From: Cladocopium goreaui
Lineage: Eukaryota; Sar; Dinophyceae; Suessiales; Symbiodiniaceae
Direction of reading: 5' to 3'
NCBI GenBank assembly: GCA_947184155.2
Contig: CAMXCT020001840.1
Span: forward strand, 1 to 64,000
Length of the DNA stretch: 64,000 bases
Shown here: positions 1-64,000 of the stretch, in pieces
Layout of the letters: the number at the start of each line of letters is the position of its first letter
Position numbering within the stretch: the stretch's first letter is position 1
Position numbers and translations under genes: made by a program
Notes under the pieces: model-generated
What the model was told of the DNA's origin: nothing
Databases searched by the model: none
What the model saw: the letters and a program-made list of their open reading frames with translations, nothing else

Positions 1-110
1 GCATCATCATCATCGGGACCTTCCATGTCCACATTCTGTTGCTCTGATCCTGGGATGTGAGCGATCTTGTCCTTTCCAGCTACCCAGATGTAGCCATCGA
101 GCTTTGTAGA
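1..110 (-). pseudogene. Continuation of retroelement ORF3 in another frame
   Basis: From about position 110 to the left edge, the minus strand is open in a frame different from the ORF that stops at 80-82. It reads a protein-like stretch containing GYIWVAGKDKIAHIPG and ending in an acidic run. A single indel around 110-180 would join it to the ORF on its right. The coding part of the element therefore probably continues beyond the window. I do not recognise the product. Confidence 0.45.
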
Positions 111-1057
111 TGTGTGGAAGTCACCTGAACCGCATTCCCTGACCTTTGTCCTTGCTCTTGCAGATTGATGGAATGCTTCATGCTGAAAGAATTGATTGTA
201 GGCATGTTCAACAAGAATCTGTAGGATTGAGCTGTCAATTCCTTTCTGCTATCCACAAATTGTCGAAGCTTGTTCAAAGCAAAAACTGTGAAATGGCTAA
301 AGCTAGCAGGTGCTTCATCTTCATACAGATCGATTGCCATGATCATCATCTTTGTGGAAAACGAGAAATGCCGTTCAGGTTCAGGGATGACTGTTCTCTT
401 GTTCATGGGAACTGTAATTCCTTGGATAGTCATGTCATACCCATGAGTGTTCAACTCCAGTGCATCCAAAATGTTACCATCACGGTCCTTCTTTCTCTTG
501 CAGAAATCTCCCCAGAGTTTGTTGTTCTCTCTAATGAACTGATCAAGATGCTTAGTGTAAAAGACAAAGACTGCTTCTGAGAGATACTCCATGTCCTTCT
601 GTATTGCTAAGTCTCTTTCGTATAGCAAGAACTTCTCTCTCCATTCGTCTCTGTTGATACTGTGTCTGTCTTCCCAACCTGTTGGGGCAACTTGACCTCG
701 CATCCAGTCTGTCCAATATTGTCGACAAGAGTTCATGTAACCTTCCATGGCGTCAATGTTTCCTTCTCGATGGAAGTGTGCCAACATGCGTCCAATCTCC
801 CAAGCTCTTGTGAAGAGTAAGCATAGATGTCCTGTCCATGGTAACTTCTCCCAGTCTGAGCGAGTGATCGATTGTCTACGAAGTGCTATCTTTTGTGAAG
901 AGAGTAGTAGGCTCCATTCACGCAGAACTATCACTTTTTCTCCTGAGGAGTTCTTGATGAGTTCACCGCTCTCTTCTCTTGCACAGACAATACCTGCCTC
1001 ATACAGGACCCAGGGATTCGATGCAGAAATTGAACTTTTGGTAGCCTGTTCTACCAC
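80..1057 (-). pseudogene. Distal part of retroelement ORF3, unknown helical protein
   Basis: A 325-codon open stretch in the same frame as the Tpt1-like ORF to its right, separated from it by one TGA and 12 sense codons. The codon at 1055-1057 is GTG, not ATG, so this is better read as a continuation behind a nonsense codon than as a separate gene. The protein is rich in charged and aromatic residues, looks mostly helical and has no motif I recognise. It stops at a TAG (80-82), but the neighbouring frame stays open to the window edge, so the true end is probably further left. Function unknown; it could be a second domain of the ORF3 product or an env-position protein. Confidence 0.55.
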
Positions 1058-1093
1058 AGGGTCTTCAATATCATCTGGTGGATCTTCTGCTTC

Positions 1094-2902
1094 TCAGAGA
1101 TTGACAGCCTCTTCACCCATTGGGTCGTCATGGACGTCCACTGATGGCTCCTCTTGTTGATTGTCTTGAGCATCTTGTTGAGGATCATCATGTTGTGGTG
1201 ATTCTGGACTTCCTGATGAGGAGCGTTGTTGCTCCCATGCATCTTGAGGTTCCTCTCTTTCTTGAGAGCGTCCTCTTCTTGATGGCTGTTCATATGGATT
1301 TTCCATGGGTTCATCAGCCTGCGCAGATACCTCTCTTTCTTGAGAGCCTTCTGCTGCAGATACCTCTCTTTCTCGAGAGCCTTCTGCTGCTGCACCATAG
1401 ATTGATTCCACAATCGGGTCAAAGTCATTCTCGTTGCATAGTGGTGTACCAAAAACTAATCTTCCATAGTTTTGTGGAACCTGTTGACCCATGAACTCCC
1501 ATGCTGTGATTCTGACTTCTTCAGGAATGTCTTGTCCAGGAATAAATGTTGGACCTTTCTCCTTCATGACATGGTTCCATGTTGTATTGGTGTGCCATGA
1601 ACCACCTGTAACTGATGGAGGTAGAGAATGACCACGTCCTTGATGAACAACGTTACATGCAATGGTAGGGAGTTGTTCCTTGACATGGAGGTACTGGAAA
1701 GGAATGTCACCATGAAATAAAATGACACCATTCCTTGTCAGATAGAGTTGGTTGTCCACAATAAAACTTGGATCCAACACGAGGTACACTGGTCGCCTAT
1801 AGTTTCTTGGAGGCTTCGTGCCCTCTGCCATCCTTATGTAGCCCTGACCATTGTCATTGTGGTACATGAAGTGAACTGCATCCCTTCTGCCTTTTCCACT
1901 TCCTTTCACAAAGGTCTTCAGGCCTGATTGTTGAATGGAATCTAAATTCATGTAATCAGTGACATGAAAAATCCAGCCCAAACTCATAGCCTCATCATAT
2001 GTCAGTTGGTGGGGTGCCACAGTGGGATCGACAACTTGGTTGCTATGTCCTTGAAAAGCACCAAGACGAACGTCGAATGGATACTCTGCCATTGAGCTAT
2101 ATGGGTACCACTGCCATCTCATGGAGATCTCAACAAAGAAACGTTGTTTTGGATTACACAGTAACATAGCAGCAAAATCTGCTCCAGACATGTGATATTC
2201 CTTGGGATTGTCTCCTTGCATCTGATCAAACAGTAAGGAAATGTTCATAGCTCCACTGGCAGTGAATAACGTTTTGTCTCTGCAATGTCTCAACACATTG
2301 GATAGCCTCTTGCTACATGACATATAATAACTTCTCCTTGATGAGCTAGTCATGTCCACGTGGAAATCATTGCATCGTTCATCAAACCAGTTTTCTTCTG
2401 CCTGAGTTGTAAAGCCACAGAGATACTTCAGAAAACTTGAAGTCCATTTCAAAGATTCATCAAATTCTCCATGACTAGTTCCCCAGTGCAAAATCCATGC
2501 TATTGCGTCCATGAACATTTCATGTCTGTCAGTTGGTCTCATGTTGTGTGGACCCATCAATGTATGTAAATTGCGCTCTATCTTCTTCCTCACTTTCTCG
2601 TGAGCCTGAAACCAATCTGTTTGGCGCCTGTAATCATAGCAAAATGATAAATGATCCTCGTTGGGCAATGTCGATGGTGTTCGAAATTTGTCAGCTGGGA
2701 TTTCCTCTGATCTTCTCAGAGCATATCCATCAGCTGAATGTCTTCGACTAAAATCATAGCTTTGATGTTCTTGACCTCGAGTGTTCGATTGTGCCTGATC
2801 ACTAGATGATGCGGCTGAGGCCCTGTTCCACCGGCTAGAGCTCGACATGTTGAAGAAACAGTGCGATCCTCGAGACTCTGCCTTTTTTTGAGCCGCAGGC
2901 AC
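1094..2902 (-). CDS. Retroelement ORF3 with complete Tpt1/KptA-like RNA 2'-phosphotransferase domain
   Basis: About 602 codons, numbered from the GTG at 2900-2902; the first ATG is at 2846-2848. Residues about 195-405 carry the Tpt1/KptA motifs in order. SKRLSNVLRH (197-206) gives the Arg-His of the N-terminal lobe. NPKQRFFVEI (251-260) matches the conserved K-x-RF strand. VRLGAFQGHS (278-287) matches the R-A-n-Q-G-H-S motif. FHVTDYMNLDSIQQSGL (312-328) is the NAD-binding H-x-T...GL motif. GRRDAVHFM (338-346) and LTRNGVIL (388-395) complete the ADP-ribosyltransferase-like core. Known enzymes use NAD+ to remove an internal RNA 2'-phosphate, and some ADP-ribosylate RNA or DNA ends. The N-terminal 190 residues are unassigned; the C-terminal 100 are acidic with two short repeats. 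The frame is the same as pol, after a TGA-CTA stop. Role in the element is inferred. Confidence 0.82.
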   Translation of the reverse strand: MPAAQKKAESRGSHCFFNMSSSSRWNRASAASSSDQAQSNTRGQEHQSYDFSRRHSADGYALRRSEEIPADKFRTPSTLPNEDHLSFCYDYRRQTDWFQAHEKVRKKIERNLHTLMGPHNMRPTDRHEMFMDAIAWILHWGTSHGEFDESLKWTSSFLKYLCGFTTQAEENWFDERCNDFHVDMTSSSRRSYYMSCSKRLSNVLRHCRDKTLFTASGAMNISLLFDQMQGDNPKEYHMSGADFAAMLLCNPKQRFFVEISMRWQWYPYSSMAEYPFDVRLGAFQGHSNQVVDPTVAPHQLTYDEAMSLGWIFHVTDYMNLDSIQQSGLKTFVKGSGKGRRDAVHFMYHNDNGQGYIRMAEGTKPPRNYRRPVYLVLDPSFIVDNQLYLTRNGVILFHGDIPFQYLHVKEQLPTIACNVVHQGRGHSLPPSVTGGSWHTNTTWNHVMKEKGPTFIPGQDIPEEVRITAWEFMGQQVPQNYGRLVFGTPLCNENDFDPIVESIYGAAAEGSREREVSAAEGSQEREVSAQADEPMENPYEQPSRRGRSQEREEPQDAWEQQRSSSGSPESPQHDDPQQDAQDNQQEEPSVDVHDDPMGEEAVNL

Positions 2903-2917
2903 AAATTCAAAAAATAG

Positions 2918-5900
2918 TCAAGAATCCCTCAAGGTGTCACCTAACAGAAATACACCATGTCTGAAATCAACATGACTGCAAACTGTTGGCAACCATGACC
3001 TGAGGTAAGCCTTGTGTTCCAGTAATGATCTGAATGGTGGATGAGCATCAACTTCTTTAAGAACACCTTGTCGAACAGCATCGATAAGATTCTGAGGATT
3101 GGCAGATTTCTTGGTCAGACAATCGGCTAAACACCATTGAGTTCTGATATGTGACAAGTCAGCAATGGAACCTGAACACGCTTCTTTCCTAAGCATCTGA
3201 ATCATATGAATGGTCTCTTGTTGTTCAGGAACATGAGTAGTGCTGGCAGTAGTCACAAGATTGTTTGCATCAGTCCTCATATGAATCTCACTTGAAAGTC
3301 CAGTGATGTCCTTGATCAGTCCTCTCAACATTTGACATGTACCATAACACTTCATGAGTGCATACAACTCTGCAACAGTTGTGCTCAACGTGGTACGGTT
3401 GATTTTGGTTGATTCAAAGAAAATAAGAGAACCTCTGGTGTTTTTGCTCTTTTCCTTTCTCGGTTCAGCCATGAAAATAACCATTGCGCGCTGTGAGGAT
3501 TTGTCGCTGTTGTTCCTAAACGCTGCATCTGGCATTGCAACTAATCTAGGATCACCTTGCAGTGGCCAGAACATAAGTTCCATCGGGTCACCTACAATTT
3601 GCCTGCAAAGTTTGTTCAGCGTTTTGCAATCACCTATGGTGGGGGAAGCAGCGGCAGAAGCACAACGTGAAAACTGATAACATGACTGAAATTGGGTTCT
3701 TGATTGTAACCAGTTGATACTACCTAAGAGTGATCTGTAGGCAGTGTGGAGATCCTTGTCACATTTGTCTTCATCCTTCAAACCTTTTGGTATGACAACC
3801 TCAGTAAGTTCACTGACACAAAGTGATTGTTCAACAGTGATGTGTGATTTCTTCTTGGTCTTTTCATCAATGATCCATTTCACACGTTGACCAGTGAACA
3901 TCAAGTCATTCACATCTTCATGACCAATCTTGAATTGTGACTTGACAACTTTCTTGAACTTCTCCAGAAACTCTGGAGTTCCAGGAATGAACAAGTCGTC
4001 AACATGCAAACAACACATGCCAATAGGTTTTCTTCCCTTGGCATTACTGCCATTCACAGGGTCCATGAAGTGTTCCAAGAGTTGTTCAACAATCTCTGGT
4101 GTCAACTGTGGTGTCGTGGCAAGATAAGGACGCTCTGAAGGTAAGAAGACTGAAACAAGTACTTCAGCTTCTTCTTCCAAACTTGTGGAAACATTGTCCT
4201 TGTTCATGTCATGATTCATCTCAAGCAACCACCAGACTCCTTTCCTCTTCACAATAGAAGTTCTCAAGTGAAACTTCTTTCGATCATAATGTGAATCAGG
4301 AGTTCTCAAGGCTTTTGCACGATAGGCAACTTGAGCATCACCATTTTCAAAAGGATACCAACCAGACTTGTGTTCAACAGATTCCAAAAACTTCAACAAA
4401 GTTTCATCAACAACAGGAGTCCAAGCACAATCTTCAACCTTCTTCTCCTTGAACTCTTTCCTCTGTTTCCATGTTTGGGTTTTTTGATAGCAAGCTGAAA
4501 ACAATCTTTCTTCAACCAAAAGGGACTTATGAACTTCCTCAGCAATGTCGGAGGATTCATCACGCGTTTCCTCACTGTCTTGTGAGCTTACGTAGTATGT
4601 CACAGGTGCTGGTTCTGTTGCCTCAGAGTCAGCAAAGCTAACCTGTTTTGGCTCCTTGAAAGCACCATCATAGCATACATATGTACACCTGTCAGCTCTT
4701 GTAGGTTGAATACCAAGCGAAATCAGAAATTTGTCAAGGCGGTTCCACCATCTACGTGGTGCGTCCGCAAGTCCATAGACGGAACGAGTGCACAAACCAA
4801 CCAAGTAAGGAGGCAAACCAATGTCAGTAGGCAACTGAACATGGATAACGCGGCGGTCTAAGTCGTATGTTTCCCCCTGAAGGAGGGCAGTTTTCAAGTC
4901 TAAATGGAGTAAATCCCAGTACATCGAGGCTGCATGCTGAGATGCCACACGAAAACCATACCTGGTAGCAGTAGGACTGTCAGTCTGTAAGTCATACTTT
5001 TGAGCATCTTGAAAGCCTCTACATACCCATCTAGCCTTGAACTTCTTGAACTGTCCATCCTTATCAACTTTGATGGTAAGCACCCATCTGCCAGTGACAT
5101 AATTATCAATCTTATGACGTCTCTTGTCTCTGAAAGTCATGGCAGTGAAATCCAGAAAACTTCTGAATTCTTCAAGCTTGGCTTGTTTGATATCCTTAGC
5201 ATACTTTCTCAAAACTTCTTGAGTGATAACTGATTCTGCCTTTGGCTGCTTCTTTCCATTCTTGGCAAGATACTGTTCAAACTGTTTGAATCCAGTAACA
5301 TCGTATGAACCAAACTCAGGTGCAGCTTGGACCTTTGGTCCTAAAGGAACGAAAACAGTACCATCAACATTGACAAAATGAGAGTGGTCTGATGTGTAAG
5401 GTTCAGTGTCCACATCTTCTTCCTGAAGCTGAGCAATGTCATCCTCAGTCAAAACAGGAGTGTCGTCTGTTTCATATGGTTCTGTTTCATCATCATCATG
5501 TTGTGATGATACCAATTCTGGTGTTCCTTGTGAAGACTGCTGTTGCGCTGGCTGCGCAAAGTCACCTGGCGTAAACGATGTTGGGGTAGTAGTAGGCAAT
5601 GGAATTGTATTATCATGTGAACTTGAGGCAGTAGGATCATGTGAAGGTCCTTCATCTTCATCTTCATAAGGTTTCTGAGTAGGAACTGAAATTGGCTGAA
5701 CATGACCTGGTAATTGAACCTTTGGCCTCTTGATAATCACCTTTGCCTTTGCCTTTGGTAAAGCATCAGTAGAATCAGTTGAGATCTGTCTCTGTTTCCT
5801 TTGAACTCTGATAGGCTCTGACGTCGGATCAGGTCCTGGTGGTGAATCGTCATCTTGTCCAGGATCAGCAATCTCTTCGATTGGAATGTCAGGATTGGAA

Positions 5901-6451
5901 AACGGAGTTGATGGTGAACTTGGTTGATGTGTTTCCCCCGAGTCCTGTATTCCTGGCATATCCAAATCATCATCAGGTGGTGGTCCATAATCATCTGGAA
6001 TGATATACTCTTGATCATCATCATCACCTGGATCGGGTCCAGTATTGTAATCAGGTTGATTATCATCATCCAGAGGATCTTCTGGTTCATCACCACTCAA
6101 CATCTCATCATCATTTGGTGGAACATCACCATGCTGATCTGGATGAATGGGATCGTCACCATTTGGTGGTGTGCTACTTGAACTAGGAGGATCTTCAACT
6201 CTCCTTTTGATAGCACCAGTCGTTTCTCGTGAAAAGACGATCATACTCCATTCATGGATTTTGAACTGTTCATGATGTGGATACAACTGTGACACAAACA
6301 TGAAGTAAACATGATCATAGTCACCAGGTTTCCAAATGAGTAAGACAGCATCTTCAGGATGTTGAAACAAAGGATTCACTCTTCCATTAAGTTCCTCTGA
6401 ACACACTGCAATCTTCAAAGTACATTTGAGGCAATGTCTTCTTTCTGACAT
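2918..6451 (-). CDS. Copia pol: acidic linker, reverse transcriptase with insertion, RNase H
   Basis: 1177 codons. Residues 1-75 continue the methyltransferase-like region and residues 80-360 are a D/P/S/T-rich linker. RT begins near 452 (YVTGRWVLTIKVD) with the first catalytic Asp at 518 (LHLDLKTALLQG), RSVYGLADAPRRWW at 556-569 and the active-site motif HVDD at 816-819, where copia RTs usually have YVDD. About 215 residues separate YVCYDG from HVDD, far more than in ordinary copia RTs. RNase H covers about 970-1115 with D975, E1028, D1061 and D1110 as likely metal ligands. The product copies element RNA into cDNA. The frame differs from the ORF to its right; it ends in TGA followed by CTA, in frame with ORF3. 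Confidence 0.92.
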   Translation of the reverse strand: MSERRHCLKCTLKIAVCSEELNGRVNPLFQHPEDAVLLIWKPGDYDHVYFMFVSQLYPHHEQFKIHEWSMIVFSRETTGAIKRRVEDPPSSSSTPPNGDDPIHPDQHGDVPPNDDEMLSGDEPEDPLDDDNQPDYNTGPDPGDDDDQEYIIPDDYGPPPDDDLDMPGIQDSGETHQPSSPSTPFSNPDIPIEEIADPGQDDDSPPGPDPTSEPIRVQRKQRQISTDSTDALPKAKAKVIIKRPKVQLPGHVQPISVPTQKPYEDEDEGPSHDPTASSSHDNTIPLPTTTPTSFTPGDFAQPAQQQSSQGTPELVSSQHDDDETEPYETDDTPVLTEDDIAQLQEEDVDTEPYTSDHSHFVNVDGTVFVPLGPKVQAAPEFGSYDVTGFKQFEQYLAKNGKKQPKAESVITQEVLRKYAKDIKQAKLEEFRSFLDFTAMTFRDKRRHKIDNYVTGRWVLTIKVDKDGQFKKFKARWVCRGFQDAQKYDLQTDSPTATRYGFRVASQHAASMYWDLLHLDLKTALLQGETYDLDRRVIHVQLPTDIGLPPYLVGLCTRSVYGLADAPRRWWNRLDKFLISLGIQPTRADRCTYVCYDGAFKEPKQVSFADSEATEPAPVTYYVSSQDSEETRDESSDIAEEVHKSLLVEERLFSACYQKTQTWKQRKEFKEKKVEDCAWTPVVDETLLKFLESVEHKSGWYPFENGDAQVAYRAKALRTPDSHYDRKKFHLRTSIVKRKGVWWLLEMNHDMNKDNVSTSLEEEAEVLVSVFLPSERPYLATTPQLTPEIVEQLLEHFMDPVNGSNAKGRKPIGMCCLHVDDLFIPGTPEFLEKFKKVVKSQFKIGHEDVNDLMFTGQRVKWIIDEKTKKKSHITVEQSLCVSELTEVVIPKGLKDEDKCDKDLHTAYRSLLGSINWLQSRTQFQSCYQFSRCASAAASPTIGDCKTLNKLCRQIVGDPMELMFWPLQGDPRLVAMPDAAFRNNSDKSSQRAMVIFMAEPRKEKSKNTRGSLIFFESTKINRTTLSTTVAELYALMKCYGTCQMLRGLIKDITGLSSEIHMRTDANNLVTTASTTHVPEQQETIHMIQMLRKEACSGSIADLSHIRTQWCLADCLTKKSANPQNLIDAVRQGVLKEVDAHPPFRSLLEHKAYLRSWLPTVCSHVDFRHGVFLLGDTLRDS

Positions 6452-7040
6452 CTTGAAGTCCAGGAATCAGTTCAATGATTCTGGGGTCAGTTGATTCTCT
6501 GACACTGGCCTCTGTACTCCTTGGCAACTGATCAATCTTCCTCAATGTTTGAACAAGTAACTGAGTGGTAAATCTCTGTGGAAGAATGTGCTTCAACGGC
6601 ACTGGAATCGAGGTCTCAACATGATGCAAATCTTGCAACAAACACGAGCACTCAGGTTCACGGTCCAAAAACATTGACGTGCCACACAATGCTCCATCAT
6701 CAAAATGTTCCAACAGATCTTCAAACAAGAAACATTGTCTCATGTTCTGCAAAGGTACAAGTTGTGTGAACTGCGCAATGAATGAACACAAGTGAGATGG
6801 TAAGACCTTCCATTGTGGATCATTCCAAAGCTTCCCTTCTCTATTGAAGGCATGCTGTGGTTCCAACATGTCAAAGTCTTCATCATGATTGTAATACACA
6901 CGCAAGTTCTTGATTGAAGGATCACAACGACAGTAATTTGTCATGTCAAGGTTGAAACAACCAATGTGATACTTGATTCTGTCCTTTCTGAAATTTCTTC
7001 CAAGCCAAAAACTGAGCAAATCCTGAATCAGGTGGTGCAA
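6387..7040 (-). pseudogene. Pol fragment linking integrase ORF and RT ORF (C-terminal half of methyltransferase-like domain)
   Basis: A 217-codon open stretch that overlaps the end of the integrase ORF and the start of the RT ORF, each in a different frame. Its first roughly 25 codons shadow the integrase frame; from about GCFNLDMTNYC onward it reads as the real protein. Residues such as CRCDPSIKNLRVYYN and WKVLPSHLCSFIAQ resemble the C-terminal part of the methyltransferase-like module of the pol polyprotein. One indel on each side (about 6980-7010 and 6400-6450) would restore a single pol frame. I read it as part of one broken pol gene rather than a separate protein. Confidence 0.7.
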
Positions 7041-9747
7041 TCACCAAGAAACCTTTTCCTCGGTCAGCTTGCCATTTCATCACATCAAGGCAAAACTTGA
7101 ATACTGAGTATTTCCAGGAATTTGGTGAAGGATTTGTGATCAACACGTACTCAGGATCAAGCTTCTCAAGTTGTTTCCAAACTTGGTTTTGTTTCTTTTT
7201 GCTGTTGAAACTCCAACCATGCTTGTGCTCAATGGGTTCACCAACCTTCATGTTCAATCGTGCCATGTGCCAACTAAGACCAGTGTTGCTACTGAAGAGT
7301 TCCACAACATCACATTTGCCAGTTTGACAAAACCAGTGAGCTTGTTCACCTAAGTAGGCTTCAGCATATTCAGCGATGTCTGGTTCATAGTCATCTTCAT
7401 CTTCAACTGCAAGTGGAACAGGTTCCGATGTGTCAAATCCAGGAACAGCAACATCATGCCATTCATCATGGTCACGTCTCACCTTCGATTGATTAACACG
7501 CATGACTGCGTTGTCAACATGAACATTGACCATAGCACCTTCTTGAGAGATAACAGTACCTCTGATCCATCTTTCCTTCTTCCATGCCTTTGAAGCAATA
7601 GCATTAGCATTGACAGGGGAACTCCAAACGAAAACCTTGTCACCTGGTTTGTAAGGTCCATCTGATGGCATTGTTCGTTTGGCCATGTCATGTCTGAGGT
7701 CAGCAGCTTGTCTGGCTTTCTGATGTGCCCTCAGTGCTAACCTTTGCAACTCGAGTTGTGTTCTGTCTTCAGGTAAAGGGTCAACACTAAGTTGAGCAGG
7801 ATCAGAAGTCTCAATATCCAGAAGATCTGGTGGTCTTCTACCAGTGGCAATTTCCAAAGGAGAATAACCACTAACAGTGAGTTGAGTGTTTCTGGCCCAA
7901 ACAGTACGCTTCACAGCTTCTCTGATGGTGATTCCTTTGAACCTATCATCTTCAAGTTTCTTGGACATGATTTGCCATTGTCGTTTGAAAAGTCTGACAG
8001 CTGATTCAGCTCTGTTAGGCCATGGGGTTCTTGAACCACAGGGACATTCCTTGATACCATGAGTTCGGTAATAAGTCAGAAAGTCTTCTTGAAAGAAAGC
8101 TTCATCACCTACAATGGCTTTAGGCATACAATTGTGTTCATCACTCCACAACCTTAGAGCCTGAATGGTCTCCTTGTTGTTCAGTGAGTTTTGTGCCGTA
8201 GCCCAAAGTAAGTTGGTTGCACCATCAAGAACAAGCAACACCATGTACTTGTTCTTCCTCAACTGAATTTCAGCATGATCAACAAAGATAACATCTCCAA
8301 AGTTGGTGGATCGTATGCCTGAAATTCTGGCTCGCGGCGGTGGTGCAATGGAAGTACTACACACACGACACTTGTTGTACATCTCCTCATACTTCTGATA
8401 GACAGAGTCAGGAAGTCCTAACATGGAAGTCCTTCGTCTGAATTGAGTAGGAGACATGTGATAGTGTTTGATATGAAGCTTGTAAAGTTCCACACTATCC
8501 TCCAGTTTCCTGAGCATCTTTCTGTATGCTGGTGTCATGGCTTGCACTTCACTACCAGGCAGTGGAATCGAAACTCGCCTAGGCTCAAGAGCATCACTAC
8601 CTAGTTTCTCAACTTGACTTTCTGAATCTTGCTTACCACGGTTGCGCGCAGGTGCAGAATGTTTTGGTTCAATGACTTGAGGTTCATCTGAATCAATTTT
8701 GTCCAAACCTAACTCCCTAGCTACCTTATCAAGCTCATCTTCTTCATCAAGCTTGGGATAGGAGACAACAACCTTCTTTCTTGATGAACCTGATTGAGAG
8801 TCATCGACAACCTGAGGTTTCTGCTTACCTACGTGTCTTTTGGCTGCAGGTGGACCTACCTCAATCTTTTTCGAGCCTGGTCCATTTGAAATCGGTTTGC
8901 CTTCCTCCTTCTTTAAGGAGCTTGGCTTCTTCTTCTGTACACCTGATGGCACTGAAGAGGCTGACTCAGGGTGAAAAAGATCATCAATGTTTCCACGAAA
9001 GGGCTTTGCACGATCAATGTCACTTCTGACAATGTCATCTGGGATCACGTAGTCCTCCTTGATCTTGTAGATGGTCTTGCCCTTCCAGAACTCTTCACTC
9101 TGTTCAGAAAACCTCTTCTTCTCAGTGCGCCAGTTGTCCTTGTGAAGAACCTTCTTCTTGCTCTTCTGGAATTCCATGTGGGTTTCTCTCTCATCAAGAA
9201 GTTGATCTTTTGGAATTGGAGTTTTCTCTGATCGAGTCATCTCATGTAAGTTCATTCTCTTGTCCTTGTGGTGCCTGATGAGTTCACGACGTAGTGGATC
9301 AACCTGCCAGTAGTCACCAGTCACCAAAGCTTCTCCTTCATGATCATCTTGTTTGACAGCAATCTGGCTGTACTCAAAGTGATCGTGTTGTGAATAGAAA
9401 CTTTTGACTTGTGGAGTCTTGAAATGAACTTGGCTCATGTACCATGCTACATCTTGTAGGTCGAGAATGAGATGAGTACTAATGGCTGTCCTCAAAACCA
9501 TTTTTCTCATGCCAATACGTGCACAGGACAAATAAGCCTTCTCTGGAGTAAGTTCAAATTGAAATCCAAGGTTTCTCATCTGTGGAAGTGACATCAACAA
9601 TGGGACATCACCTTCTTCGACAATGTCGAATTCTGTAAACTGAGTGTTCCATCCATGATCATACATGAATATCACGAGCTTCTCAGTACATTTTGATTGT
9701 TGTGAGTTTGCAAAAAAAGAATCTTGAACTTGTTGGCTGAATTTCAT
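6946..9747 (-). CDS. Copia pol: C-terminal protease, integrase, methyltransferase-like domain
   Basis: 933 codons. Residues 1-75 are the C-terminal part of the retropepsin (VPLLMSLPQMRNLGF at 48-62), whose active-site Asp lies in the Gag frame. The integrase zinc-binding region has H425, H428, H430, C460 and C463. The catalytic core has D490 (VIFVDHAEI), D548 (AIVGDEAFF) and E581 (PNRAESAVRLF), a complete DDE set for inserting cDNA into the genome. A chromatin- or DNA-binding tail follows to about 770. Residues 812-910 (CDVVELFSSNTGLSW, then TNPSPNSW and FLVIAPPDSGFAQ) follow the pattern of a C5-methyltransferase Rossmann fold, but Pro-Ser replaces the catalytic Pro-Cys. The ATG overlaps the Gag stop by 4 bases. 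The protein ends after a frameshift near 7000. Confidence 0.9.
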   Translation of the reverse strand: MKFSQQVQDSFFANSQQSKCTEKLVIFMYDHGWNTQFTEFDIVEEGDVPLLMSLPQMRNLGFQFELTPEKAYLSCARIGMRKMVLRTAISTHLILDLQDVAWYMSQVHFKTPQVKSFYSQHDHFEYSQIAVKQDDHEGEALVTGDYWQVDPLRRELIRHHKDKRMNLHEMTRSEKTPIPKDQLLDERETHMEFQKSKKKVLHKDNWRTEKKRFSEQSEEFWKGKTIYKIKEDYVIPDDIVRSDIDRAKPFRGNIDDLFHPESASSVPSGVQKKKPSSLKKEEGKPISNGPGSKKIEVGPPAAKRHVGKQKPQVVDDSQSGSSRKKVVVSYPKLDEEDELDKVARELGLDKIDSDEPQVIEPKHSAPARNRGKQDSESQVEKLGSDALEPRRVSIPLPGSEVQAMTPAYRKMLRKLEDSVELYKLHIKHYHMSPTQFRRRTSMLGLPDSVYQKYEEMYNKCRVCSTSIAPPPRARISGIRSTNFGDVIFVDHAEIQLRKNKYMVLLVLDGATNLLWATAQNSLNNKETIQALRLWSDEHNCMPKAIVGDEAFFQEDFLTYYRTHGIKECPCGSRTPWPNRAESAVRLFKRQWQIMSKKLEDDRFKGITIREAVKRTVWARNTQLTVSGYSPLEIATGRRPPDLLDIETSDPAQLSVDPLPEDRTQLELQRLALRAHQKARQAADLRHDMAKRTMPSDGPYKPGDKVFVWSSPVNANAIASKAWKKERWIRGTVISQEGAMVNVHVDNAVMRVNQSKVRRDHDEWHDVAVPGFDTSEPVPLAVEDEDDYEPDIAEYAEAYLGEQAHWFCQTGKCDVVELFSSNTGLSWHMARLNMKVGEPIEHKHGWSFNSKKKQNQVWKQLEKLDPEYVLITNPSPNSWKYSVFKFCLDVMKWQADRGKGFLVIAPPDSGFAQFLAWKKFQKGQNQVSHWLFQP

Positions 9748-11843
9748 ACCAGTCCACTGTTGGGATGTGAGTCAACATATCTGCAAAATGCTTCAACTGC
9801 TCGTCGAGAGCCCATAGCTCTTGTGCATCCAAGATCCAGAATACACACAGTTGGTGGTGCAGAATTCTCTGTGTGAAAAGCTAGTCCATTCTCACATGCC
9901 AGATCAGTTTGTACAGTATGAAATGAAAAAGCACTCTGCTGTGATGGTTCCTCTATCTCTGTAGAGCATCCATGTGAAAACAATGATGTGCCTTCTGCCA
10001 ATGGCTTCCATGAAGCCTCACCTTCTTGAAGACCAACTTGCCTGGGCACTACAGCTGGACGTTGTTGTACACCTTGTCGTAGTGCACCAACTTCTCCAAC
10101 CAGAACAGGGAATCTCTTCATTTCTCTCCTGTTTTGATGTGCTCTTGCATCACGTTGGTTCTGTCCTCCACGACGAGTACGTCGTTGTTCATCTTGTGCT
10201 GCATACGTGGATGTCAAAACATCAACACGTGCTGGCTCTGTCTCTGCAACATCAACACGTGCTGGTTCAGTTGTTCCAAATGAAAAGAAACCATGACCAG
10301 AACTTGAAGCTGCAGAAGAATAATGAGCTTGTTGAGTTGGTTGATTCTGTATGGCAGGAGCTGATGTGGTCTGAGGTTGAACATAGTTCGACTTGCCTTT
10401 TCCATCTCCTGGCTTTCCTCCTTTTCCATCATCATCCTTGCCTTTCTTGCCTTTCTTTCCTTTTCCTTTTCCTTTTCCTTTCTTCTGGAAGTATCCATAC
10501 TCATCCATGTAGTACAGATCATCATAGGCCCAATAGCCTTCATTCCAGGTTTGATCATCGGCCACATAGCCGTCATAGTTTTCATTCCATTCATCTTCTT
10601 GCCATTCATCTTCATAACCTTCTTCACTCACCATGTGAGCACGGCCTTTTCTTCTTCCTTTTCCTCGGCCTTTTCCTTTTCTTGATTTGAAGAACCTTCG
10701 TCCTCCTCTGCCTTTTCCTTTTCCTTTTCTCTTTCCTTTACCTTTGCCTCGTCTGATGTATTTGCCTTGGAACCTTCTCTGATACCATGTGAAGTTGGCG
10801 TCATCATAAACCCAGAAAACATCTTCTAAGGCATCCAGGAATCCTTCTGCGCCGTCTTCTTCATCTTCGGCCCAATAGCCGTCGGTTCCTTCTAATTCAC
10901 CTTCATCCAGTACGAGGAAAGATCTTCTCTGTGCCATGCCAGAGGGTTGCATCAATGGATTGTCAACTGCTGTTTTGGTAGTGCAAAACATTTCCAAAAA
11001 CAGGTCACATAGTTCTTGAATACTGTATCGATCGAGGGTTCGTCCACGATGTGTCATGATACTTGTGAGTGTGTTTCTCTGATCTTGACTCAGGTCAGCT
11101 AGACTTACAAAAATCAATGCTAGCAAATTTTCACCCAGTGGGAATGCTTGTCGCTGTGCTTCTCTACGATTTTCCTGAAATTGTCTGAATGCCGCTAGTG
11201 CCAGTTCATCTGTCCAAGGAACAGCTACATGGGGTGTTCCTGAGGCTGCTGCTACTTCAGCTCTCTCTTGTTGATCTCGTTCATGTTCTTGACGTCGTTG
11301 TTGAACAAACAGAATTGCTTCAGGACTAGTCACTGTTACTTCTGGAAGTAAATCCATCCAAGACTCAATAAGTCTATTGCCAGTGAGTTGAAATCTAGTC
11401 ATCCACTTCTGAAGATCCATGGTTCCTCTGTTGAACTTCATGAACTGCATGAAACGGTATAAGAACACGTTCTGGGCACCTTTGATGAAATGAGGTCGTA
11501 GAAATCTTTTGAAATAAGCCACTCCTTCATAGGGATCCCTGAGTAATTCTCTATCCAATAGCCTCTTGTATTGTTGAGCATCTCCTTCCAGTCTGTTGCG
11601 CAATGCTGGACCACGTTTCTCTGGTTCTAACTCCGTAATGTCACACCAGTCATCAATTGCATCCTCAAAAGCAAAGAAGCTGGTTCGCCCATCATAGGCT
11701 GGAGCAACCTTTGTGGTCATCTGTTGCGTCATATGAATCTGTGTATGCTGGGGTGCTCTTCTCATTGCATAAGAGTCATATTGGTTCCATTCATTTGCAT
11801 CGACAATGTCGAAGTCATCATCATCATAGCCATGGCTTGCCAT
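9744..11843 (-). CDS. Gag-protease ORF with KG-rich nucleocapsid region
   Basis: 699 codons from an ATG (MASHGYDDDDFD). Residues about 45-300 are the alpha-helical capsid-like region of copia Gag (WCDITELEPEKRGPALRNRL, YKRLLDRELLRDPYEGVAYF). No CCHC zinc knuckle is present. Instead there are two strongly basic stretches of KG/RG repeats (GKGKGKRKGKGKGRGG and KKGKGKGKGKKGKKGK) separated by an acidic, Tyr/Trp-rich segment; these probably bind RNA. The last 40 residues contain CILDLGCTRAMGS, the retropepsin active-site loop with D670 and D-L-G in place of D-T/S-G. The protease is cut by the stop at 9744-9746 and continues in the next ORF, so Gag and Pol were probably one polyprotein. Confidence 0.9.
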   Translation of the reverse strand: MASHGYDDDDFDIVDANEWNQYDSYAMRRAPQHTQIHMTQQMTTKVAPAYDGRTSFFAFEDAIDDWCDITELEPEKRGPALRNRLEGDAQQYKRLLDRELLRDPYEGVAYFKRFLRPHFIKGAQNVFLYRFMQFMKFNRGTMDLQKWMTRFQLTGNRLIESWMDLLPEVTVTSPEAILFVQQRRQEHERDQQERAEVAAASGTPHVAVPWTDELALAAFRQFQENRREAQRQAFPLGENLLALIFVSLADLSQDQRNTLTSIMTHRGRTLDRYSIQELCDLFLEMFCTTKTAVDNPLMQPSGMAQRRSFLVLDEGELEGTDGYWAEDEEDGAEGFLDALEDVFWVYDDANFTWYQRRFQGKYIRRGKGKGKRKGKGKGRGGRRFFKSRKGKGRGKGRRKGRAHMVSEEGYEDEWQEDEWNENYDGYVADDQTWNEGYWAYDDLYYMDEYGYFQKKGKGKGKGKKGKKGKDDDGKGGKPGDGKGKSNYVQPQTTSAPAIQNQPTQQAHYSSAASSSGHGFFSFGTTEPARVDVAETEPARVDVLTSTYAAQDEQRRTRRGGQNQRDARAHQNRREMKRFPVLVGEVGALRQGVQQRPAVVPRQVGLQEGEASWKPLAEGTSLFSHGCSTEIEEPSQQSAFSFHTVQTDLACENGLAFHTENSAPPTVCILDLGCTRAMGSRRAVEAFCRYVDSHPNSGLV

Positions 11844-11887
11844 TTCTTGGGCTCTACCTGGAGCTCACCCTCAATGAGGGATCACTG

Positions 11888-11898
11888 CTCCGCTACCA
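11888..11898 (-). promoter_or_regulatory. Candidate primer-binding site of the copia element
   Basis: The minus strand reads TGGTAGCGGAG about 50 bases upstream of the Gag ATG. Its first eight bases are complementary to the 3' end CGCTACCA known from initiator tRNA-Met of some eukaryotes. Two bases outward the plus strand reads TG (11901), the expected LTR terminal dinucleotide. The call rests on position and an eight-base match; the second LTR is outside the window. Confidence 0.4.
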
Positions 11899-12246
11899 CT
11901 TGAAGAGGGGCCCTAGCGTCTACTTCAAGATCAGCTAAGGCGTCTTCCCCAATGACAGCACTCTTTTACTCTCAGCCTGTTGCCGGTCAGTGCTTGTCTA
12001 CAGGGTTACTCTATATACCTCTTTCTTGAGCCTTGAAGGCGCATATAAATGTGCTCAATACTCATGCATGTACCTATGTAGGTATTAGGTCGAAACAAAA
12101 ACAAGGGCGCAGCGCCTCCCCCCAAAGCAGAATGCAAGCACCTCTTCTCACATGTTACGTTGCTAGTTTTCAAGAGAAGGTTGGTCATGTGATACTCAGG
12201 GATGTAAATACTGTGCAAAATGCATCTTACATGAAAATCAAGTATT
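11899..12246. other. Probable LTR or leader of the copia element, unconfirmed
   Basis: No ORF of substance. If the primer site is right, this stretch should be at least part of the 5' LTR. The minus strand has GTATATAG at 12011-12018, a possible TATA-like site, although dinoflagellate promoters usually lack a TATA box. The outer LTR end cannot be placed without the partner LTR. Confidence 0.35.
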
Positions 12247-12248
12247 TA

Positions 12249-12626
12249 AAGCAGGCAAAGCAAAAAAAAAAGAAAAAAAAAGCAGAGAAGCAAAGAAACA
12301 GGAAACGCACAAAAGCAAAACAGCAGAAAGGCAAAGAAGCAGGAAAAGCAGAAAAGCAGAGAAGCAGGAAAGCAGGAAAAGCAGAGAAGCAACAGGAAAA
12401 GCAGAGAAGGAAAAACAGAAAAGCAAAAAAGCAGAAGAAGCAGAGAAGCAGGAGAAGCAGAAAAGCAAAAGAAGCAGAAAGCAGGCGCAGAAGCAGAAGC
12501 AGAAGCAGAAAAGCAGAAAAGCAAAAAGCAGAAAAGCAGGAAAAGCAGAAGCAGGAAAAGCAGGAAAAGCAGGAAAAGCAGGAAAGCAGAGAAGCAGGAA
12601 AAGCAGGAAAAGCAGAGAAGCAGGAA
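12249..12626. repeat. Purine-rich minisatellite of AAGCAG and GGAAAAGCAG units
   Basis: Nearly pure A/G with regularly placed C: irregular repeats of AAAGCAGAGAAGCAGGAA-type units over about 380 bases. All long ORFs across it on both strands are low-complexity by-products of the repeat. Confidence 0.9.
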
Positions 12627-12639
12627 TCCAAAAATAATT

Positions 12640-15440
12640 CCTAAACCTGATCAAAAAAAAAATCCTAAAATAATTAGCCCTCCTTATTATATTTATGCAC
12701 GTCTTTTACCCTTCAGTTTCTCTATTGGTTGTTTGGGAGATTTGCCACACATCAGTTCCAATACTCATCACATGTAAAGTTCTGCTCAAGTTTTGAAGAA
12801 CGAATCTATTCTCTTTTGGACGTCAGGAACCTTTGTTGCATGTGGTGATCCGGTGATCCCTTCACTTGACTCGGGCCTTGCCCACTTACGTCACTTGCCC
12901 ACTTGTACTGCATCAAGAACAAGAAGAACCAAGACTCATTGCCACTGGCAGCAGGGGAAAGCGAGGCAGAACTGGCCGCAGCGGCGCCGTGTAGCTCGTC
13001 TGAAGCTCGAATCCCTCATTTTCATCACCTGTAATGCCTCCCAAGATATGCATTGAATTGAACTGTGATATGACCGCCCTTCCAACCCAAGGCTCTTGCA
13101 TGCTCTTCCTGTCTTCTTTGTTCTCTCTCATTCTATGATCACTCTCTCTATCTCTTCCGAAAACTCTACAGGGCAGGCCTGGAGCAGTCAAGCCAGGTTT
13201 ACTGTTGCTATTGGATCTGCCCACCCCAGGCTGTGCCTGAGACCTCACGAGATGTGAAGGTGAAGATAGGTGAAGACAATATGACAAATGCCATCGCTTT
13301 CGCAAGTGGCAGCAAGCGCGCTTGCATTTGTTTACTGAGTTTGCACCAAATCGAAGACAAGTGGCACAAACGATGGCTTGTGTGTGAAGAAAGGTGCAAG
13401 CAACACTTTGGTCTCTTGCACATGATTGTTGACCGATGCCTTCCTTGGATTTGCACGCGGAGAGCAGGTGCAAACCAATGCAAAAGAATGGATGCCAGCA
13501 GCAGGTGTTGCACTTCAAAATGCCTCGAAAGGCCACGCCTGTGGCATTTGGTCATAGCAAGTCTTAAAAATAGTGAGTTTTTGCTGATGATGGTGCCTCA
13601 GCTTGAACCACTGGGCCTTAGGGAGCCTTCTCTGACTTCCTTACACAAGCTGGGGCATACGACAGACTGCAAGGACCGGGACTGCGCTTCAGATCGGAGG
13701 CAAAAGCAATTCCAAAATATTCCAAGCATCAGCAAATCTTGGTACAACACTCGATCCACAGGGTCCGAGAAAGCGATCGACTCCTTGCAAAATCATTGTG
13801 TGACTATACACTGCAAAGGCCAGGGTGCTCCAACGGGACAACGATTCTTGGAACTCACAGGCTGGGCATGACTGCACCAACATTGCTTAGCAGCCAGAAT
13901 GTTACAAAAATGCCAGAAGTGATTCAGAGTCTTCACAATTACTTTACTACTTCACGACTTTATACTTTACAACATTTCCAACTGTCTACACAACAATATG
14001 ACATTATATGACTATTAATTATATGCTTCACATGATTTCATATGATTTTGGAAACGAAGACTTTAGCCTTTCTGCCATGTCGCGGTTTGAGCCAGCAGCC
14101 CTCGCAGCATCTGCAGGGCGGCAGCGCCAGGTGAAGCCGCTGCCGCAAGTGCAAGGTGCAGAAAGTTCAGGTCCTTGGAGACGAAAAAAATCCTGGGATG
14201 TCTCCAGGATGTCTCAAGCCTTCTCAAGACAGGGAGAGATGATGTATGATGATGTATGCTGATGTAATGCAAGCCGGGGAGCAAAGAGCCACTGAAGGAG
14301 GTGTGACATTCCTCTGCAGCAAAGATTTGTTCAGTCCGTTGACGATGCCACTGAAAGCTTTGAAGGAACACCACATGAGCTTCGATTTCCAGACCGTCGT
14401 GAAACACTCTACAGATCTCTACAGGCTCTAGCGACTCTAGCGATCAGATTTCAATCTGGGCCAGGCCTGACCGCTTCAATCGAGCTAGGTCGGATGGTTT
14501 GTCCTCATGTGCGCTTCCAATTTGCATTAAAGCAAGGAACAAAGGAATGTATAAACATGTGTGCTCGTAATTGCAAATGACATCTGTGTAATTATACGGT
14601 ACGTGTTTATATATATATAATTATATATAATTATATATATATACTTGTAACTTGTAAATATCAGATTATTTTAGTATGATTATGATTTGATTTAATATCT
14701 GAATTGACTTACGCGTATGTGCATTTATGTCATTTATCTCTGTGTGTGTGTGCGTTGCATCTGGCATGATATATCGATACGCAATCATTTGTGAGACATT
14801 GCATTTGCACATTCATAAGACATTTTAGCTATCATCCAATCTTTCGATCCACCTACCGGTCCCAAAATGAGCAGGGCACCGCTCAGAAATCATCTGTTGT
14901 GATGTCAAATGTACGCCGTGTCCGTCGAATTAATTGAAGCGTGTGCATCCATGGATTCTGATCTATCTATATAAGTCTATGGATCTATGTATCCATCTAT
15001 GTATCTGCTGTCTATCAACCTGTAACTCCCCTCAAACAGCCACACTGCATTTGGCATTGTTGACTTGTTGACACTGCGGCGACACTGCGCCTCCGTAGCC
15101 GATTCCAATTATATTATATATATATATATTATGTCGGTACATGATGTTGCATGTAGTTGATGGTAGTTGTGGGATATGTTTATTCATCTTGTATCTGGCT
15201 GAGTGCGCATGCCTCCAGCTGCCTGAGAAAACTGCCAGCCTCGTAGGCTGCTGCAAAGCACTCGGCAAGTGCTGCTTTCAAAGCAGCCGCTGCGGGTGTG
15301 CTGCCTCTCGATGGTCGCTGTCCAGGCACCCCAGTTTCAAATCCGCCGACCCCGGCCTTGGCCAAGGCAGGGGCGGCGCCTGGGGCCACCGCAGGTGTGG
15401 AACTTCTCCTTCTTCGCTTTCCACGGTCAAACCCATCTTG
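12640..15440. other. Gene-poor region
   Basis: No ORF here has a recognisable domain. An AT microsatellite lies at about 14608-14645 and another at 15110-15130. I see no tRNA, rRNA or transposon motif. Confidence 0.5.
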
Positions 15441-15464
15441 CAGCCATCAAGCTACATCAATAGC

Positions 15465-18005
15465 TTCTTATGGCCACTCTTGCAGGCAACAGGCACCCCA
15501 GCCAACATGCACCCCAGGGCCACACATCAATGGCTTCTTATGGGCGTCCAAGTCTGCCCTTTGCCAGCCCTAAAACCCTCCAAACGCTCCAAACCCTCCA
15601 AACCCTTAAAACCCTCCAAACCCTTAAAAACCGTAAAACCCTTAAAACGTTGACTTGGCATGCTTCATCCTGGCCACACCAACTTATGGCCACCCCGGCG
15701 CCCAGGCAACAGGCACCCCAGCCAACATGCACCCCAGGGCCACACATCAATGGCTTCTTATGGGCGTCCAAGTCTGCCCTTTGCCAGCCCTAAAACCCTC
15801 CAAACGCCGCGTCCAACCACCCTCCAAACCCTTAAAACCGTCCAAACCCTTAAAAACCGTAAAACCCTTAAAACGTTGACTTGGCATGCTTCATCCTGCA
15901 GCCAACAGCCACCCCGCGCCACACATCAATGGCTTCTTATGGCCGCTCTTGCAGCCAACCGGCACCCCAGGGCCACACATCAATGGCTTCTTATGGGCGT
16001 CCAAGTCTGCCGTTTGCCAGCCCTAAAACCCTCCAAACCCTTAAAACGCTCCAAACCCTTAAAACCCTCCAAACCCTTACAAACCGTAAAACCCTTAAAA
16101 CGTTGACTTGGCATGCTTCATCCTGCAGCCAACAGCCACCCCGCGCCACACATCAATGGCTTCTTATGGCCACTCTTGCAGCTAACCGGCACCCCAGGGC
16201 CACACCTCAATGGCTTCTTATGGGCGTCCAAGTCTGCCGTTTGCCAGCCCTAAAACTCTCCAAACCCTTAAAACGCTCCAAACCCTCCAAACCCTTAAAA
16301 CCCTCCAAACCCTTAAAAACCGTAAAACCCTTAAAACGTTGACTTGGCATGCTTCATCCTGCAACCAACAGCCACCCCGCGCCACACATCANNNNNNNNN
16401 NNNNNNNNNNNNNNNNNNNNNNNNNNNNNNNNNNNNNNNNNNNNNNNNNNNNNNNNNNNNNNNNNNNNNNNNNNNNNNNNNNNNNNNNNNNAACCAACAG
16501 CCACCCCGCGCCACACATCAACGGCTTCTTCTGGCCACTCTTGCAGCTAACCGGCACCCCAGGGCCACACATCAATGGCTTCTTATGGGCGTCCAAGTCT
16601 GCCGTTTGCCAGCCCTAAAACCCTCCAAACCCTTAAAACGCTCCAACCCCTCCAAACCCTTAAAACCCTCCAAACCCTTAAAAACCGTAAAACCCTTAAA
16701 ACGTTGACTTGGCATGCTTCATCCTGCAGCCAACAGCCACCCCGCGCCACACAGCAATGGCTTCTTATGGCCACTCTTGCAGCCAACCGGCACCCCAGGG
16801 CCACACATCAATGGCTTCTTATGGGCGTCCAAGTCTGCCGTTTGCCAGCCCTAAAACCCTCCAAACCCTTAAAACGCTCCAAACCCTCCAAACCCTTAAA
16901 ACCCTCCAAACCCTTAAAAACCGTAAAACCCTTATTAAAACGTTGACTTGGCATGCTTCATCCTGCAACCAACAGCCACCCCGCGCCACACATCAATGGC
17001 TTCTTTTGGCCACTCTTGCCGCTAACCGGCACCCCAGGGCCACACATCAATGGCTTCTTATGGGCGTCCAAGTCTGCCGTTTGCCAGCCCTAAAACCCTC
17101 CAAACCCTTAAAACGCTCCAAACCCTCCAAACCCTTAAAACCCTCCAAACCCTTAAAAACCGTAAAACCCTTAAAACGTTGACTTGGCATGCATCATCCT
17201 GCAACCAACAGCCCCGCGCCACACATCAATGGCTTCTTATGGCCACTCTTGCAGCCAACCGGCACCCCAGGGCCACACATCAATGGCTTCTTATGGGCGT
17301 CCAAGTCTGCCGTTTGCCAGCCCTAAAACCCTCCAAACCCTTCAAAACCGTAAAACCCTTAAAACGTTGACTTGGCATGCTTCATCCTGCAGCCAACAGC
17401 CACCCCGCGCCACACCCCTTAAAACGCTCCAAACCCTCCAAACCCTTAAAACCGTCCAAACCCTTAAAAACCGTAAAACCCTTAAAACGTTGACTTGGCA
17501 TGCTTCATCCTGCAGCCAACAGCCACCCCGCGCCACACATCAATGGCTTCTTATGGCCACTCTTGCAGCCATCCGGTTCTTATGGCCACTCTTGCAGGCA
17601 ACAGGCACCCCAGCCAAAATGCACCCCAGGGCCACACATCAATGGCTTCTTATGGGCGTCCAAGTCTGCCCTTTGCCAGCCCTAAAACCCTCCAAACGCT
17701 CCAAACCCTCCAAACCCTTAAAACCCTCCAAACCCTTAAAAACCGTAAAACCCTTAAAACGTTGACTTGGCATGCTTCATCCTGCAACCAACAGCCACCC
17801 CGCGCCACACATCAATGGCTTCTTATGGCCACTCTTGCAGCTAACCGGCACCCCAGGGCCACACATCAATGGCTTCTTATGGGCGTCCAAGTCTGCCCTT
17901 TGCCAGCCCTAAAACCCTCCAAACGCTCCAAACCCTCCAAACCCTTAAAACCCTCCAAACCCTTAAAAACCGTAAAACCCTTAAAACGTTGCCTTGGCAA
18001 GCTTC
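15465..18005 (+). repeat. Tandem array of about 225-240 bp units with telomere-like blocks
   Basis: The marker GTTGACTTGGCATGC recurs with its first base at 15649, 15875, 16102, 16338, 16703, 16942, 17178, 17366, 17489 and 17761, and in altered form at 17988. Most spacings are 226-239 bases, with shortened (123, 188) and lengthened (272) units. Each unit has a GC-rich half (GCCACACATCAATGGCTTC repeated) and a half made of CCCTAAAACCCTCCAAACCC and CCCTTAAAA blocks, close to the TTTAGGG-type telomere repeat read on the C-rich strand. The 100-base gap lies inside. All forward frames are open for long stretches because the unit has few stops; I do not regard these as genes. Confidence 0.92.
16392..16491. 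other. Assembly gap (100 N)
   Basis: A run of exactly 100 N inside the tandem array, the usual placeholder for a gap of unknown size. The true number of repeat units is therefore unknown. Confidence 0.99.
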
Positions 18006-18009
18006 ATCC

Positions 18010-19700
18010 TGCAAGACTGTGGGCTATCAAGACAGTCCCTAGCAACCTTTCGCACAAATAAAGCCTGCGTAGCTGCAGCGATCTCAACAGGAGACATGCG
18101 CATTAGAAGGTCTTGGATGTCTTGGGGTGTTTCACAGTCTTTCATCCTGGTGGCGTCGCCACAATGACGTCATGAGTATTCCCCAATTTCTATCATCATT
18201 CCACTTTTGCGAATGGAATGCATGTAATGTACTATATATATATACATACGTATGTTTAACAATGTTTAGGCCTAGCCGTTTGCTGGGCTTCTTGAGTGGC
18301 TCTATGTCTGCGCACTTCTTCCTCCACCCTTGAAACGGGGTCGGCGGCACCAGGGCGTTAGCCCATTTTAATTGAAAGTGTGACATTTTTGAACTGTGAC
18401 CTGCCTTTCAACTTGGCCGATGCCAGACTTTGCGAGGCAAAGGTCAGGCGCTCGAAAACAAAGGCTGATGATTGAATGGGCACTGCAACGGACTTTGCCT
18501 GCCAGTTTGACATAGACCAGTTTTGCTGAAGGAGCTGAACATATCAAGTGCCAAGATGTGCCAAGCAGCTTGTCCAAAAATGTCCAAAAGGCAACGCAAA
18601 CCTTTCAACCCAGCACCATCCAGCACCATGGGTTTGGCAGCTGGGCCTCCCCCTCACGAGCTGGAAACTTCGCACTGCCCCAGCCACAAGCAGGGCCTGC
18701 TGCAGTGTAGCTGTGTTCTTGTCCATGTCTGAGGGCCCGCCCACACCAAATGGCAGTGATATTAGATTAAATTGGAATAGCATCCACCGATTTTAAACTA
18801 TAGCAGCTACAGCAAGCTAAAACATGCGGTAACTACAGACTGGAGGCCATGATATAGCCTCTTTCCTGGAGCAGAGGCACCTAAAAGGGACAGTACAAGG
18901 GATAACGAATCTACATGCAGTCTACATGTAGTCTACATGTAGTCTACATGTAGTCTACGTTGTCTTTTTCGAGTTCATGACTGGGTCAGGTCGCCAGGGT
19001 GGCCCAGCTTGAGCAGCAGGATCGCTTAACGAGGAGAGAACCGGGGCGCTTCATATCGCTTCTTAGCGCTTAGCATGGCCTCACCCTGCCTGACCACCCA
19101 CATCCAACACTGGGACAGCACGACAGTTTGACAATGTTTGCCGTAGAATCGAGAACAGGACCAGCACTATGAACAAAGTAGAACCGTACGCAGGTGCGCA
19201 GAACACTGCGCCTAATGGCAGAATGCAGCACAGAAACTGTTTCAAAAACATCTCTCTGCACTCTGGGGCGCCAAGAATGCAGAACATCCGAACAATGAAA
19301 ATGAAGGGAAGGTGATGAAACTACAAGCTGGAGAACTAAGAAGAAATAAGTCAAGGGTGAAAGAAAAATGATGGCAGAGATGCACCGTGCGGAAAAGTTT
19401 CTTCAATGTTTTCTGCCACGCGATGCCACGCCGCTTTCGGTGACAAAGGTGATTTCAACAAGAGAAGTCAAGGGCGGGCCCCAAAATATAGGCTGAGCTG
19501 GGTCACTGATGGAAACTCAATGGAGAGATTGTGAAGGTTAAACTGACTGTTAGTACCATTTTCTAGATACTTGCAGTCACTTGCAGTGGGGCGGTTTCTT
19601 CCAATCAGTGCACTCTAGCACGCTCGAGGACTAGGAGTGAACCTACACAGAAAAAACACATTTGAGCGGCGTCGAAAACCGGGTAGCGATTAGGTTCTAA
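18010..19700. other. Gene-poor region with a short 12-bp repeat
   Basis: No convincing gene. A short tandem of TCTACATGTAG lies at about 18910-18960. ORFs are short and without recognisable motifs. Confidence 0.5.
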
Positions 19701-19714
19701 TGTTTTTAAGTTTT

Positions 19715-19945
19715 CGCGACGGCTTTCGCGGTTCTTTCGCGCGCACAGTTTTGGCTTTCGCGGCGACATGTGTTTCGTAATATCTTTCGCGGAAAATTGT
19801 CCATAAATGATCGTAAATGATGGTGCACATGAATATTTGAATGCGCTTCTACTTTCTGCTTGCTTTCGCCGCTGCTTTCGCGGCTCGACCTTGACGCACT
19901 CCTTTCGCGGAGCTTTCGCGCGTGGACGTTTTGCTTTCGCGGGGG
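19715..19945. repeat. Cluster of the motif CTTTCGCG
   Basis: At least eight copies of CTTTCGCG or a one-base variant occur in about 230 bases, irregularly spaced, often as GCTTTCGCGG. This is far above chance and ends just before repeat A. It could be a decayed minisatellite or a group of binding sites. Confidence 0.6.
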
Positions 19946-20010
19946 GTTCCCCATATGAGCCCGAATACTAAATCCCTTCATGGAAGTTTTTGATGTCGCT
20001 CACTTGGTCA

Positions 20011-21195
20011 TAATCAAAGGAAGTTTAGAAGCCAAACTTCCGACACTATGGGCAGATGAAAGGCAGGGATGAGAAGAGAAGAGAAGAGAAGAGAAGAGAA
20101 GAGGAGAGGAGAGCAGAGGAGAGGAGAGGAGAGGAGAGGAGAGGAGAGGAGAGAAGAGGAAGAGAAGAGAAGAGGAAGAGAAGAGGAAGAGAAGAGAAGA
20201 GAAGAGAAGAGAAGAGAAGAGAAGAGAAGAGAAGAGAAGAAGAAAGAAGAGAGAAGAGAAGAGAAGAGAAGAGAAGAGAAGAAGAAAGAGTCAGAAGAAA
20301 TAAGGTGCAGGTGCGCGAAAAGGTAGGAAAGTCGCGAAACACTGTGTTTTTCCAATGATTTGTGGCTCCGAAAGGTCGAAAAGTAGGCTCGCTAAAGCGG
20401 CGGGTGCGGAGCCATGTGGTCAGATGAGAGATGAAAGTTATAAAGTTGCACGCCGTCGTGGCGTGAAGCACATTTCCAAGTCAAAATGCACAAAACACAC
20501 CAACATCGGACCACTTTTGGAAGTTGGAAGTTGTGATCTCGAAAAAGTGCACGCTGTTGTGGCGCGAAGCACATTTGGAAGTCAAATGCACAAAACACCT
20601 CAGCTTCGGGGCTTCGGAGCACGTTTAGAAGTTGCGATGTCGAAAAAGCGCACGCCATTGCGGCGCGAAGCACATTTGAAAGTGAAAAAGCTAAAAACAA
20701 TCTAAATACACCGTACGCCGTCGTGGCGCGAAGCACATTTCGAAGTCAAAATGTACAAAGCACCACATGTTCCCGCCACTTTTGGACGTTGAAGCGTCGT
20801 TTTCTGTGGCAGGCGCAAGGGATTGTGCACCTTGTCAAAAGTGAAAAAACGTGAGGGTTTTGTAGCATTTCCAAAAAACGATGGCAGGCGTGGGACATTT
20901 GAAATATATATTTGAAGAGGATCGCATTTTCCGTGGCAGGCGCGGTACAAGAAACATGTTCATCAGAGATGTTGGGAGGAAGTCTCCCAGAATTGCTTCG
21001 TTTTTGATGTTGCCATCCTCATCCTCAAAAATTCAGTAAGTCTCGCAGAATTGCTTCGTTTTTGATGTTGCCAACGTCAAAACATTGAGGAAGTCTCGCA
21101 GAATTGCTTCCTTTTTGACATTATCAAGTTCAAAAGTTGCGGAAGTCTCGCAGGATTGCTTCGTTTTCAAGCTTGCAGATTGCAGATAGGCAGAT
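20011..21195 (+). repeat. Repeat A, left copy
   Basis: A dispersed repeat of about 1.2 kb whose inverted relative lies at 62615-63740. Shared blocks include TAATC-AAGGAAGTTTAGAAG at the outer end, CCAATGATTTGTGGCTCCG near 20346, four units around GGCGCGAAGCACATTT (20448-20745), TGGCAGGCGC blocks (20810-20950) and three to four units of AAGTCTCGCAGAATTGCTTC (20980-21160). No coding region is evident. It is followed by a GATA microsatellite and a CTACA array, in the same order as at the other copy. Confidence 0.85.
20061..20290 (+). repeat. (AGAAG/AGGAG)n purine tract inside repeat A
   Basis: A pure A/G tract of AGAAG and AGGAG units, expanded relative to the inverted copy of repeat A, where the matching place (about 63635-63680) holds only a short TTCTTCTTCTC stretch. 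Confidence 0.9.
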
Positions 21196-21420
21196 AGATA
21201 GATAGATAGATGGATGGATGGATGGATGGATAGATAGATAGATAGGTAGATAACTACAACTACCACTACACTACACTACACTACTACAACAACTACAAGT
21301 ACAAATAAACTACGCTAATTACATTACACTACACTAATTACACTACACTACATGAATGCATCTAATTACACTACACTAATTACTCTACAGCTACAACTAC
21401 AACAGCTACTATTATGAAAA
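21188..21420 (+). repeat. GATA/GATG microsatellite followed by CTACA array
   Basis: CAGATAGATAGATA and GATGGATGGATG units up to about 21250, then irregular CTACAACTAC, CACTACACTA and TAATTACACTACACT units. The same pair of repeats borders the inverted copy of A. Confidence 0.85.
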
Positions 21421-21429
21421 ACCGAGCCA

Positions 21430-22975
21430 GCTACACATTGGAAATTGTTAAAATATTTTTTTTTTATTTTTTTATCGTTTTGGTTATCATTTTATTTATC
21501 TTTTTTTTCATTTATGTTTTCATTCATTTTTTTTAATCATTTTATTTTTCATTTTTTATCATTTTTTTAATCATTTTATTTTTCATTTTTTCATTTTTTT
21601 CATGTTTTTTTAATTTTTTTTCATGTTTTTTTCATTTTTTTTCATTTTTTTTATCTTTTTTTTATCATTTTTGCTTCCAATGGTGCAAAAATTATCCGAA
21701 AAATAAAAAATTGCAATTTTCCTCGAGTTTTTTTCATTTTTTTATCATTTTTTAAATCATTTTTTTTATCATTTTTGCTTCCAGTGGTGGAATTGATGAA
21801 AAATGATGAAAAATGATAGAAAAATGATAAAAAAATGAAAAAAAACATGAAAAAAAATGAAAAAAAAATGAAAAAAAAAACGAGGAAAATTGCAATTTTC
21901 CAAAAAATGAAAAATTGCAATTTTCCTCGAGTTTTTTTCATGTTTTTTCATGTTTTTTTATTTTTTTTCATTTTTTTTGTCATTTTTTTATCATTTTTGC
22001 TTCCAATGGTGCCAAAATTTTCCGAAAAATAAAAAATTGCAATTTTCCTCGAGTTTTTTCATTTTTTTATCATTGTTTTATCATTTTTTTTATCATTTTT
22101 GCTTCCAGTGGTGGAATTGATGAAAAATGATGAAAAATGATGAAAAATGAAAAAAAAAATGAAAAAAAACATGAAAAAAAAATGAAAAAAAATGAAAAAA
22201 AACTCGAGGAAAATTGCAATTTTCCAAAAAATGAAAAATTGCAATTTTCCTAGGGTTTTTTTCATTTTTTATCATTTTTTCATTTTTTTCATTTTTTTAT
22301 CATTTTTTTATCATTGTTTAATCATGTTTCATCATTTTTGCTTCCAATGGTGCAAAAATTATCCGAAAAATAAAAAATTGCAATTTTCCTCGAGTTTTTT
22401 TCATTTTTTTATCATTTTTTTAATCATTTTTTTAATCATTTTTGCTTCCAGTGGTGGAATTGATGAAAAATGATGAAAAATGATAGAAAAATGATAAAAA
22501 AATGATAAAAAAATGAAAAAAAAAACTCGAGGAAAATTGCAATTTTCCAAAAAATGAAAAATTGCAATTTTCCTCGGGTTTTTTTCATTTTTTTCATTTT
22601 TTTTTCATTTTTTTTCATTTGTTTTCATTTTTTTATCATTTTTCATCATTTTTTATCATTTTTCATCAATTCCACCACCGGAAGCAAAAATGATAAAAAA
22701 ATGATAAAAAAATGAAAAAAACGAGGAAAATTGCAATTTTCCATTTTTGGGATTTTTTTTTGCACCGCTGGAAGAAAAAATGATTTTTAAAAAAAAAGAT
22801 AAAAAAATGATAAAAAAATGAAAAATAAAATGATAAAAAAAAATATAAAAAATGATAAAAAAATGAAAAATAAAATGATAAAAAAAAAGAATGAAAACAT
22901 AAATGAAAAAAAGATAAATAAAATGATAACCAAAACGATAAAAAAATGAAAAAAAAATATTTTGACCTGGCCCAG
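21430..22975. repeat. AT-rich block with repeated palindromes
   Basis: T-rich (TTTTTTCAT) and A-rich (AAAAAATGA) stretches alternate and are mutual inverted repeats. The 18-bp palindrome GGAAAATTGCAATTTTCC recurs, often twice around a short spacer and bounded by CTCGAG, near 21888, 22208, 22532 and 22725; half copies occur near 21710, 22040 and 22380. TTTTTGCTTCCAATGGTG and its GTGGTGGAATT variant repeat between them. ORFs here are compositional only. Confidence 0.85.
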
Positions 22976-22989
22976 TCTGTGGCTGCAAG

Positions 22990-23368
22990 TTTTTCATAAA
23001 GCTACTACTACCACAGCTACACCAACAATATCAGCTACACCAACAATATCAACTACACCACATTACACTACACTGCACCAATTACGCTGCAAGCACGCTA
23101 CGCTACAAATACAAATGCAACTACAACTGCACTACATTACACAACAAAAGCTACACTACACTAATTACATTACATTACGCTACAGCTACAACTACAACTG
23201 CAGCTGCAACTACAATTGTAACTTTCACTACATTGCACTTCTCGACACTGCACTAATTACTCTACACTACACTTCACTACAACTACAACTACGCTACCTT
23301 ACGTTACACTACGCTAGACTACACTACACTATACCACACTACAGTGCACAACACTACAGTACACTACA
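22990..23368 (+). repeat. CTACA array, left of the LINE
   Basis: Irregular ACTACA, CTACAACTAC and ATTACACTAC units. It stops exactly at the T run that is the LINE tail and resumes beyond the LINE at 28119. The last eight bases, ACACTACA, are repeated at the far side. Confidence 0.85.
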
Positions 23369-23488
23369 TTTTTTTTTGCCGGGGCTTCTCAGAGGGTTTG
23401 CCCCAACAGCCAGCCCAGCACGTTCGCTCTGGGCAATAGCTGCAAAGGTTGCATGATGTTAAAATGGTTGTCTATATAGTATCCAAAA

Positions 23489-23878
23489 TTATGTCACGTA
23501 TGTGAGACAATGTCGGAGAGTACGGTGTTGGCGCTCACTCGCTGTCAGCGGAAACAATTGGTACCACGATGCATGGTTGGATTGTTGCAATGTCTGCTGT
23601 ATTGGAGTTGCGTGGTTTTGTATGGCTCTCCACACTGCGGCATTTGGTACAGCGATTTGCAGGAGGAAAGGCCCACCAAGCATATTCAAATGGTAGCATA
23701 ACCCTCGGAAGCCTCTGGTAATATTGGCTTCATATCCTTGCAGTGGTTCACTGTCTGCCCAAACTGAAAACCCGGCAACTGTATCCAGCCATACCGCAGT
23801 GAAAACCCCAGCCAGTATACCAACGAACACCAGGTGAATCCAAGCAACGGGTATGTGGAGGAGGCGTTTTGGCTTGTC
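23489..23878 (-). pseudogene. Possible C-terminal extension of LINE ORF2 behind a TGA
   Basis: About 130 codons in the same frame as the stretch to its right, after the TGA at 23879-23881. It includes a strongly hydrophobic segment (IHLVFVGILAGVFTAVWL). Either the ORF2 product ends at the TGA and this is 3' UTR, or the TGA is a nonsense change and the protein had a membrane-like tail. I recognise no domain. Confidence 0.4.
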
Positions 23879-24499
23879 TCACGGGTTTTGCTCAAGCATT
23901 TCTACATTGTTTTGGGTCCTTGTAAACCCATGCCATTGTAAAAAACTTTCAGATAAAGACTTCCAAACATCACGATCAGTAGCAACATGGATGTAGTCCC
24001 CCTCGAGTTCCATGGCATACCAAAACTTCCTTACCAGACTGTGAGGTGTGTTCCAAGGACCTGGGCGATTTAGCTTGTGTGAATGTTGTGCAATGAGATG
24101 ATGCAACATCACTTTGGCTGGGCGATTGCTCTGAAACTCTTGTCGGCAAATGTGCCCCAGAAAGGACCAATATCGGCGGAGATATTGTATCTCCCAACTT
24201 CCTGAGGGTGCCATTTGCAGAATCCATCTCTTCACAAGATGTCGGCGAAGGCGCAAAAGGTTGTGAAGAGCCTCGTCATCTGTCAGGACCGGGACGTAGA
24301 GATTTAGGGCTTCAATCATCAGCGTGGTCTGTACTCTGCTCACTTTGGTTCGAAAGATCTGGTGCGGGTACAGGACAGGGGACAACCAGAGAAAGGCATT
24401 CCCAACATACTGGTCAAGCATCTTGCAAGTTGTTGCAGGATGTCGCCAGTGGCATCGCTTGAGAACTGGCCGGAATCTGCCCAATGCCGCATGAATCAA
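23879..24499 (-). pseudogene. LINE ORF2, C-terminal part in shifted frame
   Basis: A 206-codon stretch that continues ORF2 after a frameshift. Its frame before the first M reads IRAIQLIHAALGRF, while the ORF2 frame over the same bases ends about 50 codons later. The likely site is the CCCC run near 24520. The segment is helical with many Trp, Arg and His (CKMLDQYVGNAFLWL, LVKRWILQMAPSGSWEIQYL), like the region behind RT in many LINEs, but I see no clear CCHC or RNase H motif. Confidence 0.65.
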
Positions 24500-26777
24500 C
24501 TGGATGGCTCTGATGGGGCAAAGCGTCAGGGTCCACGTTGTATCCGAAGGGTTTGCGTAGGTAGGTTGTGTGTTCCACCCATGGAAATTGGTGCAAGATG
24601 CCTAGCTGGTGACGTGGCGGGGAAGAAGCTCTCAGACCCGGGCTCACAACCAGACAGCTTTTGGCGGGATTGATGTGCAAGCCAAGTTGAGCAAGACAGT
24701 CCACAAAGGAAGGCAATAGCCGGAGTGCTTGCGTCCAACTGCTGAAGCACATGAGGATGTCGTCCACAAAGAGGAGCAACCAGAGTGGGGGAAACAGAGG
24801 CACATGACCCTGAGCTTCCCATTGTTGCAGCAAGTTTCCGATGGCGTGGTCGAGTGTGCGGGCAAAAAGCCCAGCGGAATGGCTTCCTCCTTGCGGTGTG
24901 CCGTTGGAGCTGTGCGTTTCCCAATGAGCATCAAGGAAAGAAAATTGGATTGTCTGATCCAGGAGGAGCTGCATCAGGCGCATGGCTTCATGCGATACTT
25001 GGGGTGGGAGGGTGGCCAAGAAGTTAGCTACACTTGCATGCCGAAGATTGTCGAAAGCGCCCTTGATGTCGAGCTTGAGGAAAAGAGGGGTCTTGTCCGT
25101 GACATTGGCCAAGGCAATCATGTGATGGGCGGCGAACAGAGCCTCAATGGGTTGGCCACCTGAAACTGCCCCAACTTGGACATGGAGGGGTGGCCAGTGG
25201 GAATGGATACGTCGCATCAGAATGCTCGCGAAAAGCTTCTGCAAAACTTCAAGGAGAAGTATGGGACGAATCTGGGATGCAGCGGTGGCACCCGGAGTCT
25301 CTGGCAGCAAGCACGCAATGCCTGTGAGAAGGGGAGGCGGGATGTCACCATCGATGAGCATTGCATTCAACAAGTTGAGAAGCATGCTGTGCCCTGTGGC
25401 GGTGCTTCCCATTGCCAGGAGGAACTCATTTGACATGCCACTTGCCCCGGATGTCTTCCCAAGCTTCAGGTTTGCAAGGGCAAGGCTAAGTTCTTCAGGT
25501 TGGAGGGGTGTTGGCTCGGTTTGGTCCATGTGTGCTTGTAGGGCTTCGATGTGATGGGAGCAGTCGGCTGTCCGGGTGGGAATGGGGGTGCTGCTGAAGA
25601 CTTCTTGGAAGTGGTTTTTTACGTTGTGTATTGCTCCCTGTAGGCTGCCGGAATGTGCTATGAGGTGGCTCCAATTGGCGGTTGGCTGGTGCTTCGCCTT
25701 GAGGAAAGCGATTGCCGAGGTATCACCTGAGGAGGCTGAGGTTTGCAGCTCAGAGAGCCATTGAGCCCGTTCAGCACGTCGAGTCGCAATGATGTGGCGC
25801 AACAGGGATGCACGTTGAAGAGCATTGGCAGTGGCGTTGCGGGCACGGCACAATTCCTTAAGAGCTGGAGAATCTTGGAATTTCCGACTGGGGAGACGAT
25901 ATTGACACTGGCGGGCAAGGCGGCAGAGTTGTGGCCAGTCAGGTGTGGCGGATTGGTGCTCAAGGCTGCGTTGGAGGCGCTGCAGGTCAACTTGCCAGCG
26001 GCCAGTGTGCTGCTTGTGACGGTAGCCTTGCCGTTGGGGAGGTTGGAAGAAAGTGGTTTCCCAGGTGATCAGTTTGCGGTCAGAAGGTAGGAGGCTGTCC
26101 ATGCCTTCGACAATAAGAGGGGAGGTTGGCAGGCAGGAAGGAGCAATGCAGCGCTCGAAGGCGGGGGTGAAGCCGACGAAGTCGTACACTCTGTGTTTCC
26201 AGGTGGGCTGCTCAGGAAGGCGAAACATGAGCCGTGCTTCGGCTTCGAGACAGGCGAGTGCGAGGGCCTGCTCATCCATGGGTTCCCGGTGAGGAGTGGC
26301 ATTCCAATCGCCCACTACTAAGGTTGGAAGGTGCTGGGTTCGCTGGAGCAACTGCCGCAATTCAGTGGTGGCAGCACTGTAGTCGGATAGTGGTTGGTGG
26401 TGGTGTGGCAAGTGGCCGGAGAACACCCAAAGTCTAAGCCCGCTTTTGTGGAGAATTTGGGCGCCGAGGAACCTCGTCCCCTTAAGGGTGTGGAGCACGG
26501 CAGTGGCAAAAGTTTTGTCCACCAGAATGGCTTGGCCATGGTGGCTGCTGAGTTGGTCAGTGGCTACAATCCAGTAGTCGCGCAACTCAACGTGCAGCTG
26601 CACATTGGGGTCATCGGCAGCCAAGAAGCCATCGGTGGTAAGCTTTCCTTGGGAGAGGCCACCGACTTCTTGCAGAGCGATTATGTCAAAGTGAATTCCC
26701 TGGTCTGACAACACATCAGCAATTTGAAACAAGGATTTCCCCCAGACATTCCACGAGGCAAGCTGTAGGATTTGCAC
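24414..26777 (-). CDS. LINE ORF2: AP-like endonuclease and reverse transcriptase
   Basis: 787 codons from ATG. The endonuclease (residues 1-240) shows N10 (LASWNVWG), E37 (IALQEVG), H122 (SGHLPHH), D157 and N159 (VVGDWNATP), D199 and SDRK at 232-235. The usual motif is S-D-H, so the last catalytic residue is probably changed to Arg. RT has D570 (LKLDIKGAFDNLRH), TPQGGSHSAG at 627-636 and the active site FVDD at 670-673. The protein nicks target DNA and primes reverse transcription there. Residues after about 745 are out of frame because of the shift near 24520. ORF1 lies 72 bases upstream, the usual two-ORF layout. Confidence 0.9.
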   Translation of the reverse strand: MQILQLASWNVWGKSLFQIADVLSDQGIHFDIIALQEVGGLSQGKLTTDGFLAADDPNVQLHVELRDYWIVATDQLSSHHGQAILVDKTFATAVLHTLKGTRFLGAQILHKSGLRLWVFSGHLPHHHQPLSDYSAATTELRQLLQRTQHLPTLVVGDWNATPHREPMDEQALALACLEAEARLMFRLPEQPTWKHRVYDFVGFTPAFERCIAPSCLPTSPLIVEGMDSLLPSDRKLITWETTFFQPPQRQGYRHKQHTGRWQVDLQRLQRSLEHQSATPDWPQLCRLARQCQYRLPSRKFQDSPALKELCRARNATANALQRASLLRHIIATRRAERAQWLSELQTSASSGDTSAIAFLKAKHQPTANWSHLIAHSGSLQGAIHNVKNHFQEVFSSTPIPTRTADCSHHIEALQAHMDQTEPTPLQPEELSLALANLKLGKTSGASGMSNEFLLAMGSTATGHSMLLNLLNAMLIDGDIPPPLLTGIACLLPETPGATAASQIRPILLLEVLQKLFASILMRRIHSHWPPLHVQVGAVSGGQPIEALFAAHHMIALANVTDKTPLFLKLDIKGAFDNLRHASVANFLATLPPQVSHEAMRLMQLLLDQTIQFSFLDAHWETHSSNGTPQGGSHSAGLFARTLDHAIGNLLQQWEAQGHVPLFPPLWLLLFVDDILMCFSSWTQALRLLPSFVDCLAQLGLHINPAKSCLVVSPGLRASSPPRHQLGILHQFPWVEHTTYLRKPFGYNVDPDALPHQSHPVDSCGIGQIPASSQAMPLATSCNNLQDA

Positions 26778-26849
26778 AGGCCGAACCGCTGAAGGACATC
26801 GCTGGTGTTGTGCTGCAGGAGCATGCTGGTGGCCAGGTGGGCTGGCGAG

Positions 26850-27932
26850 TCACTCAGGTTTGGGGTCGCCCAAGGCGCGCTGGAGCGCCGGAATTTCTTT
26901 GCCGGTGAGTTTGGACAACCTGGTGAGGTCTACAAAGAATGGCAGTTCATCTTGACTGCGGGGGTCGACGTACTGGGCTTCATGCACAGGTCTGCCAGAG
27001 CCAGATGGAAGGAGGAGATCAGATTTGCTGAAGGCGATGACTCGCATGTCCCGATACCAAAGGATTTGCTTGTTCCAGTCTATGTCAAGGTGTTCAAGGC
27101 TGGCGGGGTCGAGGATGGGTCGAAGGAGGTTGGCTGCATACTTGGTGGCACGGTTCTTCAGTCGTTTTTGGGCGCTCTTGTGTGGGGTCATCCAAGTAGC
27201 CTTGCCAGAACTGGGTATTGTGTGTTGGTCCTTGTGTTGTGTCTGCCATGCGATCATGCGGCGTTTTGCTTCTGTTGCTGGCTGGGGGGTCAGGATCAAA
27301 TGGCAAGCAGAGGCCCTGCGGCCATACACGATCACATCTGTGACTGACTCTTGGATGCCAAGCTTCGTGATGAGGTCCCGGGCTTCGGCCTCAACCTTTT
27401 CCCGTCTGGTGTCGAGGTGCCATCCACCAATGATTAGTCTGTTCCAATCCACCTCCAAGTCCATGGCCATCTGTGGGGTAATGGTGCCGGCTCGTGAGCG
27501 GTGTGGAGACAAGGTGGCCGCCCTGGGCGCTTCACTGCGATTGGGTGGGTTTATGATTGGTGGTGGTGCTGATGGTGTGCGCTGACGCGTGATGTCTTGG
27601 ACCTGCTGGGCGAGGCTGGTAACTTCAAGCTGGAGCTTGGTGATCTGGGATGGCTCGGCGCCTGATGAGGCATTATGGGTACTCTCAAGGGCTTGCAGGC
27701 GGGACTGAATGGACGTGAGTTCCAATGAGTTGGTGGCTAACTGGGCAGAGCGGGAGTCAACTGTGTCCGAGATGGTCTTCTGTTGTGCCTGGATCAGGTC
27801 GAGCTTTTGAACCAGGTTGTGCTCCATCTTCTGCATGAGAGCGTGGGTCATTTGAACAAGGTGGTGGGTGTTTGTCTCATCTGGGCTTGTGCGGGTGTCT
27901 GCTAGTGCTTCAAAAGGGTTGCTTATTTCCAA
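26850..27932 (-). CDS. LINE ORF1: coiled-coil and RRM-like RNA-binding protein
   Basis: 360 codons from an ATG (MEISNPFEALAD). Residues about 30-118 show heptad-like hydrophobic spacing (LQALESTHNASS, LQLEVTSLAQQVQDI), pointing to a coiled coil. After a Pro/Arg/Ser-rich hinge, residues 163-215 (RLIIGGWHLDTRREKV, VIVYGRRASACHLIL) have the beta-alpha-beta layout of an RRM-like domain, and the C-terminal part is basic. This is the architecture of L1-type ORF1 proteins, which coat the element RNA and act as chaperones. The frame is intact. Assignment rests on architecture and position before ORF2. Confidence 0.75.
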   Translation of the reverse strand: MEISNPFEALADTRTSPDETNTHHLVQMTHALMQKMEHNLVQKLDLIQAQQKTISDTVDSRSAQLATNSLELTSIQSRLQALESTHNASSGAEPSQITKLQLEVTSLAQQVQDITRQRTPSAPPPIINPPNRSEAPRAATLSPHRSRAGTITPQMAMDLEVDWNRLIIGGWHLDTRREKVEAEARDLITKLGIQESVTDVIVYGRRASACHLILTPQPATEAKRRMIAWQTQHKDQHTIPSSGKATWMTPHKSAQKRLKNRATKYAANLLRPILDPASLEHLDIDWNKQILWYRDMRVIAFSKSDLLLPSGSGRPVHEAQYVDPRSQDELPFFVDLTRLSKLTGKEIPALQRALGDPKPE

Positions 27933-28096
27933 TTCACCGCCTCAGTACTTCTTCTGTGGAGGGGATCCCAGTTGCATTGTCGGGCTTTGTTGTTGTCTCT
28001 CTTCTTCTTCAGCGTCAATATCGATGGGGGAGCTCATGGGAGAAACTGGATATATTTTATCTACCCTCCTGAAATTGTGGCTCGAGCCCAGTAAAC

Positions 28097-28118
28097 GCTT
28101 GAGCCGTAGCCATTTAGC
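28097..28118 (-). other. Spliced-leader-related sequence at the LINE 5' end
   Basis: On the plus strand this place reads CTTGAGCCGTAGCCATTTAG. It contains CCGTAGCCATTT, identical to twelve consecutive bases near the start of the dinoflagellate spliced leader. It also contains CTTGAGCC, the reverse complement of the leader's last eight bases GGCTCAAG. In LINE sense the tail GGCTCAAG therefore sits at the start of the leader region, with the leader head joined to it in inverted orientation. Confidence 0.5.
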
Positions 28119-28256
28119 ACACTACAATACAGAATACAATAATTACACCACACCACAACTACAACTACAACTAAAACTACACTACACTTCTTACACATTA
28201 CAGCTACAACTCCACTACACCACACTACAACTGAACCCAGTACACCACACTACATC
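28119..28256 (+). repeat. CTACA array, right of the LINE
   Basis: Continuation of the array interrupted by the LINE: ACTACAATACAG, then CTACAACTACAACTA and CCACACTACA units. It runs directly into repeat B. Confidence 0.85.
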
Positions 28257-28430
28257 CAGCAGTTGTGGGTGAGGTGACCACTGCAACCATTGCAACCACT
28301 CCCAAAAACAACTTCAACCACCTTTCGGTCCATCAGTGGATTCGCTCTGCCATCCGTGATTCACAATTACCAACCTCTCCTATAGGTTTCCTATTTTTGA
28401 AACTTCCGCCACCACCTTGCGCGGTACTAC
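28257..28430 (+). repeat. Repeat B, left copy
   Basis: About 170 bases that match, in inverted orientation and with few differences, 58092-58260. Shared blocks are GCAACCATTGCAACCACTCC, CCACCTTTCGGTCCATCAGT, TTCGCTCTGCCATCC and CTCCTATAGGTTTCCT. It lies at the end of a CTACA array at both places. The other copy ends in an A run, so this may be a SINE-like retroposon; GGTTCGCTC in the other copy is only a weak match to a pol III B box. Confidence 0.75.
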
Positions 28431-28439
28431 TGGTAATAC

Positions 28440-31400
28440 GGAGCTCTCTGTGGCTGGCAAGGCTGCAAAGCGATGGAGTGCACATATCATGTAAAAGTAT
28501 GTAGAACATTGTAGAGTGTGAGTCACCGTATGCAGCGAAGGCCAATGAACAAATGAAGCAGTCAATAAGCAGTCATGAAGCATCGGAATTTTCTCCAAGC
28601 CTACTTCATCATCTGCCAGTTTCCAGAAGGAGCCAAGTCTTGCGACAGGTTCTCCAGCACCAACTACCACCCTGACACTGCAAGGCATGATGGTCTAGCA
28701 TTGTCTGGCTCGGTCTAGCCGTTGGATACGAATACGCGGATCACGTCAAAAGCAAAAGTGTTGACCAAAACATGTCATTGCATCATGATTCATCATGATG
28801 ATTCAACATGATTCAACAAAAAATGATGAAACCCTTCCTTCAGGCCTTGCCCACGTGCAGTTCACTTCCTCGATGTGTTGTTGCAAGAGATTTGTGATGG
28901 CAGTGGCCTGACGCGACTGTGGCTGAGTGCATACAAACACACAAGCACCCGTATTGCATTTCGCAAGCAGTACTGTCGTGGAAATTTGGGATACATCGTA
29001 ATGGCAGAGCTTTTCAGAGTCGTAAACATCTCGATCACATGGCAAGGCTTAAGGCCATGCTAAGCTGCTAAGCCTTCTCCGATAAGGCAGCATGCCCTGA
29101 TGTGCTCGCATCCTTGAGAGCTGTTCCTGCCACACGCATCACAATTCATGCCAGTACAAAAGCGCCTAGAATTTGGAAACAAACATGTTCAAACTCAAAC
29201 AAGGAGTGTATTCGGATGTATTTGGCATCTTTGAAGCGTACTATAGCGTACTTTAACATTAAAAAAGGGATCAACATGTCATGGTCAGCAGCGCACCACA
29301 GCGCACCTAATCGGGTCGAACCCCTTTCACAGTTGGGATTCACCGCAGCCCTTGCGTGGGAAGGAATGCGAGAGGAATGTGTGAGGACAACGGATGGGAG
29401 GCTGGGAGCCCGGGGCATTCTTTGCGGCCAGCGTCTTTGATGTCTCTTCAGGTACATAAACTAAATCAGAATTACATGCTCGATCATGCGCGTTCATGTG
29501 TGCACTTTGCCCCATTTCTTTACCCCTTTCCTTTTTTACCTGTGATTTTGCAAATATCCAGAGCAAATGCTTAGGTGTTCGGAACAAAACAGCAGCACAC
29601 CAGCCAAAACTTGACAAACATTCAAAATTAGGCAGGCATGCAACACATTCTTTTGATCTCGTTGCTACATCGATGCTGCACAGCACCTTCAGTGTCCCCT
29701 GTGCAAATTGGAAACCAACCGGTGTGTCAGAAATGTTCGCCAAAATTCAAATCCTCCTGAATCTTAGCCAAAACTACCGGGCACAACATTCCTCACAGGG
29801 CACTCAACCCAGGACATCACGGAAAACCTGGCATGCTTCCTAATGAGCTCTGGTGCCAACCTAACCTACCCACTCTCCACATTGTCAAGGTAAAACGAGA
29901 AAATGATGGCCAGAAATGGCTAGAGCATGCTACGGCTATCCACTGCATCAAATGAGTTCCCCGGTGTTCGATGCGAGGATGACCTCACGTCCCCAAACGC
30001 TAAACGTTCCCTGCGCCCCCACGTTGAGCTGAGGCTCAGGAGCACTTCAAGCGCTATGGCTGCGTTGATTGCTGCGCGTTGCACTTTCCAGGACGGCACC
30101 TGCGACATTGCCCCAATGCAATTAAAATCAATTAAAGATAACTAAAGAATATATTACCGCTTGGCATGTGGATTTGGTAAATGCAGTTGCAATGTAGTTG
30201 AATGCAAACCATTGCAAATCATCGCCACGCCGTTGTTTCGGATTGCTCAATGAATGACGCAATGGAAACTCTTCAAATTCGCAATTTTCTCTCTATTGAG
30301 CATTGAGATGCATTAAGCGCAGTTTCATCGGATCGTTCAGGGCTTTCCAGCACCTTCCAGCACCACCCGTTTCTTGAAGTATGTTCGAACCATGTCGAAC
30401 CAATCCCAGTCATACAATCCAATGGGCAATCGAAGTTGCTTCTTGCTCTGAGCACTCAAGTATGGCTGGCGAGCACGATTGGTGTGAGATCTGTGGAAGC
30501 TTTTGGAAGTGGGTGAAATGGCTGTCTAAGGCATGGAGCACAGCCCACAAGGCCCACAAGATCAAGATCAGTTGGCCACATGGATCCACACGGCTGTCGT
30601 TGATCTGTGGATCCAAGGAAACTTGCCTAGAGCAAGCTCCGGACGTGGCTTCAAGACATTTCGAAACGCTCAGCTCCTATGGCTGAAAGCCTATGGTTCG
30701 TAGCAAAACATGAGACGATGGCCTTATGCTACTATATGTATCTATATGTCATTTATTGCCATCTTATTCTCGTGTCATTTGTGTCTATAGTATTCTATAG
30801 TGCATTAATGTGCATTATATCTCAGCACCCTTATGCCAGGCACGAGCTCCTCCATCCATGGTTGCAGCATGTTCAGTATGATATGCCTTGTAAGATGGAA
30901 GAACACCCTCCAAGCTGCTTTAAAGCTTCTGAGAATGTTCTGGCACCGTCAGGCACGGTGTTGTAACATAACTGAACATAAATGATTCAATTATGTCAAC
31001 AATATTCAACATGATTGAATGATAAATGCAGAGGGTCTGACAAGAGTCGGCCATGGTCTCCTCGTTGGTCTCTAAGAGACATTGTCGTGGTCGCAGTTCT
31101 GCAACTGGACCAGGTGGCACCACCGAAAGACATCAGCAAGATTCGGCAAACCCTGAAAATATAATAAAATATATGAAAATATGACCGAACATCATCTGAA
31201 CTACAACTTGCGGCACGCTGCTTTTGAAATCTTTTGAATTGCAACCAGCTATCCAGCAATCTGGTGCTCTAGGAATCAGGCCCTTAGAAACTTCAAGATA
31301 CGACGTGAAAAATTGCAGGTGTGTGTGTGTGTGGGTGTGCGCGCGTGTGTCCCATTAATACTGCGTTGCCTACGGTGCATCACGGAATGCTACGGATGTG

Positions 31401-31800
31401 CCAACTTTGCAAGAGAGTTCCAATGCACTGGCTTCGCCAAATTATTGGACAAGTCTTCCCAAGCTGCATTTGCAGTCTGAGCTTGTCACTGCTGATGCAA
31501 CAGCTGTGAGACAAACTGCGGTGCTGCTAGCTGCGCTGAACGCTTCTTCAACCTTCTTCATATTTCTTCACTTCATTCGACTGGTTGCACAACGCATCAC
31601 TTTTCGATCATCAGTTGATATCAGTCAAATTTGTCAAATTCAAACGGTCCTTCTCGACGTCATGTTGGCTAGGAGCTCAGACGACATAAGACGACAAATG
31701 GCGCAGCTGGCACCTACTGTGCATCCACAGTAATTATGATAGTTCATCTTCGATTCATCTTCGATTCTACGAAAACCTCTCTTGGACCAGTCTTGCAACA
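28440..31800. other. Region with only weak exon candidates
   Basis: No recognisable domain. Minus-strand stretches at about 29980-30100 (after an acceptor CGCAG, reading VPSWKVQRAAINAAIALEV) and 31030-31125 (VPPGPVAELRPRQC) look mildly protein-like and could be exons. A short CA/TG run lies at 31320-31350. Confidence 0.35.
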
Positions 31801-31809
31801 GAGTAAACA

Positions 31810-31893
31810 CTACACGGCAAAGCTCGAATTTGTCTCCACTGGCATCTTTTGTCTCTGCAACAGCGTTGAAAGCTGCTCCTGCATCCCGTCACG
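31810..31893 (-). CDS. Channel gene, terminal exon
   Basis: After the acceptor TTTCTGACACAG the frame reads RDGMQEQLSTLLQRQKMP and ends at TAG (31810-31812) after 27 codons. It starts in phase 0, matching the previous exon, whose 163 bases also end in phase 0. The sequence is coiled-coil-like, as in the tails of related channels. Confidence 0.6.
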   Translation of the reverse strand, partial: RDGMQEQLSTLLQRQKMPVETNSSFAV

Positions 31894-34800
31894 CTGTGTC
31901 AGAAAGAATCACGACAAAGGATCTCGACACTGAGAAAAGAAAATGAATGGTATGCTCCGCTACTAGTAATTATATAATGATGCAAGCATGCAAGAGACAG
32001 CGTAACTCTGTTTATCTTATGCTGCTGGTTAAAGTCAGATGCTCCGAATTTCAATATGACGTGGATTTCCGGGGGGGTCCCGTGGATGAGGTTATCCACA
32101 TGGACCCGCAGAAACATGGTCACTTTCAGACTTCAAATATCTAGATGAGATACCTTCCCCTTGCATACAATCCTGTCTTGTGATGTCTTACACTCCTGCA
32201 TCCTCATGTCGGCATCTGGGCGGTCCTTCATGATCTGCAGGGTGTCGTCTACATCTTTGATCGCCTCCTTGGTGATCTGATTCTCAAAGCCCATCTTTGC
32301 CACATCCAGGCTTTTCCTCACATAGTGAAGAGAAGAGAACAAGAATTAGTGTAGAGATGTGTAGAGTTAGTGTGAAGGCAAGTATGTCACAGCACCCTCC
32401 ATGTGGATCTTAGGCGACACCGTAATTGTTTGACAGCGTTCTATGCATGCGCTAAAGCGAATCCTTGCTCAAAGATAGACAGAGACCTGGGGTTAGAGAT
32501 GCACAACTCCACACATGTGCGTATATGTGGTGCATCTACGCATGCATTCACACATATGTCTATAGATAGACATACCCCCAAAAAAATGGGAAAAAAACGA
32601 TAAGTATGTGCAATGTATAAATACATATACACACACGTATACATATTATATTTTATGTATATAAATATAAATATATTAGAATCAGTATAAGTATATTATA
32701 TACTGTATATATACTAGAATATGTATCTGTATAAACGCAAAAATGTGGATGTTGTGTGGTGTCGCTCTATCGCTCTGTCGCTATGTCGCGCTCTCTCCCT
32801 CTCTCTTTCTCTCTCCCTTTATCTCTCTTCATCGCCTTTCTAGGAGATAGATATTGATTTGATTAGATTAGATCAGGTTGAATTTCATTGCAGTATCCAG
32901 CATAATATGGATTTAGATTTAGACTAAGTCAATAGATATTTTACAAGCATGCAGCATGTACATATAATATTGTATGTCTATATGCATATATTACATGCAT
33001 CATGTGTGCCTGTATCAAGTGACCTACAAAGTATACGTACATTTGATCCATCCCTTTACCCACTGTCTGTGCATCCTTTACTGTACCATCTTTACCATCT
33101 TGCAGTCCCTTCTAAACAATTCCATCCGTTCTTGCAGCATGGATGCAGCATGTGTGCTGTATTATGTTGCTTCAATGCAGAGTGGCACATGCAAAATTGT
33201 GTAATCAAACTGATTTGCTTATTGAAGGCGGCATAATGGAACATGAAGTAACCGTGCCGAATATGCCGCAATGTTAAGAAAGCACCCGTACAGATGGCAC
33301 AAAGTCAAAGAAAGAAAATGCATAGACACAGAATTTCAATGAAATACAATGATATATTGAGCGCACGAAGAAATGGTGCTCTGTCTGTTTGTTTAGGTTT
33401 GTTTGGGGTGCAACCAGCATGCACGACAAACTCGGCCAAAGGATCGCTGGACCATGCAACCTCATGCAGCCCGTGACAAATTCGTCCACATCTATAAATC
33501 CGCTGCCATCCGAGTCGATAATCTGACGGCTCAAGGAAGATGCTGATGAATTCCGATCGGCTTACAAAGGGATCTTGAACGTTCTTTACATACTTCGGAG
33601 CTTTTTGTGTGAATGCTCATGTATGCTCATGTGCTTTGATTTCTTTTGGGTTTTGATGCGAAGAATCTTGGCAAGTTTAAGCAAAGGTTTTCAATCCAGG
33701 ATTGGAACCAGCACAGTGATGCCAATATGTGCCAATATGTTCGGCGTGCCGCTTCCAGTGTCCAAATATGATAAGGAAATCAAATGAAATCAGCATCTTC
33801 ATGCGTTCAATATCGTTCAATGCTTTCTCCGCTCGTTTTTGTCGCACTTGTTGCAGCAATGCCTGGAAAAGTGTCATCACATCTTCGGTGTCAATGCCCA
33901 TGGATTGGAGGAAGCTGGACAACCTTAACACGGCAACCGGAAGAAAAAACGTGTCTCAACGTGTCTCAACACGTCTCACTCAACGTGTCTCAACATGTCT
34001 TAACGTGTCCCGCCAATTGGAACCGCTCTTGGCCGCACCTTGTTTGAACGGTGATGAAGCTGCTGTCAGCTGAATCATGAAACACATCTCTCTCTCTCTC
34101 TCTCTCTCTAGCTTTACACACGCAGGCATGTAAATAACACATTACACTTTCGCCTTGAATTGTGCGTTGCATTCAGCCAGTAATTCTATGTATATATATA
34201 GTTAAATAGCTAATCAGAACGACCGGAAAGCGAGCGGCTCCTGGCAACTAGCATCAGAGTGTGATATGACTGCATCAAGATGTGCCAAGCGCTTGCAATC
34301 GCTTGATCATCCAAGTAAACAGGATACAAGGCTGAACAGCTTGGAGTTATTCATAAAAAATATGCATTCAAGCGGCTTGTGAGCTGACATCGCTTCCTGG
34401 CAAAAGTCTCCAATATTCTCCAATGATCGGGGTAGAATTGCAATGGCCTTTCCTCTCTAGCTTTGGCCACCCACCTTAACAGCGCAACATCCCTGGAAAA
34501 AAGCAATACTTTTTAGCCAACAATGCCTCCAAATCTTCCATGGTGATTGATTTGTTGGACTTCTCATCGATCTCACGGAAAACGTTCTTCAGAACCTGTG
34601 CGCAAGTTGCACATTTCACAATCATACAGCCTTTCTGATGCCTAGCCCCGCGTGATTGTCTTTCTCGCCGATAAGCAATGCTTCAACTTGCTACATCTGG
34701 AAATTCCTCCCGGTTCATGCCATATTTACTACCTGAAAGGGACTGCATCTTTGACAACCTGTCCAAATGACCGGCACAGATATTGCCTGAACTTGGGCAG

Positions 34801-37800
34801 CATGTTTCCTCATCTGTTTCATCACTGCAATGTCTTTGTCCGCTGCTGCACTCTCAATCGCCGTGTTGCAGAAGACGCCTCATGGAAGCACGTGTCGTGT
34901 ATAAACATGTACTTCTATGCGCGTGCGGTTTTGCTGTATATATTATAAAAACAAACGGACTTTGTATTTATATTTATATATATATATGCATCTGCATATG
35001 CATATTAACACATATAAATGCACATTTTATAACACGATATAATTATACATATAATATATATATATATGTGTACTATGCGTATATGTGTTCTTGTTGCTAT
35101 CAATTAAACAGCATATGCAATCAGCGATTTCATCCCTTGAAAGGGATTCTGGGTGTAGATATGTGTAGATCAAAAACTTTTCTGCGGTGTGGTGTTCACT
35201 TGGGAAAAAATGGGCGTAGCTCGCCAGGAGATGTTCGGCAAACGAACTTTGTGATGCATGAATTTCATTGAATTTCTGCATGAATGAACATGAATGATCA
35301 TGCATGGCACTTTGAAACAAAAAATACTTGTGTGCATGCACTGTTGCCCAAATGCAACGACCGTCTATATCAAACGTAATAATTAATGATAATCTTTCAA
35401 CAGGGATTCTATCTCTTTCTCTGTTTGTTTGTCCTTCCATCAGTCTGTCCACGCGGCTGCATGCATGTGCATGTGCACAAATATCCTGCATCCTAGCAGT
35501 CCTAGCAAGCCACATGCGGCGTAACCGCGTAACCAAAACAGCAACAGAATCTGACTGGTGATGTCGGTGATGCAAACCACTGACAGCAATACCCGCCGAC
35601 TGCCAATCAAACAGAAGTGATGCGCACAATCACACTGCATGCCAAATTTGAACAGAAACATACAGAAACAATAATATCAATAGTGAGATAATTTAATTGA
35701 CTTGGTTGGGGCTCGGGTCAACAAAAAGGTAGGATGGTTGTGAGCAAAAAGGCTGCGCACGGTCTTTTTAGTACTGTCAAAGGAACTATCTAACTATCAG
35801 CAGTACGTCTATTGCAAGCCCGGTTGAATCCTGGTTGGTGGCTTGTGTAGGATGAGGATAAGACAAACATATCTTTAATTAAGTAACATTGGGCTATGGC
35901 GGCTAGGGAACTACGGAAACAGAATATGGTGGTGATGAGTTGATGAGGTTGGAGGCGCTCATCAAGCTGCAATGAACGAAATACGTAGCGTCAATCCTGA
36001 GAGGAGCCTTTGCAATGGCAATACGGGGTCTCTGAGCTTGCACCTGTTTTATGCTCTTGGGGACAGTAGAATCTAGTCACTGTAATCGAAGAATCTAAGC
36101 AATGGCTCATAATTAGCATGATTAGCATGCAACTTCGATGCATACAACACGACTTCGATGCATTTACAACTACAACTCGTGCTGTAGTCTCCGGTATGCG
36201 TATTCGTCAAAGCCGTCATGCCCCAAATTCACAAATTGAACCCCAGCGCTGATTTTCACAGGACAGAAATCAGAAACAATATTCAAATCAACAACTAATG
36301 TATAATCATCGTTGAATTTTGTACCCGCTATTGCTATCGCACGTGAAACTCAGGCAGCTGACGCTACCTTTTGTGATCAGAACTTGCAAAGCAAGCCAAA
36401 GATGGAGAGATGTCCAGAAAGTCCCTGTCCCTTCTCTACGGATTTGCGACACGCAAAATCATACTACGACTATGGAGAACATGAGCATATTTGCCAAGTT
36501 CAGCACGTATTTTTCCAGTATCCAAGCTTTGTCTTGTTTTCGCTTTCCATCTGATTAAAACATACTAATATTGATATTGTATCTTCCATGGTTGGAGTGG
36601 AAGTGTGGCCTGCTTGCAGGCCACATTGCTGCCATCTGCGACACCTTTCTCTCCCATGTTGCGCCCTGCGTAATCATACGGAATCTGCATCTCCAGGTTC
36701 TGAAACTTGTTTCTTCTTTTGCATCGGCCATTTGAATTCTGGGAGCATGTTGTGGCAACGGAACCTCTGCAAAGGCAATTGTTTGCAATTAGTATCAATT
36801 GCAGTAGTTGTGTGGATTCGTGTTGGGTCTTTGACAATTTGATTAACAGTGGCGGATTTCTCATGATTTTTGCTCAAACAAGTGACGAAGGGAATGACTT
36901 TGCCCACACAAAAATGATCAAACATGTTCAGTGGACGCTGCTCTGCGCGCTACAGGTCTGGGACGCGTGATAACTCATACTATGCTCATACTCAAAGAGC
37001 ACATAACTAATCATCAATTCTTGTTGGTACGGTATTGCCAGACCGCCAAACCACACACAAACACGCAGTCAATCCATGTTAGTCCAATCATCAATATTCT
37101 CTGCGCTATTCTGACCCTTCAGATGGTTGGTTGATTCTTGCTAGGACAATAGCTGGACATAGCTGGACTATGTAGCTATGTTGGAATGGACAATGGACAC
37201 CTCATAGTCTTGAAGATTGCAGGGATTGAACATGTCGGATGTTCTTTGTGTGTGAAGTTTGACAAAGTGATCAGCTCAAAAGCAGGCCACGCATATCCAC
37301 GCATGGGCACAATGACAGCAATTAACATACGTATATATATAATTAGAATTAATTATATATATATATTATCCATATGTAAAGGAAGCCTCCCCATCGCAGA
37401 AACAACGGTTTGAAAGAAGATTCACACAACGAATTTCAGTCTCTTTTGCGTCCAAGTTACCTGTCACCACGTTCACAACTGTGAATACCTGAAATGATCA
37501 AACTGTGTCATAAAATATGGTGAATCAAAAGTCTCCCTTGGCACGAGGACAGGTGAGCGGTCGTTTCAACCACGTGCACTTGCTTTGAACATTGAACATG
37601 TGGCATGTTGGTGAAGATCCCTTTTTCATTGTTGACCATTGTTGGGATCAGGTTGGGATTGGTCCAATTCTTCGTCAGGTTCCAGGTGCCAGTCTGGCAG
37701 CGTCTATTCTTTGATTATGTTCGTGCCTCATATTGTGTTGGCGCTTTTTGTTGGGGATCCGCTAATTACCTCTCTGCAAAGGACATATGTACACATATGC

Positions 37801-40275
37801 ATACCATTGCATAAATGCATAGAAAATCATAGAACATCATGGAACATTGCATCTATTTTCGTGGGCACCGTTTCTGCACACCTCTGCATTTCTTGCCGCC
37901 GCGCCAGTTTCATTTCAAAGGCAAGTAATTAAGTTCTGTGGCATGCTGTCACCGTTTCCTTCCATGCCAAGCTGATTATCATCACACAGCAAGATAGGCA
38001 TGAATCGGCATGATCTGAATCCAACATGGCTTCATCAAATCGCAGCCGCTTCTTCTACCAAGAGACAGTAATCACGATTTACAAGAGCAAAGCTGCAACT
38101 GCAACAGGGGAGACCTCTTGCAATGGTATGAGCGCGTCATCCCAATCGATGCCACCAGAGATCGCCATGAAAAGCGTCAACATCGCTTCTGGGACGCTAC
38201 TCCATAACCTGCTGTACGTGAGGTTGCTGCACTCTGGGGATGCGTTCAGGTCGCCTGTTTCCACAATAGCTTGGTCCCGGCAGTAATCTGACCTAAGCGC
38301 AGGCTCACCGCACATGGTGAGACCTGTACACTGCACATGACTGTACTATATCATACTATATCATACTATATCATACTATATCTATCGACTATATCTATCT
38401 GCTTGGGAGTGGAACCCTGCTTTTGGAGAAGGAGACTCTGCGGCAAGGGCTGCCATTATCCAAGCCAGCCAAGGACCAAACACGTCGGTAAACACTTAAC
38501 ACTCAACAGGTCCGTTTCATGATGTTTCATCTGTCTCTCAATCATGCTAGCTGAGTTGCACAAGCTGCGTCAAAAGAACGCCGAAGCTGTAGAAGAGAAG
38601 CACCAGCAAGACTATGGTCCAGAACAGTGATGCTATGCTGCTCATGATGGACCTCCGATGATCGTCATGCTGCCGCAACAAACGGAAAAGTATAGGAAGC
38701 ACATGTGCAGTACATCAAAACATCTGCGACCTCACGTATTCCAGTGATTTCCAGTGTCTGCCAAGTTGCAGCAACAGTGTCCGCAAAGCCCCCACATACC
38801 GAAAGAGGCGCATGACTCGCACCCCGCGCAGCGCACGTGCTAGGCGGATTGGGCGCATGAAGCGTAAATGACTTGGACTCACCTGGCATGCCACAGATCG
38901 TAGATGCAGATGCCGCGAAAGTGATCGAAAGTGCCTACCTTTGGTTTTCGTGGCTTTAGCTTCCCTTTGTCCAGAGAGTTGCTTCATGGCAAAACACAGC
39001 AATAGAGAAACCATGCCGTTCATGGACCTCTCTTGGGCTTGCATGCAGCATAAAAATTTGAAGCTGCTGGCAAAAGCACAATGATGATCAATGATGCAAA
39101 ATGCGCGTGAAATTGCCTGTGGAACCCAGCAAAACCAAGCGCAGGACATTTCTAGAAACTGTGTAAACATCATCAAACATCTATTTGCATCTATTTGCTA
39201 CAAATGCGGACAGTGCTCGTGCTTGCCTGGGATGTTCCTGTCGGAGAGCTTGCCAGGAAGCTAGTGCCAGTTTCTAGAGCTGACCTTGAAAGAGAGCATC
39301 AGACTCAAGGAGAAGCTCTGAGAAGCACGATCACATCATTCTGAAGCTGCACTCATAGGTACCGGTACAGCTATACTATGTATCCATATATATATATATA
39401 TGCGTGTGTGTGTGATGATTATGAACATTACAATATGTATATATATATTCCATATGCCATATGATTTCGTAATATAATGTAATATATGTATATGTAATCA
39501 ATATAATATATGTACAGTATATGGGAGTCCTCACTCTACTGATATCTGATGTGCGCCCCCTTGCTGCGTGCATCTGCTCCAGTGCGGGCCAGGTTGCAGG
39601 GCTACAATAATGACATCAAAAATGTTCCAAAGCCAGTCCCCGCCGCAAACAAACTTGTAAATCCCATTTGCGGTGACGTTCACCTGGCATGCAGCAAGCT
39701 AAAAATCGAAAGTGCGGTTGTCCCCAAGATTCTCAGTAATAGCTGCATAGCTGATTGCAATGCGCCAGGGCACAATGCGTCCAAACACTTGAGACCACGT
39801 AGTGATCTAATGATCTAGTGATAAAAATCGTTAAAATTCCGAGAGAGAAGGCAATTGACGTTTGTCGGGCACGGAAGCCTGAACTTGCCAACAAGCCACA
39901 GCTAATTCCATGATAAAAATAATGACCACAATCAGGTTCATGTAGTCAAAGTACTTGGGAACGTCATTTTGTCCAACCTTCGCCGCAATGTCAACCTCAA
40001 TTCCTAGAGACACGAGGTTAAACAGAATGACGAACCTCAGTTGGTCATGCAAATGCTTCAGATCCTTTAGAAGCTCACGCTTTGAACGCCATGCAATGCC
40101 AAGAAAAAAAACAAAGTGCAGCATAGTGCAGTATAGTGCAGCATAGTGCAGCATAGTGCAGCTAGCGCGCATGATGCCATAGATGAAGACTTGAGATCGC
40201 ATGATCCAATCGGCTATGGCTGACGGTGAGTTCAGCTCTCGGAACTCCTTAATCAGGGCATGGCTGTACGAGACC
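31810..40275 (-). CDS. Voltage-gated cation channel with EF-hand tail, spliced, incomplete 5' end
   Basis: Exons on the minus strand, in order: 40275-about 40168, 40079-39885 (S1-S2), 39683-39606 (S3), 38882-38736 (S4), 38669-38552 (S5), 38287-38083 (pore), 37488-37461 (part of S6), 34595-34510, 33923-33863 and 33522-33446 (EF-hands), 32316-32154 and 31893-31810 (terminal, TAG). Phases agree across S4-S5-pore and across the last five exons. S4 has eight Arg at every third residue, the pore reads TLFMAISGGIDW, and S6 reads VFTVVNVVTG. This is one ion-transport domain with a cytoplasmic calcium-sensing tail, in the plasma or an internal membrane; ion selectivity is unclear. Missing: the N-terminus, the S3-S4 linker, the first half of S6 and the segment between S6 and the EF-hands. 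Confidence 0.8.
32154..32316 (-). CDS. Channel gene, exon after EF-hands
   Basis: Reads KSLDVAKMGFENQITKEA. The preceding exon ends HGP plus GC, so the join gives the junction GPA-KSLDVAKM typical of these tails. The donor is AAG/GTATCT. Confidence 0.7.
33446..33522 (-). CDS. Channel gene, EF-hand exon
   Basis: Reads IIDSDGSGFIDVDEFVTGC: a canonical EF-hand loop with D-S-D-G-S-G-F-I-D-V-D-E. It joins in phase with MTLFQ of the previous exon. The donor that preserves the frame into the next exon with the expected residues is GC/GATCC, a GA donor. Confidence 0.85.
33863..33923 (-). CDS. Channel gene, exon between the EF-hands
   Basis: Reads LSSFLQSMGIDTEDVMTLFQ, the linker and entering helix of the second EF-hand. 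The donor is CCAG/GCATTG (GC type), required for the join to IIDSDGSG. The introns on both sides hold simple repeats, including GTGTCTCAAC units at 33955-34010. Confidence 0.8.
34510..34595 (-). CDS. Channel gene, first EF-hand exon
   Basis: Reads VLKNVFREIDEKSNKSITME then DLEALLAK. It is an EF-hand-like loop, but D-E-K-S-N-K-S lacks some ligands, so calcium binding is doubtful. The donor GTATTG leaves AA, and the next exon supplies G to complete Lys. Confidence 0.75.
37461..37488 (-). CDS. Channel gene, part of S6
   Basis: A 28-base exon between TTTCAG and GTAACT reading VFTVVNVVTG, the conserved Asn-containing second half of S6. The exon that should supply the first half was not found. Confidence 0.6.
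38083..38287 (-). CDS. Channel gene, pore exon
   Basis: Reads YCRDQAIVETGDLN, a Cys-containing pore turret, then SVPEAMLTLFMAISGGIDWD, the pore helix and selectivity loop, then EVSPVAVAALL leading to S6. The donor is CTT/GTAAAT. The filter SGGIDW has one acidic residue, as in cation channels of the sodium/calcium type. Confidence 0.85.
38552..38669 (-). CDS. Channel gene, S5 exon
   Basis: After TTGCGGCAG the frame reads HDDHRRSIMSS, then IASLFWTIVLLVLLFYSFGV. It is exactly in phase with the S4 exon. To keep the frame into the pore exon the donor must be GC type (CTCA/GCTAGC, or the earlier CA/GCTTGT). Confidence 0.85.
38736..38882 (-). CDS. Channel gene, S4 voltage-sensor exon
   Basis: A 147-base exon between ATGCCAG and GTGAGG. 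It reads LRFMRPIRLARALRGVRVMR then LFRYVGALRTLLLQL. Arg occurs at eight successive every-third positions, a very strong voltage sensor. Confidence 0.9.
39606..39683 (-). CDS. Channel gene, S3 exon
   Basis: Reads VNVTANGIYKFVCGGDWLWN then IFDVII after the acceptor ATGCCAG. The W-N-x-F-D pattern is the conserved S3 motif of voltage-gated channels. The donor is uncertain (GTAGCC is assumed). Confidence 0.75.
39885..40079 (-). CDS. Channel gene, S1-S2 exon
   Basis: Reads LRFVILFNLVSLGIEVDIAA (S1), then YFDYMNLIVVIIFIMELAVA (S2), with the conserved Glu in S2. The acceptor is GTTCAAAG after a T-rich tract; the donor is CAA/GTTCAG. An upstream exon at about 40168-40275 reads ALIKEFRELNSPSAIADWIM. 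Confidence 0.75.
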
Positions 40276-40279
40276 CTAC

Positions 40280-41950
40280 AATCTACTGGAGCACTAATTC
40301 AAAATCCACGTACAACCTGTACCACCAGTAGCAACAACAAAAACAACAAGACAAAACAAGAAAAACAAGAACAGGACCAAGACAAGAACAAAACAAGTAC
40401 GGCCACACTACCTTGCTGAGCATGGCGACGAGTTCAAATTAGCTATAGGGAGCGTGTATCTGCCGCTGACCCTCGGACTCTACAAAAATGGCAGAAAAAA
40501 ATGAACAAAATCAACATACGGCTAGAGAGAAGTGTTTGGGATGCAAAGTGTGTTCAGTGTGTTGTCTCGAGGGGTAGGGGCCATGGTGTTTGCTACAAGT
40601 ACTGTATGTCGTCAGCTATTTGTTACTAGTCAGTTATTTAAACTATATAGTATAGGTTTAGAAAAAAACTGTATCTAGCGGCGATTTTGAAACGCGGTTT
40701 GATAAACATCGGAGCTAGGCACCCTTCCGAATGCACTGCATGCGGTCTTTATTTTGTTTCTTGAATGTAACTGTTCCAGAAAGTTCCAGGCAGTTAATTA
40801 TATACTGCAAATTCTGAGGCCGTGAAACACCTGGCAAATTATGGCAAACAACAACATCCAAACATGCTCAAACATGTATGCCCAAGATATCCCAAAATCA
40901 GGTGGCCCCACGGATGCTCAAGAGATGCTCTTGACAACTTGAGGGCTACCGAAACAGAAACGTATGAAACGCGGCATTTGCTCTGTACTGGGTTTCTGAT
41001 GTTTCTGTTCTGCTAGCTCGCAAGAGAGTTCACTGCCCCTATATCTAACACCATGCCTCAGAACCTTTCTGCACACAGCATCACCGTGGTGCAGAGCTCA
41101 TTAATGTCAGAACAATTTTTGCATCATCAATCCGTATTGCCGATGAGAATTTAAGTGGCACCGACTGGCGGGGCAAGCATGTAGTTTCATCATTTTCTAT
41201 TTTCTACCAAATTCATGTTTTCTGATGTGTTTACTTTGACTTTGTCCCTTTTTCTGGTCATGCCTGTCATGCCTGAATGAACACGAGTCCAGAAACAAAC
41301 GCAAGCAAACAGTAATTACACGACACGAGAACGTGGCAAGAAAAAATGACTATATAGTTTCCTGTAGGCAAATGACAAAAAGGACCATTGAATAGAACAA
41401 GCGATTACAAAATAATGACAACAAAATGGGAAAGGAAGAATAACAGCCCGAAGGCGCAAAAAAAAACAACGCATTTATGACAATGCCTAACAAGAAGAAA
41501 AATTGAATTTTCAGTCATCAGGCCGAATCAGGCCTGATTTTTTAGTGAATTTTCTGTAAAATGACCCCGGGCTAGTTTCAGAATGCACTTAGATCGACTT
41601 ATCTAGATTGGGGCCCCTGTTATTTGCACAATTACTGGAGGCTCTTGTGGTTTTTGTGGTTCTTGCACTTCGAAAACTCTGTGCCGCTGTGCTTCTGTTG
41701 CGTGGTCTGAGCTCAAAGACGCCGAGTTCGCGTGATGTTTGCCAAAGGCTATTCTCTGGGGGTCCTGCGCATGGAGACTTGCAGCTCCTTAGCAGCTCTT
41801 TAAGCATACCCGACATGCCTCGAGAATTCAAAATTGCAAAAGGAAATTTGAACAAAGGACGGGCAGAAATGCAAATGCAACCGTGGCAGTTGCCAATGAA
41901 AATGCATTGCTTCGTGTGATCCCCACTGTGGCGTGTTTCTTGGAAAAAAA
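40280..41950. other. Region upstream of the channel exons
   Basis: No firm gene. A CAACAA/AACAAG-rich stretch lies at 40325-40395. The minus strand at about 41600-41790 has a mildly protein-like frame (RHRVFEVQEPQKPQEPPVIV) ending in TAG, possibly an N-terminal exon of the channel or of another gene. No splice link could be shown. Confidence 0.3.
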
Positions 41951-41959
41951 TGTGACGGT

Positions 41960-42290
41960 CTATCGGGCATTCTATCTGACGTTCTATGTGGCATAATATC
42001 TGGTGTTCCATCTTGTTTTCTGTCTGACATGTGTTTTGACATTCTATCCGACAGGAAAACCGACAGTCTACAATATCCGGAACTTTGTTTGCCACCAATT
42101 TTGACATTCCATCTGACATTCCATCTGACGTTCTATCTGGCATTCTGTTTGACATTCTATCTGACGTCTTACCTTCTTGGACACATATATTCTGGGATTC
42201 TATCTGGCATATTTTCTAACGTTCTATCTGGCATTTTATCTGACATTCTCTCCGCCCATCTATCTGACATGTGTTTTGACAAGCCAACAT
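41960..42290 (+). repeat. ATCTGACATG minisatellite, first block
   Basis: Degenerate units of TTCTATCTGACATGTT and ATCTGGCATTCTATCTGAC type. It is broken off by unique DNA at 42290 and resumes at about 42780. Confidence 0.85.
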
Positions 42291-42299
42291 GACCGAAGT

Positions 42300-42372
42300 A
42301 GTCTAGGAAAACATTATCGAAGTAGACACCCCATCCTGAGGGGTTGTCCTGGAAACCATCGGTGTAGATATG
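42300..42372 (-). pseudogene. RNase H fragment of a retroelement
   Basis: The minus strand reads HIYTDGFQDNPSGWGVYFDN, which fits the first strand motif of RNase H (Y-T-D-G-S...G-W-G) in LINE polyproteins. A stop lies shortly upstream in the same frame and the ATCTGACATG array begins shortly downstream, so only a fragment remains. The surrounding unique segment 42290-42780 is probably the rest of the decayed element. Confidence 0.45.
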
Positions 42373-42779
42373 GAATGGAGGGGAAGAGTAGAAGATTGTG
42401 GTTGAAGATCAAAAGGGGATAATGCGGTGGACTGGTATTGAAGTTTTGCATCAAGGTAGGAGAAGTCCCTGAGGGAAAAGAAAGGGAGTTGAACCGAGCA
42501 GGGAGGGAGAAAGTGACGTGAAACTACGGTAGGGAAACGTGTGGGGGAGAGGAGATGTGGAAAGAGCATGATCGAGGACTGCGTAGGTGTCAGTGGTGGG
42601 AGCTGTGAATGGGGGGGGGCGTCTTGAGAAATTTCTTGATACGCAACAAGTTTATCGGGTTTTGATGGGAATTTGGATGACCGATAGACGGTTCATTGTC
42701 CTGGAGAAAGTCTGTCATGAATGCATATGAATGCGGGATTAGTATGGGGAAGAGAGTCGTCATCAATGGTTGACATGTT

Positions 42780-44195
42780 AATTGAAATTCCTATCTGCCG
42801 TTCTATCTGACATGTTGTCTCAAATTTCTATCTGCTACTCTATCAAGCATGCTATTTGAAATTTATATTTGCCATTCTACGCGACATATTATTTGGAACT
42901 TCTGTCTGTCATTCTATCTGACATGTCTTTTGAAATTACTATATCCGCCATTTTCTGACATGTTAATTGAAATTTCGATCTGCTATTCTATCTGACATGT
43001 TTTTGAGTTTTCTATCTGCCATTCTATCAGGAATTCTGTTTGACATTCTTTCTGGCATCTTATCTTCTTGGGCACATATATTCTGACATTCTCTCCAGCA
43101 ATCTATCTGACACGTGTTGTGACATTCTATCTGACATGCTGTTTGAAATTCCTATCTGCCGTTCTATCTGACATGTTTTTTGAAATTTCCATATGCCATT
43201 CTATCTCACATGTTTTGTTTTGAAACTTCTGTCTGCTACTCTATCTGACATGCTGTTTGAAATTTCTATCTGCCAGTCTATCTGACATGTTGTTTCTGCT
43301 ACTCTATCTGACATGCAATTTCAAATTCCATCTGCAACTCTATGTGACATGTTTTGCTTCAAATTCTCTATCTGCCATTCTACCTGATAGGTTTATTGAA
43401 ATTTCTATCTGCCATTTTACCTAAAATGTTATTTGAACCTTCTGTCTGCCGTTCTATCTGGCATGTTGTTTGACCTTTCAATGTGCCATTCTATCCAACA
43501 TGTTTCTTTTGAAATTTCTAGTTGCCATTCTGACTTGCATTTTGGATTGAAATCTCTGTCTGCCATCCTATCTGGCATGTTATTTGAAATTTCCTCCTGC
43601 CATTTCCATCTGACATGGTCTTTGAAACTATTACCTGTCATTCTGTCTGTCATGTTCAATGAAAAAATACCTGCCGTTCTGTCTGAAATGTTGTTTGACA
43701 TGTTTATCTGCTACTCTATCTGACATGTTGGTTGGAATTTCTATCTGCCATTCTCTCTGGCATGTTAGTTGAAACTGCTTTCTGCCATCCTATCTGACAT
43801 GTCTATTGAAAGTTCTATCTGCCACTTTATCCGACATGTTATTTGAAATCCCTATCTGCCACTCCATCTGACATGTTTTTTGATTTTTTTTTGAAATTTC
43901 AATCTGCCATTCTACCTGGCATGTTTTTCAAAACTTCTATCTCCCATTCTGTCTGACATGTTATTTGAAATGTCTATCCGCTACTCTATCTGGTATGCTG
44001 TATCTGCCACTGTATCTGACATGTTGTTTGAAAATTCTATCTGCCATCTTATTTGGCAAGTTAATTCATTGCAAATTCGATATGCTACTCCAGCTGACAT
44101 GGTGGGCGAATATCTATCTGCCATTCTACCTCACGTTTATTTGACATTTCTACCTGCTACTCTACCTGACATCTTGACTTGAAATTTCTACCTGC
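42780..44195 (+). repeat. ATCTGACATG minisatellite, main block
   Basis: About 30 degenerate units of 40-50 bases, each like TGACATGTT-TGAAATTTCTATCTGCCATTCTATC. ORFs across it are repeat by-products. Confidence 0.92.
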
Positions 44196-44284
44196 AATCA
44201 ACCCAGCATACAACCCCAATAGCAAAGTTTCACATCTCCGTTGACGCCAATTTGGTATTGTCTGGGGCGCCGTTTTACTCCAAA

Positions 44285-44545
44285 AACAAACTGTTTCTTC
44301 AATACCACCAAAACATCACCGGAACACCACCGAAACACCACCGGAACACTGCCAAAACACCACAAAAACATGAGCAAGACTCAAAACATCACCGAACACC
44401 GTCAAGACTTGCAGACACGCCGCCAAAGTGCCACCAAGACGCCAACGACCACCGAAACACAATTGAGAGACCACCAAGACACCAGCAGGAGGACAGACAC
44501 CATCAACCATCAGGACTAACACCATCAGGACAGACACAACCAATT
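44285..44545 (+). repeat. CACCGAAACAC array, left block
   Basis: Units such as ACACCACCGAAACACCACCG, becoming GACACCAGCAGGACAG near the end. A second block with the same unit and orientation lies at 47865-48190. Confidence 0.85.
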
Positions 44546-44624
44546 CCCGAAAGGGCCCGCGCAGGGTTTTTGTTTTCCCAAAAAATTGCTGCCGGCATAC
44601 TTTGTCATGATACCATTTTCCCGT

Positions 44625-44845
44625 CACCATCATCACAACACAGTCAGTACAGACATCCACCATCATCAAAACACCACGTCATCATCGTCATCATCATCAC
44701 TTTCTTCTTCATCTCCATCATCATCATCATCATCATCATTTTCTTCAACTTCATCATCAGCATCTTCTTCTGTTTCATCAGCCATGCCCGCGTCATCATC
44801 ATCAATAGTAGTAGTCATCATCATCATCTTCTTCTTCAACATCCT
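44625..44845 (+). repeat. CAT trinucleotide array, left block
   Basis: CATCATCATC with CTTCTTC interruptions. A second CAT array in the same orientation lies at 47580-47815. Confidence 0.9.
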
Positions 44846-44869
44846 CACTTTAGTACATCTACAAAAAGA

Positions 44870-45400
44870 AATTTATGTATACAGGTGTAGATGCAAAGCA
44901 TGAATCTTACTGACAGGCGTTTCAGTGCAGATTCAAAGGCGCAGGTTGGCAGAGAATCTTCTTTAATACAGCTACCAAACGAATATATGACATATGCAGG
45001 TGTAGTGCGGAAGATATATAGATGCAGGCGGAAATCGTTTTTTGGAAACGAAAAGTGGGTATATTCAAGTGTGAAGTGGCAGATGTAAAGACGCAGGTGG
45101 AAATAAATTTCTTACAGACATCTACAACCTTGATTGTTTCTAACTTTTCTCTTCGAGCGGCAGGGCAGCGTGGATTGATTGATGTCCACGAAACGCAACC
45201 CTTTCGCACGAAATGTCGATCGTCATACATTGAGGTCAAATTGCAAGGTGGGTTTGTCCTGGGCCAACCCTTTCCCACGAAATGCGCCTCGACCATCAAA
45301 AGCTGTGGTGAAACTGTGATTTTGCATATGCTTGCTGAATTCTTTGCGCCAAAGCGTGTCCGCCACAGGAAATAATTCAGTAGCATGTCTGTGTGAAAAT
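44870..45400. other. Low-copy sequence with short repeats
   Basis: Contains GCAGGTGTAG and GCAGGCGGAAAT-like units to about 45115, then about 280 bases with CCCTTTCGCACGAAATG and CCCTTTCCCACGAAATG as a two-copy repeat. No recognisable gene. Confidence 0.4.
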
Positions 45401-45409
45401 GCCCGTAGC

Positions 45410-46565
45410 TAAAAACCCTTCGTGCACATGCATTCCTTTCTCAGCGTAAAATCATCTCTCTGTAAAAGTGTTTGCGTGTAAAAAGACGTCTCTCTCTGTG
45501 CAAAGGTGTCTCCGTGTAAACTATCTCTGTGTAAAAGCACAGCATGTGTGATCAAAGGCATCCCTGTGACAGAGCATGCGTGTATGTAAAGAAAATGCGC
45601 GCAAAATGAACACCGCCGTGTCAAAGTATTTGCATCTAAACTTGCCTGCCACTGTGTGTCAAAGTGCCTCTTTGTAAAAGTGTTTGCGTGCAAAGGAATG
45701 TCCGCGTAAAAGAATGTGTGCGTAAAGTGTGCTGCAGATGTATTAACATGTAAAAACACCTGTGTAAAGCATCTCTGTGTAAAGGTGTAAAGGTACCTGT
45801 GTGAAAACCCGCCTGTGTCTAAAGTTTCTCTTAGAAAAATCACCTCTGTGTAAAAGTATTTATATCTTAAAGCACCCGTGTGTAAAAGCATCTCTGTGTT
45901 GAAAGTATCTCTGTGTAAGAGCACCTGTAAGTATATAGAAGCATCCCTTTGTGAAATCATCTCTCTGCGTAAAACCGTCTCTGTGTGAAGGCCCCTCCCT
46001 GTGTAGAAGCCCTTGTATGTAAACGCATCCATATGTAAAAACAAAATGGATGGAAACTTGATTCCCAAATGGCTTGAACCCTCTCCCAAATCGTGCTTCC
46101 AGCCTCACCTATGTAAGAGTACCTCTTCCTAGATGCGTCCTAGTCTAAAAGCGCCTGTGTGTAAAAGCTCCCTCCGAAAAGGTATCCGTGCAAAAATCCT
46201 TTTTGTAAAAGTATATGTCTCTAAAAAGACGCCTTTGTACAAATTTTTCTGTGTAAAGAACATCTCTACATAAGAGTATTTTCTCTAAAACATTCTGCGT
46301 GTAAAAGCTCATGTGTGTTAAAAGAAGCACGTGCGTGTAAAAGCACCCCTCTGAAAAAGCATCGCTGTGTAAAGGCATCTGTGTGTAGAAGTACCCATGT
46401 GTCTGTGTGTAAAAGGTTTTCTTGTATAAAAGATTATAAAAGCATCCGTGTGTAAAAACACTTGCGCATGAAGGTATTTGCCTGTAAAACCATCCCTGGG
46501 CAAGAGCATGTACATGTGTAAATGCCTGTGTGAAAACATGCCTTTATGAAAGCACCTCTGCGTGA
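45410..46565 (+). repeat. GTGTAAAAGCATCT minisatellite
   Basis: Degenerate units of about 25-35 bases built on TCTGTGTAAAAGCACCTGTG. The long minus-strand ORF across it is a repeat by-product. Confidence 0.9.
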
Positions 46566-46569
46566 AAGT

Positions 46570-47260
46570 ATCAGTGTACCATATGTTGGTCGTTTGCTGT
46601 TAGAACCTCTAAGCTGAGCTGCGTAGTATCTGCCGCAAAATTGCTCCGTATTTGCAGCATTTTGCAGCTAGCACCTGTACATTGCATGGCATGATGCAAC
46701 ATCAGTTCATTACACCGAGCTTTGCCATCGGGCAATATTTGCAGCAGTGTGGCAAATTGCATGATTGTTGCAATGGGATCATATCTGCAAACTGTGCCGT
46801 GATGTTCACGGCGCTCTGAAGAAAAAATGTACACTGTAGAATGCTCGCAATTTTTAGAAACCAAAACCCATCACTTGCGCAGTATGTGCAGCATATTGGT
46901 GCAAATTTTAGTGCATCGCATAGTCTTGTCAGTATTTGCAACTATCACTGGTAAACCGCATGGCATGCGCAGCATTTTGAAATTGACGGCTGTCAACCGG
47001 ATGCTATTTTTACGACTTTCTGAAGATCAAACCTGCAAGTGGATGGTATTCGCAACATCTTGAAATGATCATCTGCAGATTTTGCACAACGTGGCATGGT
47101 GTTCTGTTTGCAGCGTGTTGCGGCTAACATCTGTAAACTGCACAGTCTTTCCCACATTTTGAAACCAACATTTGCAAATTGCTTGGGACCTGCAACCCTT
47201 TGAAAATAACATGTGTACATGGGAAAGCGCACGCAGCATTTTGGAGCTAAGCCTTCGTTT
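46570..47260 (+). repeat. Degenerate GCAGCATTTTGAAA repeat
   Basis: About ten diverged units of 60-75 bases, each with a GCATGGCATG-like block, a GCAGCATTTTG block and an ACATCTGCAAACTG block. Confidence 0.65.
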
Positions 47261-47269
47261 CTTTTGGTT

Positions 47270-47575
47270 TTTTTCTTCCTGCCGTCCTCCTTCCTTCCTT
47301 CCTTCCCTCCCTCCCTTTTTCTTTCCCTTCCTGCTGTCGGGAGTATGTCCTTCTTTTCCTGTCGGTTTTCTATTCTAAGACTTTTCCTTTGATAAATTTG
47401 CGCGAGGGTCTCAGTGCAAGTGTAGCATGCAACAGGTATGTCAACTCCTCTGATGAGGTGAGCAGCCCACTGCCCTGGTTGCTTCACGGACTGAGAGAAT
47501 GTCCGCAGTTGCTCCGGTAGAAGCATCATAGTCCGTAAGCTACTTCATAACACATGTCAACATCCGTCCCTCCCT
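47270..47575. other. Unique spacer with a CCTTCC tract
   Basis: A short pyrimidine tract (CCTTCCTTCCTTCCCTCCC) lies at about 47285-47315; otherwise nothing recognisable. Confidence 0.4.
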
Positions 47576-47579
47576 CCAC

Positions 47580-47815
47580 TTCAACCCAAACCTGCAAACG
47601 CAACGTCGTCGTCTTCGTTGTCGTCATCGTCATGGTCCTCCTCATCATCGTCATCGATATCGATACCGACATCATCCTCATCATCATCATCATCACCATC
47701 ACCATTACCATCATCATCATCATCGTCATCATCATCATCATCACCACCACCATCATCATCATCATCATCGTCACCATCATGTCATCGTCGTCGTCGTCGT
47801 CGTCATCGTCATGAC
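47580..47815 (+). repeat. CAT/CGT trinucleotide array, right block
   Basis: CATCATCATCATCGTCATC and CGTCGTCGTCGTC units; partner of the block at 44625-44845. Confidence 0.9.
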
Positions 47816-47864
47816 AACTGCATGCAACCATTGAAGACTACCTGGCGCATGGCAAAACCAACGG

Positions 47865-48190
47865 ACCACCAACACAACCGCCCCGACACCACCAACACGA
47901 CGCCACCAAGATACGACCAAGACACCGTGAACACCTTGAATCAACACGGAAGCCGCTGAGACACCACCAAGACACCACCGAGACCAGCGACACCACCGAG
48001 ACATCATCCAGACACCACCAAAACACCACCGAGACACCACCAAGACATGACCGAGACAGCACGGACACCACCGAGACACCGAGATACCACCGAGACACCA
48101 CCGAAACCGCCAAAACACCAATGAGACACCACCGAGACACCCGAGACCCCACACCACCGACGACCCCACCGAGACACCGCCCAGGCCGGC
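47865..48190 (+). repeat. CACCGAGACACC array, right block
   Basis: GAGACACCACCAAGACACC and GACACCACCGAGACACCACC units; partner of 44285-44545 in the same orientation. Confidence 0.9.
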
Positions 48191-48267
48191 AGCCGTAAAC
48201 CCGACGGGGCCCACCCACCTTTAGACTTTAGAGTTAACAACCCCAAGCTATCACTATTGGGGAATTA

Positions 48268-48668
48268 ATCTGACATGTTAATTGAAATGTCTATCTGCTA
48301 CTCTACCTGACATGGTACTTAAATTTTCTATCTATCTGCCATTCAGGGTGGCCCATTCTTTCTGACATGTTCGATTAAAATTTCACTCTGCCATTCTATC
48401 TGACATGCTACTTGAAATGTCTATCTGCCACTCTGTCTGACATGTTGGATGGAATTTCTATCTGCCATTCTATCTGACATGTTGATTGACATGTCGATCT
48501 GCCATCCTGTCTGGCATGTTGATCGAAATTTATTGCTGCTACTCTATCTGATATGTTCTTTTAAAATATCTATTTGCCAACCTATCTGACATGCTATTTG
48601 AAATTTATATCTGCTACTCTATCTGACATGTTACTTAAAAATTCTATCGGCCATTCTATCTGGCATAA
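48268..48668 (+). repeat. ATCTGACATG minisatellite, right block
   Basis: The same unit and orientation as 41960-44195. It begins directly after the CACCGAGACACC block. Confidence 0.9.
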
Positions 48669-49055
48669 GATTCCGGCCTGGTGGGGCCAGAGAGCTGGCA
48701 AGCTTGCCATAGAGTGGTCGTAGGCGAGATGGGAGTGGGTTTGGGTGTTGTTACAATCTAGTCTAGTCTAGAGACCCTCACCTGGCAGTTGGGGAACAAA
48801 AATGGCACAAAGAAAAGTAAACAGGGAATGGTTCAGAATGATTCTGAATATTGAATTTCCAATCGAAAAGGGAGTTCTGAGTCATCGCTGACATGCTGTG
48901 ACAATTTCCCCACTGTCCTCTATCATGCGCGAACCCCGCGATACCTGTGAACCCACCTTGCGAACGCGATCTTCGTCTTGAGGACTGGAAACGGAAAGAA
49001 AATCCATGTCCGTGCCCTCCCTGGATGTAGCCTCTCGCGGTGTTATGCCGCTTAC

Positions 49056-49152
49056 CTCTCTTGGCAATGTGGGCGTGGTGACTACTGGCATTGACGGCGA
49101 ACTTATTGCTTCGGCTCCAAACTCGCCTCGATGCCCATCGAACACGTGGAAG
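49056..49152 (-). CDS. Possible exon with a PP2C-like FDGH motif
   Basis: Between an acceptor (CCTCGCACAG) and a strong donor (AGAGAG/GTAAGC) the minus strand reads FHVFDGHRGEFGAEAIS and about 15 further residues. The start resembles the metal-binding motif of PP2C phosphatases (V-F-D-G-H-G-G). Only one motif is present, the second Gly of GHGG is missing, and flanking exons were not found, so this may be coincidence or a gene fragment. Confidence 0.28.
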
Positions 49153-49199
49153 CTGTGCGAGGATTTTATGACAGGATAGCGAAAGGATGCAGTAGGGAT

Positions 49200-49560
49200 C
49201 AGTACGGTGCGGGACGGTACACTACCGTACCCTATACTACGCCACACTACAGTACTGGACAATGCAGTACGGTACAGCACAGTACCGTTTGGTGGTGTAC
49301 TGTACGTACTACGTACTGTACGGTGCAATACACTGCACTACACTACACTACATTTCTCTACACTCCACTCCACTACACACATACACACACCACTACACAT
49401 ATACACACACCACCACACACACCACTACAAAAATACACACATCACTACACACATACACACATACGTACATACATCCACACCTGCACACATGCGCACATGC
49501 ATACATGCATACAAACATACATGACGTGACGTGACATTACAGTACAGTACGCTACAGTAC
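49200..49560 (+). repeat. GTAC/CACTAC and ACACAC microsatellites
   Basis: TACGGTACA and CACTACACTACA units, then CACACACCACTACACACATA and ATACATACATCC units. Confidence 0.85.
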
Positions 49561-50094
49561 ATTGCATATATATATATATGTGTATTTAGTTATTTATTGA
49601 TATATCTTGGATCATGTGGTACAGTATTCAAGATACACCTAAGACCTACTGAATGGTGTTTGCTTGCAAGAGAGAGATTTGAATGGCATGGCAGCCCGAC
49701 ATGCTAGCAGCACACAACACAAAATCAGAAAATATCGCAAAGTAATCTCCCTGCAGCTGAGGTTACGTCTTGTAAGGACTGGTGAAGTGTCCTTGCAATA
49801 GGGTCTCTCCCTTTACATGACAAGAGGCGTCCGCTTTGTGGTAAACATGCGTATCATGGCGTATCTGTCCCTATCTGGAATCTGGAAGTTGTGTCTCTGT
49901 CCGAATCCATCCGATGGTGGCCACCTCAATATGATGCTGCTTGTGCATGACAGAATATAAACGCAGCGTCTGCGCTGCTGCAGGGGCTTGGTCACTGCAC
50001 ACTGCAGCTTGCTTTTCTGATCTTTTCTGTTATGCTTGTGAAATTTGGAGCCATGCTGAATGTGCTTTCAATATCTTCCAATACAAATTCGTAC

Positions 50095-50740
50095 ACACTG
50101 GCACACACACACACAGAGACACACATGTATTATATATATATATGCATGTGCATGTGTATGCATACGTATGTATGTATGTCTGTCTGCCTGCCTGCCTGCC
50201 TGTCTGTCTGCCTGCCTGCCTGCCTGGCTGCCTGGCTGCCTGGCTGCCTGGCTGCCTGACTGCCTGTCTGCCTGTCTGCCTGTCTGCCTGTCTGCCTGTC
50301 TGCCTGTCTGCCTGTCTGCCTGTCTGCCTGTCTGCCTGTCTGCCTGTCTGTGTGTGTGTGTGTCTGTCTGCGTGTCTGTCTGTGTATGTGTGTATGTGTG
50401 TATGTGTGTATGTGTGTATGTATGTATGTATGTATGTACGTACGTACGTACGTATGTATGTATGTACGTACGTACGTACGTACGTATGTATGTATGTAAT
50501 ATATATATATAATTTAATATATAATATAAATAATATATATAATATATAATATATATACTTTATATAACATATATAATATAATATATATATAATATATAAT
50601 ATATAATTTATAATTTTTAATATATAATATATAATATATATCATATATATTAAATATGTTTAAATATAATTAAATATATATATATATAATATATATATAT
50701 AATATGAAGATATGTGCGTGTGTGGGTGTGTGTGTGTGTG
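50095..50740 (+). repeat. Compound microsatellite CA, TGCC/TGTC, TATG, TACG, AT
   Basis: A run of adjacent microsatellites: CACACA, TGCCTGCCTGTC, GGCTGCCT, GTCTGCCT, TGTGTATG, TACGTACG, then about 200 bases of AT. The ORFs over it, on either strand, are compositional. Confidence 0.95.
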
Positions 50741-50744
50741 CGTT

Positions 50745-51250
50745 CCATGAATCAAATGCTGATCTAAGCAACCCCTAAGACTCTAAGATTCCCAAAGCTG
50801 TCCTGCGCGTGGCTGTTGGGGCCAGCGCTGCTGGCACTGTCAATCCTCTCGGAGATCTCTGCCTGAACCAGTCAGCAGGCCAGCAGGTGGAATTGCATGT
50901 TTTGTCTTGGGACTTGATGACTCTGAACCACTTCAGTACTACAGTATACTTAGTTCACACATTTTGACACCACCCGTTTTGACACCTCCCGTTTTGATAC
51001 CACCCGTTACGACACCATCCGTTTTGGCATCCTTCAAACAAAAGCTGTATGCCCCACAAATATCCACAAATTTAAGGAGACTTTTCAGGCTGCTTGACAA
51101 GCATGGCCAAACCCACTCAACAATCGTTTCACCACAACACTATTTAATAATCATTTGGAAATCATTGAATCTGATTTCAAGTTGCTTCATCTGATCCCTT
51201 TGCCATGGACCTGATGGATCCCGATGGTGTACTCTCTTCTCCCAGCCCAT

Positions 51251-51286
<36 letters not shown>

Positions 51287-51915
51287 TCCATGCCTTTGAC
51301 TCGCCTTCTGGCGAGCTGCCAAGAGCCGGTGGCGGAAGCACCTGTGAATGGCATCTGGGCCCTTCTCCCGAGACCAGGGAAAGATTGCGGAAAAACTCCA
51401 CCTGGGCTCCGCGCTACAGAATTGCATTTAAATTATTTATAAACAGCAATGCCATTTAACAATCTTCATGCATCTTCATATTCTCAATATCTCAGCGATC
51501 CATAATCTATTACTACTATAATATCATTTAATACCATCATGTCTGCCGCCTGGCTTTCTGAAACCTTCTGCAATCGCCCAACCCTGCTCTGGCGCAGCAA
51601 TCCAAGCCACCGGCATCACCATAGCTACCTTTTCCTTGTCTCCATTATCATGACTCGAAGCTCTCGCTTTTCCCCTGCAAGCCGCTCAACATCTCAAGAC
51701 ATGGCTCTTCATCGCAAAAACCACAGAGGCAGCTATGTATGCGCTTGACAACGGTAGATCTATTGGACCAAAAACTGACAGAACATGGCAGAACTGAAAT
51801 GAACTGAAAACGAATATTGAATAAGTGCAATGCCATGAGATGCAATGAACCCATATAATTATGCGGTACTTCATTCGTCTTCCTAGCAATAGACATAGCC
51901 CGGGCACACGGTGGA
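50745..51915. other. Region without a firm gene
   Basis: A short ACACCACCCGTTTTGA repeat lies at 50960-51030. A GCCGCCCAT repeat (51252-51290) encodes on the minus strand either Ala-Trp or Gly-Arg-His runs, depending on frame; a similar CATGCTGTC repeat recurs at 52832. No recognisable domain. Confidence 0.4.
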
Positions 51916-51984
51916 CCATAGCCTAGCAATAACTGGCTAGGTCAATGCCTTGTTGCCAGAGCAAAAAAAATGCCCAAACCATCA

Positions 51985-52450
51985 TGCGCTTTGCTAAGAC
52001 TTGAAAAAGCAGCCTTCTGTGATTCACGCTCAACTGCTTCAAGAGCTCAGCTTGTTGCTTGAACTGCCTCAGTTGCAGCGCAATCTGAGCTGTGTACGCT
52101 GGGCATCTGGAGCTCAACAAAACATAACAAAACCAAGCTAATGTGATACTCCATGATGATCTTCTATCCCTCCATCTCTCGGGTGTAACGGGAATTACTT
52201 GTGATTTCACGATATCAATGAAATGATATCCCATGAGTTCCATGATATTCCCTAGGGTCCTTTGTTTTCCTGTAGCAATTCTTGACCGCCTTATAGTACT
52301 ACAAATGCCTCCGCGGTGCCCCTCTACAAAATCTCGCAACTTCTGGATCTCATCGTGCACTGATGAGTCCCATATTTCTCGATCTGCAGGATGAGGGTCT
52401 GAAGACCACTCTATCACCATGGCTTCTTCGCGGATCATGTGACCGCCCCT
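51985..52450 (-). CDS. Possible spliced gene fragment with a coiled-coil exon
   Basis: Two protein-like minus-strand stretches. About 52310-52445 reads EEAMVIEWSSDPHPADREIW, then VHDEIQKLRDFVEGH. After the acceptor GCGTACACAG, about 51995-52096 reads IALQLRQFKQQAELLKQL, then SVNHRRLLFQ with heptad spacing. Such Gln/Leu-rich coils occur in many dinoflagellate proteins, including channel tails. I do not recognise the gene and cannot prove the join. Confidence 0.35.
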
Positions 52451-53676
52451 TGCTGTCAACCCTGGGCCAAATCCTGAAGGACTTCATGCCTTAAGCAACG
52501 CAGGTGATCCAGTGTGATCCAGGCCACGGGACCAAGCAACGCACAGTCGCACAGTCAACGCACACTGCTGCATGAATGCGACAGGCCCATGTGGAGTTCC
52601 AAACCTTTTGGTATTACAGTAATCGTGCCTGCAGCTGATTGAGTTTGATTTCAGATATGTTTATTTTTGTTCGCTTTGGCAACTGCTCCCTATATTGATT
52701 GCTCTACCGGTGCCAGGAGTGACCCTTCCAGAGTGTCTAAGTTAGTGCATATGAATGTAAAGAGTTATACGGATGAGTATCGTGTCCATTCAGTGAGCGA
52801 ATCCAATGCACCCCGAAGGTTCCTCAAAGGTCCATGCTGTCCATGCTGTCCATGCCTGAAGATCCGTGGCTGGCCATAAAGGCGCTACCCGAGGCATGCT
52901 GGACTGCAGCGCCTGAAGCGCAGTCGCCAGTTGCAGTTCAAGGCCTGACCGCAGAGGACAGAATGGACGCATCCAGTTGCCACTTTGCTCGCAAGATTGG
53001 CAAGAATTAGGCCATTAGGCTGTTCTTGGGAAAAAGTTACGCAAGATAGACACAAGATGACCCAAGTCCCTGACACTGTTTCGCTATGTCTCGCTTAGGT
53101 CCTTGATTCTTGATGGTCCTTGCATTATCCTTGCCTTTTTGGACTGGGTTGGACAAGACACCGGGACAAAAAAAATAGCTACCAGATTTTCCGGTACTAT
53201 ACGAGTAGAAGGTGGGATCTGGGGTTTGTCACTGGCGCGGCCTCGAAGGTCCTGGAGGAGACATGTTACACAGAGCACCACGTGTTGGTGACTTGCATGC
53301 TTCAAGTCACACAGCATTGAGTGATGATGAGTGCAAAGTCGGGTTGTGCAGACTAGGGTTTGGAAAAGGGAACGGCATGGTCTAGCATTGAGAGTGCACG
53401 GACTGCGACTAGCAAAGAGCAGACCCAGTCTGCCCGAGTCCAAGCGGAAGATGTGCGGCAACACATCTTACAAGTACATGCGGTTGTGCTTGGGTCATTA
53501 TGAGGGCATGGCGTAGAACGTAGGGCCACTGGAAACGCAGAAACTGAAACCCGCAAAACTTGGCCTTCCATCATTGCAAATGTCACAGTGCCTTAGTGGC
53601 GCAGCCGAGGAGATGAACCACGCAGCCCACTTCCAACTACGGTGCAAACACTGGACGCGCTCTCATCTGGGGGTAG

Positions 53677-54045
53677 GGTGATTGGTCTGTGAGGTTGGCC
53701 GACTTTGCACACTCAATTGACATTGGACAAAACTGGCTGGAGGCTACCAAAGGATACGTGAGGATTCCCAAATGGACTCTTGCAGCCAATGGTGCTGGGG
53801 ATCTGGATCTCGGAAATCTGCGCCACATCATCAAGAAAACTACCCAACTCCTCGTCGAAACTCGAGATATGTGCTTGGCACTGGCCTGTGCGGCGAAGCC
53901 TTTCCGAACGGCCCACAAAAACAATCAATTAAAGGACCGGATAACCCCACAAGTCAACTTCATCCAGTGGTTGAAGCGGCACGGAGAAAGAAGAAAGGAC
54001 AAAGGAGATGGTGGAGGATCCATCATTTTAAGAGTTGTATGTGAA
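53677..54045 (+). CDS. Unknown ORF or exon
   Basis: After a possible acceptor (GGGGGTAG) the plus strand is open for about 120 codons: DWSVRLADFAHSIDIGQNWL, IPKWTLAANGAGDLDLGNL, IIKKTTQLLVETRDMCLALA, with a basic end. It is more protein-like than the overlapping minus-strand ORFs. There is no ATG near the start, which fits an internal exon. The open frame runs into the TTGTGTGTGACAAAG array, so the true end is probably near 54033. No family recognised. Confidence 0.4.
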
Positions 54046-54640
54046 AAGTTGTGTGTGACAAAGTTGTGTGTGAAAGAGTTGTGTGTGAAAGGTTGTCAGT
54101 GAAAGTGTGAAAGGTTGTGTGTGTGTGACAAAGTTGTGTATGAAATTGTATGAAAGATTACGTGTGACAAAGCTGCGTGTGAAAGATTGTCTGTGACAAA
54201 GTCCGACAAAGTTGCATAAAGCTGTGTGTGTGAAAGAGTTGTGTGTGACAAAGTTGTGTGTGACAAAGTTGTCTGTGACAAAGTTGTGTGTGAAAGAGTT
54301 GTGTGTGTGACAAAGTTGTGTGTGTGACAAAGTTGTGTGTGACAAAGTTGTGTGTGACAAAGTTGTGTGTGACAGAGAGAGAGAAGTTGCATGTGAGAGA
54401 GGTGTGTGTGTGTGACAAAGTTGTGGGTGACAAAGTTGTGTGTGTGAGGGAGATGTGTGTGAATGGTTGTGAGTGAAAGAGCTGTGTGTATGAAAGATTG
54501 TGAGTGAAAGAGTTGTGTAACGATCGTCTGTGACAAAGTTGTGTGCGATAAAGTTGCATGTGAGAGAGAGATGTGAAAGATTGTGTGTGACAAAGTTTTG
54601 TGTGACAAAGTTGTATTTGAGAGAGATGGGCTCAAATGCA
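54045..54640 (+). repeat. TTGTGTGTGACAAAG array
   Basis: About 35 units of 13-17 bases (TTGTGTGTGACAAAG, GTGTGTGAAAGAG). It ends where the GCCACGCCTGCC minisatellite begins. Confidence 0.92.
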
Positions 54641-54644
54641 GCGT

Positions 54645-55325
54645 GGATGTCACCAAGTGCCACGCCTGCCACGCCAAACGGAAGGTCGATGTCGCCAAGT
54701 GCTACGCCTGCCACGCAAAACGTAGGTGGATGTTGCCAAGCGCCACGCCTGCCACGCAAAGTGCAGGTGCATGTCACCAAGTGCCACGCCTGCCACGCAA
54801 AGTGAAGGTCCATGTCGCCAAGTGCCACGCCTGCCACGCAAAGTGAAGGTCCATGTCGCCAAGTGCCACGCCTGCCACGCAAACAGCCGCGGCGCCCACG
54901 GCGCAAAACGGGAACCAAGCGCGCCACCAGAGCCAGCCCAGTGCCATAAGTGCCAGGCCTGCCACGCAAAGTGACGCCAAGTGCCACGCCTGCCACGCAA
55001 AGTGACGCGGCGCCCACGGCGCCAAACGGGAACCAAGCGCGCCACCAGAGCCAGCCCAGTGCCATAAGTGCCACGCCTGCCATGCAAAGTGAAGGTCGAT
55101 GTCGCCAAGTGCCACGCCTGCCACGCAAAGTGAAGGTCGATGTCGCCAGTGCCACGCCTGCCACGCAAACAGCCGCGGCGCCCACGGCGCAAAACGGGAA
55201 CCAAGCGCCACCAGAGCCACCCCAGTTCCATAAGCGCCACGCCTGCCACGCAAAGTGACGGTCGATGTCGCCAAGTGCCATGCGTGCCACGCAAAGTGAA
55301 GGTCGATGTCGCCAAGTGCCAAGTC
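54645..55325 (+). repeat. GTGCCACGCCTGCCACGC minisatellite
   Basis: About 14 units of roughly 40 bases (GCCACGCCTGCCACGCAAAG, then TGAAGGTCGATGTCGCCAA), with a longer insert containing GGCGCCCACGGCGC repeated three times. The long minus-strand ORF of about 540 codons across this block and its neighbours is a repeat by-product. Confidence 0.92.
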
Positions 55326-55572
55326 GTGGGTGAGTAAGTTGTGTGTGGACAAGTTGTGTGTGAGTAAGTTGTGTGCAAGTTGTGTGTGAGTAAGTTGTGT
55401 GAAGTTGTGTGTGAGCAAGTTGTGTGTGAGCAAGTTGTGTGTGAGCAAGTTGTGTGTGTGAGTAAGTTGTGTGTGAGTAAGTTGTGTGTGAGCAAGTTGT
55501 GTGTGGACAAGTTGTGTGAGAGTAAGTTCTGTGTGTGAGCAAGTTGTATGTGAGCAAGTCGTGTGTGAGGCA
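55325..55572 (+). repeat. TTGTGTGTGAGCAAG array
   Basis: About 16 units of TTGTGTGTGAGTAAG or TTGTGTGTGAGCAAG, closely related to the array left of the minisatellite. Confidence 0.92.
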
Positions 55573-55574
55573 GG

Positions 55575-58070
55575 CGGCGGGCGGGAGGCAGGCGGGAGGC
55601 GGGCGAGAGTGCACAACTAACCAAAAACAAGAACCCCACACAAAGATGTGGGGAAAAAACATGGCTGCATTAAAAAAAAACTATACAACAAAAACAAAAC
55701 ACAGGCCAAGCGCGAAATACAGTGAGGGTACTATCACAAAGCGTGAACAATTGAGTGCATAAATAGAACAATGCTGGACCCACAAGGAATAGGTCTTTGG
55801 AAGCAGCGATCCTATTACCATCCCTTGCAGTTCCAACAACAAAGCCCCCTTTGGCTTGACCTTGCTTCATGTTGGCTAGAGTCAGGGTAGTGCAAAATGC
55901 AGCGCGTGCACCCCAGGGATCTCGCTGGCATTGCGCTGCTGACATCATGTTTCGGAGATTTTCGGAGACAGAAGGCAACAAAAGGACTTTGAACTTGTCG
56001 CGCGAAGATCTCAAAGACATAAACATGGCTCAAAGCATCTCAAAACATCTCAAAGCTGGCTCGATGTGTCTTGCCAAATTTCAATAATTTTGCCAAGCTG
56101 CTTCTCATTTCAGTGAGCTGTTCCGCCCTCCTGGACTCATCTACTTCCTCTTCTGGCAGCTCTCCTGATGCACAGCTCAGAACCCACAAGAATCTTTAAG
56201 ATATAAGCAGATTGAACATGTTAAGACATGTCTGAACAGATTAAGCACGTCTGGACTATTTTAGACAGGTTCCCCATGCTGAAAAGGATTTCCTGGGTTA
56301 GCTGAGCAGTTTTGGATAGAGGTTACTGAGGTACACAACTGCTGTTGGGAGTGCAAAGCGTTATAAAGTTATCGCCATGTTCAATCAAAGACAACCAAAT
56401 GCCGCGAAAAAGTTGGATGTGCATCATATGCAAAGATGCCGCTGTACTGGAAGATGCTGGAAGACCGACGATCCAACAGAGAGCTCACCCAATCGATATC
56501 AACCGACCGAATCGTATGTATGATATGTTCATATGTTTTCTGGCTGCTTAATGTTATTTAAGCTCACAATATGTGGCGCCTGGCTTGACCAGCACCAGCT
56601 TCAGCTCTCTTAGCCTTTCCTTCACCAGTTGCGCGCAGCTCTGCTCAACACATCTTTGAAGAGCGCTCAGCGAATCTGGGCCTCACTGTTTTGCTTCAGG
56701 TCTCTAAGTGCAAACTAGCACAAGCCAAAAACTGCTCAGATCAAGTGATCAAGTAAGGCATGTTCAGCGTATCCCTCACACAGTCACAGGTATTGACTGT
56801 TTTTTTTATGCCATTGGCCACGGAATTTTGACATAAGCAAACGTTTCTCAGACTTGCTGCAGCTGTGCTGAGCCAGCTACACACCCCTTTGCCGGGGCAG
56901 AAGAGCCCACAGGCTCCTTGAAAGAGTGACTTGTTTGGTGACCAAAGAGTGGGTAAGGCATGGTAAGACCCACGTGTTTTTGTTTGTTTGTGTGTTTGTG
57001 TGACATCATGTGAAATTAAGGTTGTGCCCACGTGTGCACACTGCTTGCTACGGCCACCTCTTGACAGCATGCTCCCACTTTTGATAGAGTGGACATTCAT
57101 GGACACATCGGTCCGCACCAGTACACATGCAATATGCGTCGTTGCATAACTGCGCGACATTCAACAAAAGCAACGTTAATGTCAAGTCTAGTCACCCCAA
57201 ATTTAACCATACTGCACTAGCAATAAGCAAGAATTGATGTCATGCACTTGCAACAATGACGCATGAGGAACGAACCATGGATTATAAATAGTGCGTGGTT
57301 ATAAGGTGTTGTAAATAAGTTGTAAAGTGTTAGGTTTTCGGAATTAACAAATTGAGCAAGTGTCCACATGTGTCCACATGTGTCCACACGTGTCCACACG
57401 TGTCCACACGTGTCCACCGTGTCAGAAGCATTTGATCCGCTCCTTTCCAAAGGGCTGGCCAATCGCGGCCGTCACCCACACTCTCTGCCAAGGCCCGACG
57501 GAAGGCAGTGAGTCTCTGCGTAAAAAGCCGCTGAAGCTGCCCTGCGGGAAAAAACATGAAAAACAGGAAAAAAAAGAAGGGCATTGAATAGCATTGATGT
57601 CATCCACGATGCATCATACTATGCTGTGGCAAAACATTTTGCTACTCCTCCGCAATTGCTCTCGTGGTGATTGCATGGCAGCTTACTTTTGGACTTTACA
57701 GTTCCCTGTCATTCATTACGGGATACTACGATATGTACTCCACAAAATTTCTCCAGGCGTTGCCATGCAATTCCATGATCAACATGGGGGGGTTGAAGCA
57801 TAGTACAACTCGTTCGCATGCGTTTACACTGGTGCAATTTGGTGCAAAGTTTCACAGCCAAAGTAAACGTCAGCACGTGTCCTAACTCAGAACAGGTTGT
57901 GGGGGAAGAGCTCGCAATGAGCGCCTCGACGCATGGAGGAAACACGCATCGGAGAAAATGCACTGCACAAAGCACTTTGTAACCTGGCGCTACAGACATT
58001 ATATATATATATGAATTTGTATATTGTAAGAAAACATATGATATTTTATATATATATATGTACATATATA
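55575..58070. other. Region with weak exon candidates and a short tandem repeat
   Basis: Around 55795-55920 the minus strand, after GCAATGCCAG, reads RDPWGARAAFCTTLTLANMK and GGFVVGTARDGNRIAASK, which looks like an exon of unknown function. TGTCCACACG units of 12 bases lie at 57360-57418. AT microsatellites lie at 58000-58070. Nothing else recognisable. Confidence 0.35.
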
Positions 58071-58071
58071 T

Positions 58072-58261
58072 TTTTTTTTGAAACAGCATTACCGCACAAG
58101 GCGGCGGCGGAAGTTTCAAAAACAGGAAACCTATAGGAGAGGTTGGCTGTTGTGAATCGCGGATGGCAGAGCGAACCCACTGATGGACCGAAAGGTGGTT
58201 GGAGTTGTGTTTTTGGAGTGGTTGCAATGGTTGCAGTGGTCACCTCACCACAACTGCTGGA
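58072..58261 (-). repeat. Repeat B, right copy with A tail
   Basis: Inverted relative of 28257-28430. Read on the minus strand it ends GTAATGCTGTTTC followed by nine A, a retroposon-like tail that is absent at the left copy. Confidence 0.75.
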
Positions 58262-58915
58262 GGTAGTGTGGTGTCGCGCAGTTGTGGTTGTAGTTGCAGT
58301 GTAGTGTAGCGGAGTTGTAGTTGTAATGTAGTGTAATGAGTGTAGTGTAGTTGCAGTTGCAGTTGCAGCTGTGGTGTGGTGTAATTAGCGTAGCGTAGTG
58401 TACTGTAATGTTGTGTACTGTAGTGTGGTATAGTGTAGTGTGGAATAGTGTAATGTAGTGTAGTGTAGTGTAAAAATAGTGTAGTTGTAGTTGTAGTGTT
58501 ATGTAATGTAATTCGTGTGGTGCAGCGTAGTGTAGTGTAATGTAGTGGTAGTCCTAGTCGGCAGTTGCAGTTGTAGCTGTAGCTGTAGCGTAATGTAATG
58601 CAATTAGTGTAGCGTAGCGTTGTGTAATGTAGCGTTGTGAAATGTAGTGTACTTGTAGTTGTATTTGTAGTCGTAGCGCGCTGCAATGCAATTAGCGTAG
58701 TGTAAAGTAGTGTAGTTGCAATTGTAGTTATAGCTGTGGTAGTACTGCAGTAGTTGCTGTAGTTGTAGTGTAATTAGTGTAGTCTAGTCTAATTAGATTT
58801 GATTAGTGTATATAGTGTAGTGTAATTAAGATACCGTAATGTAGCGTAGTATTTTTGCATTTGTACTTGTAGTAGTAGTTGTTGTTGTAGTTGTAGTAGT
58901 AGTAGTAGTATCGGG
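58262..58915 (-). repeat. GTAGT (CTACA) array, uninterrupted
   Basis: Irregular GTAGTGTAGTTG and TGTAATGTAGTGTAG units, the reverse complement of the CTACA array at 22990-28256 but without a LINE. Confidence 0.88.
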
Positions 58916-58984
58916 GTGCCAATTCATTATGTGATAATGTGCAGCAGTTTTAGAGCGGTCTAGCTTTTGTACATAGGGCCTCAG

Positions 58985-59115
58985 GCTTTAAAAGGTAAAC
59001 GGGTCATCTGCGCACATTGAAAGCGGGTCATCTGCGCACATTGCAAACGAGTCATCCGCGCACAGAGAAACCGGGTCATCCGCGCACGTAGAGGGGTCAT
59101 CCGCGCACATTGATG
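58985..59115 (+). repeat. GGGTCATCTGCGCACATT units
   Basis: Five units of about 24 bases (GGGTCATCCGCGCACAT plus a variable tail). Confidence 0.85.
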
Positions 59116-59119
59116 CTGG

Positions 59120-59890
59120 GTACCAGCCATTTAGGGTTTGGTTGGGGGGGTTGGGGGGGGGACAAAAGCGTCATTGATGCTGGGAACAAGGGTGGGATCC
59201 ATGGACTTAAATCATTACTTGACTCAGCCATTTAGGGTTTGGTTGGGTGGTGGGGGGGGGACAAAAGCGTTCATGCTCCTCTGCACACAAAAGCACTGCA
59301 CCTTGATCGCCTGTCATCTGAAGCACTGCACCTTGAACATAGTCCTGGGCAGGGGCGGGGGGGCACAAACGCGTTCATGTTCCTCTGCACACAAAAGCAC
59401 TGCTCCTTCATCGCCTGTCATGCTGAAGCACTGCACCTTGAACATAGTCTTGGGCAGGGGCGGGGGGGGGACAAAAGCGTCATGTTCCTCTGCCACAAAA
59501 GCACTGCTCCTTCATCGCCTTTCATCTGAAGCACGGCACTGAACATAGTCTGGGCAGGGCGGGGGGGGTACAAAAGCGTTCATGCTCCTCTGCACACAAA
59601 AGCACTGCACCTTGATCGCCTGTCATCTGAAGCACTGCACCTTGAACATAGTCCTGGGCAGGGGCGGGGGGGCACAAACGCGTTCATGTTCCTCTGCACA
59701 CAAAAGCACTGCTCCTTCATCGCCTGTCATCTGAAGCACTGCACCTTGAACATAGTCTTGGCAGGGGAGGGGGGGGGGACAAACGCGGTCATGTTCCTCT
59801 GCCACACAAAAGCACTGCTCCTTCATCGCCTGTCATCTGAAGCACTGCACCTTGAACATAGTCTTGGGCAGGGGCGGGGGGGCAAAAGCG
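59120..59890 (+). repeat. About 105-bp minisatellite with G runs
   Basis: About six units, each with TTCATGCTCCTCTGCACAC, AAAGCACTGCACCTT, ATCGCCTGTCATCTGAAGC, GAACATAGTC and a GGGCAGGGGCGGGGGGG block. ORFs on both strands are repeat by-products. Confidence 0.92.
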
Positions 59891-59894
59891 TTAT

Positions 59895-60600
59895 TAGTTG
59901 AGTGATTTGCGTGGGGGGAGATGGGTTGAGTGAGTTGACTTGTGTGAGATGAGTTGAAAGAGATGAGTTGAGATGAGTTGAGTGAGATGAGTTGAGTGGC
60001 AGTTGGGTGACGTGAGTTAAGTCAGATGAGTTGAGTGAAGTTGAGTGAGGAAGGCTGAGTGAGATGAGTTGAGTGAGTTCAGTTGTGTGAGATGAATTGA
60101 AAGAGTTGAGTTGTGTGAAATGAGTTGAGTCCAAGCGCACGCCGGCAGTCCCCATAGCACGCAGAAGCAGCTCCAGGAGCACCACGTGCTGCTGCCTGCA
60201 GAAAGTCAAACTCTGCCACACGAAAGCAACTCCAGCAGCAGCCAGTGCTGAGCCTGCTACACGAAAGCAGCTCCACCAAATGCTACACGAAAGCAGCTCT
60301 TGAGTGAGTTGAGTTGTGTGAGATGAGTTGTGTGAGTTGTGAGATGAGAGGAGTTGTGTGAGATGAGTTGTGTGAGTTGTGAGATGAGTTGTGTGAGTTG
60401 TGAGATGAGTTGTGTGAAAGAACTTGGGTGAAGTTCAGTGAGAGGACACGAAAGCAGCTCCACCAAATGCCACACGAAAGCAGCTCTTGAGTGAGTTGAG
60501 TTGTGTGAGATGAGTTGTGTGAGTTGTGAGATGAGAGGAGTTGTGTGAGATGAGTTGTATGCGTTGTGTGAGACAACTTGGGTGAAGTTGAGTGAGAGGA
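59895..60600 (+). repeat. GAGATGAGTTG array with embedded CACGAAAGCAGCTCC units
   Basis: Units of GAGTTGAGTGAGATGAGTTG and GTTGTGTGAGATGAG. Within them, at 60120-60300 and 60450-60485, are blocks with repeated CACGAAAGCAGCTCCACC and CCAAATGC. Confidence 0.88.
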
Positions 60601-61075
60601 GGAGCAACGCAGGAGGAGAAGGAGGAGAAGGCGCGGAATACAAGCCTAAAAACAAAAACCCCACACAGAGATGTGAGGAAAAAAACCACACAGTGATGAG
60701 TTGTGTGATGATGTCAAGAAAAAAGCAACAAGAAGAATCATGTTACAGAGATACAATGACAAAATCACACAAAAGTAACGTGCACAGACGACCAACGTCT
60801 GACGTGCACAAACGACCCACTTTTGACGTGCACAGACGACCCCCCAACCGCTTTAAAATGCACAAAAACAATGAGAACTGGTTCTGCTATAAAATGCGTT
60901 TCCAGCAAATTCACGCCGAATTGGCATTCAAGTTCATCCAAATTCGAAGACCCTCAGAAACGCCTCTTTAAAAAGGGGTCAGGAAATTCTTTTTAGATAG
61001 ACGTATTTTAGAGTGAAGGTGCCCAAATATTTAGTGTTTTTCTTCTTTTATAGCATTCTATAGCATACATTACTA
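60600..61075. other. Spacer with a three-copy GACGTGCACA repeat
   Basis: AACGTGCACAGACGACC-type units occur three times at 60777-60845. No gene seen. Confidence 0.4.
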
Positions 61076-61084
61076 TATATATAT

Positions 61085-61375
61085 ATATTCCTTAAAATTC
61101 CTTAAGCTTCCTTAAAATTCCTTAAGAACCCTTAAAATTCTTCAAAATTCCTTGCAAAAATCCTTAAAATTCCTCAAAATTCCTTTAAACAATCCTTAAA
61201 ATTCCTCAAAGTTCCTTTAAAACAAATCTTGAAATTCCCTAAGATTCTTTAAGCTTCCTTAAAAGTCTTTAAAATTTCTTAAAATGTCCTTGAAATTCCT
61301 TAAAGCCCCCTGAAATTCCTTGAGCAATTCCCTAGAATTCAAAAAAGAACCTTCAACTTGCTTAAAATTCATTAG
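61085..61375 (+). repeat. CCTTAAAATTC repeat
   Basis: About 25 degenerate units of TTCCTTAAAATTCC and TCCTCAAAATTC. Beyond it GCAATAAAATG recurs several times to about 61605. Confidence 0.88.
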
Positions 61376-61699
61376 AATTCGCTGATCTAAAATGACATGC
61401 CCAATAAAAATCGATATAAAGAGATCCTGGAAAAGCACTGGTTCCATTCTGCAATAAAATGCTCCAAACACTCATTTTTTGCAATAAAATTAGAATTGAA
61501 CTTTGACATGTTGACAACATGTTAAAGTTCAATTTGTTGAAAACCATCAGGATTTCCCTGGCCAATAAAATGCTTAGACCAACCCCTTAACAATAAAATG
61601 GCTAACCTGACTCCAATTTTCAAATTCCAGTACATTACGGATCTCACTTAGACTATGCGCAAGTCATCCATTTCCAGTGTGGAAATTGCGACGGGGATG

Positions 61700-62590
61700 T
61701 AGTAGAGTAGAGAGGAGAGGAGAGGAGAGGAGAGGAGAGGAGAGGAGAGTAGAGTAGAGTAGAGCAGAGCAGAGCAGAGTAGAGCAGAGCAGAGCAGAGC
61801 AAGAGTAGAGTAGGGTAGCGTAGCGTAGCGTAGAGTAGCGTAGCGTAGAGTAGAGTAGAGTAGAGTAGGGAAGGGCAGAGCAGAGTAGAGTAGAGTAGTG
61901 TAGTGTAGTGCAGTGCAGTGCACTGCAGTGCAGTGTAGTGTAGGTGTAGGTGTAGCGTAGTGTAGCGTAGTGTAGCAAAGCATAGCATAGCGTAGCGTAG
62001 AGCAGAGCAGAGTAGAGTAGAGTAGAGTACAGTAGAGTAGAGTAGGGTAGGGTAGGCTAGGGTAGAGCAGAGCAGAGCAGAGCAAGAGTAGAGTAGAGTA
62101 GGGTAGCGTAGAGTAGAGTAGAGTAGGGAAGGGCAGAGCAGAGTAGTGTAGTGTAGTGTAGTGCAGTGCACTGCAGTGCAGTGCAGTGCAGTGTAGTGTA
62201 GCGTAGGTGTAGGTGTAGTGTAGTGTAGTGTAGTGTAGTGTAGTGTAGTGTAGTGTAGTGTAGTGTAGTGTAGGTGTGTGTAGGTGTAGGTGTAGGTGTA
62301 GTGTAGGTGTAGGTGTAGGTGTAGGTGTAGTGTTGTAGTGTTGTAGTGTTGTAGTGTTGTAGTGTAGGTGTAGCGTAGGTGTAGGTGTAGTGTAGGTGTA
62401 GTGTAGGTGTAGGTGTAGTGTAGTGTATACACTATATAGTGTAGTGTAGTGTATACACTATATAGTATAGTGTAGTGTGGTGTAGTGTGGTGTGGTGTGG
62501 TGTGGTGTGGTGTGGTGTGGTGTGGTGTGGTGTGGTGTGGTGTAGTGTAGTGTAGTGTAGTGGTGGTTGTAGTTGCAGTTGTAGTTTTAG
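61700..62590 (-). repeat. GTAGAGTAGAG and GTAGTGTAG (CTACA-like) array
   Basis: AGAGGAGAGG, then AGTAGAGTAGAGC, GTAGCGTAGC, GTAGGTGTAG, TGTAGTGTAG and TGTGGTGTGG runs, joining repeat A's right copy through a short CTAT microsatellite. Confidence 0.92.
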
Positions 62591-62614
62591 TTGTGGTTGT
62601 ACCTGTCTATCTAT

Positions 62615-63740
62615 CTATCTGTCTATCTGCAAGCCTGAAAACGAAGCCATTCTGCGAGACTTCCTCAGTTTTTGATTTTGACTACATCAAAGACGCAGCA
62701 ATTTTGCCAGATTTCCTCAATTTTTGAACTTGACAACATCAAAAACAAAAGTCTGCGAGACTTCCTCAATTTTCGAAGTTGACAACATGAAAAACGAAAC
62801 AAATCTGCGAGACTTCCTTCAAAAATGCAAGTTGGGTGCAGAGCTGATGGCCTCGTGCCAATGCGTTTTCCCATTTTTCCAGCCCATGTCTCTAAAATAT
62901 TGCGCCTGCCACGAAAAAGTGATGCCAGGTCATACGAAGTGCTGCACCTGTCACGCAAAATCATCTTGCAAACCTCAAGATCTGATGCACCAGAATGCAA
63001 CCCCTCTCAGGAAATCAGCGCCCTGACCTCCTAACATCTCTGATGAAAATGTCTCTTGTATTGCGCCTGCCATGCAAAAAATGCATCTTTGCAGATCCTC
63101 TTCAAATGTCCCACGCCTGCCAACGCTATTGAAACAAATACAACACCCTCACGTTTTACTCACATTTTGACAAGGTGCACAATCCCTGGCGCCTGCCGCG
63201 CGAAACGACATCTGAACGTCCAAAAATGGTCCGAACATGTAGCGCTTTTAACATTTTGACTTGGAAATGAGCTTCGCGCCACAACGGCCTGCACTTTTTC
63301 AACATCTCAACTTCCAAAAGTGCTCCGACGTTGGTGTGCTTTGTACATTTTGACTTGGAAATGTGCTTCGCGCCACAACGGCGTGCAATTTTTCATCCGC
63401 TCAACTTCCAAAGTGCTCCGAACCTGGTGTGCGTTGCACCTTTTGACTTGGAAATGTGCTTCGCGCCACAACGGCGTGCAATTTTTCATCTCTCATCTGG
63501 CCAGCTGGCTCCGCACCTGCCGCTTTAGCGAGCTTACTTTTCGACCCTCCGGAGCCACAAATCATTGGAAAAACGCCATGTTTCGCGACTTTCCTACCTT
63601 TTCGCGAACCTGGATTTTCTTTCTTCGGAGACTTTATCTTTTTTGATCTTTTTTCTTCTTCTCTTATCTGACTCTTCCTACCTTCGCTTTACCATGTGTC
63701 CATATTGTCGGAAGTTTGACTTCTAAACTTCCTTCGATTA
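62615..63740 (-). repeat. Repeat A, right copy (inverted)
   Basis: Inverted relative of 20011-21195. It has AAGTCTCGCAGA-type units (62655-62820), GCGCCTGCCACG and GCCTGCCATGCAAA blocks (62897-63210), three units with TGTGCTTCGCGCCACAACGG (63270-63485), CGGAGCCACAAATCATTGG (63550) and the outer end TCCTTCGATTA (63740). Confidence 0.85.
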
Positions 63741-64000
63741 CATGTGTTTATAATAAAATATAATATAGCTGTCCCCTTTGGTGCATTCACCGCGACATCA
63801 CAGTGGTTGGCTTCCGCATGCTTTCGCATTTTGTTTCAAGTCATCATACAAGCAGCTGATTACCAGGACTCGTTCGAATTTTGAGGGGATAAGCTTCAGC
63901 CAATGCAAAAAAGATCCCAAAGAAACAGGCTCGTGCTACTCTTGTGCTCTTCATTCCCCGCTTCTAGGCTTGTAACTTTTGATTTGAAACCCACACCAGC
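63741..64000. other. Right edge of window
   Basis: No gene or repeat recognised; the sequence differs from the flank of the left copy of repeat A. Confidence 0.4.

What the first reader, a model, noticed from the sequence alone, without database searches (positions are those of the whole stretch)
1094..2902. A retrotransposon that carries a complete Tpt1/KptA-type RNA 2'-phosphotransferase
Seen directly: directly behind RNase H of a copia pol, in the same frame, lies an ORF with all Tpt1 landmark motifs in correct order and spacing: SKRLSNVLRH, NPKQRFFVEI, VRLGAFQGHS, FHVTDYMNLDSI...GL, GRRDAVHF, LTRNGVIL. The residues used by known enzymes are present: Arg-His of LRH, Arg of the QGHS motif, Arg of the R-x-x-V-H-F motif. 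Known of the family: Tpt1 uses NAD+ to remove internal RNA 2'-phosphates left by tRNA-type ligation, and some members ADP-ribosylate RNA or DNA ends. Inference: the element may use it to repair RNA after cleavage and ligation, to protect RNA or cDNA ends, or to counter a host RNA-damaging defence. I know of no described retrotransposon with this cargo.
Basis: partly seen in the sequence, partly recalled or inferred. Interest (0 to 1): 0.87.

Follow-up and report, generated by a model that had tools for sequence, protein, structure and literature searches.

The report
Copia retrotransposon carrying RNA-repair enzyme Tpt1
A jumping gene of the copia type in an alga's genome carries, between its own end repeats, a gene whose product looks like an intact Tpt1 RNA-repair enzyme, and no such passenger turned up in the paper listings that could be seen.

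Summary
The window holds a broken, contig-end copy of a roughly 15.7 kb Ty1/copia element. In 5 of 6 other copies fetched from the same 1.17 Gb genome, LTRs of about 200 bp enclose gag-pol plus a second ORF of 1,894-1,897 codons that holds the Tpt1/KptA domain. The domain passes Pfam's cut-off, and the 16 best structure matches of a close homologue's model are all Tpt1/KptA. The catalytic Arg-His-Arg-Arg tetrad is intact in 49 of 55 domains, the window's included. One more diverged copy against five others gives dN/dS 0.10-0.13. So it is not chance, nor a host gene beside a dead element. The second ORF lies in the pol frame behind UGA CUA, a readthrough-prone context, in 76 of 81 junctions. 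This suggests, but does not show, a Pol-Tpt1 readthrough protein. Best guess at function: NAD+-dependent removal of 2'-phosphates from the element's RNA or primer; ADP-ribose capping of ends is the main rival. Activity, expression and substrate are untested. New variant of a known kind.

The parts
11901..12103 (-). 5' LTR of the window copy (TGTTTTTG...CTCTTCA)
   Evidence: Same sequence as the LTR pairs of the other copies; sequence; ends set by eye. The 3' LTR of this copy lies beyond the start of the contig.
11887..11898 (-). Primer-binding-site-like TGGTAGCGGAGC, 2 nt inside the 5' LTR
   Evidence: Read by eye; begins with TGG as expected for a site complementary to a tRNA 3' CCA end. The tRNA was not identified.
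9744..11864 (-). gag part (706 codons, stop to stop; ATG at 11843)
   Evidence: in copies C5915 and C2446 it is part of a gag-pol ORF of 2,981 and 2,983 codons, stop to stop. No Pfam match.
6946..9771 (-). pol: protease and integrase part (broken frame in this copy)
   Evidence: protease and integrase recognised by reading only, no Pfam integrase match.
2918..6466 (-). pol: reverse transcriptase and RNase H
   Evidence: RVT_2 PF07727 E 1.2e-16; RNase H tail CLADCLTKK by reading, shared with copia relatives.
2915..2920 (-). In-frame TGA plus CTA (UGA CUA) between pol and ORF2
   Evidence: TGA CTA in 76 of 81 junctions, TGA TTA in 1, a sense codon in 4; UGA CUA is the high-readthrough consensus for human genes in PMC4359377 (passages).
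2849..2914 (-). Codons between UGA CUA and the first ATG of ORF2, same frame
   Evidence: Open and in frame over the stretch read in 72 of 81 junctions; 9 of 81 have a changed T-run that shifts the frame.
1094..2917 (-). ORF2, first part (607 codons, first ATG at 2848); ends in a TGA in this copy
   Evidence: the frame is open for 1,894-1,901 codons in 26 of 72 scored copies.
1715..2320 (-). Tpt1/KptA RNA 2'-phosphotransferase domain (ORF residues 200-401)
   Evidence: PF01885 E 3.1e-9; fold of a close homologue; tetrad RHRR; dN/dS 0.10-0.13.
80..1093 (-). ORF2 continuation behind the TGA: middle region, no known family
   Evidence: No Pfam or NCBIfam match; unbroken continuation in P0010, P0015 and P0106.

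Best explanation
This is a Ty1/copia LTR retrotransposon family that has made a Tpt1/KptA RNA 2'-phosphotransferase part of its own coding region. Shown: the order LTR - gag-pol - UGA CUA - ORF2 (N-terminal region, Tpt1 domain, further regions of unknown kind) - LTR; copies with few or no LTR differences; a mostly intact active site; purifying selection on the domain. Inferred: ORF2 is made partly as a readthrough extension of Pol (and/or from its own ATG, 66 or 69 nt after the stop where read), so that Tpt1 reaches the particle with the element's RNA. Inferred: there it uses NAD+ to remove 2'-phosphates left in the genomic RNA or the tRNA primer when host nucleases cut them and a tRNA-type ligase reseals them, clearing the template for reverse transcription.
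Against: No activity, expression or substrate data. The 22-codon spacer shows 0 synonymous and 2-3 non-synonymous differences between L039 and five copies, so no protein-level constraint is visible there. No significant RNA structure behind the stop (z -1.29; 324 of 2,000 shuffles have as long a stem). Conservation of the TGA among copies that are 98-99% alike may only reflect a recent burst. The 2'-phosphate role needs a fungal/plant-type RNA ligase in the host, which was not checked. 6 of 55 domains lack part of the tetrad: 4 by substitution, 2 because the alignment lacks the LRH stretch. NCBIfam's equivalog scores are far below cut-off and a single-sequence PDB search found no Tpt1. Within the 20 loci only 7 codons of the Tpt1 region vary, so the within-family pN/pS of 0.11 carries little weight.
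Confidence: 0.45

Rival explanations
1. The Tpt1 domain works as an RNA/DNA ADP-ribosyltransferase: it caps phosphate ends of the element's RNA or cDNA with ADP-ribose and so shields them from nucleases, sensors or end-joining.
For: Papers listed report RNA ADP-ribosylation by TRPT1 and PARPs (titles and abstract starts seen only), and PDB entries of TkoKptA with 5'-p-ADPR-DNA and NAD+ appear (titles). The NAD-lobe positions looked at are nearly invariant (R 55, H 54, N and G of NGV 54 of 55).
Against: The tetrad that grips the 3'-PO4 and 2'-PO4 of a splice junction is mostly kept too, which a pure end-capping enzyme would not obviously need. No end-capping data here.
Confidence: 0.2
2. The fold is kept for binding (RNA, NAD+ or a Gag/Pol partner) or as a counter-defence decoy, and catalysis is not used by the element.
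For: Four of 55 domains have a substituted tetrad position (P0064, P0065, P0070, P0073); ORF2 is very long and mostly of unknown function.
Against: 49 of 55 keep all four catalytic residues, also at 37-38% identity; substituted rows can be dead copies.
Confidence: 0.15
3. ORF2 is not reached by readthrough: it is a separate ORF translated from its own SL-trans-spliced mRNA or by re-initiation at the ATG 66 or 69 nt behind the stop.
For: GGCTCAAG, the last 8 nt of the dinoflagellate spliced leader (PMC6050394, passages), stands 26 nt from the first base of the TGA in 4 of 5 copies checked and otherwise, on the coding strand, only in the LTRs; 9 of 81 junctions shift the frame between stop and ATG; in P0117 about 70 codons part the end of RNase H from the Tpt1 part; no constraint seen in the spacer.
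Against: [quoted passage not shown] An 8-base match is expected about 0.24 times per strand by chance in 15.7 kb (my arithmetic), so the spliced-leader match is weak.
Confidence: 0.45
4. A host Tpt1 gene or pseudogene lies by chance beside a dead copia element.
For: The window copy itself is broken in gag-pol and in ORF2.
Against: At least 72 loci with the same ORF and pol end, LTRs around it in 5 of 6 copies examined; RNase H and Tpt1 in one chain in four proteins, three of them divergent.
Confidence: 0.01

Closest known systems
Tpt1/KptA RNA 2'-phosphotransferases (PF01885; yeast Tpt1, human TRPT1, bacterial and archaeal KptA)
   Same: Profile, two-lobed fold, Arg-His-Arg-Arg tetrad, QGHS and NGV motifs.
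   Different: About 19-25% identity to the solved enzymes in the aligned parts; embedded in a retrotransposon ORF of about 1,894 codons instead of a small stand-alone protein.
Ty1/copia LTR retrotransposons of Symbiodinium (e.g. P0118-P0125; RE1 of S. natans, P0127)
   Same: RVT_2 and an RNase H tail like the window's.
   Different: Those pol proteins end about 70 residues from the start of the CLADCLTK motif; the family here has a long second ORF with Tpt1. Whether those relatives also carry it further on cannot be told from the proteins.
SymbioLINE-Dnmt and SymbioDIRS-Dnmt3 (PMC5890265, abstract and one section read)
   Same: Retrotransposons of Symbiodinium that took up a nucleic-acid-modifying enzyme as part of their coding region, with key residues kept.
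   Different: LINE and DIRS classes, DNA cytosine methyltransferase; here an LTR/copia element and an NAD+-dependent RNA enzyme.
KptA domains in RNA-virus polyproteins (Beihai picorna-like virus, Botrylloides leachii nidovirus) and Bodo saltans mimivirus (PMC9503650, passages)
   Same: A KptA domain inside a polyprotein of a selfish RNA-using element, read there as RNA-end repair.
   Different: Those are viruses, not LTR retrotransposons; that paper's text has no hit for retrotransposon, retroelement or copia.

Membership tests
Tpt1/KptA (PF01885) | Profile match above the curated cut-off | tested here: met
   Pfam 37.6 bits against 26; P0083 59.1, P0114 50.3 bits.
RNA 2'-phosphotransferase equivalogs of NCBIfam (NF002014, NF002013) | Score above the equivalog cut-off | tested here: not met
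   22.4 bits against 239 and 14 against 231: a distant family member, not a near-identical bacterial-type KptA.
Tpt1/KptA (PF01885) | Winged-helix RNA lobe plus ART-type NAD lobe | tested here: met
Tpt1/KptA (PF01885) | Arg-His-Arg-Arg tetrad | tested here: met
   Present in the window; intact in 49 of 55 near-full-length domains, the window's included; 38 partial ones not counted.
Tpt1/KptA (PF01885) | NAD+-dependent removal of an RNA 2'-phosphate | not testable with these tools
   Needs an assay.
Ty1/copia LTR retrotransposon | Copia-type reverse transcriptase (RVT_2) | tested here: met
   PF07727 E 1.2e-16.
Ty1/copia LTR retrotransposon | Integrase upstream of reverse transcriptase in pol | tested here: inconclusive
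   Read by eye in 6946-9771; no Pfam integrase match.
Ty1/copia LTR retrotransposon | Direct LTRs TG...CA around the whole element | tested here: met
   5 of 6 copies; the sixth has N on the 3' side. The window copy's own 3' LTR is off the contig.
Ty1/copia LTR retrotransposon | Target-site duplication and tRNA primer site | tested here: inconclusive
   GCCCT on both sides in C5075 and C158; not clear in the other three, with low-complexity flanks. PBS-like TGGTAGCGGAGC, tRNA not identified.
UGA CUA stop-codon readthrough | UGA followed by CUA, open frame behind | tested here: met
   76 of 81 junctions TGA CTA; 72 of 81 in frame over the 20-22 codons read.
UGA CUA stop-codon readthrough | Measured extension product | not testable with these tools
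   No proteome or ribosome profiling at hand; RNA structure test not significant.
Endonuclease/exonuclease/phosphatase (EEP) fold for the ORF2 C-terminus | Profile or fold match | tested here: inconclusive
   Motif-like stretches (MFWNLGNW, NCEA, AGDGNKA, GDHN) by eye; no Pfam, PDB or hhalign support; model too poor to search (pLDDT 37.7).

The most novel reading that the evidence does not exclude
A copia retrotransposon that makes, by reading through a UGA CUA, a Gag-Pol-Tpt1 protein of about 4,880 residues (2,981-2,983 plus 1,894-1,897 codons), and so packs its own NAD+-dependent RNA-healing enzyme with its RNA genome: as far as I know the first retroelement that repairs its own template or primer. 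With a possible EEP-type nuclease/phosphatase at the far end of the same ORF it would be a whole RNA-end processing unit.
Probability: 0.25. Interest if true: 0.9.

Novelty: new variant of a known kind. Interest (0 to 1): 0.76.

Why it matters
[quoted passage not shown] A retrotransposon that keeps the enzyme under selection gives a system in which a use for it can be tested: RNA damage and repair as a step in retrotransposition. It would also add RNA repair, beside DNA methylation, to what retrotransposons of these algae have taken from cells, and would suggest that hosts attack retroelement RNA or primers by cutting.

Tried and rejected
Rejected: chance insertion of a host gene. Rejected: the idea from proteins P0115/P0114 that the frame between pol and Tpt1 is normally open; in this genome a TGA stands in 77 of 81 junctions and a sense codon in 4, so the open versions may be single-copy variants. 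Rejected: the 3,472-codon frame of L004 as a natural fusion; its 3' side runs into N.

Tried without result: an RNA structure behind the UGA (not significant). EEP nuclease at the ORF2 C-terminus: Pfam, PDB sequence search, comparison with the window's own LINE endonuclease all negative, AlphaFold model unusable. A single-sequence PDB search with the window ORF found no Tpt1. No structure in the fold searches covers ORF2 outside the Tpt1 domain in a convincing way; that part was not modelled alone. No tRNA and no Rfam family in the window, so the primer tRNA is unnamed. Trees of the 55 domains hold no cellular Tpt1 and say nothing on the origin. Half-tRNA priming as in Drosophila copia (recalled) as the reason for a 2'-phosphatase was considered; the PBS-like site begins with TGG, which fits an intact tRNA 3' CCA end, so it is not favoured. 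Whether the host has its own Tpt1 could not be asked: the genome search with PF01885 did not complete. Print: searches list only the top 12-20 of what they found (13 of 13), and I judged by titles and abstract starts; the five papers ranked first (PMC9498494, PMC3558436, PMC5124317, PMC4053983, PMC3549820) hold Tpt1 together with the word retrotransposon and were not opened. Searches found no paper. The paper on heat-activated retrotransposons of S. microadriaticum (PMC5776459) is not held and was not read.

Full report
WHAT IS IN THE WINDOW. On the minus strand, from right to left: a 203-base 5' LTR (12103-11901), a PBS-like site, gag (9744-11864), pol in three overlapping ORFs (6946-9771, 6387-7040, 2918-6466) and, in the frame of the last, an ORF of 607 codons (2917-1094) that continues behind a TGA (1093-80) towards the contig end. 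The window starts at base 1 of contig C1840, so the 3' part and the 3' LTR of this copy are not assembled. The pol part matches RVT_2 (E 1.2e-16) and the 607-codon ORF matches PTS_2-RNA, PF01885, E 3.1e-9, above the cut-off, residues 200-401. NCBIfam's equivalogs match far below cut-off, and the ORF alone finds no Tpt1 among PDB chains.

IT BELONGS TO THE RETROTRANSPOSON. In the window's own genome (G000, 1.17 Gb) the search scored 72 of 2,003 candidates, all 98-100% identical and without stops inside the match; in 26 of the 72 the frame is open for 1,894-1,901 codons. Six copies were fetched in separate pieces. In five, a repeat of about 200 bp starting TGTTTTTG and ending TCTTCA lies both before gag and behind ORF2; in the sixth (C865) the 3' piece runs into N. 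Spans are 15,723-15,738 bp and LTR pairs differ by 0-5 mismatches over 198-199 aligned bases, plus 0-6 gap columns, so these insertions look young. Gag-pol is one ORF of 2,981 (C5915) and 2,983 codons (C2446); in the other four it is broken. In the protein collection 89 proteins match residues 100-520 (some may come from this genome), and four proteins hold RNase H and Tpt1 in one chain: P0115 is close to the window, P0114, P0116 and P0117 are 56, 48 and 36% identical to it in the domain. One search also lists many copia pols, among them one named RE1 of Symbiodinium natans; of those with the CLADCLTK-type motif most end soon behind it without Tpt1.

SELECTION. Locus L039, a more diverged copy, against five others (L001, L002, L005, L018, L020): Tpt1 region dS 0.146-0.161, dN 0.015-0.019, dN/dS 0.10-0.13; N-terminal region 0.29-0.33; region behind 0.22-0.25; RNase H 0.00-0.03. 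As the five are nearly alike, this is close to a single comparison. Among L001-L020 the summed pairwise pN/pS is 0.11 in the Tpt1 region, but only 7 codons vary there. The conserved tetrad at 37-38% identity is the stronger sign that the domain is kept for its function.

THE JUNCTION. 81 junctions were read: the 72, L039, and 8 more of the 29 loci. TGA CTA 76, TGA TTA 1, sense codon 4. The frame behind it is that of pol and is open in 72 of 81 over the 20-22 codons read; 9 of 81 have a changed T-run that shifts it. An ATG was found 66 nt (28 loci) or 69 nt (the window) behind the stop; in the other 52 none was found, as the stretch fetched is mostly too short to reach it. In one search, where RNase H to Tpt1 was aligned as one piece, the match holds exactly one stop, a TGA, in 24 of 29 loci, two TGA in 1, a TGA plus another stop in 3, and none in 1. 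UGA CUA is the consensus for high readthrough in human cells (PMC4359377, passages). Against readthrough: no constraint visible in the 22-codon spacer, no significant RNA structure, and an alternative signal, GGCTCAAG, the end of the dinoflagellate spliced leader (PMC6050394, passages), 26 nt from the first base of the TGA in 4 of 5 copies; on the coding strand it is otherwise found only in the LTRs. It may be a trans-splice relic; two such places in 15.7 kb are suggestive, not proof.

THE REST OF ORF2. The middle region has no Pfam or NCBIfam match. Relatives continue to an end with motif-like stretches that resemble EEP nucleases by eye, but every test failed or was too weak; it stays a lead.

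HOW IT LIKELY WORKS. Established for the family (PMC6333775 and PMC9503650, passages): Tpt1 transfers ADP-ribose from NAD+ to an RNA 2'-phosphate and releases 2'-OH RNA; in viruses KptA is read as repair of RNA cut by nucleases. Inference: the element uses it to clear 2'-phosphates from its own RNA or primer before reverse transcription. End capping by ADP-ribose is the nearest rival. Expression by readthrough and from a separate mRNA are about equally likely on this evidence.

NOVELTY. Enzyme passengers in retrotransposons of Symbiodinium are known (DNA methyltransferases, PMC5890265, abstract and one section). KptA in an RNA-virus polyprotein is known (PMC9503650, passages). In the listings seen here no retrotransposon with Tpt1/KptA appeared (mostly the top 12-20 of many, judged by title and abstract start; two searches returned no paper). 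Subscription papers are not covered, so priority is not settled.

Noticed in passing
window 24414-27941, minus strand: A LINE-type element: ORF 24414-26849 with Exo_endo_phos (E 3.3e-7) and RVT_1 (E 2.2e-21), preceded by an ORF at 26850-27941 that may be its ORF1 (by position only).
   Followed up: partly
window 12104-12130, 5' flanks in L030 and L033, 3' flanks in L025, L028, L031, L034: Insertion sites look alike: GGGGGGAGGCGCTGCGCCCT before the 5' LTR in the window, C5075 and C158, and GCCCTCCC behind the 3' LTR in four of five copies, as if the element prefers a GC-rich, palindrome-like target.
   Followed up: partly
LTRs, and 26 nt from the first base of the pol stop (L024, L027, L030, L033): GGCTCAAG, the last 8 nt of the dinoflagellate spliced leader, stands at both places and nowhere else on the coding strand in the copies checked; C5915 has it only in the LTRs.
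   Followed up: partly
relatives P0090, P0100, P0102, P0107, P0108, P0113: The ORF2 C-terminus has conserved stretches (MFWNLGNW, NCEA, AGDGNKA, DH) in the order of EEP nuclease motifs (recalled), without any profile support.
   Followed up: yes
window 15099-18061 and 49935-62606: Long low-complexity and tandem-repeat-like stretches give mechanical ORFs of repeated peptides (by eye).
   Followed up: no
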